In this document: piece after piece, positions 1-64,000 of the stretch
Position numbering within the stretch: the first letter of the stretch is position 1
Layout: each line of letters starts with the position of its first letter
NCBI GenBank assembly: GCA_009694135.1
Contig: SHVS01000004.1
Span: 1-64,000, forward strand
From: Alphaproteobacteria bacterium
GTDB taxonomy: Bacteria; Pseudomonadota; Alphaproteobacteria; UBA6615
Length of the DNA stretch: 64,000 bases
Direction: 5' to 3'
Translations under genes and position numbers: made by a program
Notes under the pieces: generated by a model
Seen by the model: the letters and a program-made list of their open reading frames with translations, nothing else
What the model was told of the DNA's origin: nothing
The model's database searches: none

Positions 1-62
1 CGCCGGCGAATATCCTTCACATGGCTTGCGGCCGACTGCTGCGGCCCGGAATTCTGTCTCAT
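1..62 (-). CDS. 5' end of an unidentified gene leaving the window
   Basis: An ATG at 62-60 is preceded on the minus strand by GAGGAG at a 5-base spacing, a good ribosome binding site. The frame stays open for 20 codons to the window edge (MRQNSGPQQ...). It starts about 40 bases after the stop of the broken TPR gene, so it could be the next gene of the same transcription unit. The visible peptide is too short to assign a family. It could also be residual sequence of the broken gene; the start and binding site are the only support. Confidence 0.35.
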   Translation of the reverse strand, partial: MRQNSGPQQSAASHVKDIRR

Positions 63-103
63 CTTCACTCCTCGCTGGGCTGCGATGAGCCAGAATTCCT
101 CCG

Positions 104-867
104 TTAGCAAAAACACTCAATCTGTCTCTCGGTTGCTGACGCCGGACAGTTCGGACCGATCGAATAGGCAAAGGTTTCGAGCCGGTCGCGATCAAGCGCC
201 GAGAATATCTCGCCGGCGAGATGCCAGAGCGCGTTTACCCGGAAGTCGGCGGAAAGGAACCAGACCCGGAGCCGGTCGGTCGAATTCACCGCGCGTGGCC
301 GGAATCTCGGTGTGTAGTCGACAGGAAAGCGGCGGGCGATGTAGCGCTCGGCATTGTGGCGCAGCTCCGGCATCGAAAATGGGTGCAGCAAAGCCTCATA
401 GGGGGATAGCAAGGCGGCCCCGTTCGCCAGCAACGGGCGATCATGCCCCAGCGCATCTTCCTCGGCATCCCAGTCCAAGACTCTCCGTGCCACGTCAATA
501 CGCCACACCACCCCTGGGCGAGTTGCGGATCGAGTTCGAGCGTGATGCGGAAAGCGCGCAGCGCCTCTTCGCCGCGATTTGCTTTCACCAGCAACTGACC
601 CATTTGCATGTGCAGCATCGGGTCGCGCGGCTGCAAATCGACCGCACGGGCAAGCCGGTGAAAAGCCTGCGCGAGATCGTTCTGGTACTGCAGGACCAGG
701 GCGAGATGGGAAAGCGGCTGATGCGCCCGAGGGTCGAGCGCGAGGGCCTGGCGAAAATAGGGTGCCGCATCATCAAAGCGGCCGGCCTTCAGGTGCTCGA
801 CGCCTTGGCGGTCGAGCGCCGCAGCAGCGTCCCCTGTCGTCGTGTCGCGCCGCATCGCTTGCCTCAT
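104..867 (-). pseudogene. TPR / SPINDLY-type O-GlcNAc transferase-like gene, frameshifted and truncated
   Basis: Read from 867, the first frame encodes TPR helices (GRFDDAAPYFRQALALDP, then PRDPMLHMQMGQLLVKANR). Near 505-511 the homology moves to another frame, which continues to a TAA at 104-106. The second frame contains VARRVLDWDAEE, LLSPYEALLHPFSMPE, the hallmark LRVWFLSADFR, and RDRLETFAYSIGP, all typical of bacterial TPR proteins with an N-terminal SPY/OGT glycosyltransferase segment. The break lies in a CCCC/GGG run and equals one missing base. The catalytic C-terminal half expected in the family is absent. The start at 867 follows a GGCGGGG sequence; an upstream in-frame ATG at 957 is an alternative. 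It is either a decayed gene or a sequencing error combined with a short variant. Confidence 0.6.
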
Positions 868-1126
868 CGCCCCGCCGCGAAGCGAGTTTCTTAGCGCGGC
901 GATAAGGATCTGACGACTGATAGATCGACTTTGCACCCGTGCCACAACCAAGCGCATCGCGGAGGGGGGATGCGCTGTATCAATGTTGGTGCGTTTTGGG
1001 CTGGCATCATGCTCGGTGGTTGATAGCCGGAGCGCGGCTACCAATAGCAGCGAAGGACGGTGTAGCCGTGCTTCGGGCCCAGGTCCACGGGACGCCCGGC
1101 GCCAGCGGGAGATATTGGAGGCGGCA

Positions 1127-1441
1127 ATGCGCTTGGTCTTATTGGCTTCGGTGATGCTAACGGCGAGCGGAGCGCTGGCCCAGGAGTTGGGCGACCCGGC
1201 GGCCGGGCAGTGGTTGGCGCAGTCGTGGTGCACCGAATGCCACCAGATCGCCTATGGGCGGACCGAAATCTCCGTGCTCAAGCCGCCGAGCTTTTACACC
1301 ATCGCCGCGCGGACCGAGGTTACCCCTTTGTGGCTCAATACATTTTTCCAGACGCCGCACCCGGTCATGCCCAACATCATCCTCACCCCGAGCCAGCGCG
1401 ATGATATTGCCGCCTATATTCTGGACATGAAGCGCCGCTAG
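1127..1441 (+). CDS. small periplasmic monohaem cytochrome c
   Basis: The protein has 104 residues. A signal peptide (MRLVLLASVMLTASGALA) precedes a class I cytochrome c domain with haem motif CTECH at residues 35-39 and a likely distal Met ligand at 81 (PHPVMPN), followed by the usual C-terminal helix (QRDDIAAYILDMK). The start at 1127 is chosen because GGAGG lies 5 bases upstream and the signal peptide begins there; an open frame extends further upstream without such support. It converges with the ABC-2 permease gene, 7 bases away. Small cytochromes of this kind accompany PQQ-dependent alcohol oxidation clusters; an electron-carrier role here is inferred from the neighbours. Confidence 0.85.
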   Translation: MRLVLLASVMLTASGALAQELGDPAAGQWLAQSWCTECHQIAYGRTEISVLKPPSFYTIAARTEVTPLWLNTFFQTPHPVMPNIILTPSQRDDIAAYILDMKRR

Positions 1442-1448
1442 CGCGGGG

Positions 1449-2297
1449 CTAGGCTGCGCTGCCGGCGGCCTGCGGAGTCCGGCGGATCGCTCCCCGCTGC
1501 GGGTCGTAGCCGTAGGCGGCGAACAGGAAGAACACGACGCCGCTGCCGACCACCACGGCCAGGGCCGTGCCATTGAGCTTTCCATAAGCCGCGTAGCGAA
1601 TGAGTTCGATGGCATAGGTGAACGGGTTGGCAAGCGCCAGCAAGTAGATGATCTCCGCGCCGGATTCGCGCAGTTTCCAAAGCGGGTAAAGCGCCGGCGA
1701 GATAAAGAACATCGGGAAGATGACGAAGTTCATCGTTCCGGCGAAGTTTTCCAGCTGCTGCACATAAACCGAGAGCAACAGTCCGACCGCGCCGAGCATC
1801 AATCCGCCGAGCACGATCGCCGGAAACATATACAGCCAGCCGCTCCACGGCACGGTGACATCGGTCCACGGCAGGATCCAAGTCATCACCAGGCAGGCGG
1901 CAAGGAAGGCATAGGCCTGGAGCGTGGACAGCAGCGTGCCGGCGATCAGCTTGCATAGCAGCAGGTACCAGCGCGGCAGGGGCGCGGTGAGCAGCAAGCG
2001 CATCACGCCCATCTCGCGATCATAGACCATCGACAGCGACGACTGCATGCCCTGGAACAGGAGCACGATCCCGAGCAACCCGGGAAGCACATAGATTTGA
2101 TACGTGATGTAGGTGTCGTAGGGTTCGATGATCGAGACGCCGAACACATTCTGGAAGCCGGCGGCGAACACAAGCATCCAGAGCGCCGGACGCACCAAGG
2201 CGGAGGCCATGCGTCCGAACTGGTGGACGAACTTGATCACCTCGCGCCCGGTGACGGCATAAAGGGCGCTGAGAGCGTGCCGCGGCGACGGAAGCAT
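1449..2297 (-). CDS. ABC-2 type transporter permease, PQQ/lanthanide-cluster type (PedC/LutF-like)
   Basis: The protein has 282 residues with about six hydrophobic segments in ABC-2 arrangement, including the conserved stretch after the second span (YDREMGVMRLLLTAPLPRWY) and the late FFISPALYPLW and LANPFTYAIELIRY motifs. It resembles the permease found beside PQQ-dependent alcohol dehydrogenases (PedC family) and LutF of lanthanide uptake clusters. No ATPase is adjacent. The likely partner is the ATPase at 9436-10224, some 7 kb away on the opposite strand, so this transporter appears split across the locus. A related NodJ/export-type permease is the alternative; family membership is fairly clear, substrate is not. 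Confidence 0.8.
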   Translation of the reverse strand: MLPSPRHALSALYAVTGREVIKFVHQFGRMASALVRPALWMLVFAAGFQNVFGVSIIEPYDTYITYQIYVLPGLLGIVLLFQGMQSSLSMVYDREMGVMRLLLTAPLPRWYLLLCKLIAGTLLSTLQAYAFLAACLVMTWILPWTDVTVPWSGWLYMFPAIVLGGLMLGAVGLLLSVYVQQLENFAGTMNFVIFPMFFISPALYPLWKLRESGAEIIYLLALANPFTYAIELIRYAAYGKLNGTALAVVVGSGVVFFLFAAYGYDPQRGAIRRTPQAAGSAA

Positions 2298-2440
2298 AAC
2301 TTATTCCTCGTCAGTCGTTCTGCGCTCACCCGCTCGTCTCTGCGGTCGCAACAGCATCACGGTGTGCGAGCCCTTGCGCAACTCCCCAATCCGGCACTCG
2401 GGCAGAAGACGAGTCCCGATTCAATCCGCCGGAGTTGGCG

Positions 2441-3182
2441 CTAAAAATCGAGGTCGTATGACAACCCAAAATTATAGGTCCGGTCGGCGGTTGCCGGCGT
2501 CAGTCCAAACAGGAGGCCCGCGTTCAATGTAATTTCACCGCGCAGACCAATGTCGTCGAGCGCCCAGAGATTAGGAGATGACCGGCCCAATGCGATGCTC
2601 CGTGTCGCGGAGCGGCGGCGCATTGCCGATGTTTGGAACGGCGCCATAGGCTTCGAAGCCGACATAAAGATTAAAATTGGTCGCATACAGCGCCTGAACC
2701 CCGTAGCCGAACTCGACCCCATCCTGGTGGTTGGCTCCGAATTCTCGGCTCACGGTTGCATTTAGGGTGGTCTTTATTGGCCCGGTTGTGAAAGACAAAG
2801 CTGGCCCGGCCTGGATCGCGAAGGCCTCGCCGCTTGCGAGTGGCGCGCTCAGATTTGCCTCAAAGCCGAAATCCGCGCTCGCCCAGGGCTTGCCGAGCGC
2901 AAAAACGTTCGACCATTGAACGGACGTGGCGCGCAGCTCCTCGCCTCCCGCCTTCTCGATTGCCAGGGCGAGGCCCGGCGCCCAAAAGCTTGTCAGGCCG
3001 TAAGAAATGTCCAGCTCATGCCCGTGGCGTTGGTCGCCGTTTGAGTAAAACGCCGATAGCCAGTCCACGGTCAGTTGCCCGCGTTCGACCGTCGGATCGG
3101 TAATGGAAAATTGGGCCCAGGCCGGATAAGCGGCGCTCAAGAGCAGAATGAGCGCCAGGAAAAAGGGTCTTGTCTCTTTCAT
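2441..3182 (-). pseudogene. outer-membrane beta-barrel-like protein, interrupted by a frameshift
   Basis: The reading begins at 3182 with a signal peptide (MKETRPFFLALILLLSAAYPAWAQ) after GGAG at 8 bases. The mature part is rich in alternating beta strands (VEFGYGVQALYATNFNLYVGF). The first frame ends at a TAA at 2571-2573, just after HRIGPVIS. A second frame continues the same kind of protein (NLWALDDIGLRGEITLNAGLLFG) and ends at 2441 in YNFGLSYDLDF, a terminal aromatic strand typical of outer-membrane barrels. The two parts join by a one-base shift near 2571-2590, giving roughly 245 residues. Function is unknown; a surface or porin-like component of the surrounding system is possible. The lesion may be real or an assembly error. 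Confidence 0.6.
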
Positions 3183-3204
3183 TTTTTGGTCTCCAGACGG
3201 TGGA

Positions 3205-3465
3205 TTATGCGCGGAGTGCCTGGCGCGCTTCGTCAAGCGAATCGAGGCAATCAGCCCATTGCTTATCTTCGACCGCGCGCTTCATCTCGCGCAACTCGCC
3301 CTCAGCCTTGCGTTTGGCGCGCGCATCGGTGGCCTTGGGCAGCGCCGCCTCCACATCGACAATACCTTTGCGGCATGTCTGCTCGGGCGTGTCCTGCACG
3401 GGTGCCTGCGCCGTGAGCAAGAGAATGCCGCAGCCGGCCAGCGACAAGAGTCCGATCCGTTGCAT
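3205..3465 (-). CDS. small exported protein of unknown function
   Basis: The protein has 86 residues. Translation from the ATG at 3465 (GGAG 10 bases upstream) gives an immediate signal peptide, MQRIGLLSLAGCGILLLTAQA. LAGC resembles a lipobox but sits early (Cys at residue 12), so either lipidation or ordinary cleavage after AQA is possible. The mature part is mostly helical and charged (KRKAEGELREMKRAVEDKQW) with two cysteines that could form a disulfide (EQTCRKG and WADCLD). It lies between the barrel-like gene and the ABC binding protein gene on the same strand with short spacers, so it probably belongs to the same unit. I do not recognise the family. Confidence 0.65.
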   Translation of the reverse strand: MQRIGLLSLAGCGILLLTAQAPVQDTPEQTCRKGIVDVEAALPKATDARAKRKAEGELREMKRAVEDKQWADCLDSLDEARQALRA

Positions 3466-3512
3466 GTTCGACGATCTCCGGTTTTCTTGCTCGCCCGGCG
3501 ACGGCCCCTCGG

Positions 3513-4742
3513 CTACATCCGACATTGAGTCTCAAGCTTGTCGATGCCAAGCGTGTCGAGATCGTTGGTCGCATGGGCAAAGCCGCGCATCGGCAGGCGC
3601 TCGATTTCCGCATTGTCGGTTACGGCGAGCAGCGGCTGACGGAGTTGTCCGTCCCAGGGGCGGAAGGTCGCCACCGCGCCCTTGACGCTATCGAGCTTCA
3701 TCTCGTCGCTGCGAATGTGCGCGGCGACTTTCTGCCAATCGACGGATTTGGTCCGCAGGATTCCTTGGCCGAGTGCGCGCACCGCGACCCAGGCGCCCCA
3801 ATCGTAGCCGGTCATGCGCCGCTTATGGAGGCGCTCGAAGCGGCTGTTGAGCTGCGGCGCGCCCTGGCGCTCCCAGGCCCAGTGCCAAGCATCGGTGATC
3901 AGCCCGGCGCTGCCCACGACCGGACGCGGCTTGCTGACGTTGAACGGAACGTAGCGGGCGAACTCGCCATCGGTATCGATGACGATCACGACGTCATAGT
4001 CCCTGCGGATTGAGGTCATCAACGTGACGTTATTCGCCTCGCGGATGCGCTGGTCGTTGCTCAGGACGAAGTCTTTTTTCTCGACGATGCGCGCGCCGAA
4101 TTTCTTGATCGAGCGCTCATAGGCCGCGCCAAGTTTTCGGTCATCGGGCAAGGTGCCTTGCAGCAAGAATATATTGGTCCATTTGCGCGAAACCAGCGTC
4201 TGCATCATGGCGTCGGCCAGCATCGCGTAGCTCGGGATCGTATGCAGCATATTGGCTTGGCAATTAGTGGCGCGCAGGTCGTCATCCGCTGCCGTGGTAT
4301 TGATCAGTAGCAGATCCTTGCGGCCCTTGAGCACCTTGGCCACTTCGCGCATCACATCGCCCGGCACGTCGACCAGAAAGATATGGATGTCCTTGTCCTT
4401 GACCCAGGCGTCAGCCGTCTGGGCCAAATCAGCTGCACCGGCGCCCTGATAGCGTTCGGCGGCGACGTTGAGGCCGGTCGCGCGCGCCTGGCCGCTAATT
4501 TCGGCGATCGCGACTTCGACGCCATCATAGGCACGTCCCAGAGCCCGGAGCTGGATGCGCGCATAGGCCTTGTCATTGTCGAGACGCGGATCGTCCGCCA
4601 ACTCAAGAAAGCCAAAACGCAGCGTTTGGATCTGAACTTCGAGCGGACGCGGCGCCGGAGCATCCGGAGCCGGGGCTGGTTGCGCCAGCGCGGGGAAGGC
4701 GAGCGCGCAGCCAAGCGAAATGGCGGCGAAGGCTTTCAACAT
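3513..4742 (-). CDS. ABC transporter periplasmic binding protein, PQQ-alcohol dehydrogenase / lanthanide-cluster type
   Basis: The protein has 409 residues: signal peptide (MLKAFAAISLGCALAFPALAQ), a Pro/Ala-rich linker, then a two-lobed type I periplasmic binding fold (VEVAIAEISGQARATGLNV, DKDIHIFLVDVPGDVMREV, KWTNIFLLQGTLPDDRKLG, DYDVVIVIDTDGEFARYVPF). This matches the substrate-binding family of PQQ-dependent alcohol dehydrogenase systems, which includes LutA/PedA-like proteins. The ATG at 4742 has GGAG 7 bases upstream and begins directly with the signal peptide; an ATG at 4769 would overlap the preceding stop. It follows the beta-propeller gene closely. Lanthanide or metal-chelate binding is inferred from related clusters, not visible in the residues. 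Confidence 0.8.
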   Translation of the reverse strand: MLKAFAAISLGCALAFPALAQPAPAPDAPAPRPLEVQIQTLRFGFLELADDPRLDNDKAYARIQLRALGRAYDGVEVAIAEISGQARATGLNVAAERYQGAGAADLAQTADAWVKDKDIHIFLVDVPGDVMREVAKVLKGRKDLLLINTTAADDDLRATNCQANMLHTIPSYAMLADAMMQTLVSRKWTNIFLLQGTLPDDRKLGAAYERSIKKFGARIVEKKDFVLSNDQRIREANNVTLMTSIRRDYDVVIVIDTDGEFARYVPFNVSKPRPVVGSAGLITDAWHWAWERQGAPQLNSRFERLHKRRMTGYDWGAWVAVRALGQGILRTKSVDWQKVAAHIRSDEMKLDSVKGAVATFRPWDGQLRQPLLAVTDNAEIERLPMRGFAHATNDLDTLGIDKLETQCRM

Positions 4743-4765
4743 CGCTCTGCTCCGCTGATGTGCTG

Positions 4766-5770
4766 TCAATCGTCGATCAGAACGGCATACGGAATGCGGC
4801 CCACCTGCACCGACTTGATTGATTTGCGCGCGATATTATCGACGACGGTGATGTCGTCCGACAATCCGTTGGCGACATAGAGCGTCTTTTCGTCCCGCGA
4901 CAGGGTGACATTCCAGGCGCGCGATCCGACCAGCACATAGGCATCGATCTTGCGCGACTTCACATCGACATAGGCGATATGATTGGCGCGGCCGAGCGCG
5001 ATCACGCATTTCGACCCATCCTGATTCATGAGGATGCCGACCGGGGTGACATCGACCTGACGAAATCCGGGCGGCAGGAAGGTCATTACCTGGAGGATCT
5101 TGAGTGTTACGCGGTCGATCACATAAATCTCGCCCGACAACTCGCAGGTGACCCACAATTCCTTGCCATCGGGGGTGAGCCAGAAACGACGCGGGCGCGT
5201 GCCGACGACGATATTATCGGTGACGAAGCCGCCCTTGACGTCGACAACATGCACCATGTCCGCGACCTCGGAGGTGACATAAATCGTCTTCTCGTCCGGT
5301 GAGAGGATCACGCCTTCCGGTTCGGCGCCGGTCGGCACGTCATGGATGATGATCTTCTCTTTCAGATCGATGATCGACAGCGAGGAGTCTTCCTCGTTGG
5401 ACACATAGATCTGGGTTTCCGTTGAGTTGAGGCGGAAGGCTTCTGGGCTCGGGCTGGTTGGAATCTGGTCGACGACCGCGAGCTTGGCGATGTCGATAAT
5501 GTCGATCACATCGTCATCGCCGCAGGCGGCGTAAAGCAGCGTGCGCGCCTTGTTGAAATGGATGTCGCGCGGCCGGCGCGAGGTCTTGATCTTCTTCACG
5601 ATCTCGAGCGTGCCGGGTTTGAGCACCCAGATATCGTGGGTCTTTTCATGGCTGACGAAAATCAGCCCGCTGTTGGCGGCGCGCGCCGGCTGCACCGGCG
5701 CGAGCGCGGCCGCGACCGTGCCGCCAAGCAACAGCGCCGAAGCCTGCCGCCGTGTGAATTTAATGCTCAT
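4766..5770 (-). CDS. exported YVTN-type beta-propeller protein of PQQ-dependent catabolism clusters
   Basis: The protein has 334 residues. A twin-arginine-like leader (FTRRQASALLLGGTVAAAL, ending near ARA) precedes about seven beta-propeller blades carrying variants of the YVTN repeat (LLYAACGDDDVIDIIDI, QIYVSNEEDSSLSIIDL, TIYVTSEVADMVHVVDV, ELWVTCELSGEIYVIDR, TLYVANGLSDDITVVDN). Single propellers of this type are regular companions of PQQ-dependent alcohol dehydrogenases and lanthanide uptake genes. A scaffolding or ligand-handling role in the periplasm is inferred; no catalytic residues can be named. The binding protein gene starts 23 bases after its stop, so the two are likely co-transcribed. 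Confidence 0.85.
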   Translation of the reverse strand: MSIKFTRRQASALLLGGTVAAALAPVQPARAANSGLIFVSHEKTHDIWVLKPGTLEIVKKIKTSRRPRDIHFNKARTLLYAACGDDDVIDIIDIAKLAVVDQIPTSPSPEAFRLNSTETQIYVSNEEDSSLSIIDLKEKIIIHDVPTGAEPEGVILSPDEKTIYVTSEVADMVHVVDVKGGFVTDNIVVGTRPRRFWLTPDGKELWVTCELSGEIYVIDRVTLKILQVMTFLPPGFRQVDVTPVGILMNQDGSKCVIALGRANHIAYVDVKSRKIDAYVLVGSRAWNVTLSRDEKTLYVANGLSDDITVVDNIARKSIKSVQVGRIPYAVLIDD

Positions 5771-5834
5771 GCATCACCTCGCCGAGTGTCGCCGATCCAT
5801 TGCCGGTTTCGGCTACGCGCATCGCTGGGCGCGC

Positions 5835-6257
5835 CTATTTGACCACGAATTTGCCGATCATGCCTTTGTTCTCGAAGCCAGCGGCGTAGAACGAATATTC
5901 GCCGGGCCGGATCGGAACGAATTGCACCCGGGCGATGCCGGGGTCGTCGAATTCGATACCGAAAATGGCGCCGAGCGCGTGCACCTCGATGCCATTGATG
6001 ACCACCTGCTCCAGCCAGGAGTTGCGGAACAACAGCGGCGCCTCAATGCGGAATTCTTCGCCGCCCTTGCTCTCGATCGTCCAGAAATAGTACTTGCCGG
6101 TTTCGAGACGGTACTCCTTCTGCGAAAAGGACAGGTCGCCGGCGATCACCAACGGCTCAAGACGGTTGGCGCGCGAGGCGAGATTGCCTTCGGCCTGTGT
6201 CGGCGCCGATGCCAACAGCCCGGCAGCGCATGCAAATGCGAAGAGCCGTGAAAGCAT
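5835..6257 (-). CDS. exported cupredoxin-like protein lacking canonical copper ligands
   Basis: The protein has 140 residues with a signal peptide (MLSRLFAFACAAGLLASAPTQA). The rest looks like a single beta-sandwich ending in PGEYSFYAAGFENKGMIGKFVVK-like sequence (residues 118-140). This is the layout of a cupredoxin C-terminal loop, but the expected Cys and His are replaced by Tyr/Ala and Phe, and only the GM...G end is kept. The start at 6257 follows GGGAGGAAC, a strong binding site. It is the first gene of a minus-strand series (5835 down to about 1449) divergent from the ABC operon at 6748. A redox-inactive binding or chaperone role is a guess. Confidence 0.65.
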   Translation of the reverse strand: MLSRLFAFACAAGLLASAPTQAEGNLASRANRLEPLVIAGDLSFSQKEYRLETGKYYFWTIESKGGEEFRIEAPLLFRNSWLEQVVINGIEVHALGAIFGIEFDDPGIARVQFVPIRPGEYSFYAAGFENKGMIGKFVVK

Positions 6258-6496
6258 GGTCGGGTTCCTCCCTTGTTGGCCGCGCGGCACGGGCCGTACC
6301 CAGGCGCCGTATTCCTTGGCCTGTCGCGCGCACTCTATATGCCAGGAGCGGCCCTCGGCTGCAATCGAGTCGTGGGGTGGAGGATGCACGGTGCTTCCTC
6401 TACCGGGCTTTTTCCAAGGAAACGTCGCCCTTTGGCGCGTAGCTCCTTAGGCTGCAGTTGTTGGAAGTGATAGCGCTCGCCAGCTGCCCGGAGGCA

Positions 6497-6546
6497 TCCC
6501 TAACCGGACCATCCGCCTTGTTCCCTAACCGGACCATCCGCCTTGT
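6497..6546. repeat. perfect tandem repeat, 2 x 25 bp, likely operator
   Basis: Two identical, immediately adjacent 25-base units (6497-6521 and 6522-6546) begin TCCCTAACCGG and end CCGCCTTGT. Nothing else around them is repeated. The second copy ends where the -35 region of a promoter with -10 TATATG (6564-6569) would lie. Identical direct repeats next to a weak -35 are the usual layout of an activator or response-regulator site; the binding protein is unknown. Confidence 0.75.
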
Positions 6547-6569
6547 ATCGCTCCGATCCTACTTATATG
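6541..6569 (+). promoter_or_regulatory. candidate promoter for the ABC operon
   Basis: TATATG at 6564-6569 is a fair -10 element. The hexamer 17 bases upstream (CCTTGT, 6541-6546) is a poor -35 and is formed by the end of the second 25-base repeat, as expected for an activator-dependent promoter. It would leave a leader of about 170 bases before 6748. Confidence 0.25.
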
Positions 6570-6747
6570 ATCGAAGCAGCCTGAATCCCATGGGAGGGGA
6601 AGGCGAGGACACGCTGCCCGGTCCGCGTGGGTCCACATAGCTGCGCGGCTTAGGTTATTCGGTCGACGAACCCTGAGGCAGGAGCCAAGGCCTCGTGGTC
6701 GCCGCCGGTACCTTCGCCCGCATCGCCAGCGAGGAGGTCTAATCAAC

Positions 6748-7758
6748 ATGATGCTTCGCCGTAGCGTGCTGTCGCACGTCGTCGCTCTCGCCATGCTTGG
6801 CGGGGCAACGCTTGTCGGCGGACTGGTCGCAACGCCCGCCCTTGCCCTGGACAAGATCCGGGTCGGCGTACTCGCGACCGGCACCGCCAAATGGGAAATG
6901 GATACTATCATCCGCAATAAGCTGGCCGAGAAATTCGGACTCGAGCTAGAGCTCGTTGACCTCGGCACCAAGCTGACCCAGGTGATCGCGCTCGAGAGCC
7001 AGGCCGCCGATGTCGTTCTTACTGACTACCTGTTTACCTCGGCGCAACGTAACCAGAAGGCCGATTATACTTTCGTGCCGAGTTCGCGCGCAGCGGGCGG
7101 ATTGATCGCACGTCCTGAGTCGGGTATCACCAAGGTGGCCGATCTCAAGGGCAAGCGCATCGGCATCTTCGGCGGGCCGGACGAAGACAATTTTGTCATC
7201 TTCCGCGCCTATCTCAAAAAAGTCGCCAATATCGACGTCGAGAAAGACGTCAAAATTTCCTTCGTTGGCGGCGCGCCGCTGTTGAACGAAACGATCTTGA
7301 AAGGCGATCTCGACGCGGTCATCAATATGTGGAACTTCAACGCGCGGCTGCGCGCGGTGGGGTACAAGGACGTTGTTTCCATGCCGGAGATGCTGGCCGC
7401 GCTCGGCGTGTCCGCGCCGCCGCCGCTGCTCGGCTGGGTGTTCAGCGAGAAATGGGCCAAGGCCAATCCGAAACTGATCGATGGCTTCCTCAAGGCTTCG
7501 CTCGAAGCGAAAAAGATTCTGCTCACCAATGACGACAACTGGAAGGCGATGCAGGGGTTGATGGGAGCTCAGGGCAACGACGCCTTGTTCATCGCTCTGC
7601 GTGACGCCTATCGCGCCGGCATCGCCAAGAGCTATGGCAAGGCCGAAGTGGATGCGGCGCAAGCGATTTACAGCGTCGTGCGCAAGGAATCCGGCAATAA
7701 GGGCCCGGAAACGCTCGCTCCAGGGACATTCTGGTCCGGGATCACGTTTAACCTCTAG
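6748..7758 (+). CDS. NitT/TauT-type ABC transporter substrate-binding protein
   Basis: The protein has 336 residues with a long signal peptide ending near ATPALA (about residue 33). The mature domain is an NMT1/SsuA-like type II binding fold: KIRVGVLATGTAKWEMDTI at the start, ADVVLTDYLFTSAQR, VADLKGKRIGIFGG as the linker-strand motif, and LDAVINMWNFNARL. GAGGAGG lies upstream of the ATG. Permease and ATPase genes follow with overlaps, making a complete importer. Family members bind nitrate, taurine, sulfonates, thiamine precursors and similar small organics; the ligand here cannot be read from sequence. Neighbours suggest a role linked to PQQ-dependent oxidation or metal acquisition. Confidence 0.85.
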   Translation: MMLRRSVLSHVVALAMLGGATLVGGLVATPALALDKIRVGVLATGTAKWEMDTIIRNKLAEKFGLELELVDLGTKLTQVIALESQAADVVLTDYLFTSAQRNQKADYTFVPSSRAAGGLIARPESGITKVADLKGKRIGIFGGPDEDNFVIFRAYLKKVANIDVEKDVKISFVGGAPLLNETILKGDLDAVINMWNFNARLRAVGYKDVVSMPEMLAALGVSAPPPLLGWVFSEKWAKANPKLIDGFLKASLEAKKILLTNDDNWKAMQGLMGAQGNDALFIALRDAYRAGIAKSYGKAEVDAAQAIYSVVRKESGNKGPETLAPGTFWSGITFNL

Positions 7759-8654
7759 TGGTTGCAAGCGGCATCACACGCGTGCAGGGCGGGGACCGCA
7801 TCAAGCGGTCCCCGCCCCTTCCGCGGTCTATTCCCGCCGCCGCGTGGCGGTTGTTGTCGTTCTTTTCGTTTTTCGGGGTTTGGTGGCTGGCGGCCAACCC
7901 GTGGAAACCTCTGGCCAGCGCGCGCGTGTTGCCGTCTCCGTTGACGGTCGCCGAGGCATTCTGGGTACACGCCTACGAGAATTTGCGAACGCTCGATTGG
8001 AGCTTTGCGCTTTTTGGCAATGACATCGATCTGGTCTTCCAAATACCCGTCCTGATTCACGCCGTTGGCGTCACGCTCGGTCGGGTCGCGATCTCCTTCG
8101 TCATCGCCATGATTTTGGGAACCATTGGCGGCATCCTCATGGGGCGATGGGGGAAGGTCGATTTCGCCTTGGACGGCTGGCTGATGATGGGTCTCAATAT
8201 GCCGGCGTTGATCATCGGCATGCTGAGCTTCGTCTGGTTCGGGCTGAACGACACCGCGCTGATCATCGCGGTGATCATCAATAAGGTTCCGACGGTGGCG
8301 GTCACCGTGCGTGAAGGCGCCCGCGCGGTCGAGCGCGACCTGATGCAGGTGGCGCGCGCCTTCCGCCTCTCCTGGCAGAAGACCTTGTTCAAAGTCTATC
8401 TGCCGCAGCTCTATCCGTTCATCATGGCGGCCGGGCGTTCCGGCCTGGCGCTGCTATGGAAAATTATTCTGGTGTATGAGTTGCTCGGTCGATCGAGCGG
8501 CGTCGGCTATCAGCTGAGCACTTACTTCTCCATGTTTGAAATCAAGAGCGTGCTTGCCTATGCCTTTTCTTTCATGGCGGTGGTGATCCTGATCGAGATT
8601 CTGCTGGTGCGCCGGCTGGAGCGCCGCATGACCCGCTGGCGGATGGCAAGTTGA
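7758..8654 (+). CDS. NitT/TauT-type ABC transporter permease
   Basis: The protein has 298 residues in the BPD-type permease fold: an early span (LLSFFSFFGVWWLAA), several further spans, and a clear EAA loop (EGARAVERDLMQVARAF, then PQLYPF) that contacts the ATPase. The GTG at 7758 overlaps the preceding TAG by one base, with no binding site of its own, so translation may be coupled; a TTG near 7849 is a possible alternative. A perfect 12-bp stem with a 5-base loop falls inside the first 20 codons (7788-7816), a place where a folded message would lower expression relative to the binding protein. Confidence 0.85.
   Translation: MVASGITRVQGGDRIKRSPPLPRSIPAAAWRLLSFFSFFGVWWLAANPWKPLASARVLPSPLTVAEAFWVHAYENLRTLDWSFALFGNDIDLVFQIPVLIHAVGVTLGRVAISFVIAMILGTIGGILMGRWGKVDFALDGWLMMGLNMPALIIGMLSFVWFGLNDTALIIAVIINKVPTVAVTVREGARAVERDLMQVARAFRLSWQKTLFKVYLPQLYPFIMAAGRSGLALLWKIILVYELLGRSSGVGYQLSTYFSMFEIKSVLAYAFSFMAVVILIEILLVRRLERRMTRWRMAS
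7788..7816 (+). promoter_or_regulatory. perfect 12-bp stem-loop at the binding-protein/permease junction
   Basis: GGCGGGGACCGC (7788-7799) and its exact complement GCGGTCCCCGCC (7805-7816) flank a five-base loop. It starts 30 bases after the binding-protein stop codon and is not followed by a T run. Such structures in ABC operons protect the upstream binding-protein message and reduce downstream expression; that role here is inference. Confidence 0.6.
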
Positions 8655-9445
8655 ACGTCCTCGACGTCAATATTGTTGAGAAGCAGTTTCCGGCTCCGCA
8701 GGGAGACGGATCCGTGCTCGCCTTGCGCGGCGTCAAATTCAGCATGCCGACCGGGCAATTCATGTGCGTTGTCGGTCCGTCCGGCTGCGGCAAGACCACG
8801 CTGATGCACCTGACCAGTGCGCTCGATGCTGATTTCGACGGCTCGATCACGGTCGCCGGCAAGCCGCCGGGCGAGGGGCCGGCGCTCGGCTATATGTTTC
8901 AGTCGCCCCGGCTGATGAACTGGCTGTCGGTGCTCGACAATGTGCGCTTGGTCGCTTCGCCCGAGGCGCTGGCGGCGGGACGGCCCGAGCGCCTGCTGAA
9001 CGATATGCGCTTGGGCGACTTCCTGCACACCTTTCCCAATCGCCTGTCCGGCGGCATGCAACGACGTGTCGCCTTGGCGCGCGCCTTCGTGAATGAAGCG
9101 CCGCTGTTGCTGCTCGACGAACCGTTCATCTCGCTCGACGAGCCGGTGGCCGATATGCTGCGCTCGCTGCTGCTGCAGTTGTGGAGCGAGAGCCAGTCGA
9201 GTGTGCTGTTTGTTACGCATGATCTGCGCGAGGCGCTGTTCCTGGCCGACCGGGTGCTCTTCATGTCGCCGAGCCCTGGGCGGGTGGTGCTCGATATGGC
9301 GATCGATCTGCCGCGGCCGCGCGACGCCAAAGGCCCCGCGCTTGAGTCGCTGCGGCGCAAGCTGCTCGCCGAACATCCCTCGCTGTTGGCTGGTCTGGCC
9401 GGGGCGGCTGAACAGCCCAAGCAAGAAGCGCCAGCATGGTCCTAG
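8651..9445 (+). CDS. NitT/TauT-type ABC transporter ATP-binding protein
   Basis: The protein has 264 residues with all nucleotide-binding motifs: Walker A GPSGCGKTT, Q-loop MFQSPRL, signature LSGGMQRR, Walker B LLLLDEPFISLD, and switch His in FVTHD. The start is the TTG of TTGA, overlapping the permease stop by four bases, so the two are translationally coupled. It is most similar in pattern to SsuB/TauB ATPases and completes the importer with the two preceding genes. Its 3' end overlaps the start of the next ATPase gene. Confidence 0.88.
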   Translation: MNVLDVNIVEKQFPAPQGDGSVLALRGVKFSMPTGQFMCVVGPSGCGKTTLMHLTSALDADFDGSITVAGKPPGEGPALGYMFQSPRLMNWLSVLDNVRLVASPEALAAGRPERLLNDMRLGDFLHTFPNRLSGGMQRRVALARAFVNEAPLLLLDEPFISLDEPVADMLRSLLLQLWSESQSSVLFVTHDLREALFLADRVLFMSPSPGRVVLDMAIDLPRPRDAKGPALESLRRKLLAEHPSLLAGLAGAAEQPKQEAPAWS

Positions 9446-10224
9446 CCTTGGCCGAAAATCCGCAAGCGGCTGGCGGCGACATGCCCGTGCTTAAGGTCGA
9501 AGGCGTGGTCAAATCCTATGGTCGCACGCGGGCGCTCGACGGCGCCAGTCTCGACCTGCGAATCGGCGAATTCGTAGTGCTGCTTGGCCCGAACGGCGCC
9601 GGAAAATCGACACTGTTTCAACTTTTGACTGGCCTGTTTGTCCCCGACGAAGGGTCGATTTCGATCATGGGGCATGATATGCGCCGCGCACCGGTACCGG
9701 CGCTCGCCCATCTCGGCATCGTGTTCCAGCAATCAACGCTCGACCCGGAACTGACTGTCTCCGCCAATCTATGGTTTCACACACGGTTGCAGGGGATGGA
9801 CAGCAAACGGGCCGCCACGCGCATCGCCGAAGAGCTTGCACGCGTGGAATTGACGGCGCGCGCCAATGACCGGGTACGTACCCTGTCCGGCGGAAACAAG
9901 CGCCGGGTCGAGTTGGCCCGTGCGCTGCTGCACGATCCGTCGATCCTGTTGATGGACGAGCCGACGGTGGGACTCGATGCCGCCCGGCGACGCGACATGC
10001 TCAATAATGTCTTGCGGCTCAGACAGGAACGGCGTGTCGGCATTCTGTGGTCGACCCACTTGGTCGACGAGGCGCAACTCGCCGATCGGATTGTCGTGCT
10101 GCATCACGGTAAGGTGTTGCGCAACACGACCCCGACCGGGCTGATCAAGGAGACTGGGACCAAGACTCTGTCGGATGCGTTCCTGAAAATGACCGCCGAT
10201 ACAAACGGGCTCGACGAAGTCTAG
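9436..10224 (+). CDS. ABC transporter ATPase of the PQQ/lanthanide-cluster type (LutE/PedB-like)
   Basis: The protein has 262 residues with Walker A GPNGAGKST, Q-loop VFQQSTLD, signature LSGGNKRR, Walker B ILLMDEPTVGLD and switch His in STHLVDE. GAGKST with an LSGG(N/Q)KRR signature is the ABC-2/DrrA-type pattern, unlike the importer ATPase just upstream, and matches the ATPase family tied to PQQ-dependent alcohol dehydrogenase systems. Its natural partner is the ABC-2 permease at 1449-2297. The ATG at 9436 overlaps the previous gene by 10 bases; an internal ATG at 9481 begins the conserved domain and may be the true start. It ends in a 4-base convergent overlap with the membrane module. Confidence 0.82.
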   Translation: MVLALAENPQAAGGDMPVLKVEGVVKSYGRTRALDGASLDLRIGEFVVLLGPNGAGKSTLFQLLTGLFVPDEGSISIMGHDMRRAPVPALAHLGIVFQQSTLDPELTVSANLWFHTRLQGMDSKRAATRIAEELARVELTARANDRVRTLSGGNKRRVELARALLHDPSILLMDEPTVGLDAARRRDMLNNVLRLRQERRVGILWSTHLVDEAQLADRIVVLHHGKVLRNTTPTGLIKETGTKTLSDAFLKMTADTNGLDEV

Positions 10225-10904
10225 CGTATCGGCGCAGCGCCCGGGCCGGGGCGTCGTGCGCCCGCCGGCGGGATAACACCGCCAGCTGGTCCGGCGCCGG
10301 GATTGGCCATGGGGGCCGGGCCGCCAGGGCGGTCGTTGAGGCCTGGCACTACTTCAAGCAGGACTTCGACGGCGCGTTCGGTAAAGTTTTCCGGGCGCAA
10401 CGCGTTGACACGCTGCGCGCCCCGCGCCTGCGCATCGAGGAGTGCGTCGGCTGATGACGCGGCGACGTCGATCAGGCGCGCGTAGCCGGCGACCGCTTTG
10501 CCTTGGCGCATGAGCGCCTGCGCGGAAACGATCTGCTCGGACAGCGCGAGCGTATAAGGCACACGAAAGGCGCGCGGCTCGCCGAGCGGTTCGTCGCCGG
10601 CGCCGAGCGCTACAATCCACATGAAGACCGAGCCATCGATATTATAGAACTTGTTCGGTTCGGCGACTGAGGCCCACAAAAACTCGAACCGGCCGGGAAG
10701 CTGATCCTTGGTCGGCCAACCGATCAGCCCGGTCACCGACGCATAAGACTGGACGAAAAACAGCGTCGTGGCGACGATCGCCACGCCCTTGATCCACCAC
10801 AGCCAGCGCGACGCGACGTTCACGCTCAGCAGCAGCACGGCCAGCAGGATATAGGCGGTGACGACGCCGAGGAGGCCAAGTGTCAATTGCGATGGTTCGT
10901 CCAC
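10221..10904 (-). CDS. membrane protein of unknown function, paralogue B of a tandem pair
   Basis: The protein has 227 residues. Two hydrophobic spans near the N-terminus (LGLLGVVTAYILLAVLLLSV and IKGVAIVATTLFFVQSYASV) are joined by SRWLWWIK. A conserved segment (GWPTKDQLPGRFEFLWASV, then VFMWIVAL) follows, then a helical part and a Pro/Gly/Ala-rich tail. It closely parallels the upstream gene at 10942-11541, so the two arose by tandem duplication. GTG start with AGGAG 6 bases upstream. It is the last gene of the four-gene unit that starts at 12970. I do not recognise the family. The tail differs strongly from its paralogue, suggesting different partners. Confidence 0.7.
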   Translation of the reverse strand: MDEPSQLTLGLLGVVTAYILLAVLLLSVNVASRWLWWIKGVAIVATTLFFVQSYASVTGLIGWPTKDQLPGRFEFLWASVAEPNKFYNIDGSVFMWIVALGAGDEPLGEPRAFRVPYTLALSEQIVSAQALMRQGKAVAGYARLIDVAASSADALLDAQARGAQRVNALRPENFTERAVEVLLEVVPGLNDRPGGPAPMANPGAGPAGGVIPPAGARRPGPGAAPIR

Positions 10905-10941
10905 TGACTACTCCTCTTACGCCGCCGGAGAACAAGCACTC

Positions 10942-11541
10942 TTAGAAGGGAGCCTTTTCCGGCTGCACAATATCTGGCATATCCTGGAAACTCACATCCA
11001 GAAGCTCGGTGACGAAATTATTCGCCCCTTCGCCGACTTGGCGATCGCCTTCGCGCCGTTCCTGGTTTTCCTCGGCTTGGCGTGAGTCCTCATCCGACCG
11101 ATCTTCGGCCATTTCCGCGGTGCCGGCGACTTCCTTGCCGTCCTTGATTTTGTCCTGCGCCTTGGTGAGCTGGTCCTTGAGCGACTTGGAATAGGCCAAG
11201 CGGTAATTACGCGGTGTCCCCATGGGCACGTTATTGGCATCCAACTGCTCGACCCACATGTAGATGGCGCCGGGGAAGCTGGTGAATTCGTCCGGCTCAA
11301 CGATTTTCGCCCAGTGTAGCTGGAAATGCGGCGGCAGCCGGTCACGCGAGGGCCAACCAACGAGCGAGCTGACGGCGGCATAAGACTGTACGAAAAACAG
11401 AGTGGTCACCACGATCGTGCCAGCCTTGATCCACCACAGCCAGCGCGAGCCAACATTCAGGCTCAGCAGGGCGACGGCTACCACGACATAGGCGGCCACG
11501 ACACCGAGCAGTCCGAAGGATAGCTGTGATACCAGGTTCAC
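10942..11541 (-). CDS. membrane protein of unknown function, paralogue A of a tandem pair
   Basis: The protein has 199 residues with the same two-span N-terminal layout as its neighbour (LLGVVAAYVVVAVALLSLNV, SRWLWWIK, IVVTTLFFVQSYAAV), then GWPSRDRLPPHFQLHWAKIVEP, IYMWVEQL, and a strongly charged, probably coiled-coil tail (KDQLTKAQDKIKDGKEV through QAEENQERREGDRQ). The C-terminus is extra-membrane. GTG start after GGGAGG. It follows the YfaP-like gene by 39 bases. No described family is recognised; duplication with divergent tails implies two related subunits of one complex. Confidence 0.7.
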   Translation of the reverse strand: MNLVSQLSFGLLGVVAAYVVVAVALLSLNVGSRWLWWIKAGTIVVTTLFFVQSYAAVSSLVGWPSRDRLPPHFQLHWAKIVEPDEFTSFPGAIYMWVEQLDANNVPMGTPRNYRLAYSKSLKDQLTKAQDKIKDGKEVAGTAEMAEDRSDEDSRQAEENQERREGDRQVGEGANNFVTELLDVSFQDMPDIVQPEKAPF

Positions 11542-11580
11542 GCCCGCCTCCCGTCGTATCCGGCAGCGGCCACCATCGGC

Positions 11581-12201
11581 CTATTTCGCCCGCCGTGTCA
11601 GGCGAACGAGCGAAATCTCACGCGTGTTCACGTCCTTCACCGATCCATCGTCGGCGACGGTGAACCGCACCGCGGTCTTTTCGTCGCCGCGGTGGTCGAG
11701 TTGCAACGTGGCGTAATACACGACGATGACCTGCGGATTGATTTTTTCTACCTTGACCGACACCGGCACCGGGTCTGTCCCGGTGGCGAGGTAATGATTG
11801 ACGTTGACGACGTATTCGCCCGCCTGAAAACCGCGCACGGCGGCGATCTCCTGATTCAACGGGTTGGTTACTTTCTCGCCATTGACCAGGATCGTATCGC
11901 GATACATGCCGCGGTCATCGCGGTCGAGATGCATCAGCCCGGCTTCCCGGGCGTTGTACCAGACGATCTGCCCGGACGGATCCTGGACATAGGTATCAAT
12001 GTCGTCGGGATGATTATCGGGCCAGGTGACGGTGACGATGAACTCCGCCTTGGCGTCGATCTTGCCGGTCTTTTCCTCAGGGTTGATCATCATAAAGGTG
12101 ATGATGAACATCATCGCGACGACGGACAGCACCTTGAAGAGCACGGCCACGAACGGGCCGACGCTCTCCTCCTCGCGGGCGTAGAGTCTATACTGATCCA
12201 T
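11581..12201 (-). CDS. single-span membrane protein with YfaP/DUF2135-like periplasmic domain, in ExbD position
   Basis: The protein has 206 residues. After a short cytoplasmic stretch, residues about 16-38 form one membrane span (PFVAVLFKVLSVVAMMF), and the rest is a beta-rich periplasmic domain with WPDNHPDDIDTYVQDPSGQ and AGEYVVNVNHYL, resembling YfaP/DUF2135 domains. Its topology and its place directly after a TolQ/ExbB-like gene (14-base overlap) match ExbD/TolR, but the span has Ala where ExbD/TolR carry the proton-binding Asp (P-L-I-D-V becomes P-F-V-A-V) and a Lys four residues later. The ATG at 12201 has GAGG upstream. A force- or signal-transmitting partner of the channel protein is inferred. 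Confidence 0.7.
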   Translation of the reverse strand: MDQYRLYAREEESVGPFVAVLFKVLSVVAMMFIITFMMINPEEKTGKIDAKAEFIVTVTWPDNHPDDIDTYVQDPSGQIVWYNAREAGLMHLDRDDRGMYRDTILVNGEKVTNPLNQEIAAVRGFQAGEYVVNVNHYLATGTDPVPVSVKVEKINPQVIVVYYATLQLDHRGDEKTAVRFTVADDGSVKDVNTREISLVRLTRRAK

Positions 12202-12970
12202 GCTCGCCTCGGTCGAGCACCGGAACCACATAGATCTCGGTCAGTTCCGTTGTCATGCCGAACAGTCCAGCAGTGGAGTCATCGACGAAGTAGTACTGCA
12301 TCTTGATGAGAATGGCGGCCACCAGCCCTGCCAGAGTGGTGTACAGAGCGATGCCCATGCCGGTGCTCATCGAGGTGAGTACGCCGCGCATCGAGCCGAT
12401 GCTGAAGTCCGTCAGTTCATTCAGCGGCACGAGCATGTAGATGAACCCGACGATTGTGCCCAAGAGCCCGAGCTTGAGTTCAAGATCGGCGGCGAAAATT
12501 CCTAGAGCTTGTTTGCTGCGCAATCTATCGGCGAGCGATCGCAGCAGCGGCGTTTGATCGATTGTCTTGCTGCCGGCGCAGCTCATCTTGACCGCGATAT
12601 TGCGAATGTGATCGGTGACGACGCAGGGCAGGAGTTCGCTGCTATCCGAAAGCAATACGCGATCGCCGACGACGCGGAAACTCTTCGTGCCGCGCATGAT
12701 CTGCTCGCGCACGCGGTGCACTGCGTTCACTTCGCGCGACACTTCCAGCGTGATCGCCAGGCAGTGCAGGGAGGTTATCGCATAAACGGCAAGAATGATG
12801 ACCGAGATGTAGCTGATGTCGCTCGCGATCATCAGTTGCATCAGGTTGAAGTTCCACAGGGCAAGAAAGCCGAACAGCGTCACCCCGGTGAATATCATCC
12901 ATTTGAGCAGCAGGAGATGATCGCGCACCTCAACCCCGCTACCAAAAACTCTGAGCGGCACCGTAGCCAT
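12188..12970 (-). CDS. MotA/TolQ/ExbB-like proton channel family protein
   Basis: The protein has 260 residues and four predicted spans: near residues 25-45 (WMIFTGVTLFGFLALW), 50-75 (SVIILAVYAITSLHCL), then after a cytoplasmic loop the diagnostic pair KLGLLGTIVGFIYMLVPL and GMGIALYTTLAGLVAAILI. The LLGTIVGFI and ALYTTLAGL motifs are those of the MotA/TolQ/ExbB channel family; the Thr pair corresponds to the conserved ion-path Thr. It is the first gene of a four-gene minus-strand unit. Which process it powers is unknown: no TonB, TolA or flagellar genes are nearby. Confidence 0.78.
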   Translation of the reverse strand: MATVPLRVFGSGVEVRDHLLLLKWMIFTGVTLFGFLALWNFNLMQLMIASDISYISVIILAVYAITSLHCLAITLEVSREVNAVHRVREQIMRGTKSFRVVGDRVLLSDSSELLPCVVTDHIRNIAVKMSCAGSKTIDQTPLLRSLADRLRSKQALGIFAADLELKLGLLGTIVGFIYMLVPLNELTDFSIGSMRGVLTSMSTGMGIALYTTLAGLVAAILIKMQYYFVDDSTAGLFGMTTELTEIYVVPVLDRGEHGSV

Positions 12971-13422
12971 CCTTCAATCCCCCCTTGCTCTCGTTCGCGT
13001 GCTTCGGCTTCGTTCGGCGGGTGGCTCGAATAGCCGCTCCCTCCGCGTCATTCTTGTTAGCAACCACATCCAACCGGCGCGTCGAGCGCATTTTCGTTGG
13101 ACACGACGCGCCGCCAGCGGATGTGCACCTTCAACTGCCCGCTTGCGGTCTAGAGACTGGCCCGCTCGCCCCAACGTAGAGCGCGCCAGCGCAACACCTC
13201 CCCACAGGCAAAGCAATCAAGCGCCCGCCAACAAACCCTGCTGATTCTAAGTAAGGTGTGCAATCGGTCAAACACTTTTTGTGGATGAAGGTACTAGGGG
13301 GGGCGATTTCACTTGTGACAAACTACCGCATCGTCTTAGGTTGATACTCGGACCGACGCTTCGCATAAATCATTCGGAAACGTCCCGGGCAATGCCCGTC
13401 GGGTCCAAAGAGGAGCCACGCC
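12971..13422. other. 452-base divergent intergenic region
   Basis: The region separates the four-gene membrane module (minus strand) from the cytochrome c gene (plus strand). No frame in it has a family likeness or a good start. It contains the promoter-like pair at 13341-13369 for the cytochrome and a small hairpin sequence CGGGCA-A-TGCCCG near 13386-13398. For the membrane module only a purine-rich stretch (GGGGGG) before its ATG is visible; no clear promoter is seen. Confidence 0.6.
13341..13369 (+). promoter_or_regulatory. candidate sigma-70 promoter of the cytochrome c gene
   Basis: TTGATA (13341-13346) and CATAAA (13364-13369) are separated by exactly 17 bases. They match the -35 consensus at 5 of 6 and the -10 consensus at 4 of 6 positions. 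Transcription would start about 45 bases before the ATG at 13423. Confidence 0.4.
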
Positions 13423-13809
13423 ATGTCCATGCTGCGCCCCATATCCGCAATTCTTGCCTGTGTCCTCGGTTTTTCCGCAACGAGCGCTTGGGCCGATGGT
13501 GATCCGGCTGCTGGGCGTCGCGTCTTCGTTCGCTGTGTCGCCTGCCATCAGGTGAACGCGAACGGCAGTCATACGGTCGGTCCGAATCTCTACCGCGTCG
13601 TCGGGCGCAAGGCCGGGACGGTAGCCGGATACGACTTCAAGTCGAAGTTGAAAGGGTCGGACATCATCTGGACGGAGGATGCTCTCGAAAAATTTCTGGC
13701 TAACCCGAAACCGCTGATCGAGGGCACGTCCATGCAAACTTTCCCCGGGCTCCCGGTGGCGAAAGATCGGGAAGACCTAATCTCGTACCTCAAGGACGCG
13801 GGTAAATAA
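13423..13809 (+). CDS. periplasmic class I cytochrome c (c2/c550-like)
   Basis: The protein has 128 residues with a signal peptide (MSMLRPISAILACVLGFSATSAWA). The haem motif CVACH lies at residues 38-42, followed by VGPNLYRVVGRKAGTVAGYDFKS-like sequence typical of cytochromes c2/c550, and the distal Met at 104 in EGTSMQTF. AGAGGAG lies upstream of the ATG. It is divergent from the membrane module and convergent with apbE. An electron acceptor for a periplasmic dehydrogenase is a reasonable inference given the PQQ-type neighbours, though a general respiratory cytochrome c is equally compatible with the sequence. Confidence 0.88.
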   Translation: MSMLRPISAILACVLGFSATSAWADGDPAAGRRVFVRCVACHQVNANGSHTVGPNLYRVVGRKAGTVAGYDFKSKLKGSDIIWTEDALEKFLANPKPLIEGTSMQTFPGLPVAKDREDLISYLKDAGK

Positions 13810-13855
13810 CCCCGTCGGCTTCGCGCCACGCGTGACGCTAAAATTATTCTAGCTC

Positions 13856-14890
13856 TCAGGCGCTGAGCGTGAGGAGGCGTCCATCCGGGCGGGTTATCAG
13901 CGCTTGGGTTCCCGGGTATCCGGCCAGCATGCGCGCACCGGTCAGTTCATCGACAACGCAGAGCGCCGTCGACAAGCCGTCGGCCGCCGTTGCACGCGGG
14001 CTGATGACCGTGACGTCGAGGTAGCGCGCGGCGCTGTGGCCAGTCGCCGGGTCGAAGATGTGGTGGTTGCGACCGGCAGCGTCGAATTGCGTGCCGTATC
14101 CGCCCGAAACCGCCATCGCCTGATTGGTGATTCCGACTGTACGCGCAACGCGCGTCGGATCGAGAGGGTCCTTAATTCCCATGCGCCACGGACGCCCCTC
14201 AGGGTGATCACCGAGAGCGCGCGTTTCGCCAAGTTCAGCGACGACGTGCTCGAAGCCGGCGTCGCGCAGCATGTCCGCGACCCGATCGGTGATATAGCCT
14301 TGGGCGATGCCGTTGAGCGTCACGCCCATGCCGGACTGCTCGAACCGGAGCTGCTTGGCATCGATCTCGATGCGGCGATAGTCAACTAGAGCGCGCGCGG
14401 CGGCGATCTCCGACTCGGTCGGGCCGGTGGTCGCCGCCGGATTAGCAAAATAATGACGCTCGTAGGCTGTCCACAGTGGTTGCACCGTCACGTCGAAGGA
14501 GCCGCCGGAGGCATCGCCCAGCGCGACGCTCGTCGAAAGGAGATCGACCAGATCGCGGCTCGGATCGTCCAGCCGCCCGTCGCGATTGAGCCGCGACAAT
14601 TCGCTCTCCGCATCGAACAGGCTGAAAACTCGCTCAAGGCGGGCGATCTCGAGCAGACTTGCATCGATCATGCGCCGGGATAGGGCTGGGTCGGCGTGCC
14701 ACAGCGACATGCTTGCCTCGGCGCCGAGCGCCGCGCCCGTCCAGTTGACGAATTCACCGCGCGGCGCCAGCGCGTTCAGGCCGTAACCGACCAGCGGCAG
14801 GCCAGCGGCCGCCGCCGTGATGCCAAGCATGCGCCGGCGCGTCAGCGGCTTTGGACCCGAATGCGGCTTGGGAGAGGACTGCATCGCCAT
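13856..14890 (-). CDS. apbE: FAD:protein FMN transferase (ApbE family)
   Basis: The protein has 344 residues with a twin-arginine-like leader (LTRRRMLGITAAAAGLPLV). ApbE attaches FMN through a phosphoester to a Thr of target proteins in the periplasm. Visible family features include SLFDAESELSRLNRDG, GGSFDVTVQPLW, the flavin-binding stretch GVTLNGIAQGYITDRVADML, AELGETRALG, and the late TAADGLSTALCV. The start at 14890 lies 16 bases after the stop of the NosR-like gene; that protein carries a flavinylation motif and is the obvious substrate. In nitrous-oxide operons this position is held by nosX. Confidence 0.88.
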   Translation of the reverse strand: MAMQSSPKPHSGPKPLTRRRMLGITAAAAGLPLVGYGLNALAPRGEFVNWTGAALGAEASMSLWHADPALSRRMIDASLLEIARLERVFSLFDAESELSRLNRDGRLDDPSRDLVDLLSTSVALGDASGGSFDVTVQPLWTAYERHYFANPAATTGPTESEIAAARALVDYRRIEIDAKQLRFEQSGMGVTLNGIAQGYITDRVADMLRDAGFEHVVAELGETRALGDHPEGRPWRMGIKDPLDPTRVARTVGITNQAMAVSGGYGTQFDAAGRNHHIFDPATGHSAARYLDVTVISPRATAADGLSTALCVVDELTGARMLAGYPGTQALITRPDGRLLTLSA

Positions 14891-14906
14891 CGCTTGATTC
14901 CCTGCC

Positions 14907-17093
14907 TTAGATCGTAACCTGCGTGCGCGCGACCGCTGGGACCGGCATCCCACCCGGCGCCACCGGGAGGTTTTGCCGCGCCTTTTGCTTGCGGTCCTTG
15001 ACCAGCGGCGGACAGCGCTTGTCGTCATAATACTCGACCTGGCAGTCGAGGCACTGGAAGCATTCGGTCATGTTGATCTTGCCGTTATGCGCGATCGCCT
15101 TGACCGGGCAGGCGCGTTCGCACAGGTGGCACGGGCTGCCGCAGGCTTCGCGGCGCTTAAGCATGTCGAACAGGTGCAGCTTGCCGACGAAGGCCAGCAC
15201 CCCGCCGAGCGGGCAGAGGAAGCGGCAATAGGCGCGCTCCGAAAACAGCCCGATCGACAACAGCGCAAGCGAGTAAATAACGTAAGGCCATTCGCGGATG
15301 AAATGCGCAGTGATCGCCGTCTTGAACGGTTCGACCTCGGAGGCGGTTTCCGCCATCTCCATCGAATAGAAACCGATCCCGATGACAACCAGGGCGCTGG
15401 CGTATTTGCCCCACCAGAGCTTGTCCTGCAGCTTTTCGCTTGGTTGCCATTGCGGCAACCCGATGGCGCGCGCGAGTTGACCAAGCAGTTCTTGCAACGC
15501 GCCGAAGGGGCACAGCCAGCCACAAAACACGCCGCGGCCGAGCAGCACGAGCGACACCAAGGTATAGGCGACGATCACGACGATCAGCGGCTCGGCCAAA
15601 TAGAATCCAAGGCTGATGTCACCAAACGGCGCCTGGAGGTAGTTGACGATGTTGATAATCGTCAACTGTCCGCCGGCGTACCAGCCCAGCCAAACCAGGC
15701 AGAACAACAAATACCCGTTGCGCACCCACCGGTGCAGTTTGCGCCGGCGGGAAAGCGGCCCTTGCAGGGCAAGAATTACCGTCAGCACCGTCAGCATGAC
15801 GCCGAGAACGATTAGATTGGTGCGTGCGTCGCTCCAGGCGGCGATCCAGGCGGGCTCGGCCGCTTGGTCGGGCATCAGGATTAAATCGCTCGGAAGCCGG
15901 TACTCGACCGGGATGGTCAGGGACTTGGCGCCTTCGGCGTCGCTCGAGGGCACGATCAACTCGAGCCGCCAGGGCTTCATCGGGTCGAAGCCCGAGTTGC
16001 CGTCGAGGAAGAAGAGCCCGCCCTGCGACAGTCCGCGCACGCCTTCGCCCGAACCCATGGCGATGCGCTGGAAATGGTCGCGGTCGAAATGGAAAACCTT
16101 TTCGCCCTGCGCGAGCTGCAGGCGGTCGAAGGTATAGTTTTTGGCGCGCTGATTATACGCGTTGCCGAGAATGTCGAAGCGACCGGTGGATGCAAAGAAT
16201 AAGACCTGCCCGCCTTGCGCCTTGCGTGAGGCATAACTCGCAAAAGTGTTGGCGCCGAAGAGATTGCGCCCGACCATCTCGGGGGTCGAATAAGCGGCAA
16301 ACAAATGCACGAAGATATCGTCGGGAGCCGCGCTGAGCGGTTGATCGGCGGCCGGCGCTTCGGCGCCAATCGCGGCGAACAGGCGCTCGGCCTCCTCGTT
16401 GCTGACCCAGCGATGCTGCAAGGAGCCGTTGGCCAGCAATTGCTGGAACGTCAAAGGCGAAAAACCATCGATATCGAGCGTCGGCACCTTGACGACCGGC
16501 CCCATGCCGCGCGCCCGCATGACGAACTTGGCAGAATCCCTAACCCCGGCGCGCATCGCGCGCGCGGTTATCGTTGCGCCGGCGACATAATCCGGTGGCA
16601 TCTGCGGTATGTTAGCGCCGAACAGCTTGTAGCCGAGATGACTGGCGAGGAAGTGATCGAGCTTCGGCTGGCGAATGCTGTCATTCAACACATGCGGCTC
16701 GCTATGATAGATGACTTTGGCGCCGGTGATCGTCCCGGTGAGGTCGACGCCGGCCAGCACATCGAATGGCGTCGAGGAATAGCCCGGCATGTTGACGACG
16801 TCGAGCGTGGAATAAATGTAGCCGACGACTTGCCCGCCCTTGAGCACCGACATGGCCGGCGGCTTGCCGGACACTTCGCCCAGTTTCTCCGCCCCGGGAT
16901 AAAGTTGCTGCAGGATATCGGGTGCAATGCGCTGCGCGAGCGTGCGCTTCGGCGCTTGCGCCAGAGCGGGAACGCTTAGTGCGGCCAACACGGCGACAAG
17001 AGCAGCCATCCGCCCCCACCAAGCCACCGGTCGCCACGAAAAATTGCTGCGCCTATACGCTTGGCGAAACTCAGCCGCTTTTGCCCGCATCAT
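14907..17093 (-). CDS. NosR/NirI-type membrane flavo-iron-sulfur protein
   Basis: The protein has 728 residues. A signal/anchor segment near residues 29-46 leads to a periplasmic FMN-binding domain with the flavinylation motif DYVAGATIT (Thr 174 the probable FMN acceptor), then several spans and a cytoplasmic polyferredoxin end: FCGWLCPFGA and YCRFLCPLGG (CxxxCP pairs), CGSPCHLCERACP and CFQCLDCQ (two 4Fe-4S sites). This is the NosR architecture. GAGG lies 8 bases before the ATG at 17093; longer starts (17129, 17153) are possible. With no nosZ in the window, it may serve electron transfer to a periplasmic system or be part of a nos cluster elsewhere. Confidence 0.85.
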   Translation of the reverse strand: MMRAKAAEFRQAYRRSNFSWRPVAWWGRMAALVAVLAALSVPALAQAPKRTLAQRIAPDILQQLYPGAEKLGEVSGKPPAMSVLKGGQVVGYIYSTLDVVNMPGYSSTPFDVLAGVDLTGTITGAKVIYHSEPHVLNDSIRQPKLDHFLASHLGYKLFGANIPQMPPDYVAGATITARAMRAGVRDSAKFVMRARGMGPVVKVPTLDIDGFSPLTFQQLLANGSLQHRWVSNEEAERLFAAIGAEAPAADQPLSAAPDDIFVHLFAAYSTPEMVGRNLFGANTFASYASRKAQGGQVLFFASTGRFDILGNAYNQRAKNYTFDRLQLAQGEKVFHFDRDHFQRIAMGSGEGVRGLSQGGLFFLDGNSGFDPMKPWRLELIVPSSDAEGAKSLTIPVEYRLPSDLILMPDQAAEPAWIAAWSDARTNLIVLGVMLTVLTVILALQGPLSRRRKLHRWVRNGYLLFCLVWLGWYAGGQLTIINIVNYLQAPFGDISLGFYLAEPLIVVIVAYTLVSLVLLGRGVFCGWLCPFGALQELLGQLARAIGLPQWQPSEKLQDKLWWGKYASALVVIGIGFYSMEMAETASEVEPFKTAITAHFIREWPYVIYSLALLSIGLFSERAYCRFLCPLGGVLAFVGKLHLFDMLKRREACGSPCHLCERACPVKAIAHNGKINMTECFQCLDCQVEYYDDKRCPPLVKDRKQKARQNLPVAPGGMPVPAVARTQVTI

Positions 17094-17270
17094 TGTTTCA
17101 ACCTCGGGACTGCTTTGCGTCTGGAGCATGGGCAATGGCCCGATTTCGCGCAATCAACTTTTTTCGATCTCCAGCGCGCGGCCTTGGCTATCCGCAACCG
17201 CAAATTAGCGCAGTCACCGCGGGGGGACCGCGGAGTGGCGCCGCGCCCGGCCGCGAGCGAGGGTATATGG

Positions 17271-17975
17271 ATGATACAGCTTTATTCCTGGCGCACCCCT
17301 AACGGGCATAAGATTCAGATTATGCTAGAGGAATGCAGCCACGCCTATACGATCCACCCTGTCAATATCGGCAAGGGCGAGCAGTTCGCGCCCGAGTTCC
17401 TAAAGATAAGCCCGAACAACAAGATACCGGCGATGGTCGACGAGGATGGCCCGGGCGGCCGGCCCATCGGTCTGTTCGAATCCGGCGCTATTTTAATGTA
17501 CTTGGCGGGAAAAACCGGGATGTTCATGCCGTACGCGAGAGCCGACCCGCGACGGTATTACGCCGTTCTGCAGTGGCTCATGTTTCAGATGGCGCATATC
17601 GGGCCGATGCTTGGGCAGACGCACCACTTTCGGATGTATGCGCCAGAGCCGGTGCCCTATGCCATCGAGCGCTACACCAAGGAGGCCGGACGCCTCTATC
17701 GTGTGCTCGCCGCGCGCCTGTCCGAGTCGCCATGGATTGGCGGAGATTCCTATACAATTGCGGACATGGCGATCTTTCCGTGGATTCGCTCCTCCTCCAA
17801 CCAGGGCCAGGCGATCGAGGAGTATCCGGCGGTCAAACGCTGGTTCGATGCGATCGCCGCGCGACCCGCAGTTATCCGTGGTCTTGCTGCACTTCCGAGC
17901 ACGCCGCGCGCCGGGCCGATCTCCGCCGCAGAGCGGGAGGTCCTGTTCGGGGCGATCCAATACGCACGGCACTGA
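17271..17975 (+). CDS. glutathione S-transferase family protein (YfcG/YghU-like)
   Basis: The protein has 234 residues: N-terminal thioredoxin-like domain beginning IQLYSWRTPNGHKIQIMLEE, with NKIPAMVDEDGP (cis-Pro loop) and LFESGAILMYLAGKTG (glutathione gamma-Glu site ESG), then an all-alpha C-terminal domain with the capping motif SYTIADMAIFPWI. The TPNGHK signature is typical of the YfcG/YghU group, which has disulfide-bond oxidoreductase activity. The start at 17271 has AGGG upstream and begins the domain. It is divergent from the NosR-like gene and ends before the pdh cluster. Link to the redox locus is by position only. Confidence 0.85.
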   Translation: MIQLYSWRTPNGHKIQIMLEECSHAYTIHPVNIGKGEQFAPEFLKISPNNKIPAMVDEDGPGGRPIGLFESGAILMYLAGKTGMFMPYARADPRRYYAVLQWLMFQMAHIGPMLGQTHHFRMYAPEPVPYAIERYTKEAGRLYRVLAARLSESPWIGGDSYTIADMAIFPWIRSSSNQGQAIEEYPAVKRWFDAIAARPAVIRGLAALPSTPRAGPISAAEREVLFGAIQYARH

Positions 17976-18092
17976 GACCGGTCCGGGCCGGGTGTTGATT
18001 CGGTCATAAACGCTGCCCTATCCTGCAGCAATTGCGGGCGGCGGCGGGGGGCGGTAGCTGTTGCCGTGGCACGCTCGGCCGAAGGAGTCGCC

Positions 18093-19118
18093 ATGGCAGC
18101 CAGCAGCGCTCGTAAACCTCATGCCGACAAGTCCGGGGGTTCGAAACCCGGGCATGCTCCGGCCGATGAATTGATTCGGCTCTACCGCATGATGCTGTTG
18201 ATTCGCCGCTTCGAGGAGAAGGCGGGACAGCTTTACGGCATGGGGCGGATCGGTGGCTTCTGCCACCTCTATATCGGGCAGGAGGCCGTGGTCGTCGGCG
18301 TGCAGGCCGCTCTCACGCCCAAGGATAGCGTGATCACCGCCTATCGCGACCACGGTCACATGCTTGCGTGCGGAATGGAACCCAAAGGCGTGATGGCCGA
18401 ACTCACCGGCCGTAGCGGCGGCTATTCGCGCGGCAAGGGTGGCTCGATGCATATGTTTTCGCGCGAGAAAAACTTTTACGGCGGCCACGGCATCGTCGGC
18501 GCCAGCGTTCCGCTCGGCACCGGGCTTGCCTTTGCGCATCAATATCGGGGCGACGGCGGCTTATGCGCGGCCTATATGGGCGATGGCGCGGCCAACCAAG
18601 GGCAGGTCTATGAGTCGTTCAACATGGCCTCGCTGTGGAAACTGCCGGTCCTTTATGTGATCGAGAACAACCGCTACGGCATGGGCACATCGATCGAGCG
18701 CGCCTCGGCGCGCACCGACTTCGCTGGCCGCGGGCATAGTTTTGGCATCCCTGGCGAGGCCGTGGACGGCATGGACCTGTTGGCCGTGCGCACCGCCACC
18801 TTGTCGGCGGTCGCCGCCATACGCGCCGGACAGGGGCCGCGTATTTTGGAGATGATGACCTACCGTTATCGCGGCCATTCGATGTCCGATCCGGCCAAGT
18901 ATCGCTCGAAGGAAGAGGTCGACAAGGTACGCGGCGAGCGCGACCCGATCGAAGGATTGAAGCACCGTCTGGTCGAGCAAGGTACGAGCGACGAGGCACG
19001 GATCAAGGACCTCGACGGCGAAGTGCGCGCGCTGGTCAATGCCGCGGCGGAGTTCGCGCAGGCGAGCCCGGAGCCGGACCCGGCCGAGCTGGCGACCGAC
19101 ATCCTGGTCGCCGCGTGA
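18093..19118 (+). CDS. pdhA: pyruvate dehydrogenase E1 component, alpha subunit
   Basis: The protein has 341 residues. With PdhB it forms the thiamine-diphosphate E1 that decarboxylates pyruvate and acetylates lipoyl groups. Visible features: [50 protein letters not shown]-like segment, and the thiamine-diphosphate/Mg motif GDGAANQG ending in ENN (about residues 160-190); the phosphorylation-loop region [11 protein letters not shown] is also present. The ATG at 18093 has GAAGGAG 6 bases upstream; a GTG at 18066 is weaker. TTGATT at 17995 and TATCCT at 18019 could be a poor promoter. It heads the pdhA-pdhB-pdhC-lpd-lipA series. Confidence 0.95.
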
Positions 19119-19146
19119 GCCACTCGGTGGAAAGGTAACCCGAGCG

Positions 19147-20478
19147 ATGCCGATCCAGGTGCTGATGCCGGCGCTGTCGCCCACGATGACCGAAGGCACG
19201 CTCGCCAAATGGCGCAAGAGTGAGGGCGAACGGATCAAAGTCGGCGATGTGATCGCCGAAGTCGAGACCGACAAGGCGACGATGGAAATCGAATCAATCG
19301 ACGATGGCGTACTCGGCCAGATCCTGGTCCCTGCCGGGACGGAGAAAATAGCCGTGAATACGCCGATTGCCGTGATCCTGGGTGACGGCGAAAAAGCGGG
19401 CGACGCGCGGCCGACCAGCAATGGCGCCGTCAAGGCGCAGCCGCCCATAACGAAGCCAGCGTTTGCGCCGGCGCGTCAGCCGGCAACCGGGGCCGCGCGC
19501 GTGCAGACTGTGCGCGAGGCCTTGCGCGACGTGATGGCCGAGGAAATGCGCCGCGATCCGAGCGTGTTTTTAATGGGCGAAGAGGTCGGCCAGTACCAAG
19601 GCGCCTATAAGGTAAGCCAGGGGCTGCTCGAAGAATTTGGGCCCAAGCGCGTGATCGACACGCCGATCACCGAACATGGCTTCGCCGGCCTGGGTGTCGG
19701 CGCTGCCTTCGCCGGGCTGAAGCCGATCGTCGAATTCATGACCTTTAACTTCGCCATGCAGGCGATCGACCACATCATCAATTCGGCCGCCAAGACGCTG
19801 TATATGTCGGGCGGGCAGATGCCGGTGCCGATCGTCTTTCGCGGCCCGAATGGCGCCGCCGCCCGCGTCGGCGCGCAGCATTCGCAATGCTTCGCGTCGT
19901 GGTACGCGCATTGCCCGGGCTTGAAGGTCATCGCGCCCTATACGGCGGCCGATGCCAAGGGACTGCTGCGGGCGGCCATCCGCGACCATAACCCGGTCGT
20001 ATTTCTGGAAAACGAAATCCTTTACGGCATGAGCTTCCCGGTGCCGGACGATCCCGAGCACATCGTGCCGATCGGCCACGCCAAGATTGTGCGCGCAGGC
20101 CAGCACGTCACCATCGCCGCGTTCTCGCTCATGGTGCACAAAGCGCTGGCCGCCGCGGAGGTTTTGGCGAAAGAGGGCATCGAGGCCGAGGTGATCGATC
20201 TGCGCACGCTCCGTCCGCTCGATACCGAGACACTGGTCGCCAGTGTAAAAAAAACCAATCACCTGGTCACCTGCGAGGAAGGCTGGCCCTTCGCCGGCAT
20301 CGGCTCCGAGATCGCGGCATTGATGATGGAGCAGGCCTTCGACTGGCTCGATGCGCCGATGGCGCGCGTCGCCGGGGCGGATGTGCCGATGCCCTATGCC
20401 GCCAATCTGGAAAAACTCGCCGTGCCACAACCCGAGCACATCATCGCCGCCGCCAAATCCGTGCTGAATCGCCGTTAG
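19147..20478 (+). CDS. pdhB: pyruvate dehydrogenase E1 component, beta subunit with N-terminal lipoyl domain
   Basis: The protein has 443 residues. Residues 1-75 are a biotinyl/lipoyl domain with lipoylation Lys 43 (ETDKATME), a linker follows, and from about residue 120 the transketolase-like E1 beta fold ([46 protein letters not shown]) with the C-terminal domain ([12 protein letters not shown]). Lipoyl-E1 beta fusion is characteristic of Alphaproteobacteria. The first 20 codons are almost identical at DNA level to the start of pdhC, so the domain was duplicated or homogenised. It follows pdhA by 28 bases. Confidence 0.96.
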
Positions 20479-20488
20479 GGGTGCACGC

Positions 20489-21745
20489 ATGCCGATTCAA
20501 ATCCTGATGCCGGCGCTGTCGCCCACCATGACCGAAGGCACGCTCGCCCGCTGGCACAAACGCGAGGGCCAGGCGGTCAAATCGGGCGATGTCTTGGCCG
20601 AGATCGAGACCGACAAAGCGACGATGGAGTTGGAGGCGATCGATGACGGCGTGCTGGGACGAATCCTTGTGCCGGACGGGGCGGAGGGCGTGGCCGTGAA
20701 TACGCCGATTGCCGTATTGCTTTCGGCCGGCGAGGGCGCAGAGGCGCTGGCGAAGTTCAAGGTTTCCGCGCCGCCAACAGTTCCGCCCGCTGTCCCGGCC
20801 ACGCCTGCGGCTGTTGCCGCTCCAATGCCGAAGAGCAACGGCGCAGCCGCGGCGCCAACCGCGCAACCATTGGTTGGGCGTGTGTTTGCTAGCCCGCTCG
20901 CGCGCCGCATCGCCGCAGACTCTGGAATCGACCTCAGGAGCGTGGCCGGCTCGGGTCCGTCGGGGCGCATCGTCAAGGCCGATGTCGAGACCGCGCATGG
21001 CGCCGATCCGGCCAAAACCGTGCAGCGCGCGCGCCCGCTTGCGCCGATGGCGGGCGAGCCAGGCTTCGAACTTCTGCCGCTGACCGGCATGCGCAAAATC
21101 GTGGCGCGCCGGATGACGGACGCCAAGCAGCAGGTGCCGCATTTTTATCTTACCGTCGACTGCGAGATCAACGAGCTGTTGAAGCTGCGCGCGCGGCTCA
21201 ATGAAAGGGCCGCTGGGCGTTACAAGCTCTCGGTCAATGACATGGTGCTGAAGGCGCTGGCAATCGCGCTTAAGCGCGTGCCGGCGGCGAATGCAGCTTG
21301 GTCGGACGCCGGGATCAAGCTCTACAAATCGGTCGATGTCGCGGTGGCGGTGGCGGTCGAGGGCGGGCTTTACACCCCGGTCATTCGCGACGCCGATGGC
21401 AAGGGATTGGAGACGATCTCGACCGAAATGAAGTCGCTCGCCGAACGCGCCCGCGCCGGAAAGCTGCTGCCGGAGGAATACCAGGGCGGCACGGTCTCGC
21501 TCACCAACCTCGGCATGTTCGGGGTGAAGGAATTCGCTGCCGTGATCAATCAGCCGCAGGGGTGCATTCTCGCGGTCGGCGCGGGTGAAAAGCGACCGGT
21601 GGTGAAAAACGATGCGCTCGCGATCGCCACGGTCATGACCGTAACGCTGTCGGTCGATCATCGTTCGGTCGATGGGGCGGTGGGCGCTAAGCTGCTCGCC
21701 GCGTTCAAGGCTCTGGTCGAAGACCCGCTCACCATGCTGCTCTAG
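20489..21745 (+). CDS. pdhC: dihydrolipoamide acetyltransferase, pyruvate dehydrogenase E2
   Basis: The protein has 418 residues. One lipoyl domain (Lys 43 in ETDKATME), an Ala/Pro-rich linker, a peripheral-subunit-binding domain (FASPLARRIAADSG, GSGPSGRIVKAD, about 130-166), then the catalytic domain that transfers acetyl to CoA, with the active-site His 391 in DHRSVDGA. AGGGG lies before the ATG, 10 bases after pdhB. It forms the core of the pyruvate dehydrogenase complex with the adjacent E1 subunits and the E3 encoded next. Confidence 0.96.
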   Translation: MPIQILMPALSPTMTEGTLARWHKREGQAVKSGDVLAEIETDKATMELEAIDDGVLGRILVPDGAEGVAVNTPIAVLLSAGEGAEALAKFKVSAPPTVPPAVPATPAAVAAPMPKSNGAAAAPTAQPLVGRVFASPLARRIAADSGIDLRSVAGSGPSGRIVKADVETAHGADPAKTVQRARPLAPMAGEPGFELLPLTGMRKIVARRMTDAKQQVPHFYLTVDCEINELLKLRARLNERAAGRYKLSVNDMVLKALAIALKRVPAANAAWSDAGIKLYKSVDVAVAVAVEGGLYTPVIRDADGKGLETISTEMKSLAERARAGKLLPEEYQGGTVSLTNLGMFGVKEFAAVINQPQGCILAVGAGEKRPVVKNDALAIATVMTVTLSVDHRSVDGAVGAKLLAAFKALVEDPLTMLL

Positions 21746-21756
21746 GCGGCCGGTCC

Positions 21757-23160
21757 GTGGCGGCGGAGCGTTTCGATCTCATCCTCATCGGCGGCGGGCC
21801 GGGTGGCTATGTCGCCGCCATCCGCGCGGCGCAGCTTGGCATGAAGGTCGCGCTGGTCGAGCAGGCCGAGCTGGGCGGCATCTGCCTCAACTGGGGCTGT
21901 ATCCCCACAAAGGCGTTGTTGCGCACGGCCGAGATCTATCACTTGATGCAAAGGGCCGAGGCCTTTGGCCTCAAGGTCGAGGGCGTGTCCTTCGCCTTCG
22001 CCAAGCTGATCGCCCGCTCGCGCCAGGTGGCGAAACGCCTGTCCGATGGCGTCGCCTTCCTCATGAAGAAGCACAAGGTGACGGTGATCGCGGGACGCGG
22101 GCGGTTGTCCGGCGGCGCGCATACGGTCGCGGTGACCAGGGATGGCAAGCCGGTCGCCGAGCTGACCGCGCCCAATGTCATCCTCGCCACTGGCGCACGG
22201 GCGCGTACCTTGCCGGGTTTGGAGCCGGACGGAAAACTGGTGTGGAGCTATCGCGAGGCGATGGTGCCCAAGGCGATGCCGAAGTCGCTTTTGGTCGTCG
22301 GCTCGGGCGCCATCGGGATCGAATTCGCCTCGTTTTATTGCGATCTTGGCGCGGAGGTGACCGTGGTCGAGGTCTTGCCGCGCATCCTGCCGGTGGAAGA
22401 CGAGGACATCTCCGCCTTTGCCCGCAAATCCTTCGAGAAGCAGGGCATGCGGATCGTGACCTCGGCCAAATTGGCCGGGCTGACGCGCGGCAACGATAGC
22501 GTCACCGCGCGCATCGAAGCCGAGGGCAAGAGCTTCGAGGTGACCGCCGAGCGCGCCATTTCGGCCGTCGGCATCGTCGGCAATGTTGAAGACCTGGGGC
22601 TTGAGGGCACCAAGATCAAAGTCGAGAAAACGCATGTTGTCGCGGACCAATGGCTGGCCACCGGCGAGCCCGGCGTCTTCGCCATCGGCGATCTGGCCGG
22701 CCCGCCCTGGCTCGCGCATAAGGCCATGCACGAGGGCGTGGTCTGCGTCGAACGCATCGCCGGGGTGAAGGACACCCATCCGCTCGACCCGGCGCAAGTG
22801 CCCGGCTGCACCTATTCGCGCCCGCAGATCGCCTCGATCGGGTTAACCGAAGCCAAGGCCAAGGAAGGCGGCCGAGCGGTAAAAATCGGCAAGTTCCCGT
22901 TTTCCGGCAATGGCAAGGCAATCGCGCTCGGGGAAAGCGACGGCTTTATCAAGACCATCTTCGACGCCAAGACCGGCGAGCTCTTGGGCGCGCATATGGT
23001 TGGGGCGGAGGTGACCGAGCTGATCCATGGCTATGCCCTCGCCCGCACGCTCGAAACCACCGAAGCCGAGCTCATGCGTACCGTCTTCCCGCACCCGACC
23101 TTGAGCGAAATGCTGCATGAAAGCGTGCTTGACGCCTACGGCCGCGCGCTCCACTTCTAG
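21757..23160 (+). CDS. lpd: dihydrolipoamide dehydrogenase (E3)
   Basis: The protein has 467 residues, the flavoprotein that reoxidises dihydrolipoamide with NAD+. FAD-binding GGGPGGYVAA at the N-terminus, redox-active disulfide Cys 43/Cys 48 (GGICLNWGCIPTK), NAD-binding GSGAIGIEFASFY, second FAD site FAIGDLAGPPWLAHKA, and the C-terminal catalytic FPHPTLSE. GTG start, 11 bases after pdhC; no strong binding site, so coupling is likely. Its place in the cluster identifies it as the pyruvate dehydrogenase E3, though it can also serve other 2-oxoacid complexes. Confidence 0.95.
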   Translation: MAAERFDLILIGGGPGGYVAAIRAAQLGMKVALVEQAELGGICLNWGCIPTKALLRTAEIYHLMQRAEAFGLKVEGVSFAFAKLIARSRQVAKRLSDGVAFLMKKHKVTVIAGRGRLSGGAHTVAVTRDGKPVAELTAPNVILATGARARTLPGLEPDGKLVWSYREAMVPKAMPKSLLVVGSGAIGIEFASFYCDLGAEVTVVEVLPRILPVEDEDISAFARKSFEKQGMRIVTSAKLAGLTRGNDSVTARIEAEGKSFEVTAERAISAVGIVGNVEDLGLEGTKIKVEKTHVVADQWLATGEPGVFAIGDLAGPPWLAHKAMHEGVVCVERIAGVKDTHPLDPAQVPGCTYSRPQIASIGLTEAKAKEGGRAVKIGKFPFSGNGKAIALGESDGFIKTIFDAKTGELLGAHMVGAEVTELIHGYALARTLETTEAELMRTVFPHPTLSEMLHESVLDAYGRALHF

Positions 23161-23169
23161 GCCCAAGCC

Positions 23170-24111
23170 ATGACCGACGTTGTAAAATTGCGCCATCCGG
23201 AGAAGCGCGACCGGCCCGACAACCCGTCGCCGCGTAAGCCGTCGTGGATTCGGGTCAAGGCGCCGACCTCGCCCATGTTCGGCGAGGTAAAGCGGTTGAT
23301 GCGCGGCCTGGGCCTTGCGACCGTATGCGAGGAAGCGGCCTGCCCAAATATCGCCGAATGCTGGGCCGGCAAGCACACGACGCTCATGATCATGGGCGAT
23401 ACCTGCACGCGCGCTTGCGCCTTCTGCAATGTCGCGACCGGCAAGCCGAAGCCGCTCGATCCGACCGAGCCGACCCGGGTGGGGGAGGCGGCGCGGGCGC
23501 TCGGCCTCGCGCATCTGGTGATCACCTCGGTCGATCGCGACGATCTGGAGGATGGCGGCGCTTCGCATTTCGTCGCCGTGGTGCGCGCGATCCGCGCGGC
23601 GGCGCGCTCCACCACGATCGAGACGCTTACCCCCGACTTCAAGCACAAGCCGAAGGCGGTCGAAACGCTGCTCACCGCGCCGCCGGATGTGTTCAACCAC
23701 AATCTAGAAACGGTGCCGCGGCTTTATCCGACCATCCGGCCCGGCGCGCGTTATTTCACCAGCCTCGCGCTTTTGGCCGAGGTGAAGCGGCTGCTGCCGA
23801 CGATGTTCACCAAATCGGGGCTGATGGTTGGGCTAGGGGAAACGCGCGGCGAGATTTTACAGGTCATGGATGACCTGCGCGCCGCCGATGTGGATTTCTT
23901 GACCATCGGCCAGTATTTGCAGCCGACGCCGAAACACGCCGCCGTCGATCGCTTTGTCACGCCCGATGAATTCGCCGAATATGCGGCGCTGGCGCGCGGC
24001 AAGGGCTTCCTTATGGTCTCGGCCACGCCGCTCACGCGCTCCAGCTACCACGCGGGCGAGGATTTCGCCCAGTTGCGCGCTGCGCGGTTGGCGCAGGCAA
24101 CGCCCGGCTGA
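23170..24111 (+). CDS. lipA: lipoyl synthase
   Basis: The protein has 313 residues, a radical-SAM enzyme that inserts two sulfurs into protein-bound octanoate. The auxiliary cluster Cys are at 53, 58 and 64 ([12 protein letters not shown]) and the radical-SAM CxxxCxxC at 79-86 (CTRACAFC). Also ETLTPDF and [13 protein letters not shown]. It follows lpd by 9 bases and its TGA overlaps the ATG of the START-domain gene (TGATG). Supplying lipoate next to the lipoylated pdhB and pdhC products is a sensible functional pairing. Confidence 0.96.
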
Positions 24112-24566
24112 TGCCGATCCACTCCGAGCGGCGCGCGCTCGGCTTTACGCCCGAGCAGCTGTTCAGTCTGGTCGCCGATGTCGAGCGCTACCCGGAGTTC
24201 CTGCCCTGGTGCCTGGGCGCGCGCGTGCTGGAGCGGCGCAAGAACGTGCTCACCGCCGATCTGATCATCGGCTTCAAACTCATCCACGAGTGTTATCGCA
24301 GCCGGATCGAGCTGACCGAGCCGGAGCGCATCGATGTGACTTTCATCGCCGGGCCGCTCAAGCGGCTGGAAAACCAGTGGCTGTTCAAGCGCCAAGCCGA
24401 CGGCGGCACGATGGTCGATTTCATGATCGATTACGAATTCCGCTCCCGCGTATTTCAAGCCATGATCGGCGGCATGTTTGGCGAAGCGACGCATCGTATG
24501 GTCGGCGCCTTCGAGACTCGCGCCGCTGCGCTTTATCGTGGACCAGGAATCGGCGCGGTCGCCTAA
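24111..24566 (+). CDS. COQ10/START-domain ubiquinone-binding family protein (RatA-like)
   Basis: The protein has 151 residues in the polyketide-cyclase/START fold: [23 protein letters not shown] at the start and [20 protein letters not shown] near the end. These are the signatures of the COQ10 family, which binds coenzyme Q and aids respiratory electron transfer; the E. coli homologue RatA was described as a ribosome-association toxin. It overlaps lipA by one base, a common alphaproteobacterial arrangement. Its 3' end overlaps the convergent CinA-like gene by four bases. Confidence 0.88.
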
Positions 24567-25054
24567 TCGATCGCTGTGCCGAGCAATTCGATCCCTGCCG
24601 CGACGCTGGCCATACGGATGGCGCGTCGATCGCCGGTGAAGCGTGCGGCGCGGTGTATAAACTTTCCGCCTTTGCGCGCGACCGCGAAATGCACCAGCCC
24701 CACCGGCTTTGCCTCACTGCCGCCGCCCGGCCCTGCGATCCCGGTCACGGCAAGCGCCAATTCGACCGGCGCATTGCCGAGCGCGCCTTCGGCCATGGCA
24801 CATGCGACCGCATCGCTCACGGCTCCTTCGCGTTCGAGCAGCGCAGCCGGCACGCCTAGTAGCGCCGTCTTGGCAGCATTGGAATAGACCACCAGCCCGC
24901 GTTCGAGCACGTCCGACGCGCCCGGAATCTCGGTCAGACAAGCGGCGATCAATCCGCCGGTACAGGATTCGGCCAGAGCAAGCTTGATCCCGGCGGCGCG
25001 GCAGCGGTCCAGCATCGTCTTGGCGTCGGTCAACAGGCGGGCATCGAACATCAC
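24563..25054 (-). CDS. pncC: CinA C-terminal domain amidase (nicotinamide-nucleotide amidase)
   Basis: The protein has 163 residues, the stand-alone CinA C-terminal domain that hydrolyses NMN to nicotinate mononucleotide. Typical motifs: [24 protein letters not shown] with the catalytic Ser region, [14 protein letters not shown], and [23 protein letters not shown]. Start GTG-ATG directly after the pgpA stop codon; either codon could initiate. The N-terminal MoCF-like half of full CinA is absent, as is usual in this gene position. Confidence 0.9.
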
Positions 25055-25522
25055 TCAGCCGCCAAAATAGCGCTGCATCAGCCACAGCGACCCAGAAAGG
25101 AAGAGCACGACATAGAGGGCGGCGACCGCGTCATCGGCCATCACGCCAAGCGCGCCGGGAAGCCGCTCGGACACATTGGCCGGCCAGGGCTTCACGATAT
25201 CGGCGAGGCGGAACAGGATAAAGGCGATCGGCCACCAGAGCGGATCATGCGCAACTGGCGCCAGTGCCAGGAGCTGCCCGGCGACTTCGTCGATCACGAT
25301 TTCACTTGGGTCTTTGATGCCGCCCGGAAGCAGGAACCTTGCCGTGGCCCACAGCCCGAGCGCGAAGATGACGACGGCGCCGCTGACTAGCCCCCACCCG
25401 CCCGCCGCCCAGGCGAGAGCTGCGGCGAGGGGCAGGGCGCCGAGCGATCCCCAGGTGCCGGGCGCGATCGGCAGATACCCGGCGCCGAACCAGGTCGCGA
25501 GCAGGCGCGCGGCCCGTTTCAT
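25055..25522 (-). CDS. pgpA: phosphatidylglycerophosphatase A
   Basis: The protein has 155 residues, an integral membrane phosphatase making phosphatidylglycerol. Features: GAGYLPIAPGTWGSLGALPL at the N-terminus, acidic catalytic motif IVIDEVAGQLLAL, and FRLADIVKPWPANVSERLPGA with hydrophobic spans around. The start at 25522 overlaps the ispDF stop by four bases (ATGA), and cinA-type pncC starts directly after its stop; the three are one transcription unit. Confidence 0.92.
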   Translation of the reverse strand: MKRAARLLATWFGAGYLPIAPGTWGSLGALPLAAALAWAAGGWGLVSGAVVIFALGLWATARFLLPGGIKDPSEIVIDEVAGQLLALAPVAHDPLWWPIAFILFRLADIVKPWPANVSERLPGALGVMADDAVAALYVVLFLSGSLWLMQRYFGG

Positions 25523-26685
25523 GCGCCGTCCGCAGCCGGCAAAGCGACGCTGGCGACCGCTTGGGCGGCGACGCCTTCGCCGCGCCCGGTAAAACCGAGC
25601 TTTTCGGTGGTGGTCGCCTTGATGTTGATTCTTTCGATGGCGACGCCGAGTATCTCCGCGACTTGCGCTCGCATCCGGTCGCGATGCGGGCCGATGCGCG
25701 GTTCCTCGCAAATCAGCGTCACATCGAGGTTGAGCAACCGGCCGCCGCGGGCGCGCAGGCGTTCGACGGCATCGGCAAGAAAGCGCGCCGAGGCAGCCCC
25801 TTTCCAGCGCGGATCACCGGGCGGGTAGTGCTGGCCGATGTCGCCATCGCCAATGGCGCCGAGCAGCGCATCGGTAGCCGCGTGCAGCGCCACATCGGCA
25901 TCCGAATGGCCGATAAGCCCCTGGCCATGCGGCACCCGAATGCCGCAGAGCATTACGTGGTCGCCGGGGCCGAAGCGATGCACGTCGAAACCTGAGCCGA
26001 TGCGCGTTTCGGTCGCTCCCGCGAGCAGCCGTTCGGCGCGGCGCAAATCGCTTTCGGTCGTGATCTTAAGCGCACGCGCGTCGCCGGCCACGATCGCGAC
26101 TTCCAGCCCGGCGGCCTCGGCGACCGCCGCATCGTCGGTCAGTTCGCGGCCGGCGGATTTGCGATGCGCCATCAGGATCGCCTCCAAATGAAAGCCTTGC
26201 GGGGTCTGCGCCCGCCACATGCCATCGCGCGACACGGTCGCGGTGATCAGTCCGCCATCGGTGCGCTTGAGCGTATCGACAACCTGTAGTCCGGCGATCG
26301 CCCCGGGTGTTTTGTCGAGCGCGGCCAGGACGCGATCGATGACCGCGACGGGCAGCAGCGGTCGCACGCCATCGTGGATCAGTACGCGGTCGACTCCCGG
26401 CAGTAAGGACAGGCGCTCTAAACCCTCGCGCACCGAATCTTGGCGGCTTGGACCGCCCAACACGGGCGGCAGCAGGTCGAGCCCGGCCGTGGCCGCCTCA
26501 TAGAGCTTGAGATCGTCTGGGTGAATGACGGCCAGCGCGGCGCTGACCTGGGGATGGTTTCGCAGGGCGGCGAGGCTATGGGTCAGTATGGGGCGTCCGG
26601 CCAGGCTGCGATATTGCTTCGGGATCTCGCCCGGCATGCGCTTGCCGCGCCCCGCCGCCACAACCAATGCCGCCACCGTCGCCAC
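25519..26685 (-). CDS. ispDF: bifunctional IspD/IspF enzyme of the MEP isoprenoid pathway
   Basis: The protein has 388 residues. Residues 1-228 form IspD, the MEP cytidylyltransferase, with VVAAGRGKRMPGEIPKQY (CTP binding), HDGVRPLLP, and TDDAAVAEAAG. Residues about 230-388 form IspF, the MECDP synthase, with GSGFDVHRF (metal ligands D-x-H), GHSDADVALHAATDALLGA and the closing segment KATTTEKLGFTGRGEGVAAQA. Fusion of the two non-consecutive steps is common in Alphaproteobacteria. Elsewhere ispDF is often followed across the divergent gap by dusB and ntrB; here two other genes stand between. Confidence 0.96.
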   Translation of the reverse strand: MATVAALVVAAGRGKRMPGEIPKQYRSLAGRPILTHSLAALRNHPQVSAALAVIHPDDLKLYEAATAGLDLLPPVLGGPSRQDSVREGLERLSLLPGVDRVLIHDGVRPLLPVAVIDRVLAALDKTPGAIAGLQVVDTLKRTDGGLITATVSRDGMWRAQTPQGFHLEAILMAHRKSAGRELTDDAAVAEAAGLEVAIVAGDARALKITTESDLRRAERLLAGATETRIGSGFDVHRFGPGDHVMLCGIRVPHGQGLIGHSDADVALHAATDALLGAIGDGDIGQHYPPGDPRWKGAASARFLADAVERLRARGGRLLNLDVTLICEEPRIGPHRDRMRAQVAEILGVAIERINIKATTTEKLGFTGRGEGVAAQAVASVALPAADGA

Positions 26686-26748
26686 TCTGCGCGCCCCGCC
26701 TGCTAAATCGACCGCGCGACCCTAGGGGAGGCGGGCCTGCCTGCCAAG

Positions 26749-26760
26749 TTTTGCGCAAAA
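26749..26760. promoter_or_regulatory. 12-bp perfect palindrome between divergent genes
   Basis: TTTTGCGCAAAA is a perfect palindrome in the 224-base gap between ispDF and the small gene at 26910. Its AT-rich arms stand out in GC-rich surroundings. It could be a dimeric repressor site; no regulator is identified. Confidence 0.25.
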
Positions 26761-26909
26761 TGCAGGCAATAAGCGTGAGTTTTACACCGGTCCTGGCATT
26801 CCGTTTACGGTTCCTGAACGGCTTTTTGGTTACGGTCGGATGGAAGTAGGACGCGTGTGGCTCCTCCCCCAATCCCGGATCGGGGTCGCACTTGGCAAGG
26901 AAACTGGCA

Positions 26910-27194
26910 ATGTGGCCGTGGACACGAAACAAGATTCAGGATCTTGACACCGGTAACGTCTACCGGGCCCGCAACACCGGGCTTTTGGTCGAGACCGCCA
27001 CGATCTTGGGCCGGTTCGAGGATCAGAGCGGCATTCCGCATATCCGCTATTCGCTGCGGGTGGCGACCAAGACCGGCGCATCGGACGGTGTGGAGCAGCG
27101 CGTTTTGGCGATTGGCGCCTTCGCTAGCCGGTATTCCGAGTTCTGCGGCAAAAAGGGCGAGAACGGCGCCCCTGACACAAAAGTTTTCGCCTAG
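26910..27194 (+). CDS. conserved-looking small protein of unknown function
   Basis: The protein has 94 residues and starts MWPWTRNKIQDLDTGNVYRA. It is mostly beta strand by appearance (GNVYRARNTGLLVETATILGR, PHIRYSLRVAT) and ends in a helix (LAIGAFASRYSEFC), with no signal peptide or membrane span. The ATG at 26910 has AAGGAA about 8 bases upstream; a TTG at 26892 is possible. It stands alone, divergent from ispDF and 69 bases before the CcsA-like gene. The compact beta layout suggests a small SH3-like barrel, but I cannot assign a function. Confidence 0.65.
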   Translation: MWPWTRNKIQDLDTGNVYRARNTGLLVETATILGRFEDQSGIPHIRYSLRVATKTGASDGVEQRVLAIGAFASRYSEFCGKKGENGAPDTKVFA

Positions 27195-27263
27195 TCCTAC
27201 CAGCGACGGCCGAGCATCGCCTTCGCTCTTCGCACGGCCGCTACGACCGGTTAGATTGCCGGC

Positions 27264-28064
27264 ATGGCGGCAAGCACACTTCTTAGCCTCGGCGCGCTCG
27301 GCGCGCTCCTTCCCGCGACACTGGCGGCCTATCTCCGCGGTGAATCCCGGGACTTCGTATTCTGGGTTTTGACAGCGGTCGCCACCGCGGTTCCCCTGCT
27401 GTGGGCCGGTCTGCGGCTGCAATCGGCTTGGAACGCCGGCTTCGCCGTCTCGCTCTGGCTGTCGGTCGGCGTCACCCTTGTTTTATTCGTTGTGCTTGCC
27501 GCCGGCACAAGATCAGCCTGGCGGCTGGCGCCAATCCTATTCCCTTATCTCGTTGGTCTCGGTGCGCTGGCAACGGTGTGGAGCGCCTCGCCCGGATCGC
27601 CGCTGGCGCAGGGAGCGTTCACGGCCTGGCTGCCGGTGCATATCGCCATCGCGCTCGCCGCCTATGGGCTGATTACCTTGGCAGCGGTCGCGGCCGCCGC
27701 CGTCGCGGCGCAGGAATCCGCCCTCAAGCAGAAGCAGCCCAACCGCCTGTCGCGTCTGCTTCCGGCCGTGCGCGACGCCGAGGCGTTGCAGATGCAGTTG
27801 CTGATGGCCGGTGAGGGGGTTCTTGGCGCCGGTCTGATCACCGGTATGGCGCTCGAATACCTGAGCGAGTCCCATTTACTCCGTCCCGATCATAAGACCG
27901 TGTTTGTTCTGGCGACCTTCCTTGTCATTGGCGCGCTCATCTTGGTGCATCTGCGCTCGGGGCTGCGTGGGCGGATGGCGGCACGCTGGGTGCTGGTGGC
28001 GTATCTGCTACTGACCCTCGGGTATCCAGGCGTGAAGTTCGTGACTGACGTATTGCTCAGCTAG
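27264..28064 (+). CDS. CcsA/YpjD-like cytochrome c assembly membrane protein
   Basis: The protein has 266 residues with about eight membrane spans. It carries the pattern of the CcsA/CcmC/HemX superfamily: WLPVHIAIALAAYGLITLAAV (conserved His in a span), and LITGMALEYLSE, HKTVFVLATFLVIGALILVHL with a second His, and RWVLVAYLLLTLGYPGVKFV at the end. The tryptophan-rich WWD motif of true haem handlers is not clear, so it is closer to YpjD, whose role is poorly known. It precedes ntrB without a strong link. Confidence 0.8.
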   Translation: MAASTLLSLGALGALLPATLAAYLRGESRDFVFWVLTAVATAVPLLWAGLRLQSAWNAGFAVSLWLSVGVTLVLFVVLAAGTRSAWRLAPILFPYLVGLGALATVWSASPGSPLAQGAFTAWLPVHIAIALAAYGLITLAAVAAAAVAAQESALKQKQPNRLSRLLPAVRDAEALQMQLLMAGEGVLGAGLITGMALEYLSESHLLRPDHKTVFVLATFLVIGALILVHLRSGLRGRMAARWVLVAYLLLTLGYPGVKFVTDVLLS

Positions 28065-28188
28065 GCGGATTACCGAGGTGGAGGCTTGCACGTCGAGCGC
28101 TCCTCGGTGATAGTCTGCCTATGAATTGTTCAGAACGAGCCTGTGCCAAAATAATAGGCAGATGGATTTGGCCGAGAGGTTTCGGCCG

Positions 28189-29277
28189 ATGACGGGCTTG
28201 GTTGACCCGACATCCGTGCTCTCGGCTCTGCCGCATCCCGTTTTGGTGCTCGATGCCTCAGGTGCAATCGGCTATGCCAATCCGGCGGCAGAACAATTCT
28301 TTCACGCCAGCGCCGCTGCTCTGTCGAGCCAGCCAATATCTGAACTGCTCGGCGCCGATAGCGCGATCTTTGCCTTGATCGAACAGTCGCGCGCGCTCGG
28401 CAGCTCGATTTCCGAAGCCGGTATCGCCTTGCAAGGTCCGCGCGTCGGCCCACGCCTGGTGTCGATCGATGTGGCGCCGCTCAGCGAAGGTCCTGGGCAA
28501 TCGGTGCTCGCCATCCGCGAGGAGTCGATCGCCCGGCGGATCGATCGCCAGCTAACTCATCTGTCCGCCGCGCGTTCGGTCACGGCCATGGCGTTGATGC
28601 TGGCGCATGAGGTGAAAAATCCTCTCTCCGGTATCCGTGGGGCGGCGCAGCTTCTTGAACAAAACGCGCAACCGGGCGACCGCGAGTTAACCCGGCTGAT
28701 CTGCGAAGAGGCCGACCGGATCGTCGCCCTGGTTGACCGCATGGACGTGTTCGCCGACGCGCGCCCGCTGGAACGCGGCTCGGTCAATGTGCATGAAATA
28801 CTGGAACACGTGCGCCGGCTGGCGCAGTCGGGATTCGCCAGACATATACGCTTTATCGAGCTTTATGACCCGTCCTTGCCCCCGGCGCACGCCAACCGCG
28901 ACCAGTTGATCCAGGCGATCCTCAATCTGGTCAAGAACGCCGCCGAAGCGGCGCCGACCGAGGGCGGCGAAATCATTCTGTCGACGGCTTATCGCCACGG
29001 CGTGCGGCTCGCCGTGCCTGGCACAGCCGAGCGCATGCATTTGCCGCTGGAAATCGCCGTGCGCGACAACGGACCGGGGATCGCCGAAGATCTGCTCCCG
29101 CATATGTTCGAGGCCTTCGTCACCAGCAAGCGCAATGGCACCGGCTTGGGCCTGGCGCTGGTCGCCAAGATTATCGGCAGCCACGGCGGAGTCATCGACG
29201 TTGAAAGCGCGCCGCGCCACACGGCATTTCGTGTCCGCCTGCCGGTATTCCCCGGGCGGAGCGGAGAGGGATCATGA
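28189..29277 (+). CDS. ntrB: nitrogen regulation sensor histidine kinase NtrB
   Basis: The protein has 362 residues. An N-terminal PAS domain ([22 protein letters not shown]), phosphoacceptor His 140 in [22 protein letters not shown]-box [18 protein letters not shown]1 DNGPGI and G2 GTGLGLAL. It phosphorylates or dephosphorylates NtrC under PII control. Start at 28189 is preferred (GAGAGG 9 bases upstream, and the PAS domain starts soon after); ATG at 28162 is possible. Its stop overlaps the ntrC start (ATGA). Confidence 0.93.
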
Positions 29278-30701
29278 CCCCATCCACGATTTTAGTCGCC
29301 GACGACGACCGCGCCATCCGCACGGTTCTGACCCAGGCGCTGGCGCGTAGCGGGCACGATGTGCGCGCGACCGGCAACGCCGCCACGCTGTGGCGCTGGG
29401 TGGAGGAGGGGATCGGCGATCTGGTGATCACCGATGTGATCATGCCGGACGAGAATGGGCTCGATCTCGTGGCGCGCATCCGCCGTCTGCGGCCGACGCT
29501 CAAGATCATCGTCATGAGCGCGCAGAATACGTTGCTGACGGCTGTAAAAGCCGCCGAGCGCGGCGCGTTCGAATATCTGCCCAAGCCCTTCGACCTGCGC
29601 CATCTTACCGCTGCGGTGGCGCGCGCCCTTTTGCCGCCCACGACCGCCGCGCCGCTCGCGCCGACCGAGGTGGAGGAGCTTCCGCTGATCGGCCGTTCGC
29701 CGGCGATGCAGGAAATCTACCGCACCTTGGCACGGTTGATGAGTACCGACCTGACGGTGTTGATCAGCGGCGAGTCGGGCACCGGCAAGGAGCTCGTTTC
29801 CCGCGCCTTGCATGACTACGGCAAACGTAAGCACGGATCGTTCGTGGCGGTGAACATGGCCGCGATTCCGCGCGAACTGATCGAAAGCGAGCTGTTCGGG
29901 CATGAGCGCGGCGCCTTCACCGGCGCGGTGCAGCGCTCGGCCGGGCGCTTCGAGCAGGCCGATGGTGGAACCCTGTTCCTCGACGAGATCGGCGATATGC
30001 CGCTTGAGGCGCAGACGCGCTTGCTGCGCGTGTTGCAACAGGGCGAATACACCAGCGTCGGCGGGCGCACGGCGATCCGGGTCGATGTGCGCATTATCGC
30101 CGCTACGCACCGCGATCTGCGCCAGCAGATACGCCAGGGGCTGTTTCGCGAGGACCTTTACTACCGGCTCAATGTCGTTCCCATCCGCCTGCCGCCCTTG
30201 CGTGAGCGGACCGATGATATCCCTTTGCTGGTGCGGCATTTCCTGGCCCGCGCGCAAGCGGAAGGGCTCCCGCTCAAGACCATCGAGCCGGCGGCCATGG
30301 ATCGCCTGCGGGCGCATTCCTGGCCGGGCAATGTGCGTGAACTCGAAAATCTGGTCCGGCGCCTGACCGCGCTGCAAGCCGAGGAAGCGATCGGGCCGGA
30401 GGTGATTGAAGCCGAGTTGACCGATGCTCCGCCGGGCCGACCGGGAGCGGACGATACGCGCAATCTTGCGGGCTTGGTCGAACGTCACTTGAACGGATAT
30501 TTCGCCGCGCACGGCGGTCAGCCGCCGCCCGGACTGCATCACCGTGTGCTGCGTGAGGTCGAGCGGCCTTTGATTTTGGCTGCGCTCGGCGCCACCGGCG
30601 GCAACCAGGTCAAGGCGGCGGCGCTGCTTGGGGTAAACCGGAATACCTTGCGAAAAAAGATCCGTGAACTGGACATCGACCTCCTTCTCGGCCTCAAATA
30701 G
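29274..30701 (+). CDS. ntrC: nitrogen regulation response regulator NtrC
   Basis: The protein has 475 residues: receiver domain with phospho-Asp in [15 protein letters not shown]+ domain with Walker A GESGTGKE, sigma-54 contact loop GAFTGA (about residue 213), Walker [11 protein letters not shown] and the late [12 protein letters not shown], then a Fis-type HTH ([22 protein letters not shown]). It activates sigma-54 promoters for nitrogen assimilation when phosphorylated by NtrB. Followed after 55 bases by ntrY. Confidence 0.95.
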
Positions 30702-30756
30702 AGTCAGCGGTCGGCTGGACTGATTACCGGCAGGTTCGGTCGCAGGGAGCGCACGG

Positions 30757-33057
30757 TTGAGTACGCAAGTGCAAGACACTTTTTCCACCGCGAGCGCGTC
30801 GCCCGGTGTTATGCGCGGCGCTGGGCTTATGCTGTGGGCAGAGCGTGTTGGACTCGGGAGCAAGCTCGCGCTGCTGCTCACTGCTTTGGCCGTAGTCAGC
30901 GGGCTCGCTACCGTCGCGATTTTCTTTTGGTCCGGCGGCGTGACGTCCCAGCCGGGATGGGTTCTTTCGCTCATCGGACTCGATCTCGGGCTTATTTTTC
31001 CTCTAAGCTGGATCGTCGTTTGGCGCGCAGCCAAATTATGGGGCGAGCGCCGCGTCGTCGCCGCCGGCACTTTGTTGCATGTGCGTGGCATGGCGACTTT
31101 GTTCGCCGTGTTGACCGCCTTGCCGGCCATTTCGTTGGCCGTGCTGTTTGCCATTTTCTTCGGCCTGGAAGTGCAGGCCTGGTTCGGTGAAAGGGTGCAG
31201 ACCACCGTAACCCAGTCGGTCAAGGTGGCTGACGATTATCTGCGCGAGCACCAGCAGGCGGTCGTGTACCACGTCCTCGGCTTGGCGAATGACCTTGAAC
31301 GGGAATGGCCGGAGGGACGAGCCGACCCGAGGGGCTTCCAACGTCTGGTCGAAACCTATGCCCGCATGCGGGCGCTCGACGAGGTCGTGGTGTTCGAAGA
31401 CACGGGACATTTTCTCGCCACTGTCGGGTTGGAGACAACGCCAGACCGCGGTCCGCCGTCGCCTGATGCGCGACATAGGGCGGCGGACGGCGAGCTTGTC
31501 ATCCTGCCCGACCACAAGGATGACCGGGTCCGCGCGCTGGTTGGACTTCTGGTCTTGCCGCCGGCCTTCCTGCTCGTGGGCCGAAACATCGACCCGAATG
31601 TTTTGGCGCATGTGGACAGCGTGAACGGCGCCGCGGCGATCTATGACAAGCTGCGTTTAGGCCACACCGAAAACGAGACGGCCTTTGCCGGAGTGTTTGT
31701 GCTGGCCGCCTTGCTGATGCTTCTGGCGGCCGTTGTCGTCGGGCTCAATTTTGCTAATCGGCTTGCGCGTCCAATCGGCCGTCTGGTAGCCGCGGCCGAA
31801 CGCGTGCGCGGCGGCGATTTGTCGGCGCAGGTGGAAGAGGGGGGGCAGCAAGACGAACTCGGCACGCTGTTGCGCTCATTCAATCGCATGACCTCGCAGC
31901 TGCGCGAAAACCGACATGAGCTGGTCGAAGCGAACCGTGAGCTTGATGAACGCCGCCGCTTTACGGAAACCGTGCTCGCGGGCGTCACGGCGGGCGTGGT
32001 CGGTCTCGACTCCGAAGGACGCATTAATCTTCCTAATCCTTCGGCGATCGAGTTGTTGTCGACCGATTATGACAGCCTGATCGGCAAACCGCTCGGAACC
32101 GCGGTACCGGAGATGGCGGCGCTGTTCGCTTCCGCTCGTCGCAAGCCGGGGAGTTTGGCCGAAGGACAGCTGACGTTGGTGCGCAATGATCAGGCCGCGA
32201 CTTTGCATGTGCGCATCGCCGGCGAAGTGGAACCGAGCGGCGAAGTTCTCGGCTATGTCGTGACCTTTGACGACGTGACCGCACTTTTAGCCGCACAACG
32301 CAAGGCGGCTTGGGCCGATGTCGCGCGGCGCATCGCACATGAGATCAAAAACCCGCTCACACCGATCCAGCTTTCGGCCGAGCGGTTGAAGCGCAAGTAC
32401 TTGGGCGAAATCACGAGCGATCGCGAAACTTTCGAGCAATGCACCGACACGATCGTACGCCAGGTCGGCGATATCGGACGAATGATCGATGAATTCGCCG
32501 CTTTCGCCCGCATGCCGGCGCCGGTCAAGCGTTCAGTCGATCTGGCCCGCATCTGCCGCGAGGCCGTGTTCTTGCAACGTAACGCGCGGCCGGAAACATC
32601 CATCGCTATCGAACTCCCGGAGTCTCTGCCGCCGCTGGTGTGCGATGCCGGCATGTTGGCGCAGGCGTTGACGAATATTCTCAAGAATGCCGGCGAAGCT
32701 ATTGATGCGCGTCCCGCAGAGGCTAAAGAGCCAGGCCGCATGAGCTTGCGGGCTGAAGTGCAGGAGAATTCCGTGCGGATCATTGTCGAAGACAATGGCG
32801 AGGGTCTGCCGGTCGACCGCCAGCGCTTAACCGAGCCCTATGTGACCACACGCGCCAAGGGAACCGGGCTTGGCCTCGCCATCGTAAAGAAAATCATGGA
32901 AGATCACGTGGGCGATCTGATAATGGAAAACCGCGATGGTGGCGGCGCGCGCGTAATCCTCACCTTCCCCGGCGACGCAACCGAGGACTTGCAATCGGCG
33001 CGGCGGACCGCGGCCGAAATCCGCATGAAAGAGACTGGCGCGACCCATGGCGCATGA
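30757..33057 (+). CDS. ntrY: NtrY-type sensor histidine kinase
   Basis: The protein has 766 residues. Spans near residues 33-55, 65-85 and 105-130, an extracytoplasmic sensor region, a further span (VFVLAALLMLLAAVVVGLNF), HAMP (RPIGRLVAAAERVRGGDL), PAS (GVTAGVVGLDSEGRINL), phosphoacceptor His 528 in RIAHEIKNPLTPIQLSAERL, N-box ALTNILKNAGEAID, and GTGLGLAIVKK. It partners NtrX and has been tied to nitrogen and envelope/redox signals in Alphaproteobacteria. TTG start; ends with an 11-base overlap into ntrX. Confidence 0.94.
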   Translation: MSTQVQDTFSTASASPGVMRGAGLMLWAERVGLGSKLALLLTALAVVSGLATVAIFFWSGGVTSQPGWVLSLIGLDLGLIFPLSWIVVWRAAKLWGERRVVAAGTLLHVRGMATLFAVLTALPAISLAVLFAIFFGLEVQAWFGERVQTTVTQSVKVADDYLREHQQAVVYHVLGLANDLEREWPEGRADPRGFQRLVETYARMRALDEVVVFEDTGHFLATVGLETTPDRGPPSPDARHRAADGELVILPDHKDDRVRALVGLLVLPPAFLLVGRNIDPNVLAHVDSVNGAAAIYDKLRLGHTENETAFAGVFVLAALLMLLAAVVVGLNFANRLARPIGRLVAAAERVRGGDLSAQVEEGGQQDELGTLLRSFNRMTSQLRENRHELVEANRELDERRRFTETVLAGVTAGVVGLDSEGRINLPNPSAIELLSTDYDSLIGKPLGTAVPEMAALFASARRKPGSLAEGQLTLVRNDQAATLHVRIAGEVEPSGEVLGYVVTFDDVTALLAAQRKAAWADVARRIAHEIKNPLTPIQLSAERLKRKYLGEITSDRETFEQCTDTIVRQVGDIGRMIDEFAAFARMPAPVKRSVDLARICREAVFLQRNARPETSIAIELPESLPPLVCDAGMLAQALTNILKNAGEAIDARPAEAKEPGRMSLRAEVQENSVRIIVEDNGEGLPVDRQRLTEPYVTTRAKGTGLGLAIVKKIMEDHVGDLIMENRDGGGARVILTFPGDATEDLQSARRTAAEIRMKETGATHGA

Positions 33058-34468
33058 CATCCTGATCGTCGACGACGAGGAGGATATCCGGCTGCTGATC
33101 GCCGGCGTCCTCAAGGATGAAGGTTACGGCACGCGTCTGGCCGCGAATGATCGCGAGGCGGAGGCGGCGCTCAATCTGCGGCGGCCGAGCCTGGTCATCC
33201 TTGATATCTGGCTCGAGGGTAGCCAGCGCGATGGGATCGAGATCTTGCAGCGCTTGCGGCAGGAACACCCGGATTTGCCGGTGGTGATGATCAGCGGTCA
33301 TGGCACGGTCGAGAGCGCGGTCCAGGCGATCAAGGTCGGCGCCTATGATTTCATCGAGAAGCCGTTCAAGGCCGACCGGCTGCTGCTGGTTGTGGCGCGC
33401 GCGATCGAGGCTTCGCGCCTCAAACGCGAGAACCAGGAGCTGCGGCTGCGCACCGGTGGCGACACGGAATTTGTCGGCACCTCGCCCGTGGCAAGCCATC
33501 TCCGCCAGGCGATCGCCAAGGTAGCGCCGACCGGCAGCCGCGTGTTGATTGTTGGACTGCCGGGCTCTGGTAAGGAAGTGCTCGCCCGCCTGCTGCATCA
33601 GAAATCACGTCGCTCCAGCGGTCCCTTCGTGGTGGTGAGCTGCGCCACCATGGCCCCAGAGCGCATGGAGCTTGAGCTGTTCGGGACCGAACGTTCGGCG
33701 GACGACGCTCCACGCAAAGTCGGGCTATTCGAGCTCGCCCACGGGGGCACCTTGTTCCTCGACGAGGTCGCCGATATGCCGATCGAGACCCAGGGCAAGA
33801 TCGTGCGCGTGTTGCAGGAGCAAACCTTCGAGCGGGTCGGCGGCAGTCGTCCGGTGCAAGTGGATGTGCGCGTGGTCGGGGCGACCAGTAAGGACCTCGC
33901 CAAATTGATCGCCGCCGGGCGGTTTCGCGAGGACCTTTATTACCGGCTTAATGTGGTGCCGATCCGTGTCCCGCCGTTGATCGAGCGGCGCGAGGACATC
34001 CAAGCTTTGATCGAGCATTTTCTGTCTCGTGCGGTGGATGCGAACGGGCTAACGCCACGCGTGATCGCCAATGACGCGCTCGCGGCGCTGCGCGCATACA
34101 AATGGCCGGGCAACGTGCGGCAGCTGCGCAATGTGGTCGATTGGCTCCTGATCATGGCGCCGGGCGATCCCAGCCAACCGATTACCTCCGATATGCTGCC
34201 GCCCGAGATCTGGGCCGAAGCGCCGCTGGTCGTGCGCGGGCAAAATGGCACGGAGATGATCGGCCTGCCGCTGCGCGAAGCGCGCGAGGAATTCGAGCGG
34301 CAATATCTCGTGGCGCAGATCGCGCGCTTCGGCGGCAATATCTCGCGCACGGCGGAGTTTGTCCGCATGGAGCGGTCGGCCTTACATCGCAAGCTCAAGC
34401 TTCTCGGCGTCCACTCCGGCGGCGGCACCGTTCCCGGAGAAGTGGTCGAGAACGAAACCAGCCACTAG
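33047..34468 (+). CDS. ntrX: NtrX-type response regulator
   Basis: The protein has 473 residues: receiver with phospho-Asp 53 (LVILDIWLEGS), AAA+ domain with Walker A GLPGSGKEV, Walker B GTLFLDEVAD, WPGNVRQLRNVV, and a Fis-type HTH at the end (GGNISRTAEFVRMERSALHRKL). The GAFTGA loop present in NtrC is replaced here by LFGTERSADDAPRKVGLFE, so it probably does not drive sigma-54 polymerase in the usual way; this is seen in other alphaproteobacterial NtrX. It follows ntrY with overlap and precedes trkA by 13 bases. Confidence 0.94.
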   Translation: MAHDILIVDDEEDIRLLIAGVLKDEGYGTRLAANDREAEAALNLRRPSLVILDIWLEGSQRDGIEILQRLRQEHPDLPVVMISGHGTVESAVQAIKVGAYDFIEKPFKADRLLLVVARAIEASRLKRENQELRLRTGGDTEFVGTSPVASHLRQAIAKVAPTGSRVLIVGLPGSGKEVLARLLHQKSRRSSGPFVVVSCATMAPERMELELFGTERSADDAPRKVGLFELAHGGTLFLDEVADMPIETQGKIVRVLQEQTFERVGGSRPVQVDVRVVGATSKDLAKLIAAGRFREDLYYRLNVVPIRVPPLIERREDIQALIEHFLSRAVDANGLTPRVIANDALAALRAYKWPGNVRQLRNVVDWLLIMAPGDPSQPITSDMLPPEIWAEAPLVVRGQNGTEMIGLPLREAREEFERQYLVAQIARFGGNISRTAEFVRMERSALHRKLKLLGVHSGGGTVPGEVVENETSH

Positions 34469-34481
34469 GGCGGACGCCTGA

Positions 34482-35858
34482 ATGCGGGCAATCGTTTGTG
34501 GCGCCGGCCAGGTCGGCTCCAGCATCGCGCGTGAGCTGGCCGCGGAAGAGGTCAATGTCACCGTCATCGATCAGCGTCCGGATCTGATCAAGCGTATCAG
34601 CGATACGCTTGAGGTCCAGGCGCTGGTCGGCTTCGCCTCGCATCCCGACGTGCTTGAAGCCGCCGGGGCGCGTGACGCCGAAATGATTATCGCCGTCACC
34701 TTCGCCGACGAAGTCAACATGGTGGCGTGCCAGGTCGCGCATTCGCTGTTCAATGTGCCGACCAAGATCGCGCGCGTGCGTGCTCGCAGCTACCTCAAAC
34801 CTGATTGGGCCGATTTATTCACCCGCAGCCATCTGCCGATCGATGTCATCATCTCGCCCGAGATCGAAGTCGCGCGCGCCATCCGCCGCCGGCTTGCCGT
34901 GCCCGGCGCCTTTGAGGTCATCCCGCTCGCCGGCGACCGCCTGCGGCTGGTTGGAGTGCGCTGCCGGGAGGATTGTCCACTGGTGCGCACGCCCTTGCGC
35001 CAACTCACGACGCTGTTCCCCGAACTGCGCATTCGCATCGTCGGCATCCGCCGCGATGAACGCCCGATTGTCCCGCGCGGCGATGACCAGATGCTGCCGG
35101 GCGACGACGTGTATTTTGTCGTCGATACCAGGCAGGTGGGGCGCGCCATGGCTGCTTTCGGGCATCTTGAGCCGGAAGCGCATCGCGTGCTGATCATCGG
35201 GGCCGGCAATATCGGCCAGGGGCTGGCCGAAGATCTGGCCGCCAGCGACAGCGGGGTCGAGGTCAAACTGATCGAGATCGATAAGGAGCGGGCGGAAAAG
35301 GTAGCGCAAGCCTGTCCGCGTGCCATCGTGCTTAATGGTGATGCGCTCGATCCGGAATTGCTGGCCGAAGCGGGTGTTGGGCGAGTCGAAACGGTGGTCG
35401 CGGTCAGCAACGACGACGAGGTGAATATTCTCGCTTCGCTTCTGGCCAAGCGATCCGGGGCGCAACGGGCGGTTACGCTTGTCAACAAGCTTGGCTATGG
35501 ACCGCTAACCCGTCCGCTCGGCATCGATGTGGTGGTCAATCCGCGCGCCATTACCGTATCGACGATTTTGCAGCACATCCGCCGCGGGCGAATCCACTCC
35601 GTCCATCTGCTCAGCGATGATTTCGGCGAAATTCTTGAAGCCGAAGCGCTTGAGACCTCGGGCCTGGTCGGCGTCCCGCTGCGTGAGGCGCGGCTACCGC
35701 CCGGGGTTATCATCGGCGCGCTGGTACGCGGCGGCGAGGTACAGGTTGCGCGACCGGATACCGTATTGGCTGCCGGCGATCGTGTCGTGCTCTTCGCGGT
35801 CAAGGAATCGGTCAAGGCGGTCGAGAAGCTGTTTTCCGTCCGACTCGAATTCTTTTGA
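34482..35858 (+). CDS. trkA: Trk potassium uptake system regulatory subunit TrkA
   Basis: The protein has 458 residues, a soluble NAD-binding subunit gating a Trk/Ktr K+ channel. Two RCK_N/TrkA_C repeats are seen: [20 protein letters not shown] at the N-terminus and [19 protein letters not shown] from about residue 232, each a Rossmann fold, with C-terminal RCK_C parts ([20 protein letters not shown]). The membrane subunit TrkH/TrkG is not in the window. Placement after ntrX and before hfq is typical. Confidence 0.95.
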
Positions 35859-36021
35859 TCGCATGCGGCCCCGTTGCTGGTTGCGCCCGGTGAAACTATG
35901 TTGCTTGGGCGGATCGCGCCGCGTGGGTCAAAGCCTTGGGCCTGCGGACGCGCGGCTGGGGACGCGCAGGCGAATAAGAAAACTTGGAGCAGAAACGAAT
36001 ACCGTAAACAGGGGAGGGCCC

Positions 36022-36279
36022 ATGGCGGCGGAAAAAGCGCAGAACGTGCAGGACGTATTCCTCAATCACGTTCGTAAGAATAAGGTCCCGCTCACCGTAT
36101 TTCTGGTCAATGGGGTCAAGCTGCAGGGCGTCATCACTTGGTTCGATAATTTCTGTGTCTTGTTACGCCGCGATGGTCATTCGCAGCTGGTTTATAAGCA
36201 CGCGATTTCGACCGTGATGCCCGGCGCAGCCGTGCAGCTATTCGACGGGGACAAGGACGAGGAGCCAGCCCAGGCGTGA
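36022..36279 (+). CDS. hfq: RNA chaperone Hfq
   Basis: The protein has 85 residues. Sm1 motif [21 protein letters not shown] and Sm2 motif with YKHAISTV identify Hfq, the hexameric ring that pairs small RNAs with mRNAs. N-terminal [16 protein letters not shown] is standard. The ATG at 36022 is chosen from GGGGAGGG just upstream and the conserved start; a longer open frame upstream has no such support. The 163 bases after trkA hold its leader; hflX follows by 4 bases. Confidence 0.97.
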
Positions 36280-36283
36280 CCCG

Positions 36284-37585
36284 TTGAAGACGGAGCGCCC
36301 CGAGTCCGGTACCCGCGCCATCGTTCTTCTGCCGTGGCGGCCGCGCGGTTCCGAATCGCCGCGCAGCGTGGAGGGGCGCCTGACCGAGGCGGTCGGGCTG
36401 GCGCGCGCGATCGAACTCGATGTCGCGCATGCGCAGGCGGTAAAGCTGCTGGAACCGCGACCGGCGACCCTCCTGGGCAGCGGTTTTGTCGAAGAAATCA
36501 AGAAGCTGGTCGCGGCGCTCGAAGTCGCCCTGGTGGTGGTCGCCGCCACGCTCACCCCGGTGCAGCAGCGCAACCTTGAAAAAGCTTGGTCGGCCAAGGT
36601 GATCGACCGCACTGGTTTGATCCTCGAGATTTTCGGCGCGCGCGCCCGCACGCGCGAAGGCATGTTGCAAGTCGAGTTGGCGCGGCTCTCCTATGAGAAG
36701 AGCCGCCTGGTCCGCTCCTGGACCCACCTTGAGCGGCAGCGCGGCGGCTTAGGCGCGGTCGGCGGGCCGGGCGAAAGCCAGTTAGAGACCGATCGGCGCT
36801 TGATCCGCACGCGCATCATGCGGCTGGAAAAGAAACTCGAGGAGGTTCGCCGCACGCGCGGGCTGCACCGCAAGGCGCGGACCCGCGTGCCCTATCCGGT
36901 GGTCGCGTTGGTCGGCTATACCAATGCCGGCAAATCGACGCTGTTCAATAAATTGACCGCCGCGCGGGTAGTTGCTCGCGATCAGCTCTTCGCCACACTC
37001 GATCCGACCATGCGGCTCTTGGCTCTGCCGTTCGGGGGCAAGGCGATCCTGTCGGACACGGTCGGCTTCGTCTCCGACCTGCCGCATGATCTGGTCGCCG
37101 CCTTCCGCGCCACGCTTGAAGAAGTGACGGCCGCCGATCTGGTCGTGCATGTGCGCGACGTGGCGCACGCCGAAACCGAGGCGCAGAAAAAGGACGTCGA
37201 TGCCGTTCTGCGCGGACTGGAGCTTGACTTGGACGGCGAGGATGCGCCGCTCGAGGCGCTCAACAAGCTCGACATGCTGCCGGCGGAGGAGCAGGCGGCG
37301 TTGCGCCAGTCCACGCGCGCGAATCCCGACCGCGTGCCGGTTTCGGCGCTGACCGGGGAGGGGTGTGACGCCCTCCTGGCGCGCATCGATGCGCGCATCA
37401 AAGCCAAACACGCCGTGCTGGAGGTCGAGGTGCCGCTGTCCGATGGCGCGCGGCTCGCCTGGTTCTATCGCCGCGGTACGGTGTTGGAGCGCGAGGATCG
37501 CGGCGAGACGGCGTATCTCAAGGTCAAGCTCGACCCCGCCGATCGCGCGCGGCTGGAGCGAGAGGGCGCGCTCGCGGCCGAATAG
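36284..37585 (+). CDS. hflX: ribosome-associated GTPase HflX
   Basis: The protein has 433 residues. The N-terminal HflX domain (LLGSGFVEEIKKLV, LTPVQQRNLEKAW, DRTGLILEIFGARARTREG) is followed by a coiled helical part (GPGESQLETDRRLIRTRI) and the G domain with GYTNAGKSTLFN, DTVGFVSDLP, NKLD. It splits stalled or hibernating ribosomes. TTG start 4 bases after hfq, so the pair is co-transcribed as in many Gram-negatives. Confidence 0.94.
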   Translation: MKTERPESGTRAIVLLPWRPRGSESPRSVEGRLTEAVGLARAIELDVAHAQAVKLLEPRPATLLGSGFVEEIKKLVAALEVALVVVAATLTPVQQRNLEKAWSAKVIDRTGLILEIFGARARTREGMLQVELARLSYEKSRLVRSWTHLERQRGGLGAVGGPGESQLETDRRLIRTRIMRLEKKLEEVRRTRGLHRKARTRVPYPVVALVGYTNAGKSTLFNKLTAARVVARDQLFATLDPTMRLLALPFGGKAILSDTVGFVSDLPHDLVAAFRATLEEVTAADLVVHVRDVAHAETEAQKKDVDAVLRGLELDLDGEDAPLEALNKLDMLPAEEQAALRQSTRANPDRVPVSALTGEGCDALLARIDARIKAKHAVLEVEVPLSDGARLAWFYRRGTVLEREDRGETAYLKVKLDPADRARLEREGALAAE

Positions 37586-37650
37586 GCGTGCCGTTGCTTC
37601 ATGCCCAGCCAATCCCTAGCCTCTCGCCCGCGACGAAGGGAGCAGCCGAT

Positions 37651-38529
37651 ATGAGCAGCGCGCAAAAAGTTGCGTTTCTGGGCCTCGGCGTAATGGGCGC
37701 GCCGATGGCCGGACATCTGGCCGCCGCCGGCCATCAGGTCACGGTCTATAACCGCACCCCGGCCAAGGCCGAGGCCTGGACCAAGAAGCACGGCGGCAAA
37801 ACCGCTTCCACGCCAAAATCCGCCGCATCCGGCGCGAGTCTGGTGTTCATGTGCGTCGGCAATGACGACGATGTGCGCGCGGTCGCATTGGGCCAAGACG
37901 GCGCCTTGGCCGGGATGGGCGAGGGCGCGATCCTAGTCGATCACACCACGGCTTCCGCCGATGTCGCGCGCGAGTTGGACAGGGCGACACGCGTTCAGGG
38001 GCACGCGTTCCTTGATGCGCCGGTGTCCGGCGGGCAGGCGGGTGCCGAGAAGGGCCAGCTCACAGTCATGGTCGGCGGCGAGCAAGCGGCCTTCGAGCAA
38101 GCGCGCGGCGTGATCGCCGCCTACGCCAAAAGCTGTGTGCTGCTCGGCCCGGCGGGGTCGGGCCAATTGACCAAGATGGTCAACCAGATTTGCATCGCCG
38201 GCCTGGTGCAGGCGCTCTCTGAAGGCCTCGCCTTCGGGCTCAAGGCCGGGCTCGACATGGAGCAGGTGGTCGAGGTGATCGCGAAAGGCGCGGCGCAGTC
38301 CTGGCAGATGGACAATCGCGCCAAGACGATGCTCGCCGGCAAGTTCGATTACGGTTTTGCCCTCGACTGGATGCGTAAGGATCTGGCCATCTGCTTGGCC
38401 GAAGCGCGTCGCAACGGATCGCGCCTGCCAGTCACAGCGCTGGTCGATCAGTTTTACGCTCAACGCCAAGCGCGCGGCGGGGGCCGCACCGATACATCAT
38501 CGCTAATCGAGCTGCTCAGGAACCCTTAG
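37651..38529 (+). CDS. 3-hydroxyisobutyrate dehydrogenase / GarR family beta-hydroxyacid dehydrogenase
   Basis: The protein has 292 residues: Rossmann motif FLGLGVMGAPMAGHLAAAGH, substrate-binding DAPVSGGQAGAEKGQLTVM, catalytic-Lys region GSGQLTKMVNQ and DWMRKDLAICLAEA. Family members oxidise 3-hydroxyisobutyrate, tartronate semialdehyde or related acids with NAD(P). The ATG at 37651 follows GAAGGGAG. It sits between hflX and mazG, where many relatives have no gene, and its end overlaps mazG (convergent) by 14 bases. Exact substrate unknown. Confidence 0.88.
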   Translation: MSSAQKVAFLGLGVMGAPMAGHLAAAGHQVTVYNRTPAKAEAWTKKHGGKTASTPKSAASGASLVFMCVGNDDDVRAVALGQDGALAGMGEGAILVDHTTASADVARELDRATRVQGHAFLDAPVSGGQAGAEKGQLTVMVGGEQAAFEQARGVIAAYAKSCVLLGPAGSGQLTKMVNQICIAGLVQALSEGLAFGLKAGLDMEQVVEVIAKGAAQSWQMDNRAKTMLAGKFDYGFALDWMRKDLAICLAEARRNGSRLPVTALVDQFYAQRQARGGGRTDTSSLIELLRNP

Positions 38530-39334
38530 GCTTTTGCATCCGCTCGCGGCGTTTTACCTCCGCCCAGGATTGCTCCATGCGTTCCAGGCTGGAGGAGGCG
38601 GGCTCGAGCCCATGCTCCGCCAACTCCTGCTCGACGGCGCGGAAGCGGCGCTCGAACTTCGCATTGCCGGCGCGGAGTGCCGCCTCGGGGTCGATCTTCA
38701 CATGCCGCGCCAGATTGACGACGGCGAACAATAGGTCGCCGAGTTCGTCTTCAAGCCGTGCTTTAACAGGCTGAGCGGTCATTTCGGCCCGAAGCTCCTT
38801 AATCTCTTCCTCGATCTTGTCGAGCACCTGGATCGCTTCCGGCCAATCGAACCCGACGCGCGCGGCGCGCGATTGCAGCTTCTCGCACCGAGTCAGCGCC
38901 GGCAAGGCAAGCGGCACGCCATCGAGCGCACTGGGCGCTACGCCTTCGGTTGCGGCGCGCGCGGCGCGTTCCTCGGCCTTGGACTGTTCCCAATTACGGC
39001 GCATGTCCTCGGCATCGCGGCTCGCATCGCCAAAGACATGCGGATGGCGGCGGATCAGCTTGTCGGAAATCGCCTGCGCCACATCGCCGAAGGCGAAATG
39101 CCCAGCTTCCTCGGCCATGCGCGCATGGAACACGACCTGGAGCAGCAAGTCGCCAAGTTCGTCCTTCAGCGACGCCAGATCCTCGCGCGCGATGGCGTCG
39201 GCGACCTCATAGGCTTCTTCGATGGAGTAAGGCGCGATTGAAACGAAGGTTTGCTCGGCATCCCACGGACAGCCGGTCTGGGGATCGCGCAAACGGACCA
39301 TCAGCGCCAGGAGTCGATCAATCTCAGTTTGCAT
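38516..39334 (-). CDS. mazG: nucleoside triphosphate pyrophosphohydrolase MazG
   Basis: The protein has 272 residues with two MazG repeats. The first holds CPWDAEQTFVSIAPYSIEEAYEVADAI and ELGDLLLQVVFHARMAEE, with Glu/Asp metal ligands; the second EDELGDLLFAVVNLARHVKIDPE. It removes aberrant or surplus NTPs. Its last 14 bases overlap the end of the convergent dehydrogenase gene. Usual partner of the hfq-hflX neighbourhood in Alphaproteobacteria. Confidence 0.94.
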   Translation of the reverse strand: MQTEIDRLLALMVRLRDPQTGCPWDAEQTFVSIAPYSIEEAYEVADAIAREDLASLKDELGDLLLQVVFHARMAEEAGHFAFGDVAQAISDKLIRRHPHVFGDASRDAEDMRRNWEQSKAEERAARAATEGVAPSALDGVPLALPALTRCEKLQSRAARVGFDWPEAIQVLDKIEEEIKELRAEMTAQPVKARLEDELGDLLFAVVNLARHVKIDPEAALRAGNAKFERRFRAVEQELAEHGLEPASSSLERMEQSWAEVKRRERMQKPKGS

Positions 39335-39471
39335 GCGCGGACTCGGAGCTTGGGTCAGGGGTGTGCCGCGACCTTAGCGACCAGTCGTTGCGCGGCCAAA
39401 CGATTGATGTCGCGCCATCCAATGCGCGCATAAGATATATTATGGAAAATACGAGCAAGTGTTCCCGGCCG

Positions 39472-40251
39472 CTAATGGCAGTTGATCACCATCCCATCGA
39501 CCCCGGGTTCGACGCCTGGCGGACAAAGGGCGCGCACTTTTTCGTAGTCCATCAAATGGCCGAGATGCGTGAGCACGGCGCGGCGCGGCTTGACGCGCGC
39601 GATCCACTCCAGCGTCTGCGCCAGATGGCTGTGGGTCGGATGCGGCTCCATCCCTTGGCAATCGACGATCCAGTACTCGATCCCGGCGAGCGTGGCGAAG
39701 GCGGCCTCGTTCAGTTCCTTGACGTCGGTCGAATAGGCAAACTTGCCGAAGCGCAGGCCAAAGGAGCCAAGCTTGCCGTGCTGCTGCGTATAGGGCGTGA
39801 TCGCAATCGCGCCGACGCGAAACGGGCCTTCGTATTCATGCCCGCTCAGCACCGGCCGGTACCAATCGCCGCGCGTATGCAAACTCGGCGGCGGGCCGAA
39901 GGCATAAGGAAAGCGTCGCCGAATTTCCGCCAGCGAGGCCGGATCGGCCCAAACGTCGATCGGACGTTTGAGCACATAATTGATCGCGCGCAGATCGTCG
40001 ATCCCATGCAGGTGATCGGCATGCGCGTGGGTATAGATCACCGCGTCAATGTCCGACACTCCGGCCGAGAGCAATTGTTCGCGCAAATCCGGCGAGGTAT
40101 CGACCAGCAGACGCGTGCCGCCATGTTCGACCAGGATCGACACGCGCCGGCGGCGATTGCGCGGATCCTTCGGGTCGCACTCGCCCCAGCCATCGGGTCC
40201 GAGCATGGGAACTCCGCCGGAAGATCCGCAGCCGAGCATGGTCACGCGCAT
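39472..40251 (-). CDS. metallo-beta-lactamase fold phosphodiesterase (PhnP-like)
   Basis: The protein has 259 residues. MLGCGSSGGVPMLGPDGWGECDPKDPRNRRRR-type N-terminus, metal-binding THAHADHLHGIDDLR, and the later STDVKEL and HSHLAQTLEW ligands place it in the PhnP/RNase Z-like group hydrolysing cyclic phosphates or small phosphodiesters. No phn genes are nearby; this stand-alone version after tatD is common in Alphaproteobacteria and of uncertain substrate. Three bases separate it from tatD on the same strand. The 137 bases downstream towards mazG hold no gene. Confidence 0.88.
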   Translation of the reverse strand: MRVTMLGCGSSGGVPMLGPDGWGECDPKDPRNRRRRVSILVEHGGTRLLVDTSPDLREQLLSAGVSDIDAVIYTHAHADHLHGIDDLRAINYVLKRPIDVWADPASLAEIRRRFPYAFGPPPSLHTRGDWYRPVLSGHEYEGPFRVGAIAITPYTQQHGKLGSFGLRFGKFAYSTDVKELNEAAFATLAGIEYWIVDCQGMEPHPTHSHLAQTLEWIARVKPRRAVLTHLGHLMDYEKVRALCPPGVEPGVDGMVINCH

Positions 40252-40254
40252 CGC

Positions 40255-41055
40255 TCAGACCTGCGGTCGGACGGTTTTGCGGAACAGCCGGAAGAAATTC
40301 GCGGTGGTCACCTCGGCTAGCTCTTCCGTGCTTATTCCGCGCAAACGCGCCACGGCTTCGGCGGTGTGGGCGACAAAGGCCGGCTCGTTCGGCTGCCCGC
40401 GCTTGGGCACCGGCGCGAGAAAGGGCGCGTCGGTTTCCAGCAGCAAGCGGTTGAGCGGCAAATCGCGGGCAATGGCGCGCAGCTCATCGGCCTTCTTGAA
40501 GGTCACGATGCCCGACAGGCTGATATAAAAACCAAGCGCGAGCGCGGCTTCGGCCAACTTCGGTCCCGAGCTGAAGCAATGCATCACCCCGGTGAAAGCG
40601 CCGGCGCGCATTTCCTCGGCCAGAATATCGACCATCTCTTGATCGGCGTCGCGGCTGTGCACCACCAGCGGCAAGCCGGTTGAGCGCGCGGCGGCGATAT
40701 GCGCGCGGAAATTGCGTTCCTGCGCGGCGCGGTTCGAGTGCTCGTAATAAAAATCGAGCCCGCTTTCGCCGATGCCAACCACCTTGGGATGCGCGGTGTG
40801 CGCAATCAGCGCCTTGGCTTCGTCCTGGCCTTCTTTCTCGGCCTCGTGCGGGTGAACGCCGACGGTGCAATAAACTTGTGGCAGGCGTTCGGCCACAGCC
40901 AGTACGCGCGAAAATTCCGACAGCCGCGTGCCGATCGACAGCATCAAGCCGACGCCGGCAGCGTGCGCGCGCGCGGTCACCGCATCGAGCGAACCGGACA
41001 ACTCCGGGTAGTCGAGATGGCAGTGACTATCGACCAGCATCGGCGGCTTCGACAA
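40255..41055 (-). CDS. tatD: TatD family metal-dependent DNase
   Basis: The protein has 266 residues, a TIM-barrel hydrolase: metal ligands in VDSHCHLDYPEL, VGVHPHEAE, VGIGESGLDFYYEHS, PLVVHSRDAD, GVMHCFSSG and LLLETDAPFLAP. Members act as Mg-dependent 3'-5' DNases/RNases in repair and quality control. Its start overlaps the metG end by 29 bases; the order metG-tatD-phosphodiesterase is standard for the class. Confidence 0.94.
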   Translation of the reverse strand: MSKPPMLVDSHCHLDYPELSGSLDAVTARAHAAGVGLMLSIGTRLSEFSRVLAVAERLPQVYCTVGVHPHEAEKEGQDEAKALIAHTAHPKVVGIGESGLDFYYEHSNRAAQERNFRAHIAAARSTGLPLVVHSRDADQEMVDILAEEMRAGAFTGVMHCFSSGPKLAEAALALGFYISLSGIVTFKKADELRAIARDLPLNRLLLETDAPFLAPVPKRGQPNEPAFVAHTAEAVARLRGISTEELAEVTTANFFRLFRKTVRPQV

Positions 41056-42589
41056 AGCGGGGGAACACGCCGGCGGGCGGCGGGAGCGGCGTGCCCGCGA
41101 CCAGCCCCTGCCCCGGTGCGAGCACCGCGAAGTCGCGCGCGCTGACCGCGAGTTGATCGAGAATGCGCGCGGCGCTGCTGGGCATGAAGGGCTGCAACAG
41201 GATCGCGATCCGCCGCAGCGTTTCGATCGTGACGTAGAGCACCGTCGCCATGCGCGCCGGATCGGTCTTGCGCAAAGTCCAGGGCGCCTGCTTGTCGATG
41301 TAGCGATTGGCGTCGCCGATCACCAGCCAGACGGCTTCCAGCGCGCGGTGAAACGCCTGGCGGTCGAGTTCCAGTCTCACAGTGTCGAGCAGCTTCTCGG
41401 CCGCGCCGATCAGCGCCTGGTCAGCGGACGATAACGGTCCCGGCTGCGGCACTTGCGCGCCGCCGTTCTTGGCGATGAAACTCAGCACGCGCTGCGCCAG
41501 ATTACCCAGATCATTGGCTAGATCGCCGTTGATGCGGGCGATGATGGTCTCGCGCCCGATGTAGCCGTCCTGGCCGAAAGGCACTTCGCGCAACAAACAA
41601 TACCGCACGGCATCGAGCCCGAATTCATTCACCAACTCATGCGGGCTGAGTACATTGCCGAGCGATTTCGACATCTTCTCGCCCTTGTTGAGAATCCAGC
41701 CATGGGCGAAGACACGGCGTGGCGGCGCGATCCCGGCGGCCATCAGGAAGGCCGGCCAATACACCGCGTGAAAGCGCAGGATATCCTTGCCGATCATATG
41801 CAGATCAGCCGGCCAATAGGTGCGGAAGCTGGCGCTGTTCGTGTCGGGGTAGCCGGCGGCGGTGATGTAATTGGTGAGGGCGTCGAGCCACACATACATC
41901 ACATGGCCGGGCGCATCCGGCACCGGGATGCCCCAGGTGAAGCTCGTGCGGCTGACCGACAGGTCGCGCAAGCCCGCCTTGACAAAGGACACGACTTCGT
42001 TGCGGCGGCTTTCCGGCAGGATGAAATCCGGGTGGCTGGCGTAGAACGCGAGCAGCCTGTCTTGCCAGGCGGAGAGGCGGAAGAAATAGCTCGGCTCCTT
42101 GACCCACTCGACCTCGGCGCCCGAAGGCCCGACCATCTTGCCATTGGGGCCGGGCTTGACCTCGTCCTCGGCATAGAACGCCTCGTCGCGCACCGCGTAC
42201 CAGCCCTCGTAATGGCCCAGGTAGATGTCGCCGGCTTTGGCGATCGCGCGCCAGATCGCCTGCGCCGAATTGATGTGCCGCGCCTCTGTGGTGCGGATGA
42301 AGTCGTCGGCGGTGAAGTTCATGAAAGCCAGCAGATCACAGAACTTCTGGCTGCCCGCATCGGTGAAGCTGCGCGGATCACTGCCGGCGGCCTTGGCCGA
42401 TTTCTCGACCTTCTGGCCATGCTCGTCGGTGCCGGTCTGGAAACGCACGTCAAAGCCGTCGAGCCGCTTGAAACGGGCCAGCACGTCGCAGGCGAGCGTC
42501 GTATAGGCGTGCCCGATGTGCGGCTTGTCGTTGACGTAATAGATCGGCGTCGTGACGTAATAGGCCCGGCGCGGGGCGGCATCACTCAT
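41027..42589 (-). CDS. metG: methionyl-tRNA synthetase
   Basis: The protein has 520 residues. Class I signatures HIGHAYT (residues about 21-27) and KMSKSLGN; a catalytic Rossmann domain with YYVTTPIYYVNDKPH, the connective region, and the anticodon-binding helical domain (RVLSFIAKNGG). No C-terminal tRNA-binding dimerisation domain is attached, which is the short form typical of Alphaproteobacteria. Essential for charging initiator and elongator tRNA-Met. 25 bases after holB on the same strand. Confidence 0.96.
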   Translation of the reverse strand: MSDAAPRRAYYVTTPIYYVNDKPHIGHAYTTLACDVLARFKRLDGFDVRFQTGTDEHGQKVEKSAKAAGSDPRSFTDAGSQKFCDLLAFMNFTADDFIRTTEARHINSAQAIWRAIAKAGDIYLGHYEGWYAVRDEAFYAEDEVKPGPNGKMVGPSGAEVEWVKEPSYFFRLSAWQDRLLAFYASHPDFILPESRRNEVVSFVKAGLRDLSVSRTSFTWGIPVPDAPGHVMYVWLDALTNYITAAGYPDTNSASFRTYWPADLHMIGKDILRFHAVYWPAFLMAAGIAPPRRVFAHGWILNKGEKMSKSLGNVLSPHELVNEFGLDAVRYCLLREVPFGQDGYIGRETIIARINGDLANDLGNLAQRVLSFIAKNGGAQVPQPGPLSSADQALIGAAEKLLDTVRLELDRQAFHRALEAVWLVIGDANRYIDKQAPWTLRKTDPARMATVLYVTIETLRRIAILLQPFMPSSAARILDQLAVSARDFAVLAPGQGLVAGTPLPPPAGVFPRFVEAADAGR

Positions 42590-42614
42590 CGGCGCGTCTC
42601 CGATCGCCGTTTCT

Positions 42615-43685
42615 TCAGGCAGTGGCCACAGCGAAAAAGGCGTTCAACATCGCCTGCTTGCGGTCGAGGGCGAGCCCGTCCGCGCGGGCGAACTGGGCCG
42701 TGATCTTGTCCCACACCGCCAGCCAGGCATCAACCGGCCGCGCGGCCAGCAGACGCGCGCGCGCCGAGACCTCACCAGGGGCGGCCTCGGCCCGGCCGGA
42801 CCCGCCCGCGCCAAAGCGCACGAGTTCAGCCAGCCATTCGGTGAGCAGGCTTGCGGCTGCGTCGAAATTCGCCTCCCCCTCCCCGCTGCCGCCGCAGCGC
42901 TCGGCCAGCGCATGCAGCGCTTCGCCATCGAAAGACGGATAGCGGGCGAGTAATCCGACAAGCTCGCGATAGAGGGCGACGCCGCCGACCGCGTGCAGCG
43001 CCAGCGCCCGACCGGGCGAGCCGCCGGTGATCAGAGCGAGCGCGCGTGCCTCGTCCAGCGGCATTTCTGGCGCCTGCGATTGCATGACGGCGAGCGTATC
43101 CTCGATGGATAGCGGACGAAGCGCCAACCGGCGGCAGCGCGAGAGCAGCGTCGGCAGCAGTCGCCCGGGCGCATGACAGACGAGCAGCAGAAGCGCGCGC
43201 GTCGGCGGCTCCTCCAACAGCTTGAGCAGGGCATTGGCCGCGCTGGAACTCATCTCGTCGGCGGCGTCGATGATCGCAACCCGCCAATGCGGCGCCGTCT
43301 GGTGAAAGAATGGCTGCAGGGCGCGGATATCGTTGACGGCGATTTCACTGCGCAGGCGCGGCGAGGATGTGTCCGGATTGATCGAGCGACGCACTAAGTG
43401 GACTCCCGGATGGCTTCCGGCCGCGACTTGTCGCGCGATCTTGCTGTCCGCCCCAGCGTTGAGCGCCTTGCCCTGTCCTTCGGCCAAGGCAAGGCGCGCA
43501 CAGGCCCAGGCAAAGCTTGCTTTCCCAATGCCTGGCGGGCCGCCGATCAGCCAGCCATGCGCTATCCGCCCGCTCTTCCAGGCGGAAAGAAACGCGCGCT
43601 CCGCTTCGGCGTGGCCGATGAGTTTGGTCGTGCGCCGCGGGGCCTCGATGGCGTCGATCTGCGTGTCACTCACGAGTGCATCCAC
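42615..43685 (-). CDS. holB: DNA polymerase III delta-prime subunit
   Basis: The protein has 356 residues. A clamp-loader AAA+ domain with GGPPGIGKASFAWACARLAL (modified Walker A), VAIIDAADEMSSSAANALLKLLEEPP (Walker B and the SRC region), and LSRCRRLALRPL (SRC arginine-finger motif) is followed by the C-terminal helical domain. The zinc cysteines of some bacterial homologues are absent, which is usual in this class. The order tmk-holB-metG is conserved. Confidence 0.93.
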   Translation of the reverse strand: MDALVSDTQIDAIEAPRRTTKLIGHAEAERAFLSAWKSGRIAHGWLIGGPPGIGKASFAWACARLALAEGQGKALNAGADSKIARQVAAGSHPGVHLVRRSINPDTSSPRLRSEIAVNDIRALQPFFHQTAPHWRVAIIDAADEMSSSAANALLKLLEEPPTRALLLLVCHAPGRLLPTLLSRCRRLALRPLSIEDTLAVMQSQAPEMPLDEARALALITGGSPGRALALHAVGGVALYRELVGLLARYPSFDGEALHALAERCGGSGEGEANFDAAASLLTEWLAELVRFGAGGSGRAEAAPGEVSARARLLAARPVDAWLAVWDKITAQFARADGLALDRKQAMLNAFFAVATA

Positions 43686-43725
43686 CCAGGTAGTATGGTG
43701 GCTCTATAGGACCTTGCTTTGCCCT

Positions 43726-44382
43726 TTACCCGAATACAACTCGTTCAGAATTACCAGGCTCATCAGAGTCAAATTTCTGCGAATTAGGATTTTCACCTAG
43801 TACACTAGGAAACCTATCACGCAACACCCGCTTTGCTTGTTCTAAAGTATTCTCAACAGATCCTGAAGCGTTGATGTGTACATAATGGTCCCCTCGCCTG
43901 GAATCATAAATTTGTTTAGCTCTTTTAAGAGTTTCAGGCTTTTCAAATTGGGTCAATTTGCCTTTTCTGCGCTTAATTCTGGCAAGCCCAAAATCCACAG
44001 GACAATCGAGTAAGAACGTAACGTCAGGAATCAGTATTTCTGGCGCAAGCTGTCCGTACAACTTGTCGGCATCAGAAGGCGATGAAGCTTGGAATGCCAG
44101 CGTTGAGTCGACATACCGATCTGCAATTACGACCCGCCCTTCGAGTAACGCGGGGCGAATCGTTCTTTCTAAATGCGCCAGTCTGTCCTTATGGAAATAC
44201 TCGATCTCAACGTCGCGCGGTAAGCGTCCGAGGCGTGCCGAGTCTCTGAGCCGCTTACCCCACTCGGACTCATTTGTTGGTTCTTTCGTGACAAGCGGGC
44301 GACGATTTTTCAGTAGCTCCGCCAACAGGTTGGCAAGAGTTGTTTTCCCGGCCCCATCAATACCATCGATCACAATAAACAT
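43726..44382 (-). CDS. tmk: thymidylate kinase of foreign-looking composition
   Basis: The protein has 218 residues. P-loop IDGIDGAGKTTLANLL, ADRYVDSTLAFQ (DR motif) and the basic LID-like region RIKRRKGKL identify dTMP kinase, essential for dTTP synthesis. It sits exactly where alphaproteobacterial tmk belongs (dacA-tmk-holB), yet the gene and the following spacer are unlike all neighbours: by hand count 40% G+C on bases 43741-43800 and 43% on 43861-43920, against 73% on 44521-44580 in dacA. The P-loop to LID layout is also divergent from a typical alphaproteobacterial Tmk. In-place replacement of the native gene by an imported copy is the simplest reading. AGGGA lies 4 bases before the ATG. 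Confidence 0.88.
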   Translation of the reverse strand: MFIVIDGIDGAGKTTLANLLAELLKNRRPLVTKEPTNESEWGKRLRDSARLGRLPRDVEIEYFHKDRLAHLERTIRPALLEGRVVIADRYVDSTLAFQASSPSDADKLYGQLAPEILIPDVTFLLDCPVDFGLARIKRRKGKLTQFEKPETLKRAKQIYDSRRGDHYVHINASGSVENTLEQAKRVLRDRFPSVLGENPNSQKFDSDEPGNSERVVFG

Positions 44383-44390
44383 GACATCCC

Positions 44391-44416
44391 TGTTAGCGGA
44401 TAGCTAGCCGCTAACA
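44391..44416. promoter_or_regulatory. perfect 9-bp stem-loop just upstream of tmk
   Basis: TGTTAGCGG (44391-44399) and its exact complement CCGCTAACA (44408-44416) enclose an 8-base loop. It lies between dacA and tmk, 8 bases before the tmk ATG on the minus strand and beside its AGGGA. It belongs to the same low-GC segment. A role as translation control, terminator remnant or recombination scar cannot be decided. Confidence 0.5.
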
Positions 44417-44490
44417 TGCCCCACTTACTTGTTGATAGCAAAAAGTGAGTTGGACAGTTACCCCCAGCATCCTCGCTATTACCGCTGCGT

Positions 44491-45648
44491 TCAATCTGCC
44501 GCCGCGCCGAAGAGCACGTAGCTCGCGGCACCGGCAATGCGGCCGAAGAACGGTCGCTGGTCGACGGCCTCGCCGGCGATCAGCGGCTGTTCGATGCGCC
44601 CGATGCGCGGCGCCTCGATCACCAACCGCCCAAGCTCCTGCCCCTGCGCGATGGGGCTCTTGAGCGGGCCCGCATACACGACTTTGACCTTGAGATCCTT
44701 CCCGATCCCGCGCGGCAGCGTGACCGTCACATCCTTCGACGCGGTCAACGGGACGCGATTTTTTGCCCCGAGCCAGACATCGGCCTGCTCGACCACCTGC
44801 CCGGCGCGGAACAGCGTGCGATTGTCGAATTCGCGGAAACCCCAGCTCATCATCTTGACCGCCTCGTCGTCACGTTCCTTCACGCTGCCGAGGCCATTAA
44901 GCACCAAAACCAGCCGCCGTTCACCCTGCTTGGCCGAGGCCGTAAGACCATAGCCCGCGTCTTCGATATGTCCGGTCTTGATTCCGTCCGCGCCGACACT
45001 GCGATAAAGCAGCGGATTGCGGTTTTCCTGCTTGATCTTGTTGTAGGTAAATTCCTTCTCCGAGAAGAAGCGATAATACTCAGGGAAATCGCGGATCAGA
45101 TGCTGCCCTAGAATGGCGAGGTCGCGCGCGGTCGAGTAGTCTTCCGGATCGGGCCAGCCATTCGAGTTGGTGAAATTGCTGCTGGTCAGCCCCAGTTCGC
45201 GCGCACGCTTGGTCATCAATTCGCTGAATCTCTTTTCGTTGCCGGCGATTGCTTCGGCCACGACGATGCAGGCGTCATTGCCCGACTGGATGGTAATGCC
45301 GCGGATCAGATCCTCGATCGCGACGCGCGAATTGATCGCGACGAACATCTTCGAGCCCTGCATCCGCCAAGCGGTTTCCGACACCGGCAGCTGATCAGTG
45401 AGCTTCATCTCGCCGGCTTTCAGCTTCTCGAACAGCAAGTAGACGGTCATCATCTTGCTCATCGATGCTGGCGGCATCCGCTCATCCGCATTCTTTTCGA
45501 ACAAGACCGTGCCCGTGTCGAAATCAACCAGAAGAGCCTGCTTTGCCTTGGTTTCGATCGTCTGCGCCACGGATTGGCTTGCGATCTGCGTCAGCGTCAG
45601 CATCGCCGCCAGCACGCCCACAAGACTACGACCGGCCATAAGCATCAT
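44491..45648 (-). CDS. dacA: serine-type D-Ala-D-Ala carboxypeptidase (PBP5/6 type)
   Basis: The protein has 385 residues with a signal peptide ending near ASQSVAQ. Penicillin-binding active-site motifs: S62-M-S-K65 (PPASMSKMM), S122-G-N124 (IQSGNDAC) and K224-T-G (GIKTGH). A beta-sandwich C-terminal domain follows (VPLTASKDVTVTLPRG). It trims pentapeptide side chains in peptidoglycan. The ATG at 45648 has AAGGGGG 6 bases upstream. The C-terminus lacks a strong amphipathic anchor by eye. Neighbour order rlpA-dacA is conserved. Confidence 0.94.
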   Translation of the reverse strand: MMLMAGRSLVGVLAAMLTLTQIASQSVAQTIETKAKQALLVDFDTGTVLFEKNADERMPPASMSKMMTVYLLFEKLKAGEMKLTDQLPVSETAWRMQGSKMFVAINSRVAIEDLIRGITIQSGNDACIVVAEAIAGNEKRFSELMTKRARELGLTSSNFTNSNGWPDPEDYSTARDLAILGQHLIRDFPEYYRFFSEKEFTYNKIKQENRNPLLYRSVGADGIKTGHIEDAGYGLTASAKQGERRLVLVLNGLGSVKERDDEAVKMMSWGFREFDNRTLFRAGQVVEQADVWLGAKNRVPLTASKDVTVTLPRGIGKDLKVKVVYAGPLKSPIAQGQELGRLVIEAPRIGRIEQPLIAGEAVDQRPFFGRIAGAASYVLFGAAAD

Positions 45649-45725
45649 CGAATCCCCCTTACACGCGGGATCAGCCCGCGCCCCTCGCTTACCCTGCCCG
45701 CGAATCGTTGATAAGCGTATCACAA

Positions 45726-46736
45726 TCAGCGTACGACGGATACCAGGCGGGCGTCGGCGATGCCCGCCTGCGCCACTTGCCGCTTCACGCTTTCCGCCGC
45801 GTTTTTCGATGCGACCGGGCCGATCCGCACCAAGTACCAGGTGCGTTCGCCCTCGTCGCTCTGGCTGATCGCCGTGGTCCCGATCGGGCTTAAGCGGCGG
45901 CGCAGGGCGGCGGCGTTTTCGTAGCTCCGGAAAGCTCCGGCCTGCACATACATGCCGGACGGCTGCTGCAAGCCATTGGCCGGCGCTGGGGCCGGTGCGG
46001 CAGCCCGGCTGGAGGCGCGCGCAGGAGCCGAGGTCGCCATCGGCGCCGGCGCCGCCACGGGCGCCAAAACTTGCAGCGCCAAGGGGCGCGATTCCGGCCG
46101 AGGCTCCATCCGCAGGGCGACCGGCGTCGCCGTCATCTCCGCCACTTGCACCGAGGCAATCGGCGCGGCCTTGAAGGCCATGTCGTCGCCAGCGCCCTTG
46201 CTCGAATTAAGCGCCAGGAGCTTCAGCTGCTGGCTTTCATCCGCCAATATCTGCACCCGCACCGGAGCTGTGCCATCTTGTTCGAAGCCCAGAATCTGGG
46301 CCGCCCGCTGCGACACATCGATCACCCGGTTGGCGACGAATGGCCCGCGGTCATTGACGCGCAGATCGAGCGTCCGACCATTGCGTAAATTGGTCACGCG
46401 CACTTTGCTGGGCATCGGCAGTGTGGGGTGAGCGGCCGTCAAAGCCATCTTGTCGTAGATTTCGCCATTGGCTGTCACGCGCCCATGGAAATTGTCACCA
46501 TACCATGAGGCGACTCCATTGGCTGAATAGCGCCAATTCTCCGCCGGATAATACCAGACGCCATCGACCTGATAAGGCTGCCCGACCTTATAGACCGGCT
46601 TTGGCCGCACGTCTGGTTCGCGATGATTCAGGTTCTTCACCGCGTGCATGGCCAAGTTCGTCTCGGCGCAACCGTTAAGCAGCAACGCGGCGACAAGCAC
46701 GAGCGCCGCGTAGGGCGCGCTTCGATAGTGCGGCAT
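45726..46736 (-). CDS. rlpA: RlpA-like septal lytic transglycosylase lipoprotein
   Basis: The protein has 336 residues. A lipoprotein signal with lipobox LLLNGC (Cys 23), a double-psi beta-barrel (ASWYGDNFHGRVTANGEIYD, AAHPTLPMPSKVRVTNLRNG, VNDRGPF with the catalytic Asp), an Ala/Pro-rich linker, and a C-terminal SPOR domain (YVQAGAFRSYENAAALRRRL) that binds denuded septal glycan. The second ATG (46736) is chosen because GGGGG sits at a proper distance from it and only directly against the first (46745). Confidence 0.93.
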   Translation of the reverse strand: MPHYRSAPYAALVLVAALLLNGCAETNLAMHAVKNLNHREPDVRPKPVYKVGQPYQVDGVWYYPAENWRYSANGVASWYGDNFHGRVTANGEIYDKMALTAAHPTLPMPSKVRVTNLRNGRTLDLRVNDRGPFVANRVIDVSQRAAQILGFEQDGTAPVRVQILADESQQLKLLALNSSKGAGDDMAFKAAPIASVQVAEMTATPVALRMEPRPESRPLALQVLAPVAAPAPMATSAPARASSRAAAPAPAPANGLQQPSGMYVQAGAFRSYENAAALRRRLSPIGTTAISQSDEGERTWYLVRIGPVASKNAAESVKRQVAQAGIADARLVSVVR

Positions 46737-46772
46737 GTGTATCATCCCCCGGTCGATGGCAACCTAAGCGAG

Positions 46773-47804
46773 CTAGCCCCCCGCCAGCCGGTCAGCCAAC
46801 AGGCCGATCGCGGTGGCAAATTTCTGCGAACGATTCCAGCGCATGATCGATCGATAATTGTTGGTCACGAGATAGCTTGGGCCGGCAGCCCCGCCAGGCT
46901 GCACAATCGATGCGGAACCACCGACCGGCCGCAGCCCTTTGTCGGTCGTGGCGCGCACGCCGAGAAGTTCCCACTCGGCGACCGACTTGGTCACATCGAG
47001 CGAAACCGCCTGGGCGGCAAAATCGGCTGGCAGAACAACCGCGACGCCCCAATGAACCTCGGCGCGCCAGCCAGCCTGCTTCAGGTAATTGCCGATCGAG
47101 GCCAGCACGTCGGCGGTCGAGCGCCAAATGTCCTTGTGCCCGTCGCCGTCCTGATCGACCGCATAGGCGGCAAAGCTGGTCGGCATGAATTGCGCTTGGC
47201 CCATGGCCCCGGCCCAGCTTCCCTTCATTTGGCCAAGCGTGACATGACCTTGATCGAGGATTTGCAGCGCCGCCACGAGTTCGCGCCGGAACAGCGCACG
47301 CCGCCCGTTCCAGGCAAGAGTTGCCAGCGCCCCGATTACCGGAAAGCCGCCAATATTGGCGCCGAAGTCGGTCTCCATGCCCCAGAGGGCCGTGATGACA
47401 TGCGGATCGACCGCATATTTTGTGCCGATCTCCGCCAGCAGGGCGCGATGTTCGGCCATCCGCTGCTTGCCGGTCCGCACCCGAAAATCGGTGATGCTGC
47501 GGTTCAGATATTCGGCAAAGGGGACCGTAACCTCCGGCTGGGCGCGGTCGAGTTGGATGATTTTCTCGATGGGGCGCAAATCCTTGAACGCGGCATCGAG
47601 CGTCTTGGTCCTGACGCCCTGCGCGGCGGCTTCAAGCCTGAGTTCGGCAAGGAATTGCTGAAAATCCTGCGTCGGCGTGGCGGCGACGGTGAGCGCAGCG
47701 GCTCCGGTCAGAAGAAACCTCCGGCGGGCCGCGCCCGGCCTGGTCAGGAATTCCGGCCCCACAGCCGCGCTGTCGCTGAAATCGACCATCGGCCCCTGCC
47801 GCAA
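46773..47804 (-). CDS. mltB: membrane-bound lytic murein transglycosylase B family
   Basis: The protein has 343 residues. A leader with RRRFLLTGAAALTVAAT, then the SLT/MltB domain: catalytic Glu in ALWGMETDFGANIGGFPV, GSWAGAMGQAQFMPTSF, and the calcium-binding loop DQDGDGHKD followed by WRSTADVLASIGNYL. It cleaves glycan strands to anhydro-muropeptides. No clear lipobox is seen, so it may be soluble or Tat-exported. It precedes rlpA and dacA in the same direction. The 184 bases upstream to ftsB hold no clear gene. Confidence 0.92.
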   Translation of the reverse strand: MRQGPMVDFSDSAAVGPEFLTRPGAARRRFLLTGAAALTVAATPTQDFQQFLAELRLEAAAQGVRTKTLDAAFKDLRPIEKIIQLDRAQPEVTVPFAEYLNRSITDFRVRTGKQRMAEHRALLAEIGTKYAVDPHVITALWGMETDFGANIGGFPVIGALATLAWNGRRALFRRELVAALQILDQGHVTLGQMKGSWAGAMGQAQFMPTSFAAYAVDQDGDGHKDIWRSTADVLASIGNYLKQAGWRAEVHWGVAVVLPADFAAQAVSLDVTKSVAEWELLGVRATTDKGLRPVGGSASIVQPGGAAGPSYLVTNNYRSIMRWNRSQKFATAIGLLADRLAGG

Positions 47805-47988
47805 GGACTAACGCGCCGGCGGCTCGACCGACGCACATTTTCTCTACCATAGCCCACCAAATTCTTCATGCAATAGATTAAGCTGGGCCAGTTAGTGGTC
47901 CTGCAATTTCCGGAAACAACTCTTGCCCAGGGGCGTCGCTCAGCGGCCGGCGCACAAGATTCGAACCGTGCATGGACGCCGGGCTGGC

Positions 47989-48390
47989 CTAGCGAAGGGC
48001 CCGAGCCGGTTGAAGCGATCCAAAACATCCAGGCGGCATGCCGGGAACTTGATCTCCGAGCACGATTTGGTCGCCCGGTATGCCTATGTTGAGGACGTTG
48101 CGCGCGCGTTCTTCAAGCAAATCGAGGTCGAGGCTCTCGGGCTTCAGCCCGTTGACGCGCAACTCGCAATCGAGCAACTTGGCAACCACCGCGTCCAGTT
48201 GCGTTCGGGCGGTTTCCACCTTGGATTCGAGCCGGAAGTGCGCGAACAGTCCACGGTTGCCGTAAATCAGGTAATAACCGAAATAGATGGTCAGCAAGGC
48301 GGCAAGCACCGGCCACGCGCTCAGCTGCAGCTGCCGCTTGAGGTCGAACCCCCGCGTTTCCCCCCGGACCATGGGAACGGACGCAGCCAT
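47989..48390 (-). CDS. ftsB: septum formation initiator FtsB/DivIC family
   Basis: The protein has 133 residues: one membrane span (LSAWPVLAALLTIYFGYYLI) followed by a periplasmic coiled coil (HFRLESKVETARTQLDAVVAK) with the family end motif ESLDLDLLEERARNVLNIG. It acts in the FtsQBL divisome subcomplex. The ATG at 48390 has CCGGAG 10 bases upstream; 48372 is an alternative. It lies next to eno, a frequent alphaproteobacterial arrangement, whereas the pdh genes that commonly follow are found at 18-24 kb in this window instead. Confidence 0.9.
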   Translation of the reverse strand: MAASVPMVRGETRGFDLKRQLQLSAWPVLAALLTIYFGYYLIYGNRGLFAHFRLESKVETARTQLDAVVAKLLDCELRVNGLKPESLDLDLLEERARNVLNIGIPGDQIVLGDQVPGMPPGCFGSLQPARALR

Positions 48391-48495
48391 AGCGCGTGAC
48401 TCCGGTCAATACGTAGTCACCTAGGGATTCCAATAATTTACAGCGCGTGTGGCAAGAGTCCCACAACGTTCTTGCTTTGATCTCGTATGCTTGGC

Positions 48496-52336
<3,841 letters not shown>

Positions 52337-52654
52337 CTAACGCGGGGCAGCCGGCGTCTCGCCGGCTGCTGGCGCAGCGGGTGCGCCCACATCGAGGATC
52401 GAACGCGGCGCTTCGCTGCGGCTGGGCAGCAAAGTCAGGCCCAGGCTGGTAATAAAGAATGCCGCCGCCAGGATCGCGGTCACGCGCGTCAGCAAATTGG
52501 CGGTGGAGCGATTGCCGATCAGCCCGCCCATGCCGCCGCCTCCGCCGCCTCCGCCGCCAATGCCCAGGCCGCCGCCTTCCGAGCGCTGCATTAAAATGGT
52601 CCCGACCAGCCCGAAGGCGATCAAAATATGGATGACAAGCAGGACGGTTCTCAT
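52337..52654 (-). CDS. secG: preprotein translocase subunit SecG
   Basis: The protein has 105 residues with two spans: MRTVLLVIHILIAFGLVGTILM and ANLLTRVTAILAAAFFITSLGLTLL, linked by QRSEGGGLGIGGGGG and an MGGL segment typical of SecG. The C-terminus is an Ala/Pro-rich extension. It supports the SecYE channel. The ATG at 52654 starts the first span directly; 52672 is a longer alternative. The order tpiA-secG-pyrG is conserved; a hairpin lies between tpiA and secG. Confidence 0.93.
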   Translation of the reverse strand: MRTVLLVIHILIAFGLVGTILMQRSEGGGLGIGGGGGGGGGMGGLIGNRSTANLLTRVTAILAAAFFITSLGLTLLPSRSEAPRSILDVGAPAAPAAGETPAAPR

Positions 52655-52696
52655 GCCGGCGGGCGCTCCCATACAGGCGGGCGTCAGGAAATGCGA

Positions 52697-52720
52697 ACGG
52701 GCCCGCGCTTCGGGGCCCGT
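52697..52720 (-). terminator. GC-rich hairpin between tpiA and secG
   Basis: ACGGGCCC (52697-52704) and its exact complement GGGCCCGT (52713-52720) flank an 8-base loop. On the minus strand it follows tpiA, but only a weak T run follows, so it may attenuate more than end transcription into secG. Confidence 0.45.
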
Positions 52721-52766
52721 CCTCCTATTTACGCGCTCGCGCCGGGTTTTGCCAGTGGTGCGATCA

Positions 52767-53537
52767 TCAAAGCTTGGGACAGGCCTGGGCGATGGCCCAG
52801 AAGGCGTCTACGTCCAAGCTTGCCCCACCCACCAATGCGCCATCCACATCGGCGAGCGCCAGGGTCTCCCTGGCATTGGCCGGCTTGACCGAGCCGCCAT
52901 AAAGTATGCGCATCCGGTCGGCTTCGGCCCCCAAGCCTTGGCGCAGTGTCGCCCGGATATGGGCATGCGCCTCCGCGATCTGCGGCGGGGCGGCATTGCG
53001 TCCAGTGCCAATTGCCCAGACCGGCTCATAGGCGATAACCGTGTTGACGGCGGTGGCGTTGGGCGGGACGGAAGCCTTGACCTGGGTGCTGAGCACGGCA
53101 AGTGTCTGGCCTCCGTCGCGTTCGGCCAGGGTCTCGCCGACGCAGATGATCGCCATTAACCCTGCCGCCAGCGCTGCCTCGCTCTTCGCGCGTATCTGGG
53201 CATCACTCTCGCCATGCCCATGCCGTCGTTCGGAATGGCCGAGAATGACATACCGCGCGCCCGCATCCTTGAGCATGCGGGCGGCGATGTCGCCGGTATA
53301 AGCGCCGTCCGTCTGCGGGGCGCAATCCTGACCACCGGTAGCGATCGGCGAACCGGCCAAAGCCTCGGAAATCGCGGCCAGCAAAGTTGCCGGCGGGCAG
53401 ACCAGAAGGTCGCACGGCACCTCGGTCGCCGCGCGCAGGGCGGCCACGCGGCGCACGCGGTCGAGCCCGTCGGCCTGTAAACCATTCATCTTCCAATTGC
53501 CGGCGATCAGTGGCCGGCGGCGAGTATTTTGCGCCAA
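52767..53537 (-). CDS. tpiA: triose-phosphate isomerase
   Basis: The protein has 256 residues. PLIAGNWKMNGL (catalytic Asn and Lys), YVILGHSERRHGH (electrophile His), VIAYEPVWAIGTG (catalytic Glu and flexible loop), and ILYGGSVKPANARETL (phosphate loop) are all intact. It interconverts dihydroxyacetone phosphate and glyceraldehyde 3-phosphate. Divergent from the ppiD-like gene, with 154 bases between. Confidence 0.97.
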   Translation of the reverse strand: MAQNTRRRPLIAGNWKMNGLQADGLDRVRRVAALRAATEVPCDLLVCPPATLLAAISEALAGSPIATGGQDCAPQTDGAYTGDIAARMLKDAGARYVILGHSERRHGHGESDAQIRAKSEAALAAGLMAIICVGETLAERDGGQTLAVLSTQVKASVPPNATAVNTVIAYEPVWAIGTGRNAAPPQIAEAHAHIRATLRQGLGAEADRMRILYGGSVKPANARETLALADVDGALVGGASLDVDAFWAIAQACPKL

Positions 53538-53691
53538 GGGTCCCTCCCCGCTTGCGGGCTGCTCATAGCACGGCGCATGATCCCGGGCTAGGCCGCGACG
53601 GTTGCCCGGATTTCCGCCCCTCCCTATGATGCGCGCCCAATCGCCGCCCGGTCGATCATAAATGCCGGCGGCCCCAAGGGTTTATGGCCGT

Positions 53692-55584
53692 ATGGCGCTC
53701 CGATCGCTTCGTAACGCGGCTAATTCTTGGGTGTTCAAGGGCCTGATGGTTCTGCTCGCCTTCACCTTCGCGGCATTTTTTGGCGTTAGCGGCGATCCTT
53801 TCACGCGCACCACGGCGCCGATTACCGTTGGTGGAACGGATATCGACGCCAAAACCATACAACGCGCCTTCGAGGAACAACGTCGGCGGATTTCGCAGAC
53901 GCTGAACCAGGCGATAACGGCAGAGCAGGCGCAGCGGTTTGGCCTCGTCGATAACACGGTGAATGGCTTGATCACCGAGGAAGTGCTGGACCGAGCCGGG
54001 CGCAACGCAGGTCTGGCCGCCTCGGACGCCATGATCTCGCGCGCGATCCGCGAAAGTCCGCAGTTTCGGCCCGGCAACGGTCCATTCGACCCCTACGCCT
54101 TCGCCGAATTCCTGAGCAGCCAAGGCATGAGCGAGGCCGAGTTTGTCGTCTTGATGCGCAAGCAGATCGTGCAATCGCAACTTCTGCAGGCGGCTGGCGT
54201 GGGCGCGACCGTGCCCAATGCCGCGATCGAACTGCTCTATCGCTATCGCACCGAAAAGCGTGTTGCCGTGGTTGCGACTGTGCGTGGCGATACCGCGGGT
54301 GAGGAGGCAGTACCGGACGAAGCAGCGCAGCAGGCCTATTACGACGCCAATAAGAGCCGCTTCATGGCGCCGGCGATGCGCGCCGCGACGGTCGCTTTCC
54401 TCAGCCCGGAGAAATTCGCCGAGGAAATTGCCATCTCTGAGGCCGATATCGCCGCCGCCTATGTTTCCGAAAAGGGCCGTTACGAAACGCCCGAGAATCG
54501 CTCCCTGGTGCAAGCGGTCGTTCCGATCGAACGCAAGGCGGACGCTGAGCGCCTTGTCAAACTGGTCGCCGATGGTGCGACCTTCGCCGCCGCGGCAAAG
54601 GAAATCACCGGCGCCCAACCGGTTGAATTGGGCACGCTGACGCGCGCCGATTTTGCGGTGGAGGCTCTGATCGATGCGGCCTTTAATACAAGTGAGGGCG
54701 CTGTCAGCGCGCCCGTGCCATCGGCGCTCGGTTGGCATGTGCTGTATGTGAAGGCGATTACCCCTGGCACGACGAAAAGCCTCGATGAGCTGCGTGATCC
54801 GATCAAGCGCGACCTTGCCCTGCGGCGGGCGCGCGAGACGATCTTTAAACTCGGCAATTCCGTCGAAGACACGCTCGCCGGCGGCGCGACCATCGAAAAA
54901 GCGGCTGAAGTGCATCACCTTGAGGTGGTTAAGATCGCCAGGGTGGCGCAGGACGGCACAACGCAGGATGGGACGCCGATTACCGGACTGCCCGTGCTGC
55001 GCAACGTGCTGCAATCGATTTATGCAACTCAGGTGGGGCGCGACAGCGACCTGACGGAAACCCCCGATGGCGGCTTTTATGTGCTGCGGGTCGATAGCGT
55101 GACCCCGCCAACACAGAAGCCGCTCGACCAAGTCCGCGCCGAAGTCACGCGCGGTTGGCAGGGTGAACAACGGCGCGCGCGCGCCGAAACCGTGGCCAAG
55201 CAGATTCTGGCGCGGGTCGAGGCCGGCGAAGAGCTTTCCGTGGTCGCGCCCGCGCTCGGCGCCCAGTTCCAGACCACGCAGCCCTTCCCGCGCAGCGGCG
55301 GCGGCGCGGGAATCGCGCTCGGCACCGACATGGCGGCGCAGCTGTTTCGCGCCAAGCCGCGCGACGTGGTTTTGGCGCCCTCGGGCGAGACCTATCAAGT
55401 CGCTCGGCTGATATCGATCGAGCGGGCTGTGCCCAATGTCGCGGACGCCGCATTTAAGCAGGCCGCGGATGCACTCAAGAGCGCGGTCGCCAATGATCTT
55501 GAGACGGCTCTGGCCGATGCCATGCGCGCCGGCATCAGCGTCTCGGTCGATCAGACGGCGATCGACAAGCTGTTCGCGCAGTAG
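53692..55584 (+). CDS. ppiD: SurA/PpiD-type membrane-anchored peptidyl-prolyl isomerase
   Basis: The protein has 630 residues. An N-terminal anchor span (FKGLMVLLAFTFAAFFGV) leads to a SurA_N-like chaperone region (TIQRAFEEQRRRISQTLNQ, then IREIS-like helices around 90-150), a parvulin-type domain near residues 270-370 (RYETPENRSLVQAVVPIERK, LGWHVLYVKAITPGTT) and a second C-terminal copy-like region. It assists folding of exported proteins at the Sec exit. The ATG at 53692 is favoured; the longer start at 53662 adds ten residues. It is followed by trpE after 5 bases, as in many Alphaproteobacteria. Confidence 0.88.
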   Translation: MALRSLRNAANSWVFKGLMVLLAFTFAAFFGVSGDPFTRTTAPITVGGTDIDAKTIQRAFEEQRRRISQTLNQAITAEQAQRFGLVDNTVNGLITEEVLDRAGRNAGLAASDAMISRAIRESPQFRPGNGPFDPYAFAEFLSSQGMSEAEFVVLMRKQIVQSQLLQAAGVGATVPNAAIELLYRYRTEKRVAVVATVRGDTAGEEAVPDEAAQQAYYDANKSRFMAPAMRAATVAFLSPEKFAEEIAISEADIAAAYVSEKGRYETPENRSLVQAVVPIERKADAERLVKLVADGATFAAAAKEITGAQPVELGTLTRADFAVEALIDAAFNTSEGAVSAPVPSALGWHVLYVKAITPGTTKSLDELRDPIKRDLALRRARETIFKLGNSVEDTLAGGATIEKAAEVHHLEVVKIARVAQDGTTQDGTPITGLPVLRNVLQSIYATQVGRDSDLTETPDGGFYVLRVDSVTPPTQKPLDQVRAEVTRGWQGEQRRARAETVAKQILARVEAGEELSVVAPALGAQFQTTQPFPRSGGGAGIALGTDMAAQLFRAKPRDVVLAPSGETYQVARLISIERAVPNVADAAFKQAADALKSAVANDLETALADAMRAGISVSVDQTAIDKLFAQ

Positions 55585-55589
55585 CGGTC

Positions 55590-57104
55590 ATGGGCGGCCC
55601 AGCTAGCGCGGCACCTCCGGTCGAACCGGACCGCGCCACCTTCTCCAGCCGCCATGCCAAGGGAACGGCCCAGCTCGTCTGGAGCAAGCTCGCGGCCGAC
55701 CTGCTGACGCCGGTCGCGGCCATGCTGCGACTGGGCGCGCATCGCCCGATGAGTTTCTTGCTTGAGTCGGTCGAGGGCGGATCGGTCCGGGGGCGCTATT
55801 CGATCATCGGGCTCAAGCCCGACCTGATCTGGCGCTGCCGCGATCAGCTCGCCGAGATCAATCGCGACCCGCTGCACGACCCGCTCGCCTATGCGCTCGA
55901 TCCGCTGCCGGCGCTGCAGTCGCTCGCCGCGCTGATCGAGGCCAGCCGGCTTGCTATCCCTGCCCCACTGCCGCCCATGGCTGCCGGCCTGTTTGGCTAT
56001 CTGGCCTATGACACAGTTCGCTTGGTCGAGCGCATCCCGGACAAGAACCCGGATATGCTTGGCATCCCGGATGCGATGTTCCTGCGCCCGTCGGTGATAG
56101 CAATTTTCGACGGCGTCGAGGACGCGGTTACGATCGTAACCCCGGTGCGCCCGGCCAAGGGCGTGACCGCCGAGGCCGCTTATGCGGCCGCCTGCGAGCG
56201 CATCTCCGCGATTGCTTCCGAGCTGGAAAAGCCGCTGCCCCCAAGGCAAGCGGCGACCCCGGTCGCACCCGCCACGCCGAAGTCGAACTTCACGCCCGAC
56301 GCGTTCAAGCGCATGGTCGAGGCGGCCAAGAGCTACATCCGCGCCGGCGACATCTTCCAGGTCGTGCCGAGCCAGCGCTTCCGCGTGCCGTTTACCCTGC
56401 CGCCGTTTGCTTTGTATCGCTCCTTGCGCCGGCTTAATCCGTCGCCCTTCCTGTTCTATCTCGACCTCGGCGGGTTCCACATCGTCGGTTCAAGCCCGGA
56501 AATCTTGGTGCGGCTGCGCGACGGGACGGTCACCATCCGGCCGCTCGCCGGCACGCGCCCGCGCGGCAAGACCCCGGCCGAGGATCGCGCGCTGGCCGAG
56601 GAGCTGCTCGCCGATCCAAAGGAGCGCGCCGAGCATCTGATGCTGCTCGACCTCGGCCGCAACGATGTCGGCCGGGTCGCCAAGATCGGCACGGTCAAGG
56701 TGACCGAACAGTTCACGATCGAGCGCTACAGCCATGTGATGCACATCGTCTCCAACGTCGAGGGCGAGATCGACCCGGCGCATAACGCGATCGCGGCGCT
56801 GATGGCCGGCTTCCCGGCCGGTACCGTTTCGGGCGCGCCCAAGGTGCGGGCGATGGAGATCATCGACGAACTCGAGCCCGAGCGGCGCGGCGTCTATGGC
56901 GGGGCCGTAGGCTATTTCGGGGCCGATGGGGCCATGGACACCTGCATCGCGCTGCGTACCTCGGTCGTCAAAGACGGGGTTATGTATGTCCAGGCCGGCG
57001 GCGGCATCGTCGCCGATAGCGACCCGGAAGCCGAGTTCCAGGAGACGATCAATAAATCCAAGGCGCTGATCCGCGCCGCCGAGGACGCCTGGAAATTTGT
57101 CTAG
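55590..57104 (+). CDS. trpE: anthranilate synthase component I
   Basis: The protein has 504 residues of the chorismate-binding family. N-terminal segment with FLLESVEGGSVRGRYSIIGL (Trp feedback region), then GDIFQVVPSQRF, GSSPEILVRLRDGTVTIRPLAGTRPRG, LLDLGRNDVGRVAKIGTV, and PAGTVSGAPKVRAMEIIDELEP. Converts chorismate with ammonia from TrpG to anthranilate. It ends in a 4-base overlap with a convergent small gene that separates it from trpG. Confidence 0.96.
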   Translation: MGGPASAAPPVEPDRATFSSRHAKGTAQLVWSKLAADLLTPVAAMLRLGAHRPMSFLLESVEGGSVRGRYSIIGLKPDLIWRCRDQLAEINRDPLHDPLAYALDPLPALQSLAALIEASRLAIPAPLPPMAAGLFGYLAYDTVRLVERIPDKNPDMLGIPDAMFLRPSVIAIFDGVEDAVTIVTPVRPAKGVTAEAAYAAACERISAIASELEKPLPPRQAATPVAPATPKSNFTPDAFKRMVEAAKSYIRAGDIFQVVPSQRFRVPFTLPPFALYRSLRRLNPSPFLFYLDLGGFHIVGSSPEILVRLRDGTVTIRPLAGTRPRGKTPAEDRALAEELLADPKERAEHLMLLDLGRNDVGRVAKIGTVKVTEQFTIERYSHVMHIVSNVEGEIDPAHNAIAALMAGFPAGTVSGAPKVRAMEIIDELEPERRGVYGGAVGYFGADGAMDTCIALRTSVVKDGVMYVQAGGGIVADSDPEAEFQETINKSKALIRAAEDAWKFV

Positions 57105-57505
57105 CGTGGTCGCGGCGCTGGGGTGAGGCGCGTCGTCGGCGGATCGCCGCGAAAGCCCGAGGCGCGGCCCCAGGGTCCGGCGCTGCGCACCTCGACCCAG
57201 TCATAGGCGACGGTCGTTTCGGCCTGCGCCACCAAGCGCCCGTCCTGCTGCAGGACGACCAGGATGCGCCAGAAGGGATCGCTTTTGCGTAGCGTGCAAG
57301 ACACGCCCTTGCCGGTAATATTCAGGGTCTTCGGCGTCGCCGCGGTGAAGCGCACGTGCTCGACGCCGAGCGTAGCGGTCAACACGGTGCATTCGCCCTC
57401 GAGCGTCAGCGCCGGCGTGCCGCCGAGCACCAGCCGGAATTCGGCCGCGGCGGCGACCGGGCTCGCGAATATGGTTAATGCCAGGAGCGTGAGCACGCGA
57501 TTCAT
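57101..57505 (-). CDS. small exported protein of unknown function, antisense within the trp cluster
   Basis: The protein has 134 residues with a good signal peptide ([21 protein letters not shown]) and a beta-rich mature part with two cysteines (GECTVLT and GVSCTLRK), possibly a disulfide, ending in a Pro/Arg-rich tail. It points against trpE and trpG, and its stop overlaps the trpE stop by four bases. Family not recognised. The signal peptide and tail-to-tail packing support a real gene, but it has no visible link to tryptophan synthesis. Confidence 0.6.
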
Positions 57506-57615
57506 GCTCCGCAGGATACACCAAACCGGCCAAACATTGCCTTGGCCTGTTACGGTCGGCTACACTTGCGCCTGGCTCGCGCGGGGCGCGCGCCAATTCC
57601 GCCGGATGTGGCCGC

Positions 57616-58230
57616 ATGTTTCTGCTGATCGATAACTACGACAGCTTCACCTATAACCTGCTGCATTTCCTCGGCGAGCTGGGGGCGGCGGTCGAGGTGC
57701 GGCGCAACGATGCGCTCGGCGTGGACGAGGCGCTGGCGCTCGCGCCGGAAGTGATCGTGCTCTCCCCCGGCCCGTGCGACCCGGACAAGGCCGGCATCTG
57801 CTTGGCCCTCATCGCCGCCGCCGCCGAGCGTCGCGTGCCATTGCTCGGCGTGTGTCTCGGCCATCAGGCGATCGGCCAAGCCTTTGGCGGCAAGGTCGTG
57901 CGCGCGGCGACGCCGATGCATGGCAAGCTGTCGCGCATCAATCATCGCGGCACTGGGTTGTTCAAAGGCGTACCGAGCCCATTCACCGCCACTCGCTATC
58001 ACTCGCTGATCGTCGAGCGCGCGACCCTGCCGGCGAGCCTCGCCGTCAGCGCCGAGACCGACGACGGGCTGATCATGGGACTGGAACACCGCAGCCTGCC
58101 GATCTGGGGCGTCCAGTTTCACCCGGAAAGCATCGCGTCCGAGCACGGCCACACACTCCTGGCCAATTTCATCGAATTGGCCACCGGGCGGAAGGCACAG
58201 CGCATGCCGAAGCATGTGCGGGCCGCATGA
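57616..58230 (+). CDS. trpG: anthranilate synthase component II (glutamine amidotransferase)
   Basis: The protein has 204 residues, a class I amidotransferase: [34 protein letters not shown], nucleophile Cys 80 in [17 protein letters not shown], and the His-Glu pair in [15 protein letters not shown]. Supplies ammonia to TrpE. Its TGA overlaps the trpD ATG (ATGA). It is 110 bases from the antisense gene upstream. Confidence 0.96.
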
Positions 58231-59276
58231 GCGCACCCGAAGTCAATCCGGCGAACCTCAAGCCCACGCTCGCGCGTGTGGCGACGGGGCATAGTCTTTC
58301 GCAAACCGAGGCCGAGCAGGCCTTCGAGATCCTGATGTCGGGCCTGGCCACGCCGGCGCAGATCGGCGGCTTGCTCATGGCGCTGCGCGTACGCGGCGAA
58401 ACCGTGGACGAGATCACCGGCGCGGCCCGGATCATGCGCCGGAAAGCCATCCCGATCGAAGCGCCGGCGGGCGCGATCGACACCTGCGGCACCGGCGGCG
58501 ACGCCAAAGGGACGCTGAATGTTTCGACCGGCGCGAGCCTGGTGGTTGCCGCCTGCGGTGTGCCGGTCGCCAAACACGGCAATCGCGCGCTGTCGTCCAA
58601 GACCGGCGCGGCCGATGTACTGGGCGCGCTCGGCGTCAATATCGACGCGAATTTCGCGCTGGTGAAGGAAACACTCTGGAATAACAATCTGTGTTTCCTC
58701 ATGGCCCCGCGCCACCACACCGCGATGCGCAATGTCGCCGGGCCGCGCGTCGAGCTTGGCACGCGCACGATCTTCAACCTCATCGGGCCGTTGTCCAACC
58801 CGGCCGGGGTCAAGCTTCAGCTTGTCGGCGTGTTCGCGCATGAATGGGTCGAGAAACTGGCGCAGGTATTGGCCAATCTCGGCAGCGAGCGCGCCTGGGT
58901 GGTGCATGGCGCCGACGGACTCGATGAAATTTCGACCACCGGCGTGACCCATGTCGCCGAACTCGATCGGGGTAAGGTCCGCAGCTTCGACATCACGCCG
59001 GAAGATGCCGGTCTGCCGCGCGCCAAGCTCGCGGATTTGCTTGGCGGCGATGCCAAGGACAACGCCGCCGCGATGCGCGCCCTGCTCGCCGGGCAAAAGG
59101 GGCCATTCCGCGATATCGTGCTGTTCTCCTCGGCGGCGGCGCTGATCGTCGCCGACCGGGCGAGCGATTTGAAAGCGGGCGTCAAGCTCGGCGGCGAAGC
59201 GATCGACAGCGGCGCGGCCAAGACCGTGCTCGATCGCATGGTCGCAATAACCAACCGGGCGGTGAGTGCGACATGA
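58227..59276 (+). CDS. trpD: anthranilate phosphoribosyltransferase
   Basis: The protein has 349 residues. Glycine-rich PRPP site [41 protein letters not shown], and [15 protein letters not shown]. Attaches phosphoribose to anthranilate. The ATG at 58227 is chosen for its overlap with trpG and the conserved N-terminus; the frame is open far upstream inside trpG without meaning. Overlaps trpC by four bases. Confidence 0.96.
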
Positions 59277-60079
59277 GCGATGTTCTCGAGGAAATTTGCG
59301 CCGACAAGCGCGTGCATATCGACGGCTGCAAGGCTGAGGTTCCGCTGGCGGTTTTTGAGAAGATTATTAAGCTGCAATCTCCGCCGCGCGGCTTCGCCCG
59401 CAAGCTTGAGGAGGCGGCGGAGGCCATGGGCTTCGGTCTGATCGCCGAGCTCAAGCGTGCCTCGCCGTCGAAAGGGCTGATCCGCACCCATTTCGATCCC
59501 CCGGCAATGGCGCGCGCCTATGCCGAGGGCGGAGCGACCTGCCTGTCGGTGTTGACTGATGTTCCGTTCTTTCAGGGCGCGGACGAACATCTGGTGACTG
59601 CCCGCGGCGCGGTCGCATTGCCGGTGCTGCGCAAGGATTTCATGCTCGACCCGTATCAGGTTTACGAAGCGCGTTCGCTTGGCGCCGATTGCGTCCTCCT
59701 GATCATGGCGGCGATCGACGACATGACGGCGCAGCTGCTGGCGCGCGTCGCCAAGGATCTCGGCATGGATGTGTTGGTCGAGGTGCATGATACCGCCGAA
59801 CTCGACCGTGCGCTTGGCCTGGATGCCAAGTTGATCGGCATCAACAACCGCAACCTGCATACGATGATTGTCGATCTGGCCACCACGGAAAAACTGGCGT
59901 TGGGGGTGCCCAAGGATCGCCTGATCGTTTCGGAAAGCGGGATCAGCAACCGCGGCGATATCGACCGCCTGGTCGCGGCCGGCGCCCGCGCGTTTCTCGT
60001 TGGCGAGACGCTGATGCGGCAGAAGGATCTCGCGGCCGGAGTGCGCAGGCTGCTCGCTCCGGCACAGGCGACGGTGTAA
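59273..60079 (+). CDS. trpC: indole-3-glycerol phosphate synthase
   Basis: The protein has 268 residues, a TIM barrel: LIAELKRASPSKGLIR (catalytic Lys), LSVLTDVPFFQGADEHL, PVLRKDFMLDPYQVYEARSLGADCVLLI, and IGINNRNLHTM, VSESGISNRGDI. It is monofunctional, lacking a fused PRAI (TrpF) domain; trpF is not in the window. moaC follows by 3 bases, a common alphaproteobacterial order. Confidence 0.96.
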   Translation: MSDVLEEICADKRVHIDGCKAEVPLAVFEKIIKLQSPPRGFARKLEEAAEAMGFGLIAELKRASPSKGLIRTHFDPPAMARAYAEGGATCLSVLTDVPFFQGADEHLVTARGAVALPVLRKDFMLDPYQVYEARSLGADCVLLIMAAIDDMTAQLLARVAKDLGMDVLVEVHDTAELDRALGLDAKLIGINNRNLHTMIVDLATTEKLALGVPKDRLIVSESGISNRGDIDRLVAAGARAFLVGETLMRQKDLAAGVRRLLAPAQATV

Positions 60080-60082
60080 CGC

Positions 60083-60562
60083 ATGGCCCGGTTATCGCAT
60101 GTCGATGCCGAGGGCAAGGCGCGCATGGTTGATGTCGGCGACAAGGCCGAGACCGACCGGATCGCGAGCGCGCGCGGCTCGGTCTTGATGCAGCCCGCGA
60201 CGCTGGCGCTGATCCAAGAGGGCGGCATGCCCAAAGGCGACGTGCTGGCGGTCGCTCGGCTCGCTGGGATCATGGGCGCCAAACGCACCAGCGATCTGAT
60301 CCCCCTCTGCCACCCGCTCAACCTGTCCAATGTCGAGGTCGAGCTCACGCCTGATGCCAAGCGCAGCGCGATCGATATTTCCGCCACGGCACGGCTGCAA
60401 GGCCGCACCGGGGTGGAGATGGAGGCGCTGACGGCGGTGAGCGTGGCCGCGCTTACGATTTATGACATGTGTAAAGCGGTCGATCGCTCGATGCGTTTGA
60501 CCGACATCCGGCTAACCTACAAGAGCGGCGGCAAATCGGGGATTTTTCAGGAAAAGTCATGA
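60083..60562 (+). CDS. moaC: cyclic pyranopterin monophosphate synthase MoaC
   Basis: The protein has 159 residues. It forms cyclic pyranopterin monophosphate for molybdenum cofactor. Motifs [59 protein letters not shown] are all present. Overlaps moeA by four bases (ATGA). Confidence 0.96.
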
Positions 60563-61782
60563 TCACCGTCGAGGAGGCGCAAGCGCGCGTCCTGCAGGCC
60601 TTCGCGCCCCTCGCCGCCGAAAGCGTCGCGCTCGATCGCGCCTCTGGCCGCGTGCTCGCCGCTGATTTGACTGCACGACGGTCGCAGCCGCCGGTCGCCG
60701 TGTCGGCAATGGACGGCTATGCCATCCGCGCTGCCGATGTGGCCATGCTTCCCGCGCGCCTGAGTGTCATTGGGGCCGCCCCGGCCGGGCGAAAGTTTAC
60801 CGGGACGCTCGGTGCTGGCCAGGCGGTGCGGATCTTTACTGGCGGCAGCGTACCAAGCGGCGCCGACGCTGTTGTTATCCAGGAAAACGTCGTTTCCGAG
60901 GACGGTTCATTTATCCGTGTGCTTGACGGCGTGTCGCGTCCGGGGGCCAATATTCGCCTGGCCGGACTTGATTTCACGGTCGGCGACCGGTTGCTGACTG
61001 CTGGGCGGCGTTTAACCGCGCCCGCTATTGGGCTGGCGGCTGCGATGAATTTGGCTGACCTGCCGGTACGACGGCAGCCGCGGGTTGCCATACTTTCGAC
61101 CGGCGACGAATTGGTCATGCCGGGTGAGTCGTCCATCGGCGAGGATCGCATCGTCGCCGCCAATGGCTTCGCGCTCGCCGCCTATGTGCGCGATTGGGGC
61201 GGCGAGCCGGTCGATCTGGGGATCGCACGCGATTCGATTGCGGAGCTCAAGGCCGCCGCCGCCGGAGCGGCCGGCTGCGATCTGCTGGTGACCAGCGGCG
61301 GGGCCAGCGTCGGCGAGCATGATCTGATCCAGCGCGCGCTGGGAGAATCCGGTTTTGCGCTCGAGTTCTGGAAAGTCGCTCTACGCCCAGGTAAGCCGTT
61401 CATTTTCGGAAAGATCGGTGCCGTTCCGGTTCTTGGCCTGCCCGGGAATCCGGTGTCCGCGCTGGTTTGCGCGCTGCTCTTCCTGCGCCCGGCGATCGAC
61501 CGATTGCTCGGGCTCGACCCGCCCGGGATTGCAGAGATGTCTGTGACGCTGGGGCGCGATTTGCCGGCCAACGACCAGCGCCAAGACTACATGCGCGCCT
61601 CCATAAAGCGCGACGCTCGCGGAACTTTTGTGGCGACTCCGTTCGAGCACCAGGACAGTTCGATGCTTTCGGTTCTGGCGCGCGCGGATGGCCTGGTCAT
61701 TCGGCCACCGAACGCGCCGGCGGCGCGAAAGGGCGACCCCGTTCACCTGCTGCCTCTCACCGAACGCGCATTCGGCGCTTGA
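60559..61782 (+). CDS. moeA: molybdopterin molybdenumtransferase MoeA
   Basis: The protein has 407 residues, which inserts molybdate into adenylylated molybdopterin. Motifs [89 protein letters not shown]-type segment. Final gene of the trp-moa unit. Its stop is directly followed by the lexA promoter. Confidence 0.95.
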
Positions 61783-61807
61783 CGCTATTCTGGAACTAAA
61801 CTAGAAC
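61779..61807 (+). promoter_or_regulatory. lexA promoter with overlapping SOS box (GAAC-N7-GAAC)
   Basis: TTGACG (61779-61784) and TAGAAC (61802-61807) are separated by exactly 17 bases and match the sigma-70 consensus at 5 of 6 and 4 of 6 positions. GAAC at 61793-61796 and 61804-61807, seven bases apart, form the alphaproteobacterial LexA box (GTTC-N7-GTTC on the other strand). The box covers the spacer and the -10, as expected for autorepression. Transcription would start near 61814. Confidence 0.8.
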
Positions 61808-61904
61808 ACGCATCAGGGTTGCCGGTTTGTTCTGGACTTCAGGGGCTTCACATGGGGTGAACCCCGGGGCCGGAAGGGCGGCGCCGCCACGAAGCGGGTC
61901 CTCG

Positions 61905-62618
61905 ATGCTCACGCGCAAACAGCACCAGCTACTGCTTTACGTCAGCGAGTTTCTCTCCCGGCAGGGTGTTTCGCCCTCCTTCGAGGAGATGAAGACGGCG
62001 CTCGGCCTGCGGTCCAAATCAGGTATCCACAGGTTGATCACAGGCCTGGAAGAGCGCGGTTTCATCCGTCGGCTACCGCATCGGGCGCGTGCGCTCGAGG
62101 TCCTGCGAACGCCCGATATGCAGAATGCGCCCACGCGTAGTGCTGCTGCCGGCTTCGCGCCCAAGGTCATTCAGGGAGATTTCCGCCGCGTGGCGGTCGA
62201 GCGCAGCAGCCCGCGCAGCGATGGTGGCGCAAGCCATGTGGAAGTGCCCATTCTCGGCAAGATTGCCGCCGGCACGCCTATCGAGGCCTTGCGCCAGACG
62301 GATATCAACATCGCGGTGCCGGCCGAGATGCTGCGCCGCGGCGAATATTTCGCTCTCTCGGTCGATGGTGATTCGATGGTCGACGCCGGCATTCTCGACG
62401 GCGATACGGTGATCCTCGAACGCTGTGACGATGCCGAGACCGGGGCGATCGTCGTCGCCATGGTCGATGGCTCGGAGGTAACGCTCAAGCGTCTGCGCAA
62501 GCGGCTCAATTCAGTCGCTCTCGAGCCGGCCAATCGCAACTACGAAACCCGCATCTGCGGCCCCGAGCAGGTTACGGTGCAGGGGCGGCTGGTCGGGTTG
62601 ATTCGCTCCTACCACTAG
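61905..62618 (+). CDS. lexA: SOS transcriptional repressor LexA
   Basis: The protein has 237 residues: N-terminal winged HTH (MLTRKQHQLLLYVSEFLSRQ, PSFEEMKTALGLRSKSGIHRLI), a long linker, and the S24 peptidase domain with cleavage site Ala122-Gly123 (KIAAGTPIEA), catalytic Ser157 (DGDSMVDAG) and Lys195 (VTLKRLRK). RecA-stimulated self-cleavage releases SOS genes, including its own (see its promoter). The ATG at 61905 starts the HTH; a longer start is unsupported. The last 47 bases overlap the comEC tail on the other strand. Confidence 0.96.
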   Translation: MLTRKQHQLLLYVSEFLSRQGVSPSFEEMKTALGLRSKSGIHRLITGLEERGFIRRLPHRARALEVLRTPDMQNAPTRSAAAGFAPKVIQGDFRRVAVERSSPRSDGGASHVEVPILGKIAAGTPIEALRQTDINIAVPAEMLRRGEYFALSVDGDSMVDAGILDGDTVILERCDDAETGAIVVAMVDGSEVTLKRLRKRLNSVALEPANRNYETRICGPEQVTVQGRLVGLIRSYH

Positions 62619-64000
62619 CGCTCAGCCCGCCGGTGCCTGACCACGGACGCGTGCCGCCGCCAGCGGCGCGATCGCGGATGGTGCCGTCGGCAAGCCAGAG
62701 CGCATGGCTGCCCGTGCGGCGTAACGTACGGCCGTCGATAACAAGCCGCGGTCGCGGGCAAGCGCCGAACACCATCTCAGTCGTGATCAGCACATCGGCG
62801 CGCCGGCAGTCTTCATCGATGGCCGCCGGGGAACGCACCAAGGCCACCATCAAGCCTGCGGTCTGGTAGCTACAGCCGGTGGAATCTCAGGCGAGCGCGC
62901 CGCTTGTTCCTTCGCCGTTGCGCGGGAATACGCCGCCCCCGGATTTGACGCCGTCGCGCTCCAACCACACAAGGCGGTCGAAGCCATGGCTGCGCGTGGT
63001 CGAAAACAGTAAGCCTCCGCCAACTGCGCGCACCGCCACGAGACCGCCATCGTCAGAAACGAGCACATCCGGCGGCGGCGCCCTGAGGCCTAGAAAAACT
63101 GCGCCAGCGATCACCGGCACGCCCAGCAGCCGCCAAGGGCGTTTCCACAGGCAAAGCCACACCAGACCCAACGCGGCGAGCGGGAGCGGCCAGGAATCGA
63201 GTGCCGGCACGAGATGGGTCGCTCCTGGCCAGGCGGCGACCGCGCGTGCACAGGCGTTGATCAGATCCAAGCCATAGGACATCGGCAGGAGGCCGTATTC
63301 TTCGAGGCCGAAGGGCATCAACAGGAAGGTGGCGATGATCCAGGGCATCACCCACAGCGAAGTGGCCGGGATGGCGACAGCATTGGCAGCCAGCCCGTAG
63401 ACCGCGATCCGATTGAAATGGAACAATCCGATGATCCCGGTGGACAGACCGGCCACGAGCGAACTGACCACCATGGACGCGACATAGAGCGACAGCTTGG
63501 TTGGCCCCGGCAGGGTTTTCAGCCAAAGTTTTAACCTCGGACCGATCGCCTCATAGGCTGCGATCAGAGCCAGCATGGCGGCGAATGAGAGCTGAAAACT
63601 GGCGCCAAGTAGGGCTTCCGGTTCGAGCAGCAGCACGCCGATCGCCGCCCAGGCGAGTAAGCCGATTGAAAGCGCGATGCGGTCGACGAACACGCCGAAC
63701 AGCACGATTCCGGTCATCAAGAATGCGCGCTCGGCGGGTACCTCGGATCCTGACAGCAAGAGATAGGCGAAACCGGCCAGAGTGGCGGCACCGGCAGCCC
63801 ATTTCTTGATCGGGAAGCGCAGCGCCACAGCCGGGACCAGGGCCAGGAGAGCGCGCAGCGCGAAGAACACCAGACCGACAATCAATCCGATATGCAGCCC
63901 TGAGATCGACAGCAGATGCTGCAACCCGGAATCGCGCATCGCGGTAATGAGCTCTTTCGGCATCGCCCCGCGTTCGCCCATCATCAAGGCGGCTGCCAAG
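62572..64000 (-). pseudogene. comEC: ComEC/Rec2 DNA uptake channel, 3' part, with an in-frame TGA
   Basis: The gene enters from beyond the right edge. The competence domain is clear (MMGERGAMPKELITAMRDSG, LLSISGLHIGLIVGL, RFPIKKWAAGA, followed by about seven spans), then the C-terminal metallo-beta-lactamase-like part. At 62889-62887 an in-frame TGA stands where relatives have the Cys of a CDxxGC motif: GALA-stop-DSTGC. The same frame then continues with good homology (VRSPAAIDEDCRRADVLIT, PRPRLVIDGRTLRRTGSHALWL) to 62572. So a TGC-to-TGA change is likely; without it, 475 codons lie in the window. If read as a stop, the protein ends at 62887. The first part of the gene is not in the window. 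Confidence 0.8.

Follow-up and report, generated by a model that had tools for sequence, protein, structure and literature searches.

A conserved channel-rod-two-span membrane unit of the MotA/TolQ/ExbB superfamily in PQQ gene neighbourhoods of Proteobacteria

Results

Genes of the unit

The window analysed here is a 64,000-nucleotide stretch of an alphaproteobacterial genome (assembly GCA_009694135.1, contig SHVS01000004.1, positions 1 to 64,000) that carries a unit of membrane protein genes. The conserved unit consists of three genes, encoding a channel, a rod and a two-span protein, and the two-span gene is duplicated in the window:

12188..12970, minus strand: channel subunit, MotA/TolQ/ExbB superfamily; 260 aa, four hydrophobic segments, T211/T212 in the last
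11581..12201, minus strand: rod subunit in the ExbD/TolR/MotB position; 206 aa, N-terminal transmembrane (TM) helix and predicted periplasmic beta-sandwich
10942..11541, minus strand: two-span subunit, copy A; 199 aa, two TM helices and predicted periplasmic alpha/beta domain
10221..10904, minus strand: two-span subunit, copy B, tandem paralogue; 227 aa, Pro/Gly-rich tail

A first-pass annotation of the same DNA had reported these reading frames as a four-gene module. All four are present at the positions and on the strand it gave, the rod and channel genes overlap by 14 bases as it described (the rod ATG is at 12201), and the genes form one conserved unit, but the conserved core has three members, since relatives again show the order channel, rod, two-span protein.

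The window channel contains the motifs LLGTIVGFI and ALYTTLAGL, by which it had been recognised as channel-type, and matches the Pfam family MotA_ExbB (PF01618) above cut-off (E=1.2e-7, 32 bits against 22.9); its four hydrophobic segments are seen by hydropathy. It fell into no exbB, tolQ or mot equivalog model, the best NCBIfam matches being sub-threshold ones to ZorA and MotP (E 0.04 or worse). The rod had been described as a single-span protein with a YfaP/DUF2135-like domain. The single span is reproduced in its AlphaFold model (pLDDT 89.9), which places one TM helix at residues 16-39 and predicts a periplasmic domain that is all-beta, with twelve strands. The DUF2135 (PF09906) assignment is weak: matches occur in 10 of 60 rod relatives (best E=0.0014), with none in the window rod. 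The all-beta model also departs from the alpha/beta periplasmic fold of ExbD, and membership of the rod in ExbD/TolR was rejected because none of 60 rods matched ExbD (PF02472) at E<0.1. The two copies of the two-span protein are 42% identical and have two spans each by hydropathy, as had been claimed for tandem paralogues, and the model of copy A (pLDDT 84.7) predicts two TM helices and an alpha/beta domain. As the annotation had anticipated, these proteins matched no Pfam or NCBIfam family. Sequence and fold searches of the PDB returned no confident match for the rod or for the two-span protein.

Conservation and spread

From a sample of 289 genomes of the window's class we took the 20 loci whose channels matched best. 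Channel and rod are retained in all 20, so the grouping of the genes is not due to chance; the two-span protein is retained in 18, with a divergent copy at one further locus (L042) and a contig end at the other (L034). In this comparison the rod is the best-conserved member. A single-sequence channel query of genome contigs found no relatives, and a rod alignment was used for the scan instead. It returned at least 519 relatives, and the best 80 named loci, which were examined in detail, come from Alpha-, Beta- and Gammaproteobacteria and show channel, rod and two-span genes. Altogether about 125 loci from these three groups were covered, and nearly all keep the order; the loci are partly redundant and the gene calls are mechanical open reading frames, at times mis-framed in GC-rich loci. 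Thus the genes are neighbours elsewhere, in line with the single unit first proposed. More distant relatives (rod E about 1e-22) carry the motif FRDV, and a tblastn search of plasmids yielded distant Azospirillum rods only.

PQQ gene neighbourhood

The unit is flanked by transport genes that lie in the preceding part of the window:

9436..10224, plus strand: PQQ-system ABC ATPase; TIGR03864, 312.9 bits, cut-off 302.25
6748..9445, plus strand: taurine/sulfonate-type ABC transporter; substrate-binding protein 6748-7758, permease 7758-8654, ATPase 8651-9445
5835..6389, minus strand: small exported protein, a conserved neighbour
4766..5770, minus strand: PQQ_ABC beta-propeller, PedA2/LutB-like; TIGR03866, 300 bits, over cut-off
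3513..4769, minus strand: PQQ_ABC substrate-binding protein, PedA1/LutA-like; TIGR03863, 394 bits, just under the cut-off of 413.6
1449..2297, minus strand: PedC/LutF-like ABC-2 permease; TIGR03861, 343.8 bits, cut-off 241

With TIGR03864, TIGR03861 and TIGR03866 over cut-off and TIGR03863 just under it, the window holds a Ped/Lut-type PQQ ABC system, and the earlier description of a locus of PQQ/lanthanide-type transport genes is upheld. The PQQ_ABC ATPase gene is convergent to the unit, the stop codons overlapping by 4 bases, and the taurine/sulfonate-type ABC genes are conserved neighbours. This layout recurs in many Alphaproteobacteria, in which the unit again converges on the PQQ_ABC ATPase and is accompanied by the taurine-type ABC set and by genes for the small protein, propeller, binding protein and PedC, often with a PQQ dehydrogenase, a cytochrome c and a pentapeptide-repeat gene upstream. 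The association with Ped/Lut ABC genes that the annotation had seen in the window is therefore a conserved one.

Other lineages show a different linkage. In Burkholderiales and relatives the unit is preceded by pqqB-pqqC-pqqE; at three loci (L079, L081, L087) the channel gene starts 1 base after the pqqE stop, and in L079 and L172 the NCBIfam families of pqqBCE (TIGR02108, TIGR02111, TIGR02109) are over cut-off. A PQQ_CXXCW gene (TIGR03865) lies directly upstream of the channel at L226, and in Ideonella (L091, L102) a PqqB-like gene, Ped/Lut genes, the unit and a gene for a DUF3108-like lipoprotein share one strand. Overall, 65 of 105 loci have a gene for a PQQ dehydrogenase or for the Ped/Lut ABC system no more than 8 kb from the unit; the remaining 40, some of them on short contigs, have no PQQ dehydrogenase (PQQ-ADH) or Ped/Lut gene within that distance.

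Following established practice, we take the third residue of the dehydrogenase signature to indicate metal type, D-x-D marking lanthanide (Ln) enzymes (XoxF/PedH) and D-Y-T calcium enzymes (MxaF/PedE). The dehydrogenases adjacent to the unit are of D-x-D type in the alphaproteobacterial supercluster and in Burkholderiales, and of D-Y-T type in others, for example the PS1 and K189A clades; the window's own genome has pqqE (570 bits) and PQQ-ADH homologues, three of them with D-x-D. Five genomes with Ca-type neighbours (G018, G049, G174, G249, G270) gave no match to the Ped/Lut propeller, indicating that the unit tracks PQQ enzymes and not lanthanide transport alone.

These observations bear on the possibility that the unit energises uptake of lanthanides, or of a PQQ-metal pair, by the Ped/Lut ABC system, or energises a step at the outer membrane that supplies this system. 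Such a role would suit the clustering with Ped/Lut ABC genes that is conserved in both Alpha- and Betaproteobacteria, the Ln-type signatures of the dehydrogenases adjacent at Ped/Lut loci, and the experimental tie of PedA1A2BC to growth at low lanthanide in Pseudomonas putida (PMC6839425). We consider it unlikely, however, in view of the Ca-type neighbours in propeller-less genomes, the ATP-driven nature of ABC import, the missing Asp of the window rod described below, and the silence of the lut and ped papers searched on any such channel, and a lanthanide-only function was rejected on account of the Ca-type neighbours. The same neighbours, together with the position of the unit directly behind pqqBCE in Burkholderiales, weaken the earlier proposal that the complex serves the adjoining transporter specifically, and suggest that it tracks PQQ or quinoproteins more broadly.

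Co-occurrence with PQQ dehydrogenases

Across the window's class, PQQ-ADH (E<1e-100) is found in 18 of 21 unit carriers and 53 of 268 other genomes (Fisher p about 1e-9), and in the class of G513 (E<=1e-40) in 17 of 23 carriers and 20 of 175 others (p about 5e-10), in tests that ignore phylogeny and use counts transcribed by hand from tables. An approximate family-level count points in the same direction (11/11 against roughly 38/147). The association is strong but not absolute. Six gammaproteobacterial rod carriers (G694, G726, G742, G774, G789, G827) have no PQQ-ADH and no above-cut-off PqqE, the G726 rod being a distant one only, and PQQ is thus not the sole setting of the unit. Conversely, the 53 genomes of the window's class counted above have strong PQQ-ADH matches and no unit. 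PqqE was not found in some PQQ-ADH carriers (G018, G049, G270), a misfit for a role limited to exporting self-made PQQ; a function strictly confined to PQQ producers was rejected, some carriers being without pqqE. PmoA gave no match in 19 carriers, in a search whose controls likewise gave none.

Could the PQQ neighbourhood be frequent yet incidental, reflecting for example shared regulation of periplasmic oxidation, and the unit be a general Tol-like envelope or force-transducing complex? The six carriers just described would fit such a complex, as would loci adjoining housekeeping genes (L038-L040, L222-L224) and the VWA-TM-FHA proteins and L,D-transpeptidases found as neighbours in some Gammaproteobacteria. 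We nevertheless regard this explanation as rather unlikely: the co-occurrence is seen in two classes, in several lineages the unit is linked in operon-like fashion to pqqBCE, to Ped/Lut genes or to PQQ-ADH, and a Tol-Pal-like set is already present in the genome of the window. The annotation had noted that tonB, tolA, exbD and motB are absent, which holds locally but not for the genome: contig C30 carries an ExbD-family gene adjacent to a MotA_ExbB gene, in an arrangement resembling Tol-Pal, and the TolR-like protein encoded there keeps its Asp (PFVDVML).

An Asp missing from the window rod

The rods of ExbD, TolR and MotB use an ion-carrying Asp. In the family described here, 98 of 117 aligned rods have an Asp close to where the TM helix starts (PFxDLLFN), and 19 have another residue (12 Ala, 5 Val, 2 Ser); the window rod reads PFVAVLFK in place of the family PFTDLLFN. 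The relevant positions in the window are:

12145..12147, minus strand: rod Ala19, in the alignment column that is Asp in 98/117 rods
12133..12135, minus strand: rod Lys23, in the alignment column that is Asn in 97/98 Asp-bearing rods
12479..12481, minus strand: channel Glu164, a Glu unique at its column to the window copy

Besides the window, the Asp-less rods are those of family f159 (L170, L174, L175), Rhodospirillaceae (L055, L056), Gammaproteobacteria (L095, L232, L233), and mostly Rhodobacterales-type loci (L064-L068, L071-L074, L080). Of the loci examined, just three (the window, L232 and L233) carry two-span genes in tandem, each together with an Asp-less rod that has Lys at the Asn column. 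The second Thr of the last channel TM segment is kept in 90 Asp-bearing and 18 Asp-less channels, that is, in all that cover the column. On a 55-row tree, built with the Asp-site columns excluded, the state of the Asp changes at least three times; the distant rod subfamily carries the Asp, which suggests that the changes are losses. The proton-motive-force-driven action put forward by the annotation is accordingly plausible for the family and unsupported for the window copy, whose rod is without the Asp.

An acidic residue lies four positions upstream in 18 of the 19 Asp-less rods, the window rod alone having Gly. That residue, or Glu164 in the window channel, might compensate for the lost Asp, though this is speculation. 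The window copy could instead be a decaying or non-motile derivative of a proton-driven ancestor, its complex no longer proton-driven. The Asp-to-Ala replacement without an upstream acidic residue, a combination found in no other of the 117 rods, and the repeated changes of state on the tree would both be expected of such a copy; yet its open reading frames are intact, its periplasmic domain is conserved, the unique Glu164 could compensate, and the Asp-less units of Rhodobacterales keep a full PQQ/Ped/Lut context and so appear functional. On balance we find decay improbable.

Discussion

PQQ is made in the cytoplasm, and its route to the periplasm has been presented as an unsolved problem (PMC2294125). 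A unit that directly follows pqqE and neighbours PQQ dehydrogenases offers a concrete candidate for the delivery of PQQ or for the assembly of quinoproteins. From gene context and co-occurrence, which favour such a role over lanthanide transport alone, we give about an even chance to the proposal that the unit encodes a stator-like inner-membrane complex serving PQQ delivery or the maturation and assembly of quinoproteins. The core genes would specify an inner-membrane complex of the MotA/TolQ/ExbB superfamily in which, by analogy with relatives, four-span channel subunits would form a ring around a pair of rod TM helices, an architecture comparable to that of 5:2 stators. On the periplasmic side, the rod would bear its beta-sandwich where relatives usually have an ExbD or OmpA-like domain, and a two-span subunit dedicated to the complex would contribute an alpha/beta domain. 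As the analogy again suggests, the Asp of the rod and the Thr pair of the channel may in most lineages support a proton flow that moves the periplasmic part. The complex would serve the PQQ branch of metabolism in the periplasm: it would deliver PQQ, or PQQ paired with a metal, at or across the inner membrane, and it would also help to assemble PQQ-dependent dehydrogenases.

Where the Asp is gone while operon and context are kept, as in the window and in at least two further lineages, the complex may act as a passive or regulated scaffold or may couple through another residue. A more specific and tentative version of the proposal, which we think possible though doubtful, is that this unrecognised PQQ-delivery or quinoprotein-assembly stator has repeatedly lost its carboxylate, which in the window may have moved from the rod to channel Glu164. 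If so, related complexes in the same operon setting would be at work both with the canonical proton carrier and in its absence. A single family in which the Asp was lost repeatedly is also a natural test case for the dependence of stator-like complexes on proton flow.

Comparison with known systems

The unit had been called apparently undescribed, and the papers searched on channel proteins together with PQQ or lanthanides and on 5:2 motors contain no description of it; those on DUF2135/YfaP held nothing relevant. The Ped/Lut system (PedA1A2BC, LutABEF) adjoins the unit in the window, and such a channel is not mentioned in the paper on the lut cluster of M. extorquens AM1 (PMC7391723) or in those on the ped cluster (PMC12997753, PMC6839425). 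An expression study reports two MotA/TolQ/ExbB genes that fall with mxaFI under La (PMC6277846), and MEALZ_3990/3991 of Methylomicrobium alcaliphilum 20Z may be a relative of the unit, which we offer as a lead only; if they were this unit, it would be tied to methanol oxidation under Ca/La control.

Zorya ZorA shows distant similarity to the channel (best E 0.0036 in PADLOC and 0.042 in NCBIfam, far below cut-offs). The rod and two-span proteins matched no defence models, and membership in Zorya (ZorAB) was rejected for lack of an above-cut-off ZorA match and of a ZorB partner. The GldL-GldM pair, a 5:2 motor of gliding and type IX secretion, has its key carboxylate, GldL Glu49, in the channel subunit (PMC8986121). 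It resembles the unit as a stator-like pair whose key carboxylate can lie outside the rod, a comparison resting only on the missing rod Asp and the unique channel Glu164 of the window; it differs in that the unit matches no family model of that system and in that GldM has a long multi-domain shaft.

With ExbB-ExbD and TolQ-TolR the unit shares the PF01618 channel domain, a Thr pair in the last TM segment, adjacent genes, and a single-span partner whose TM helix has, in most members, an Asp close to its start. In contrast to those systems, the unit has a rod with a predicted beta-sandwich and no ExbD match, a constant third, two-span subunit, a PQQ gene context, and a rod Asp that is missing in 19 of 117 members, the window's included. 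The unit is thus set apart from ExbBD and TolQR by its partner family, by its periplasmic fold as modelled and, in the window copy, by the missing Asp.

Genomic surroundings of the unit and its relatives

A gene for a VWA-TM-FHA protein lies immediately downstream of the unit at two of the loci compared, L095 (9128-10687) and L232 (7299-8816), and comparably long ORFs occupy this position at related Gammaproteobacterial loci. In many lineages the two-span gene is followed by a DUF3108-like lipoprotein gene (L035-L041, L079, L091, L226 and L228), which is absent from this place in the window. Second copies of the rod gene, lacking a channel or two-span partner, occur at L084, L085, L086 and L189, three of them within loci of the PQQ-associated ABC system (Ped/Lut) in alphaproteobacterial MAGs. 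ApbE genes occur at L084 and L086, both of them Ped/Lut loci, as well as in the window, which carries:

13856-17153, minus strand: two adjoining genes, one for an ApbE flavin transferase and one for a NosR-like FMN-binding/4Fe-4S membrane protein that scores under the NosR cut-off
18066-23160 and 30757-34468, plus strand: unremarkable genes for the pyruvate dehydrogenase complex and for a two-component pair of the NtrY-NtrX type

Elsewhere in the window's genome, contig C30 (L198) has at 17337-19500 a third MotA_ExbB-type gene and, after it, an ORF whose start (YVDALSSL) resembles that of MotB; both are distinct from that genome's Tol-Pal-like set.
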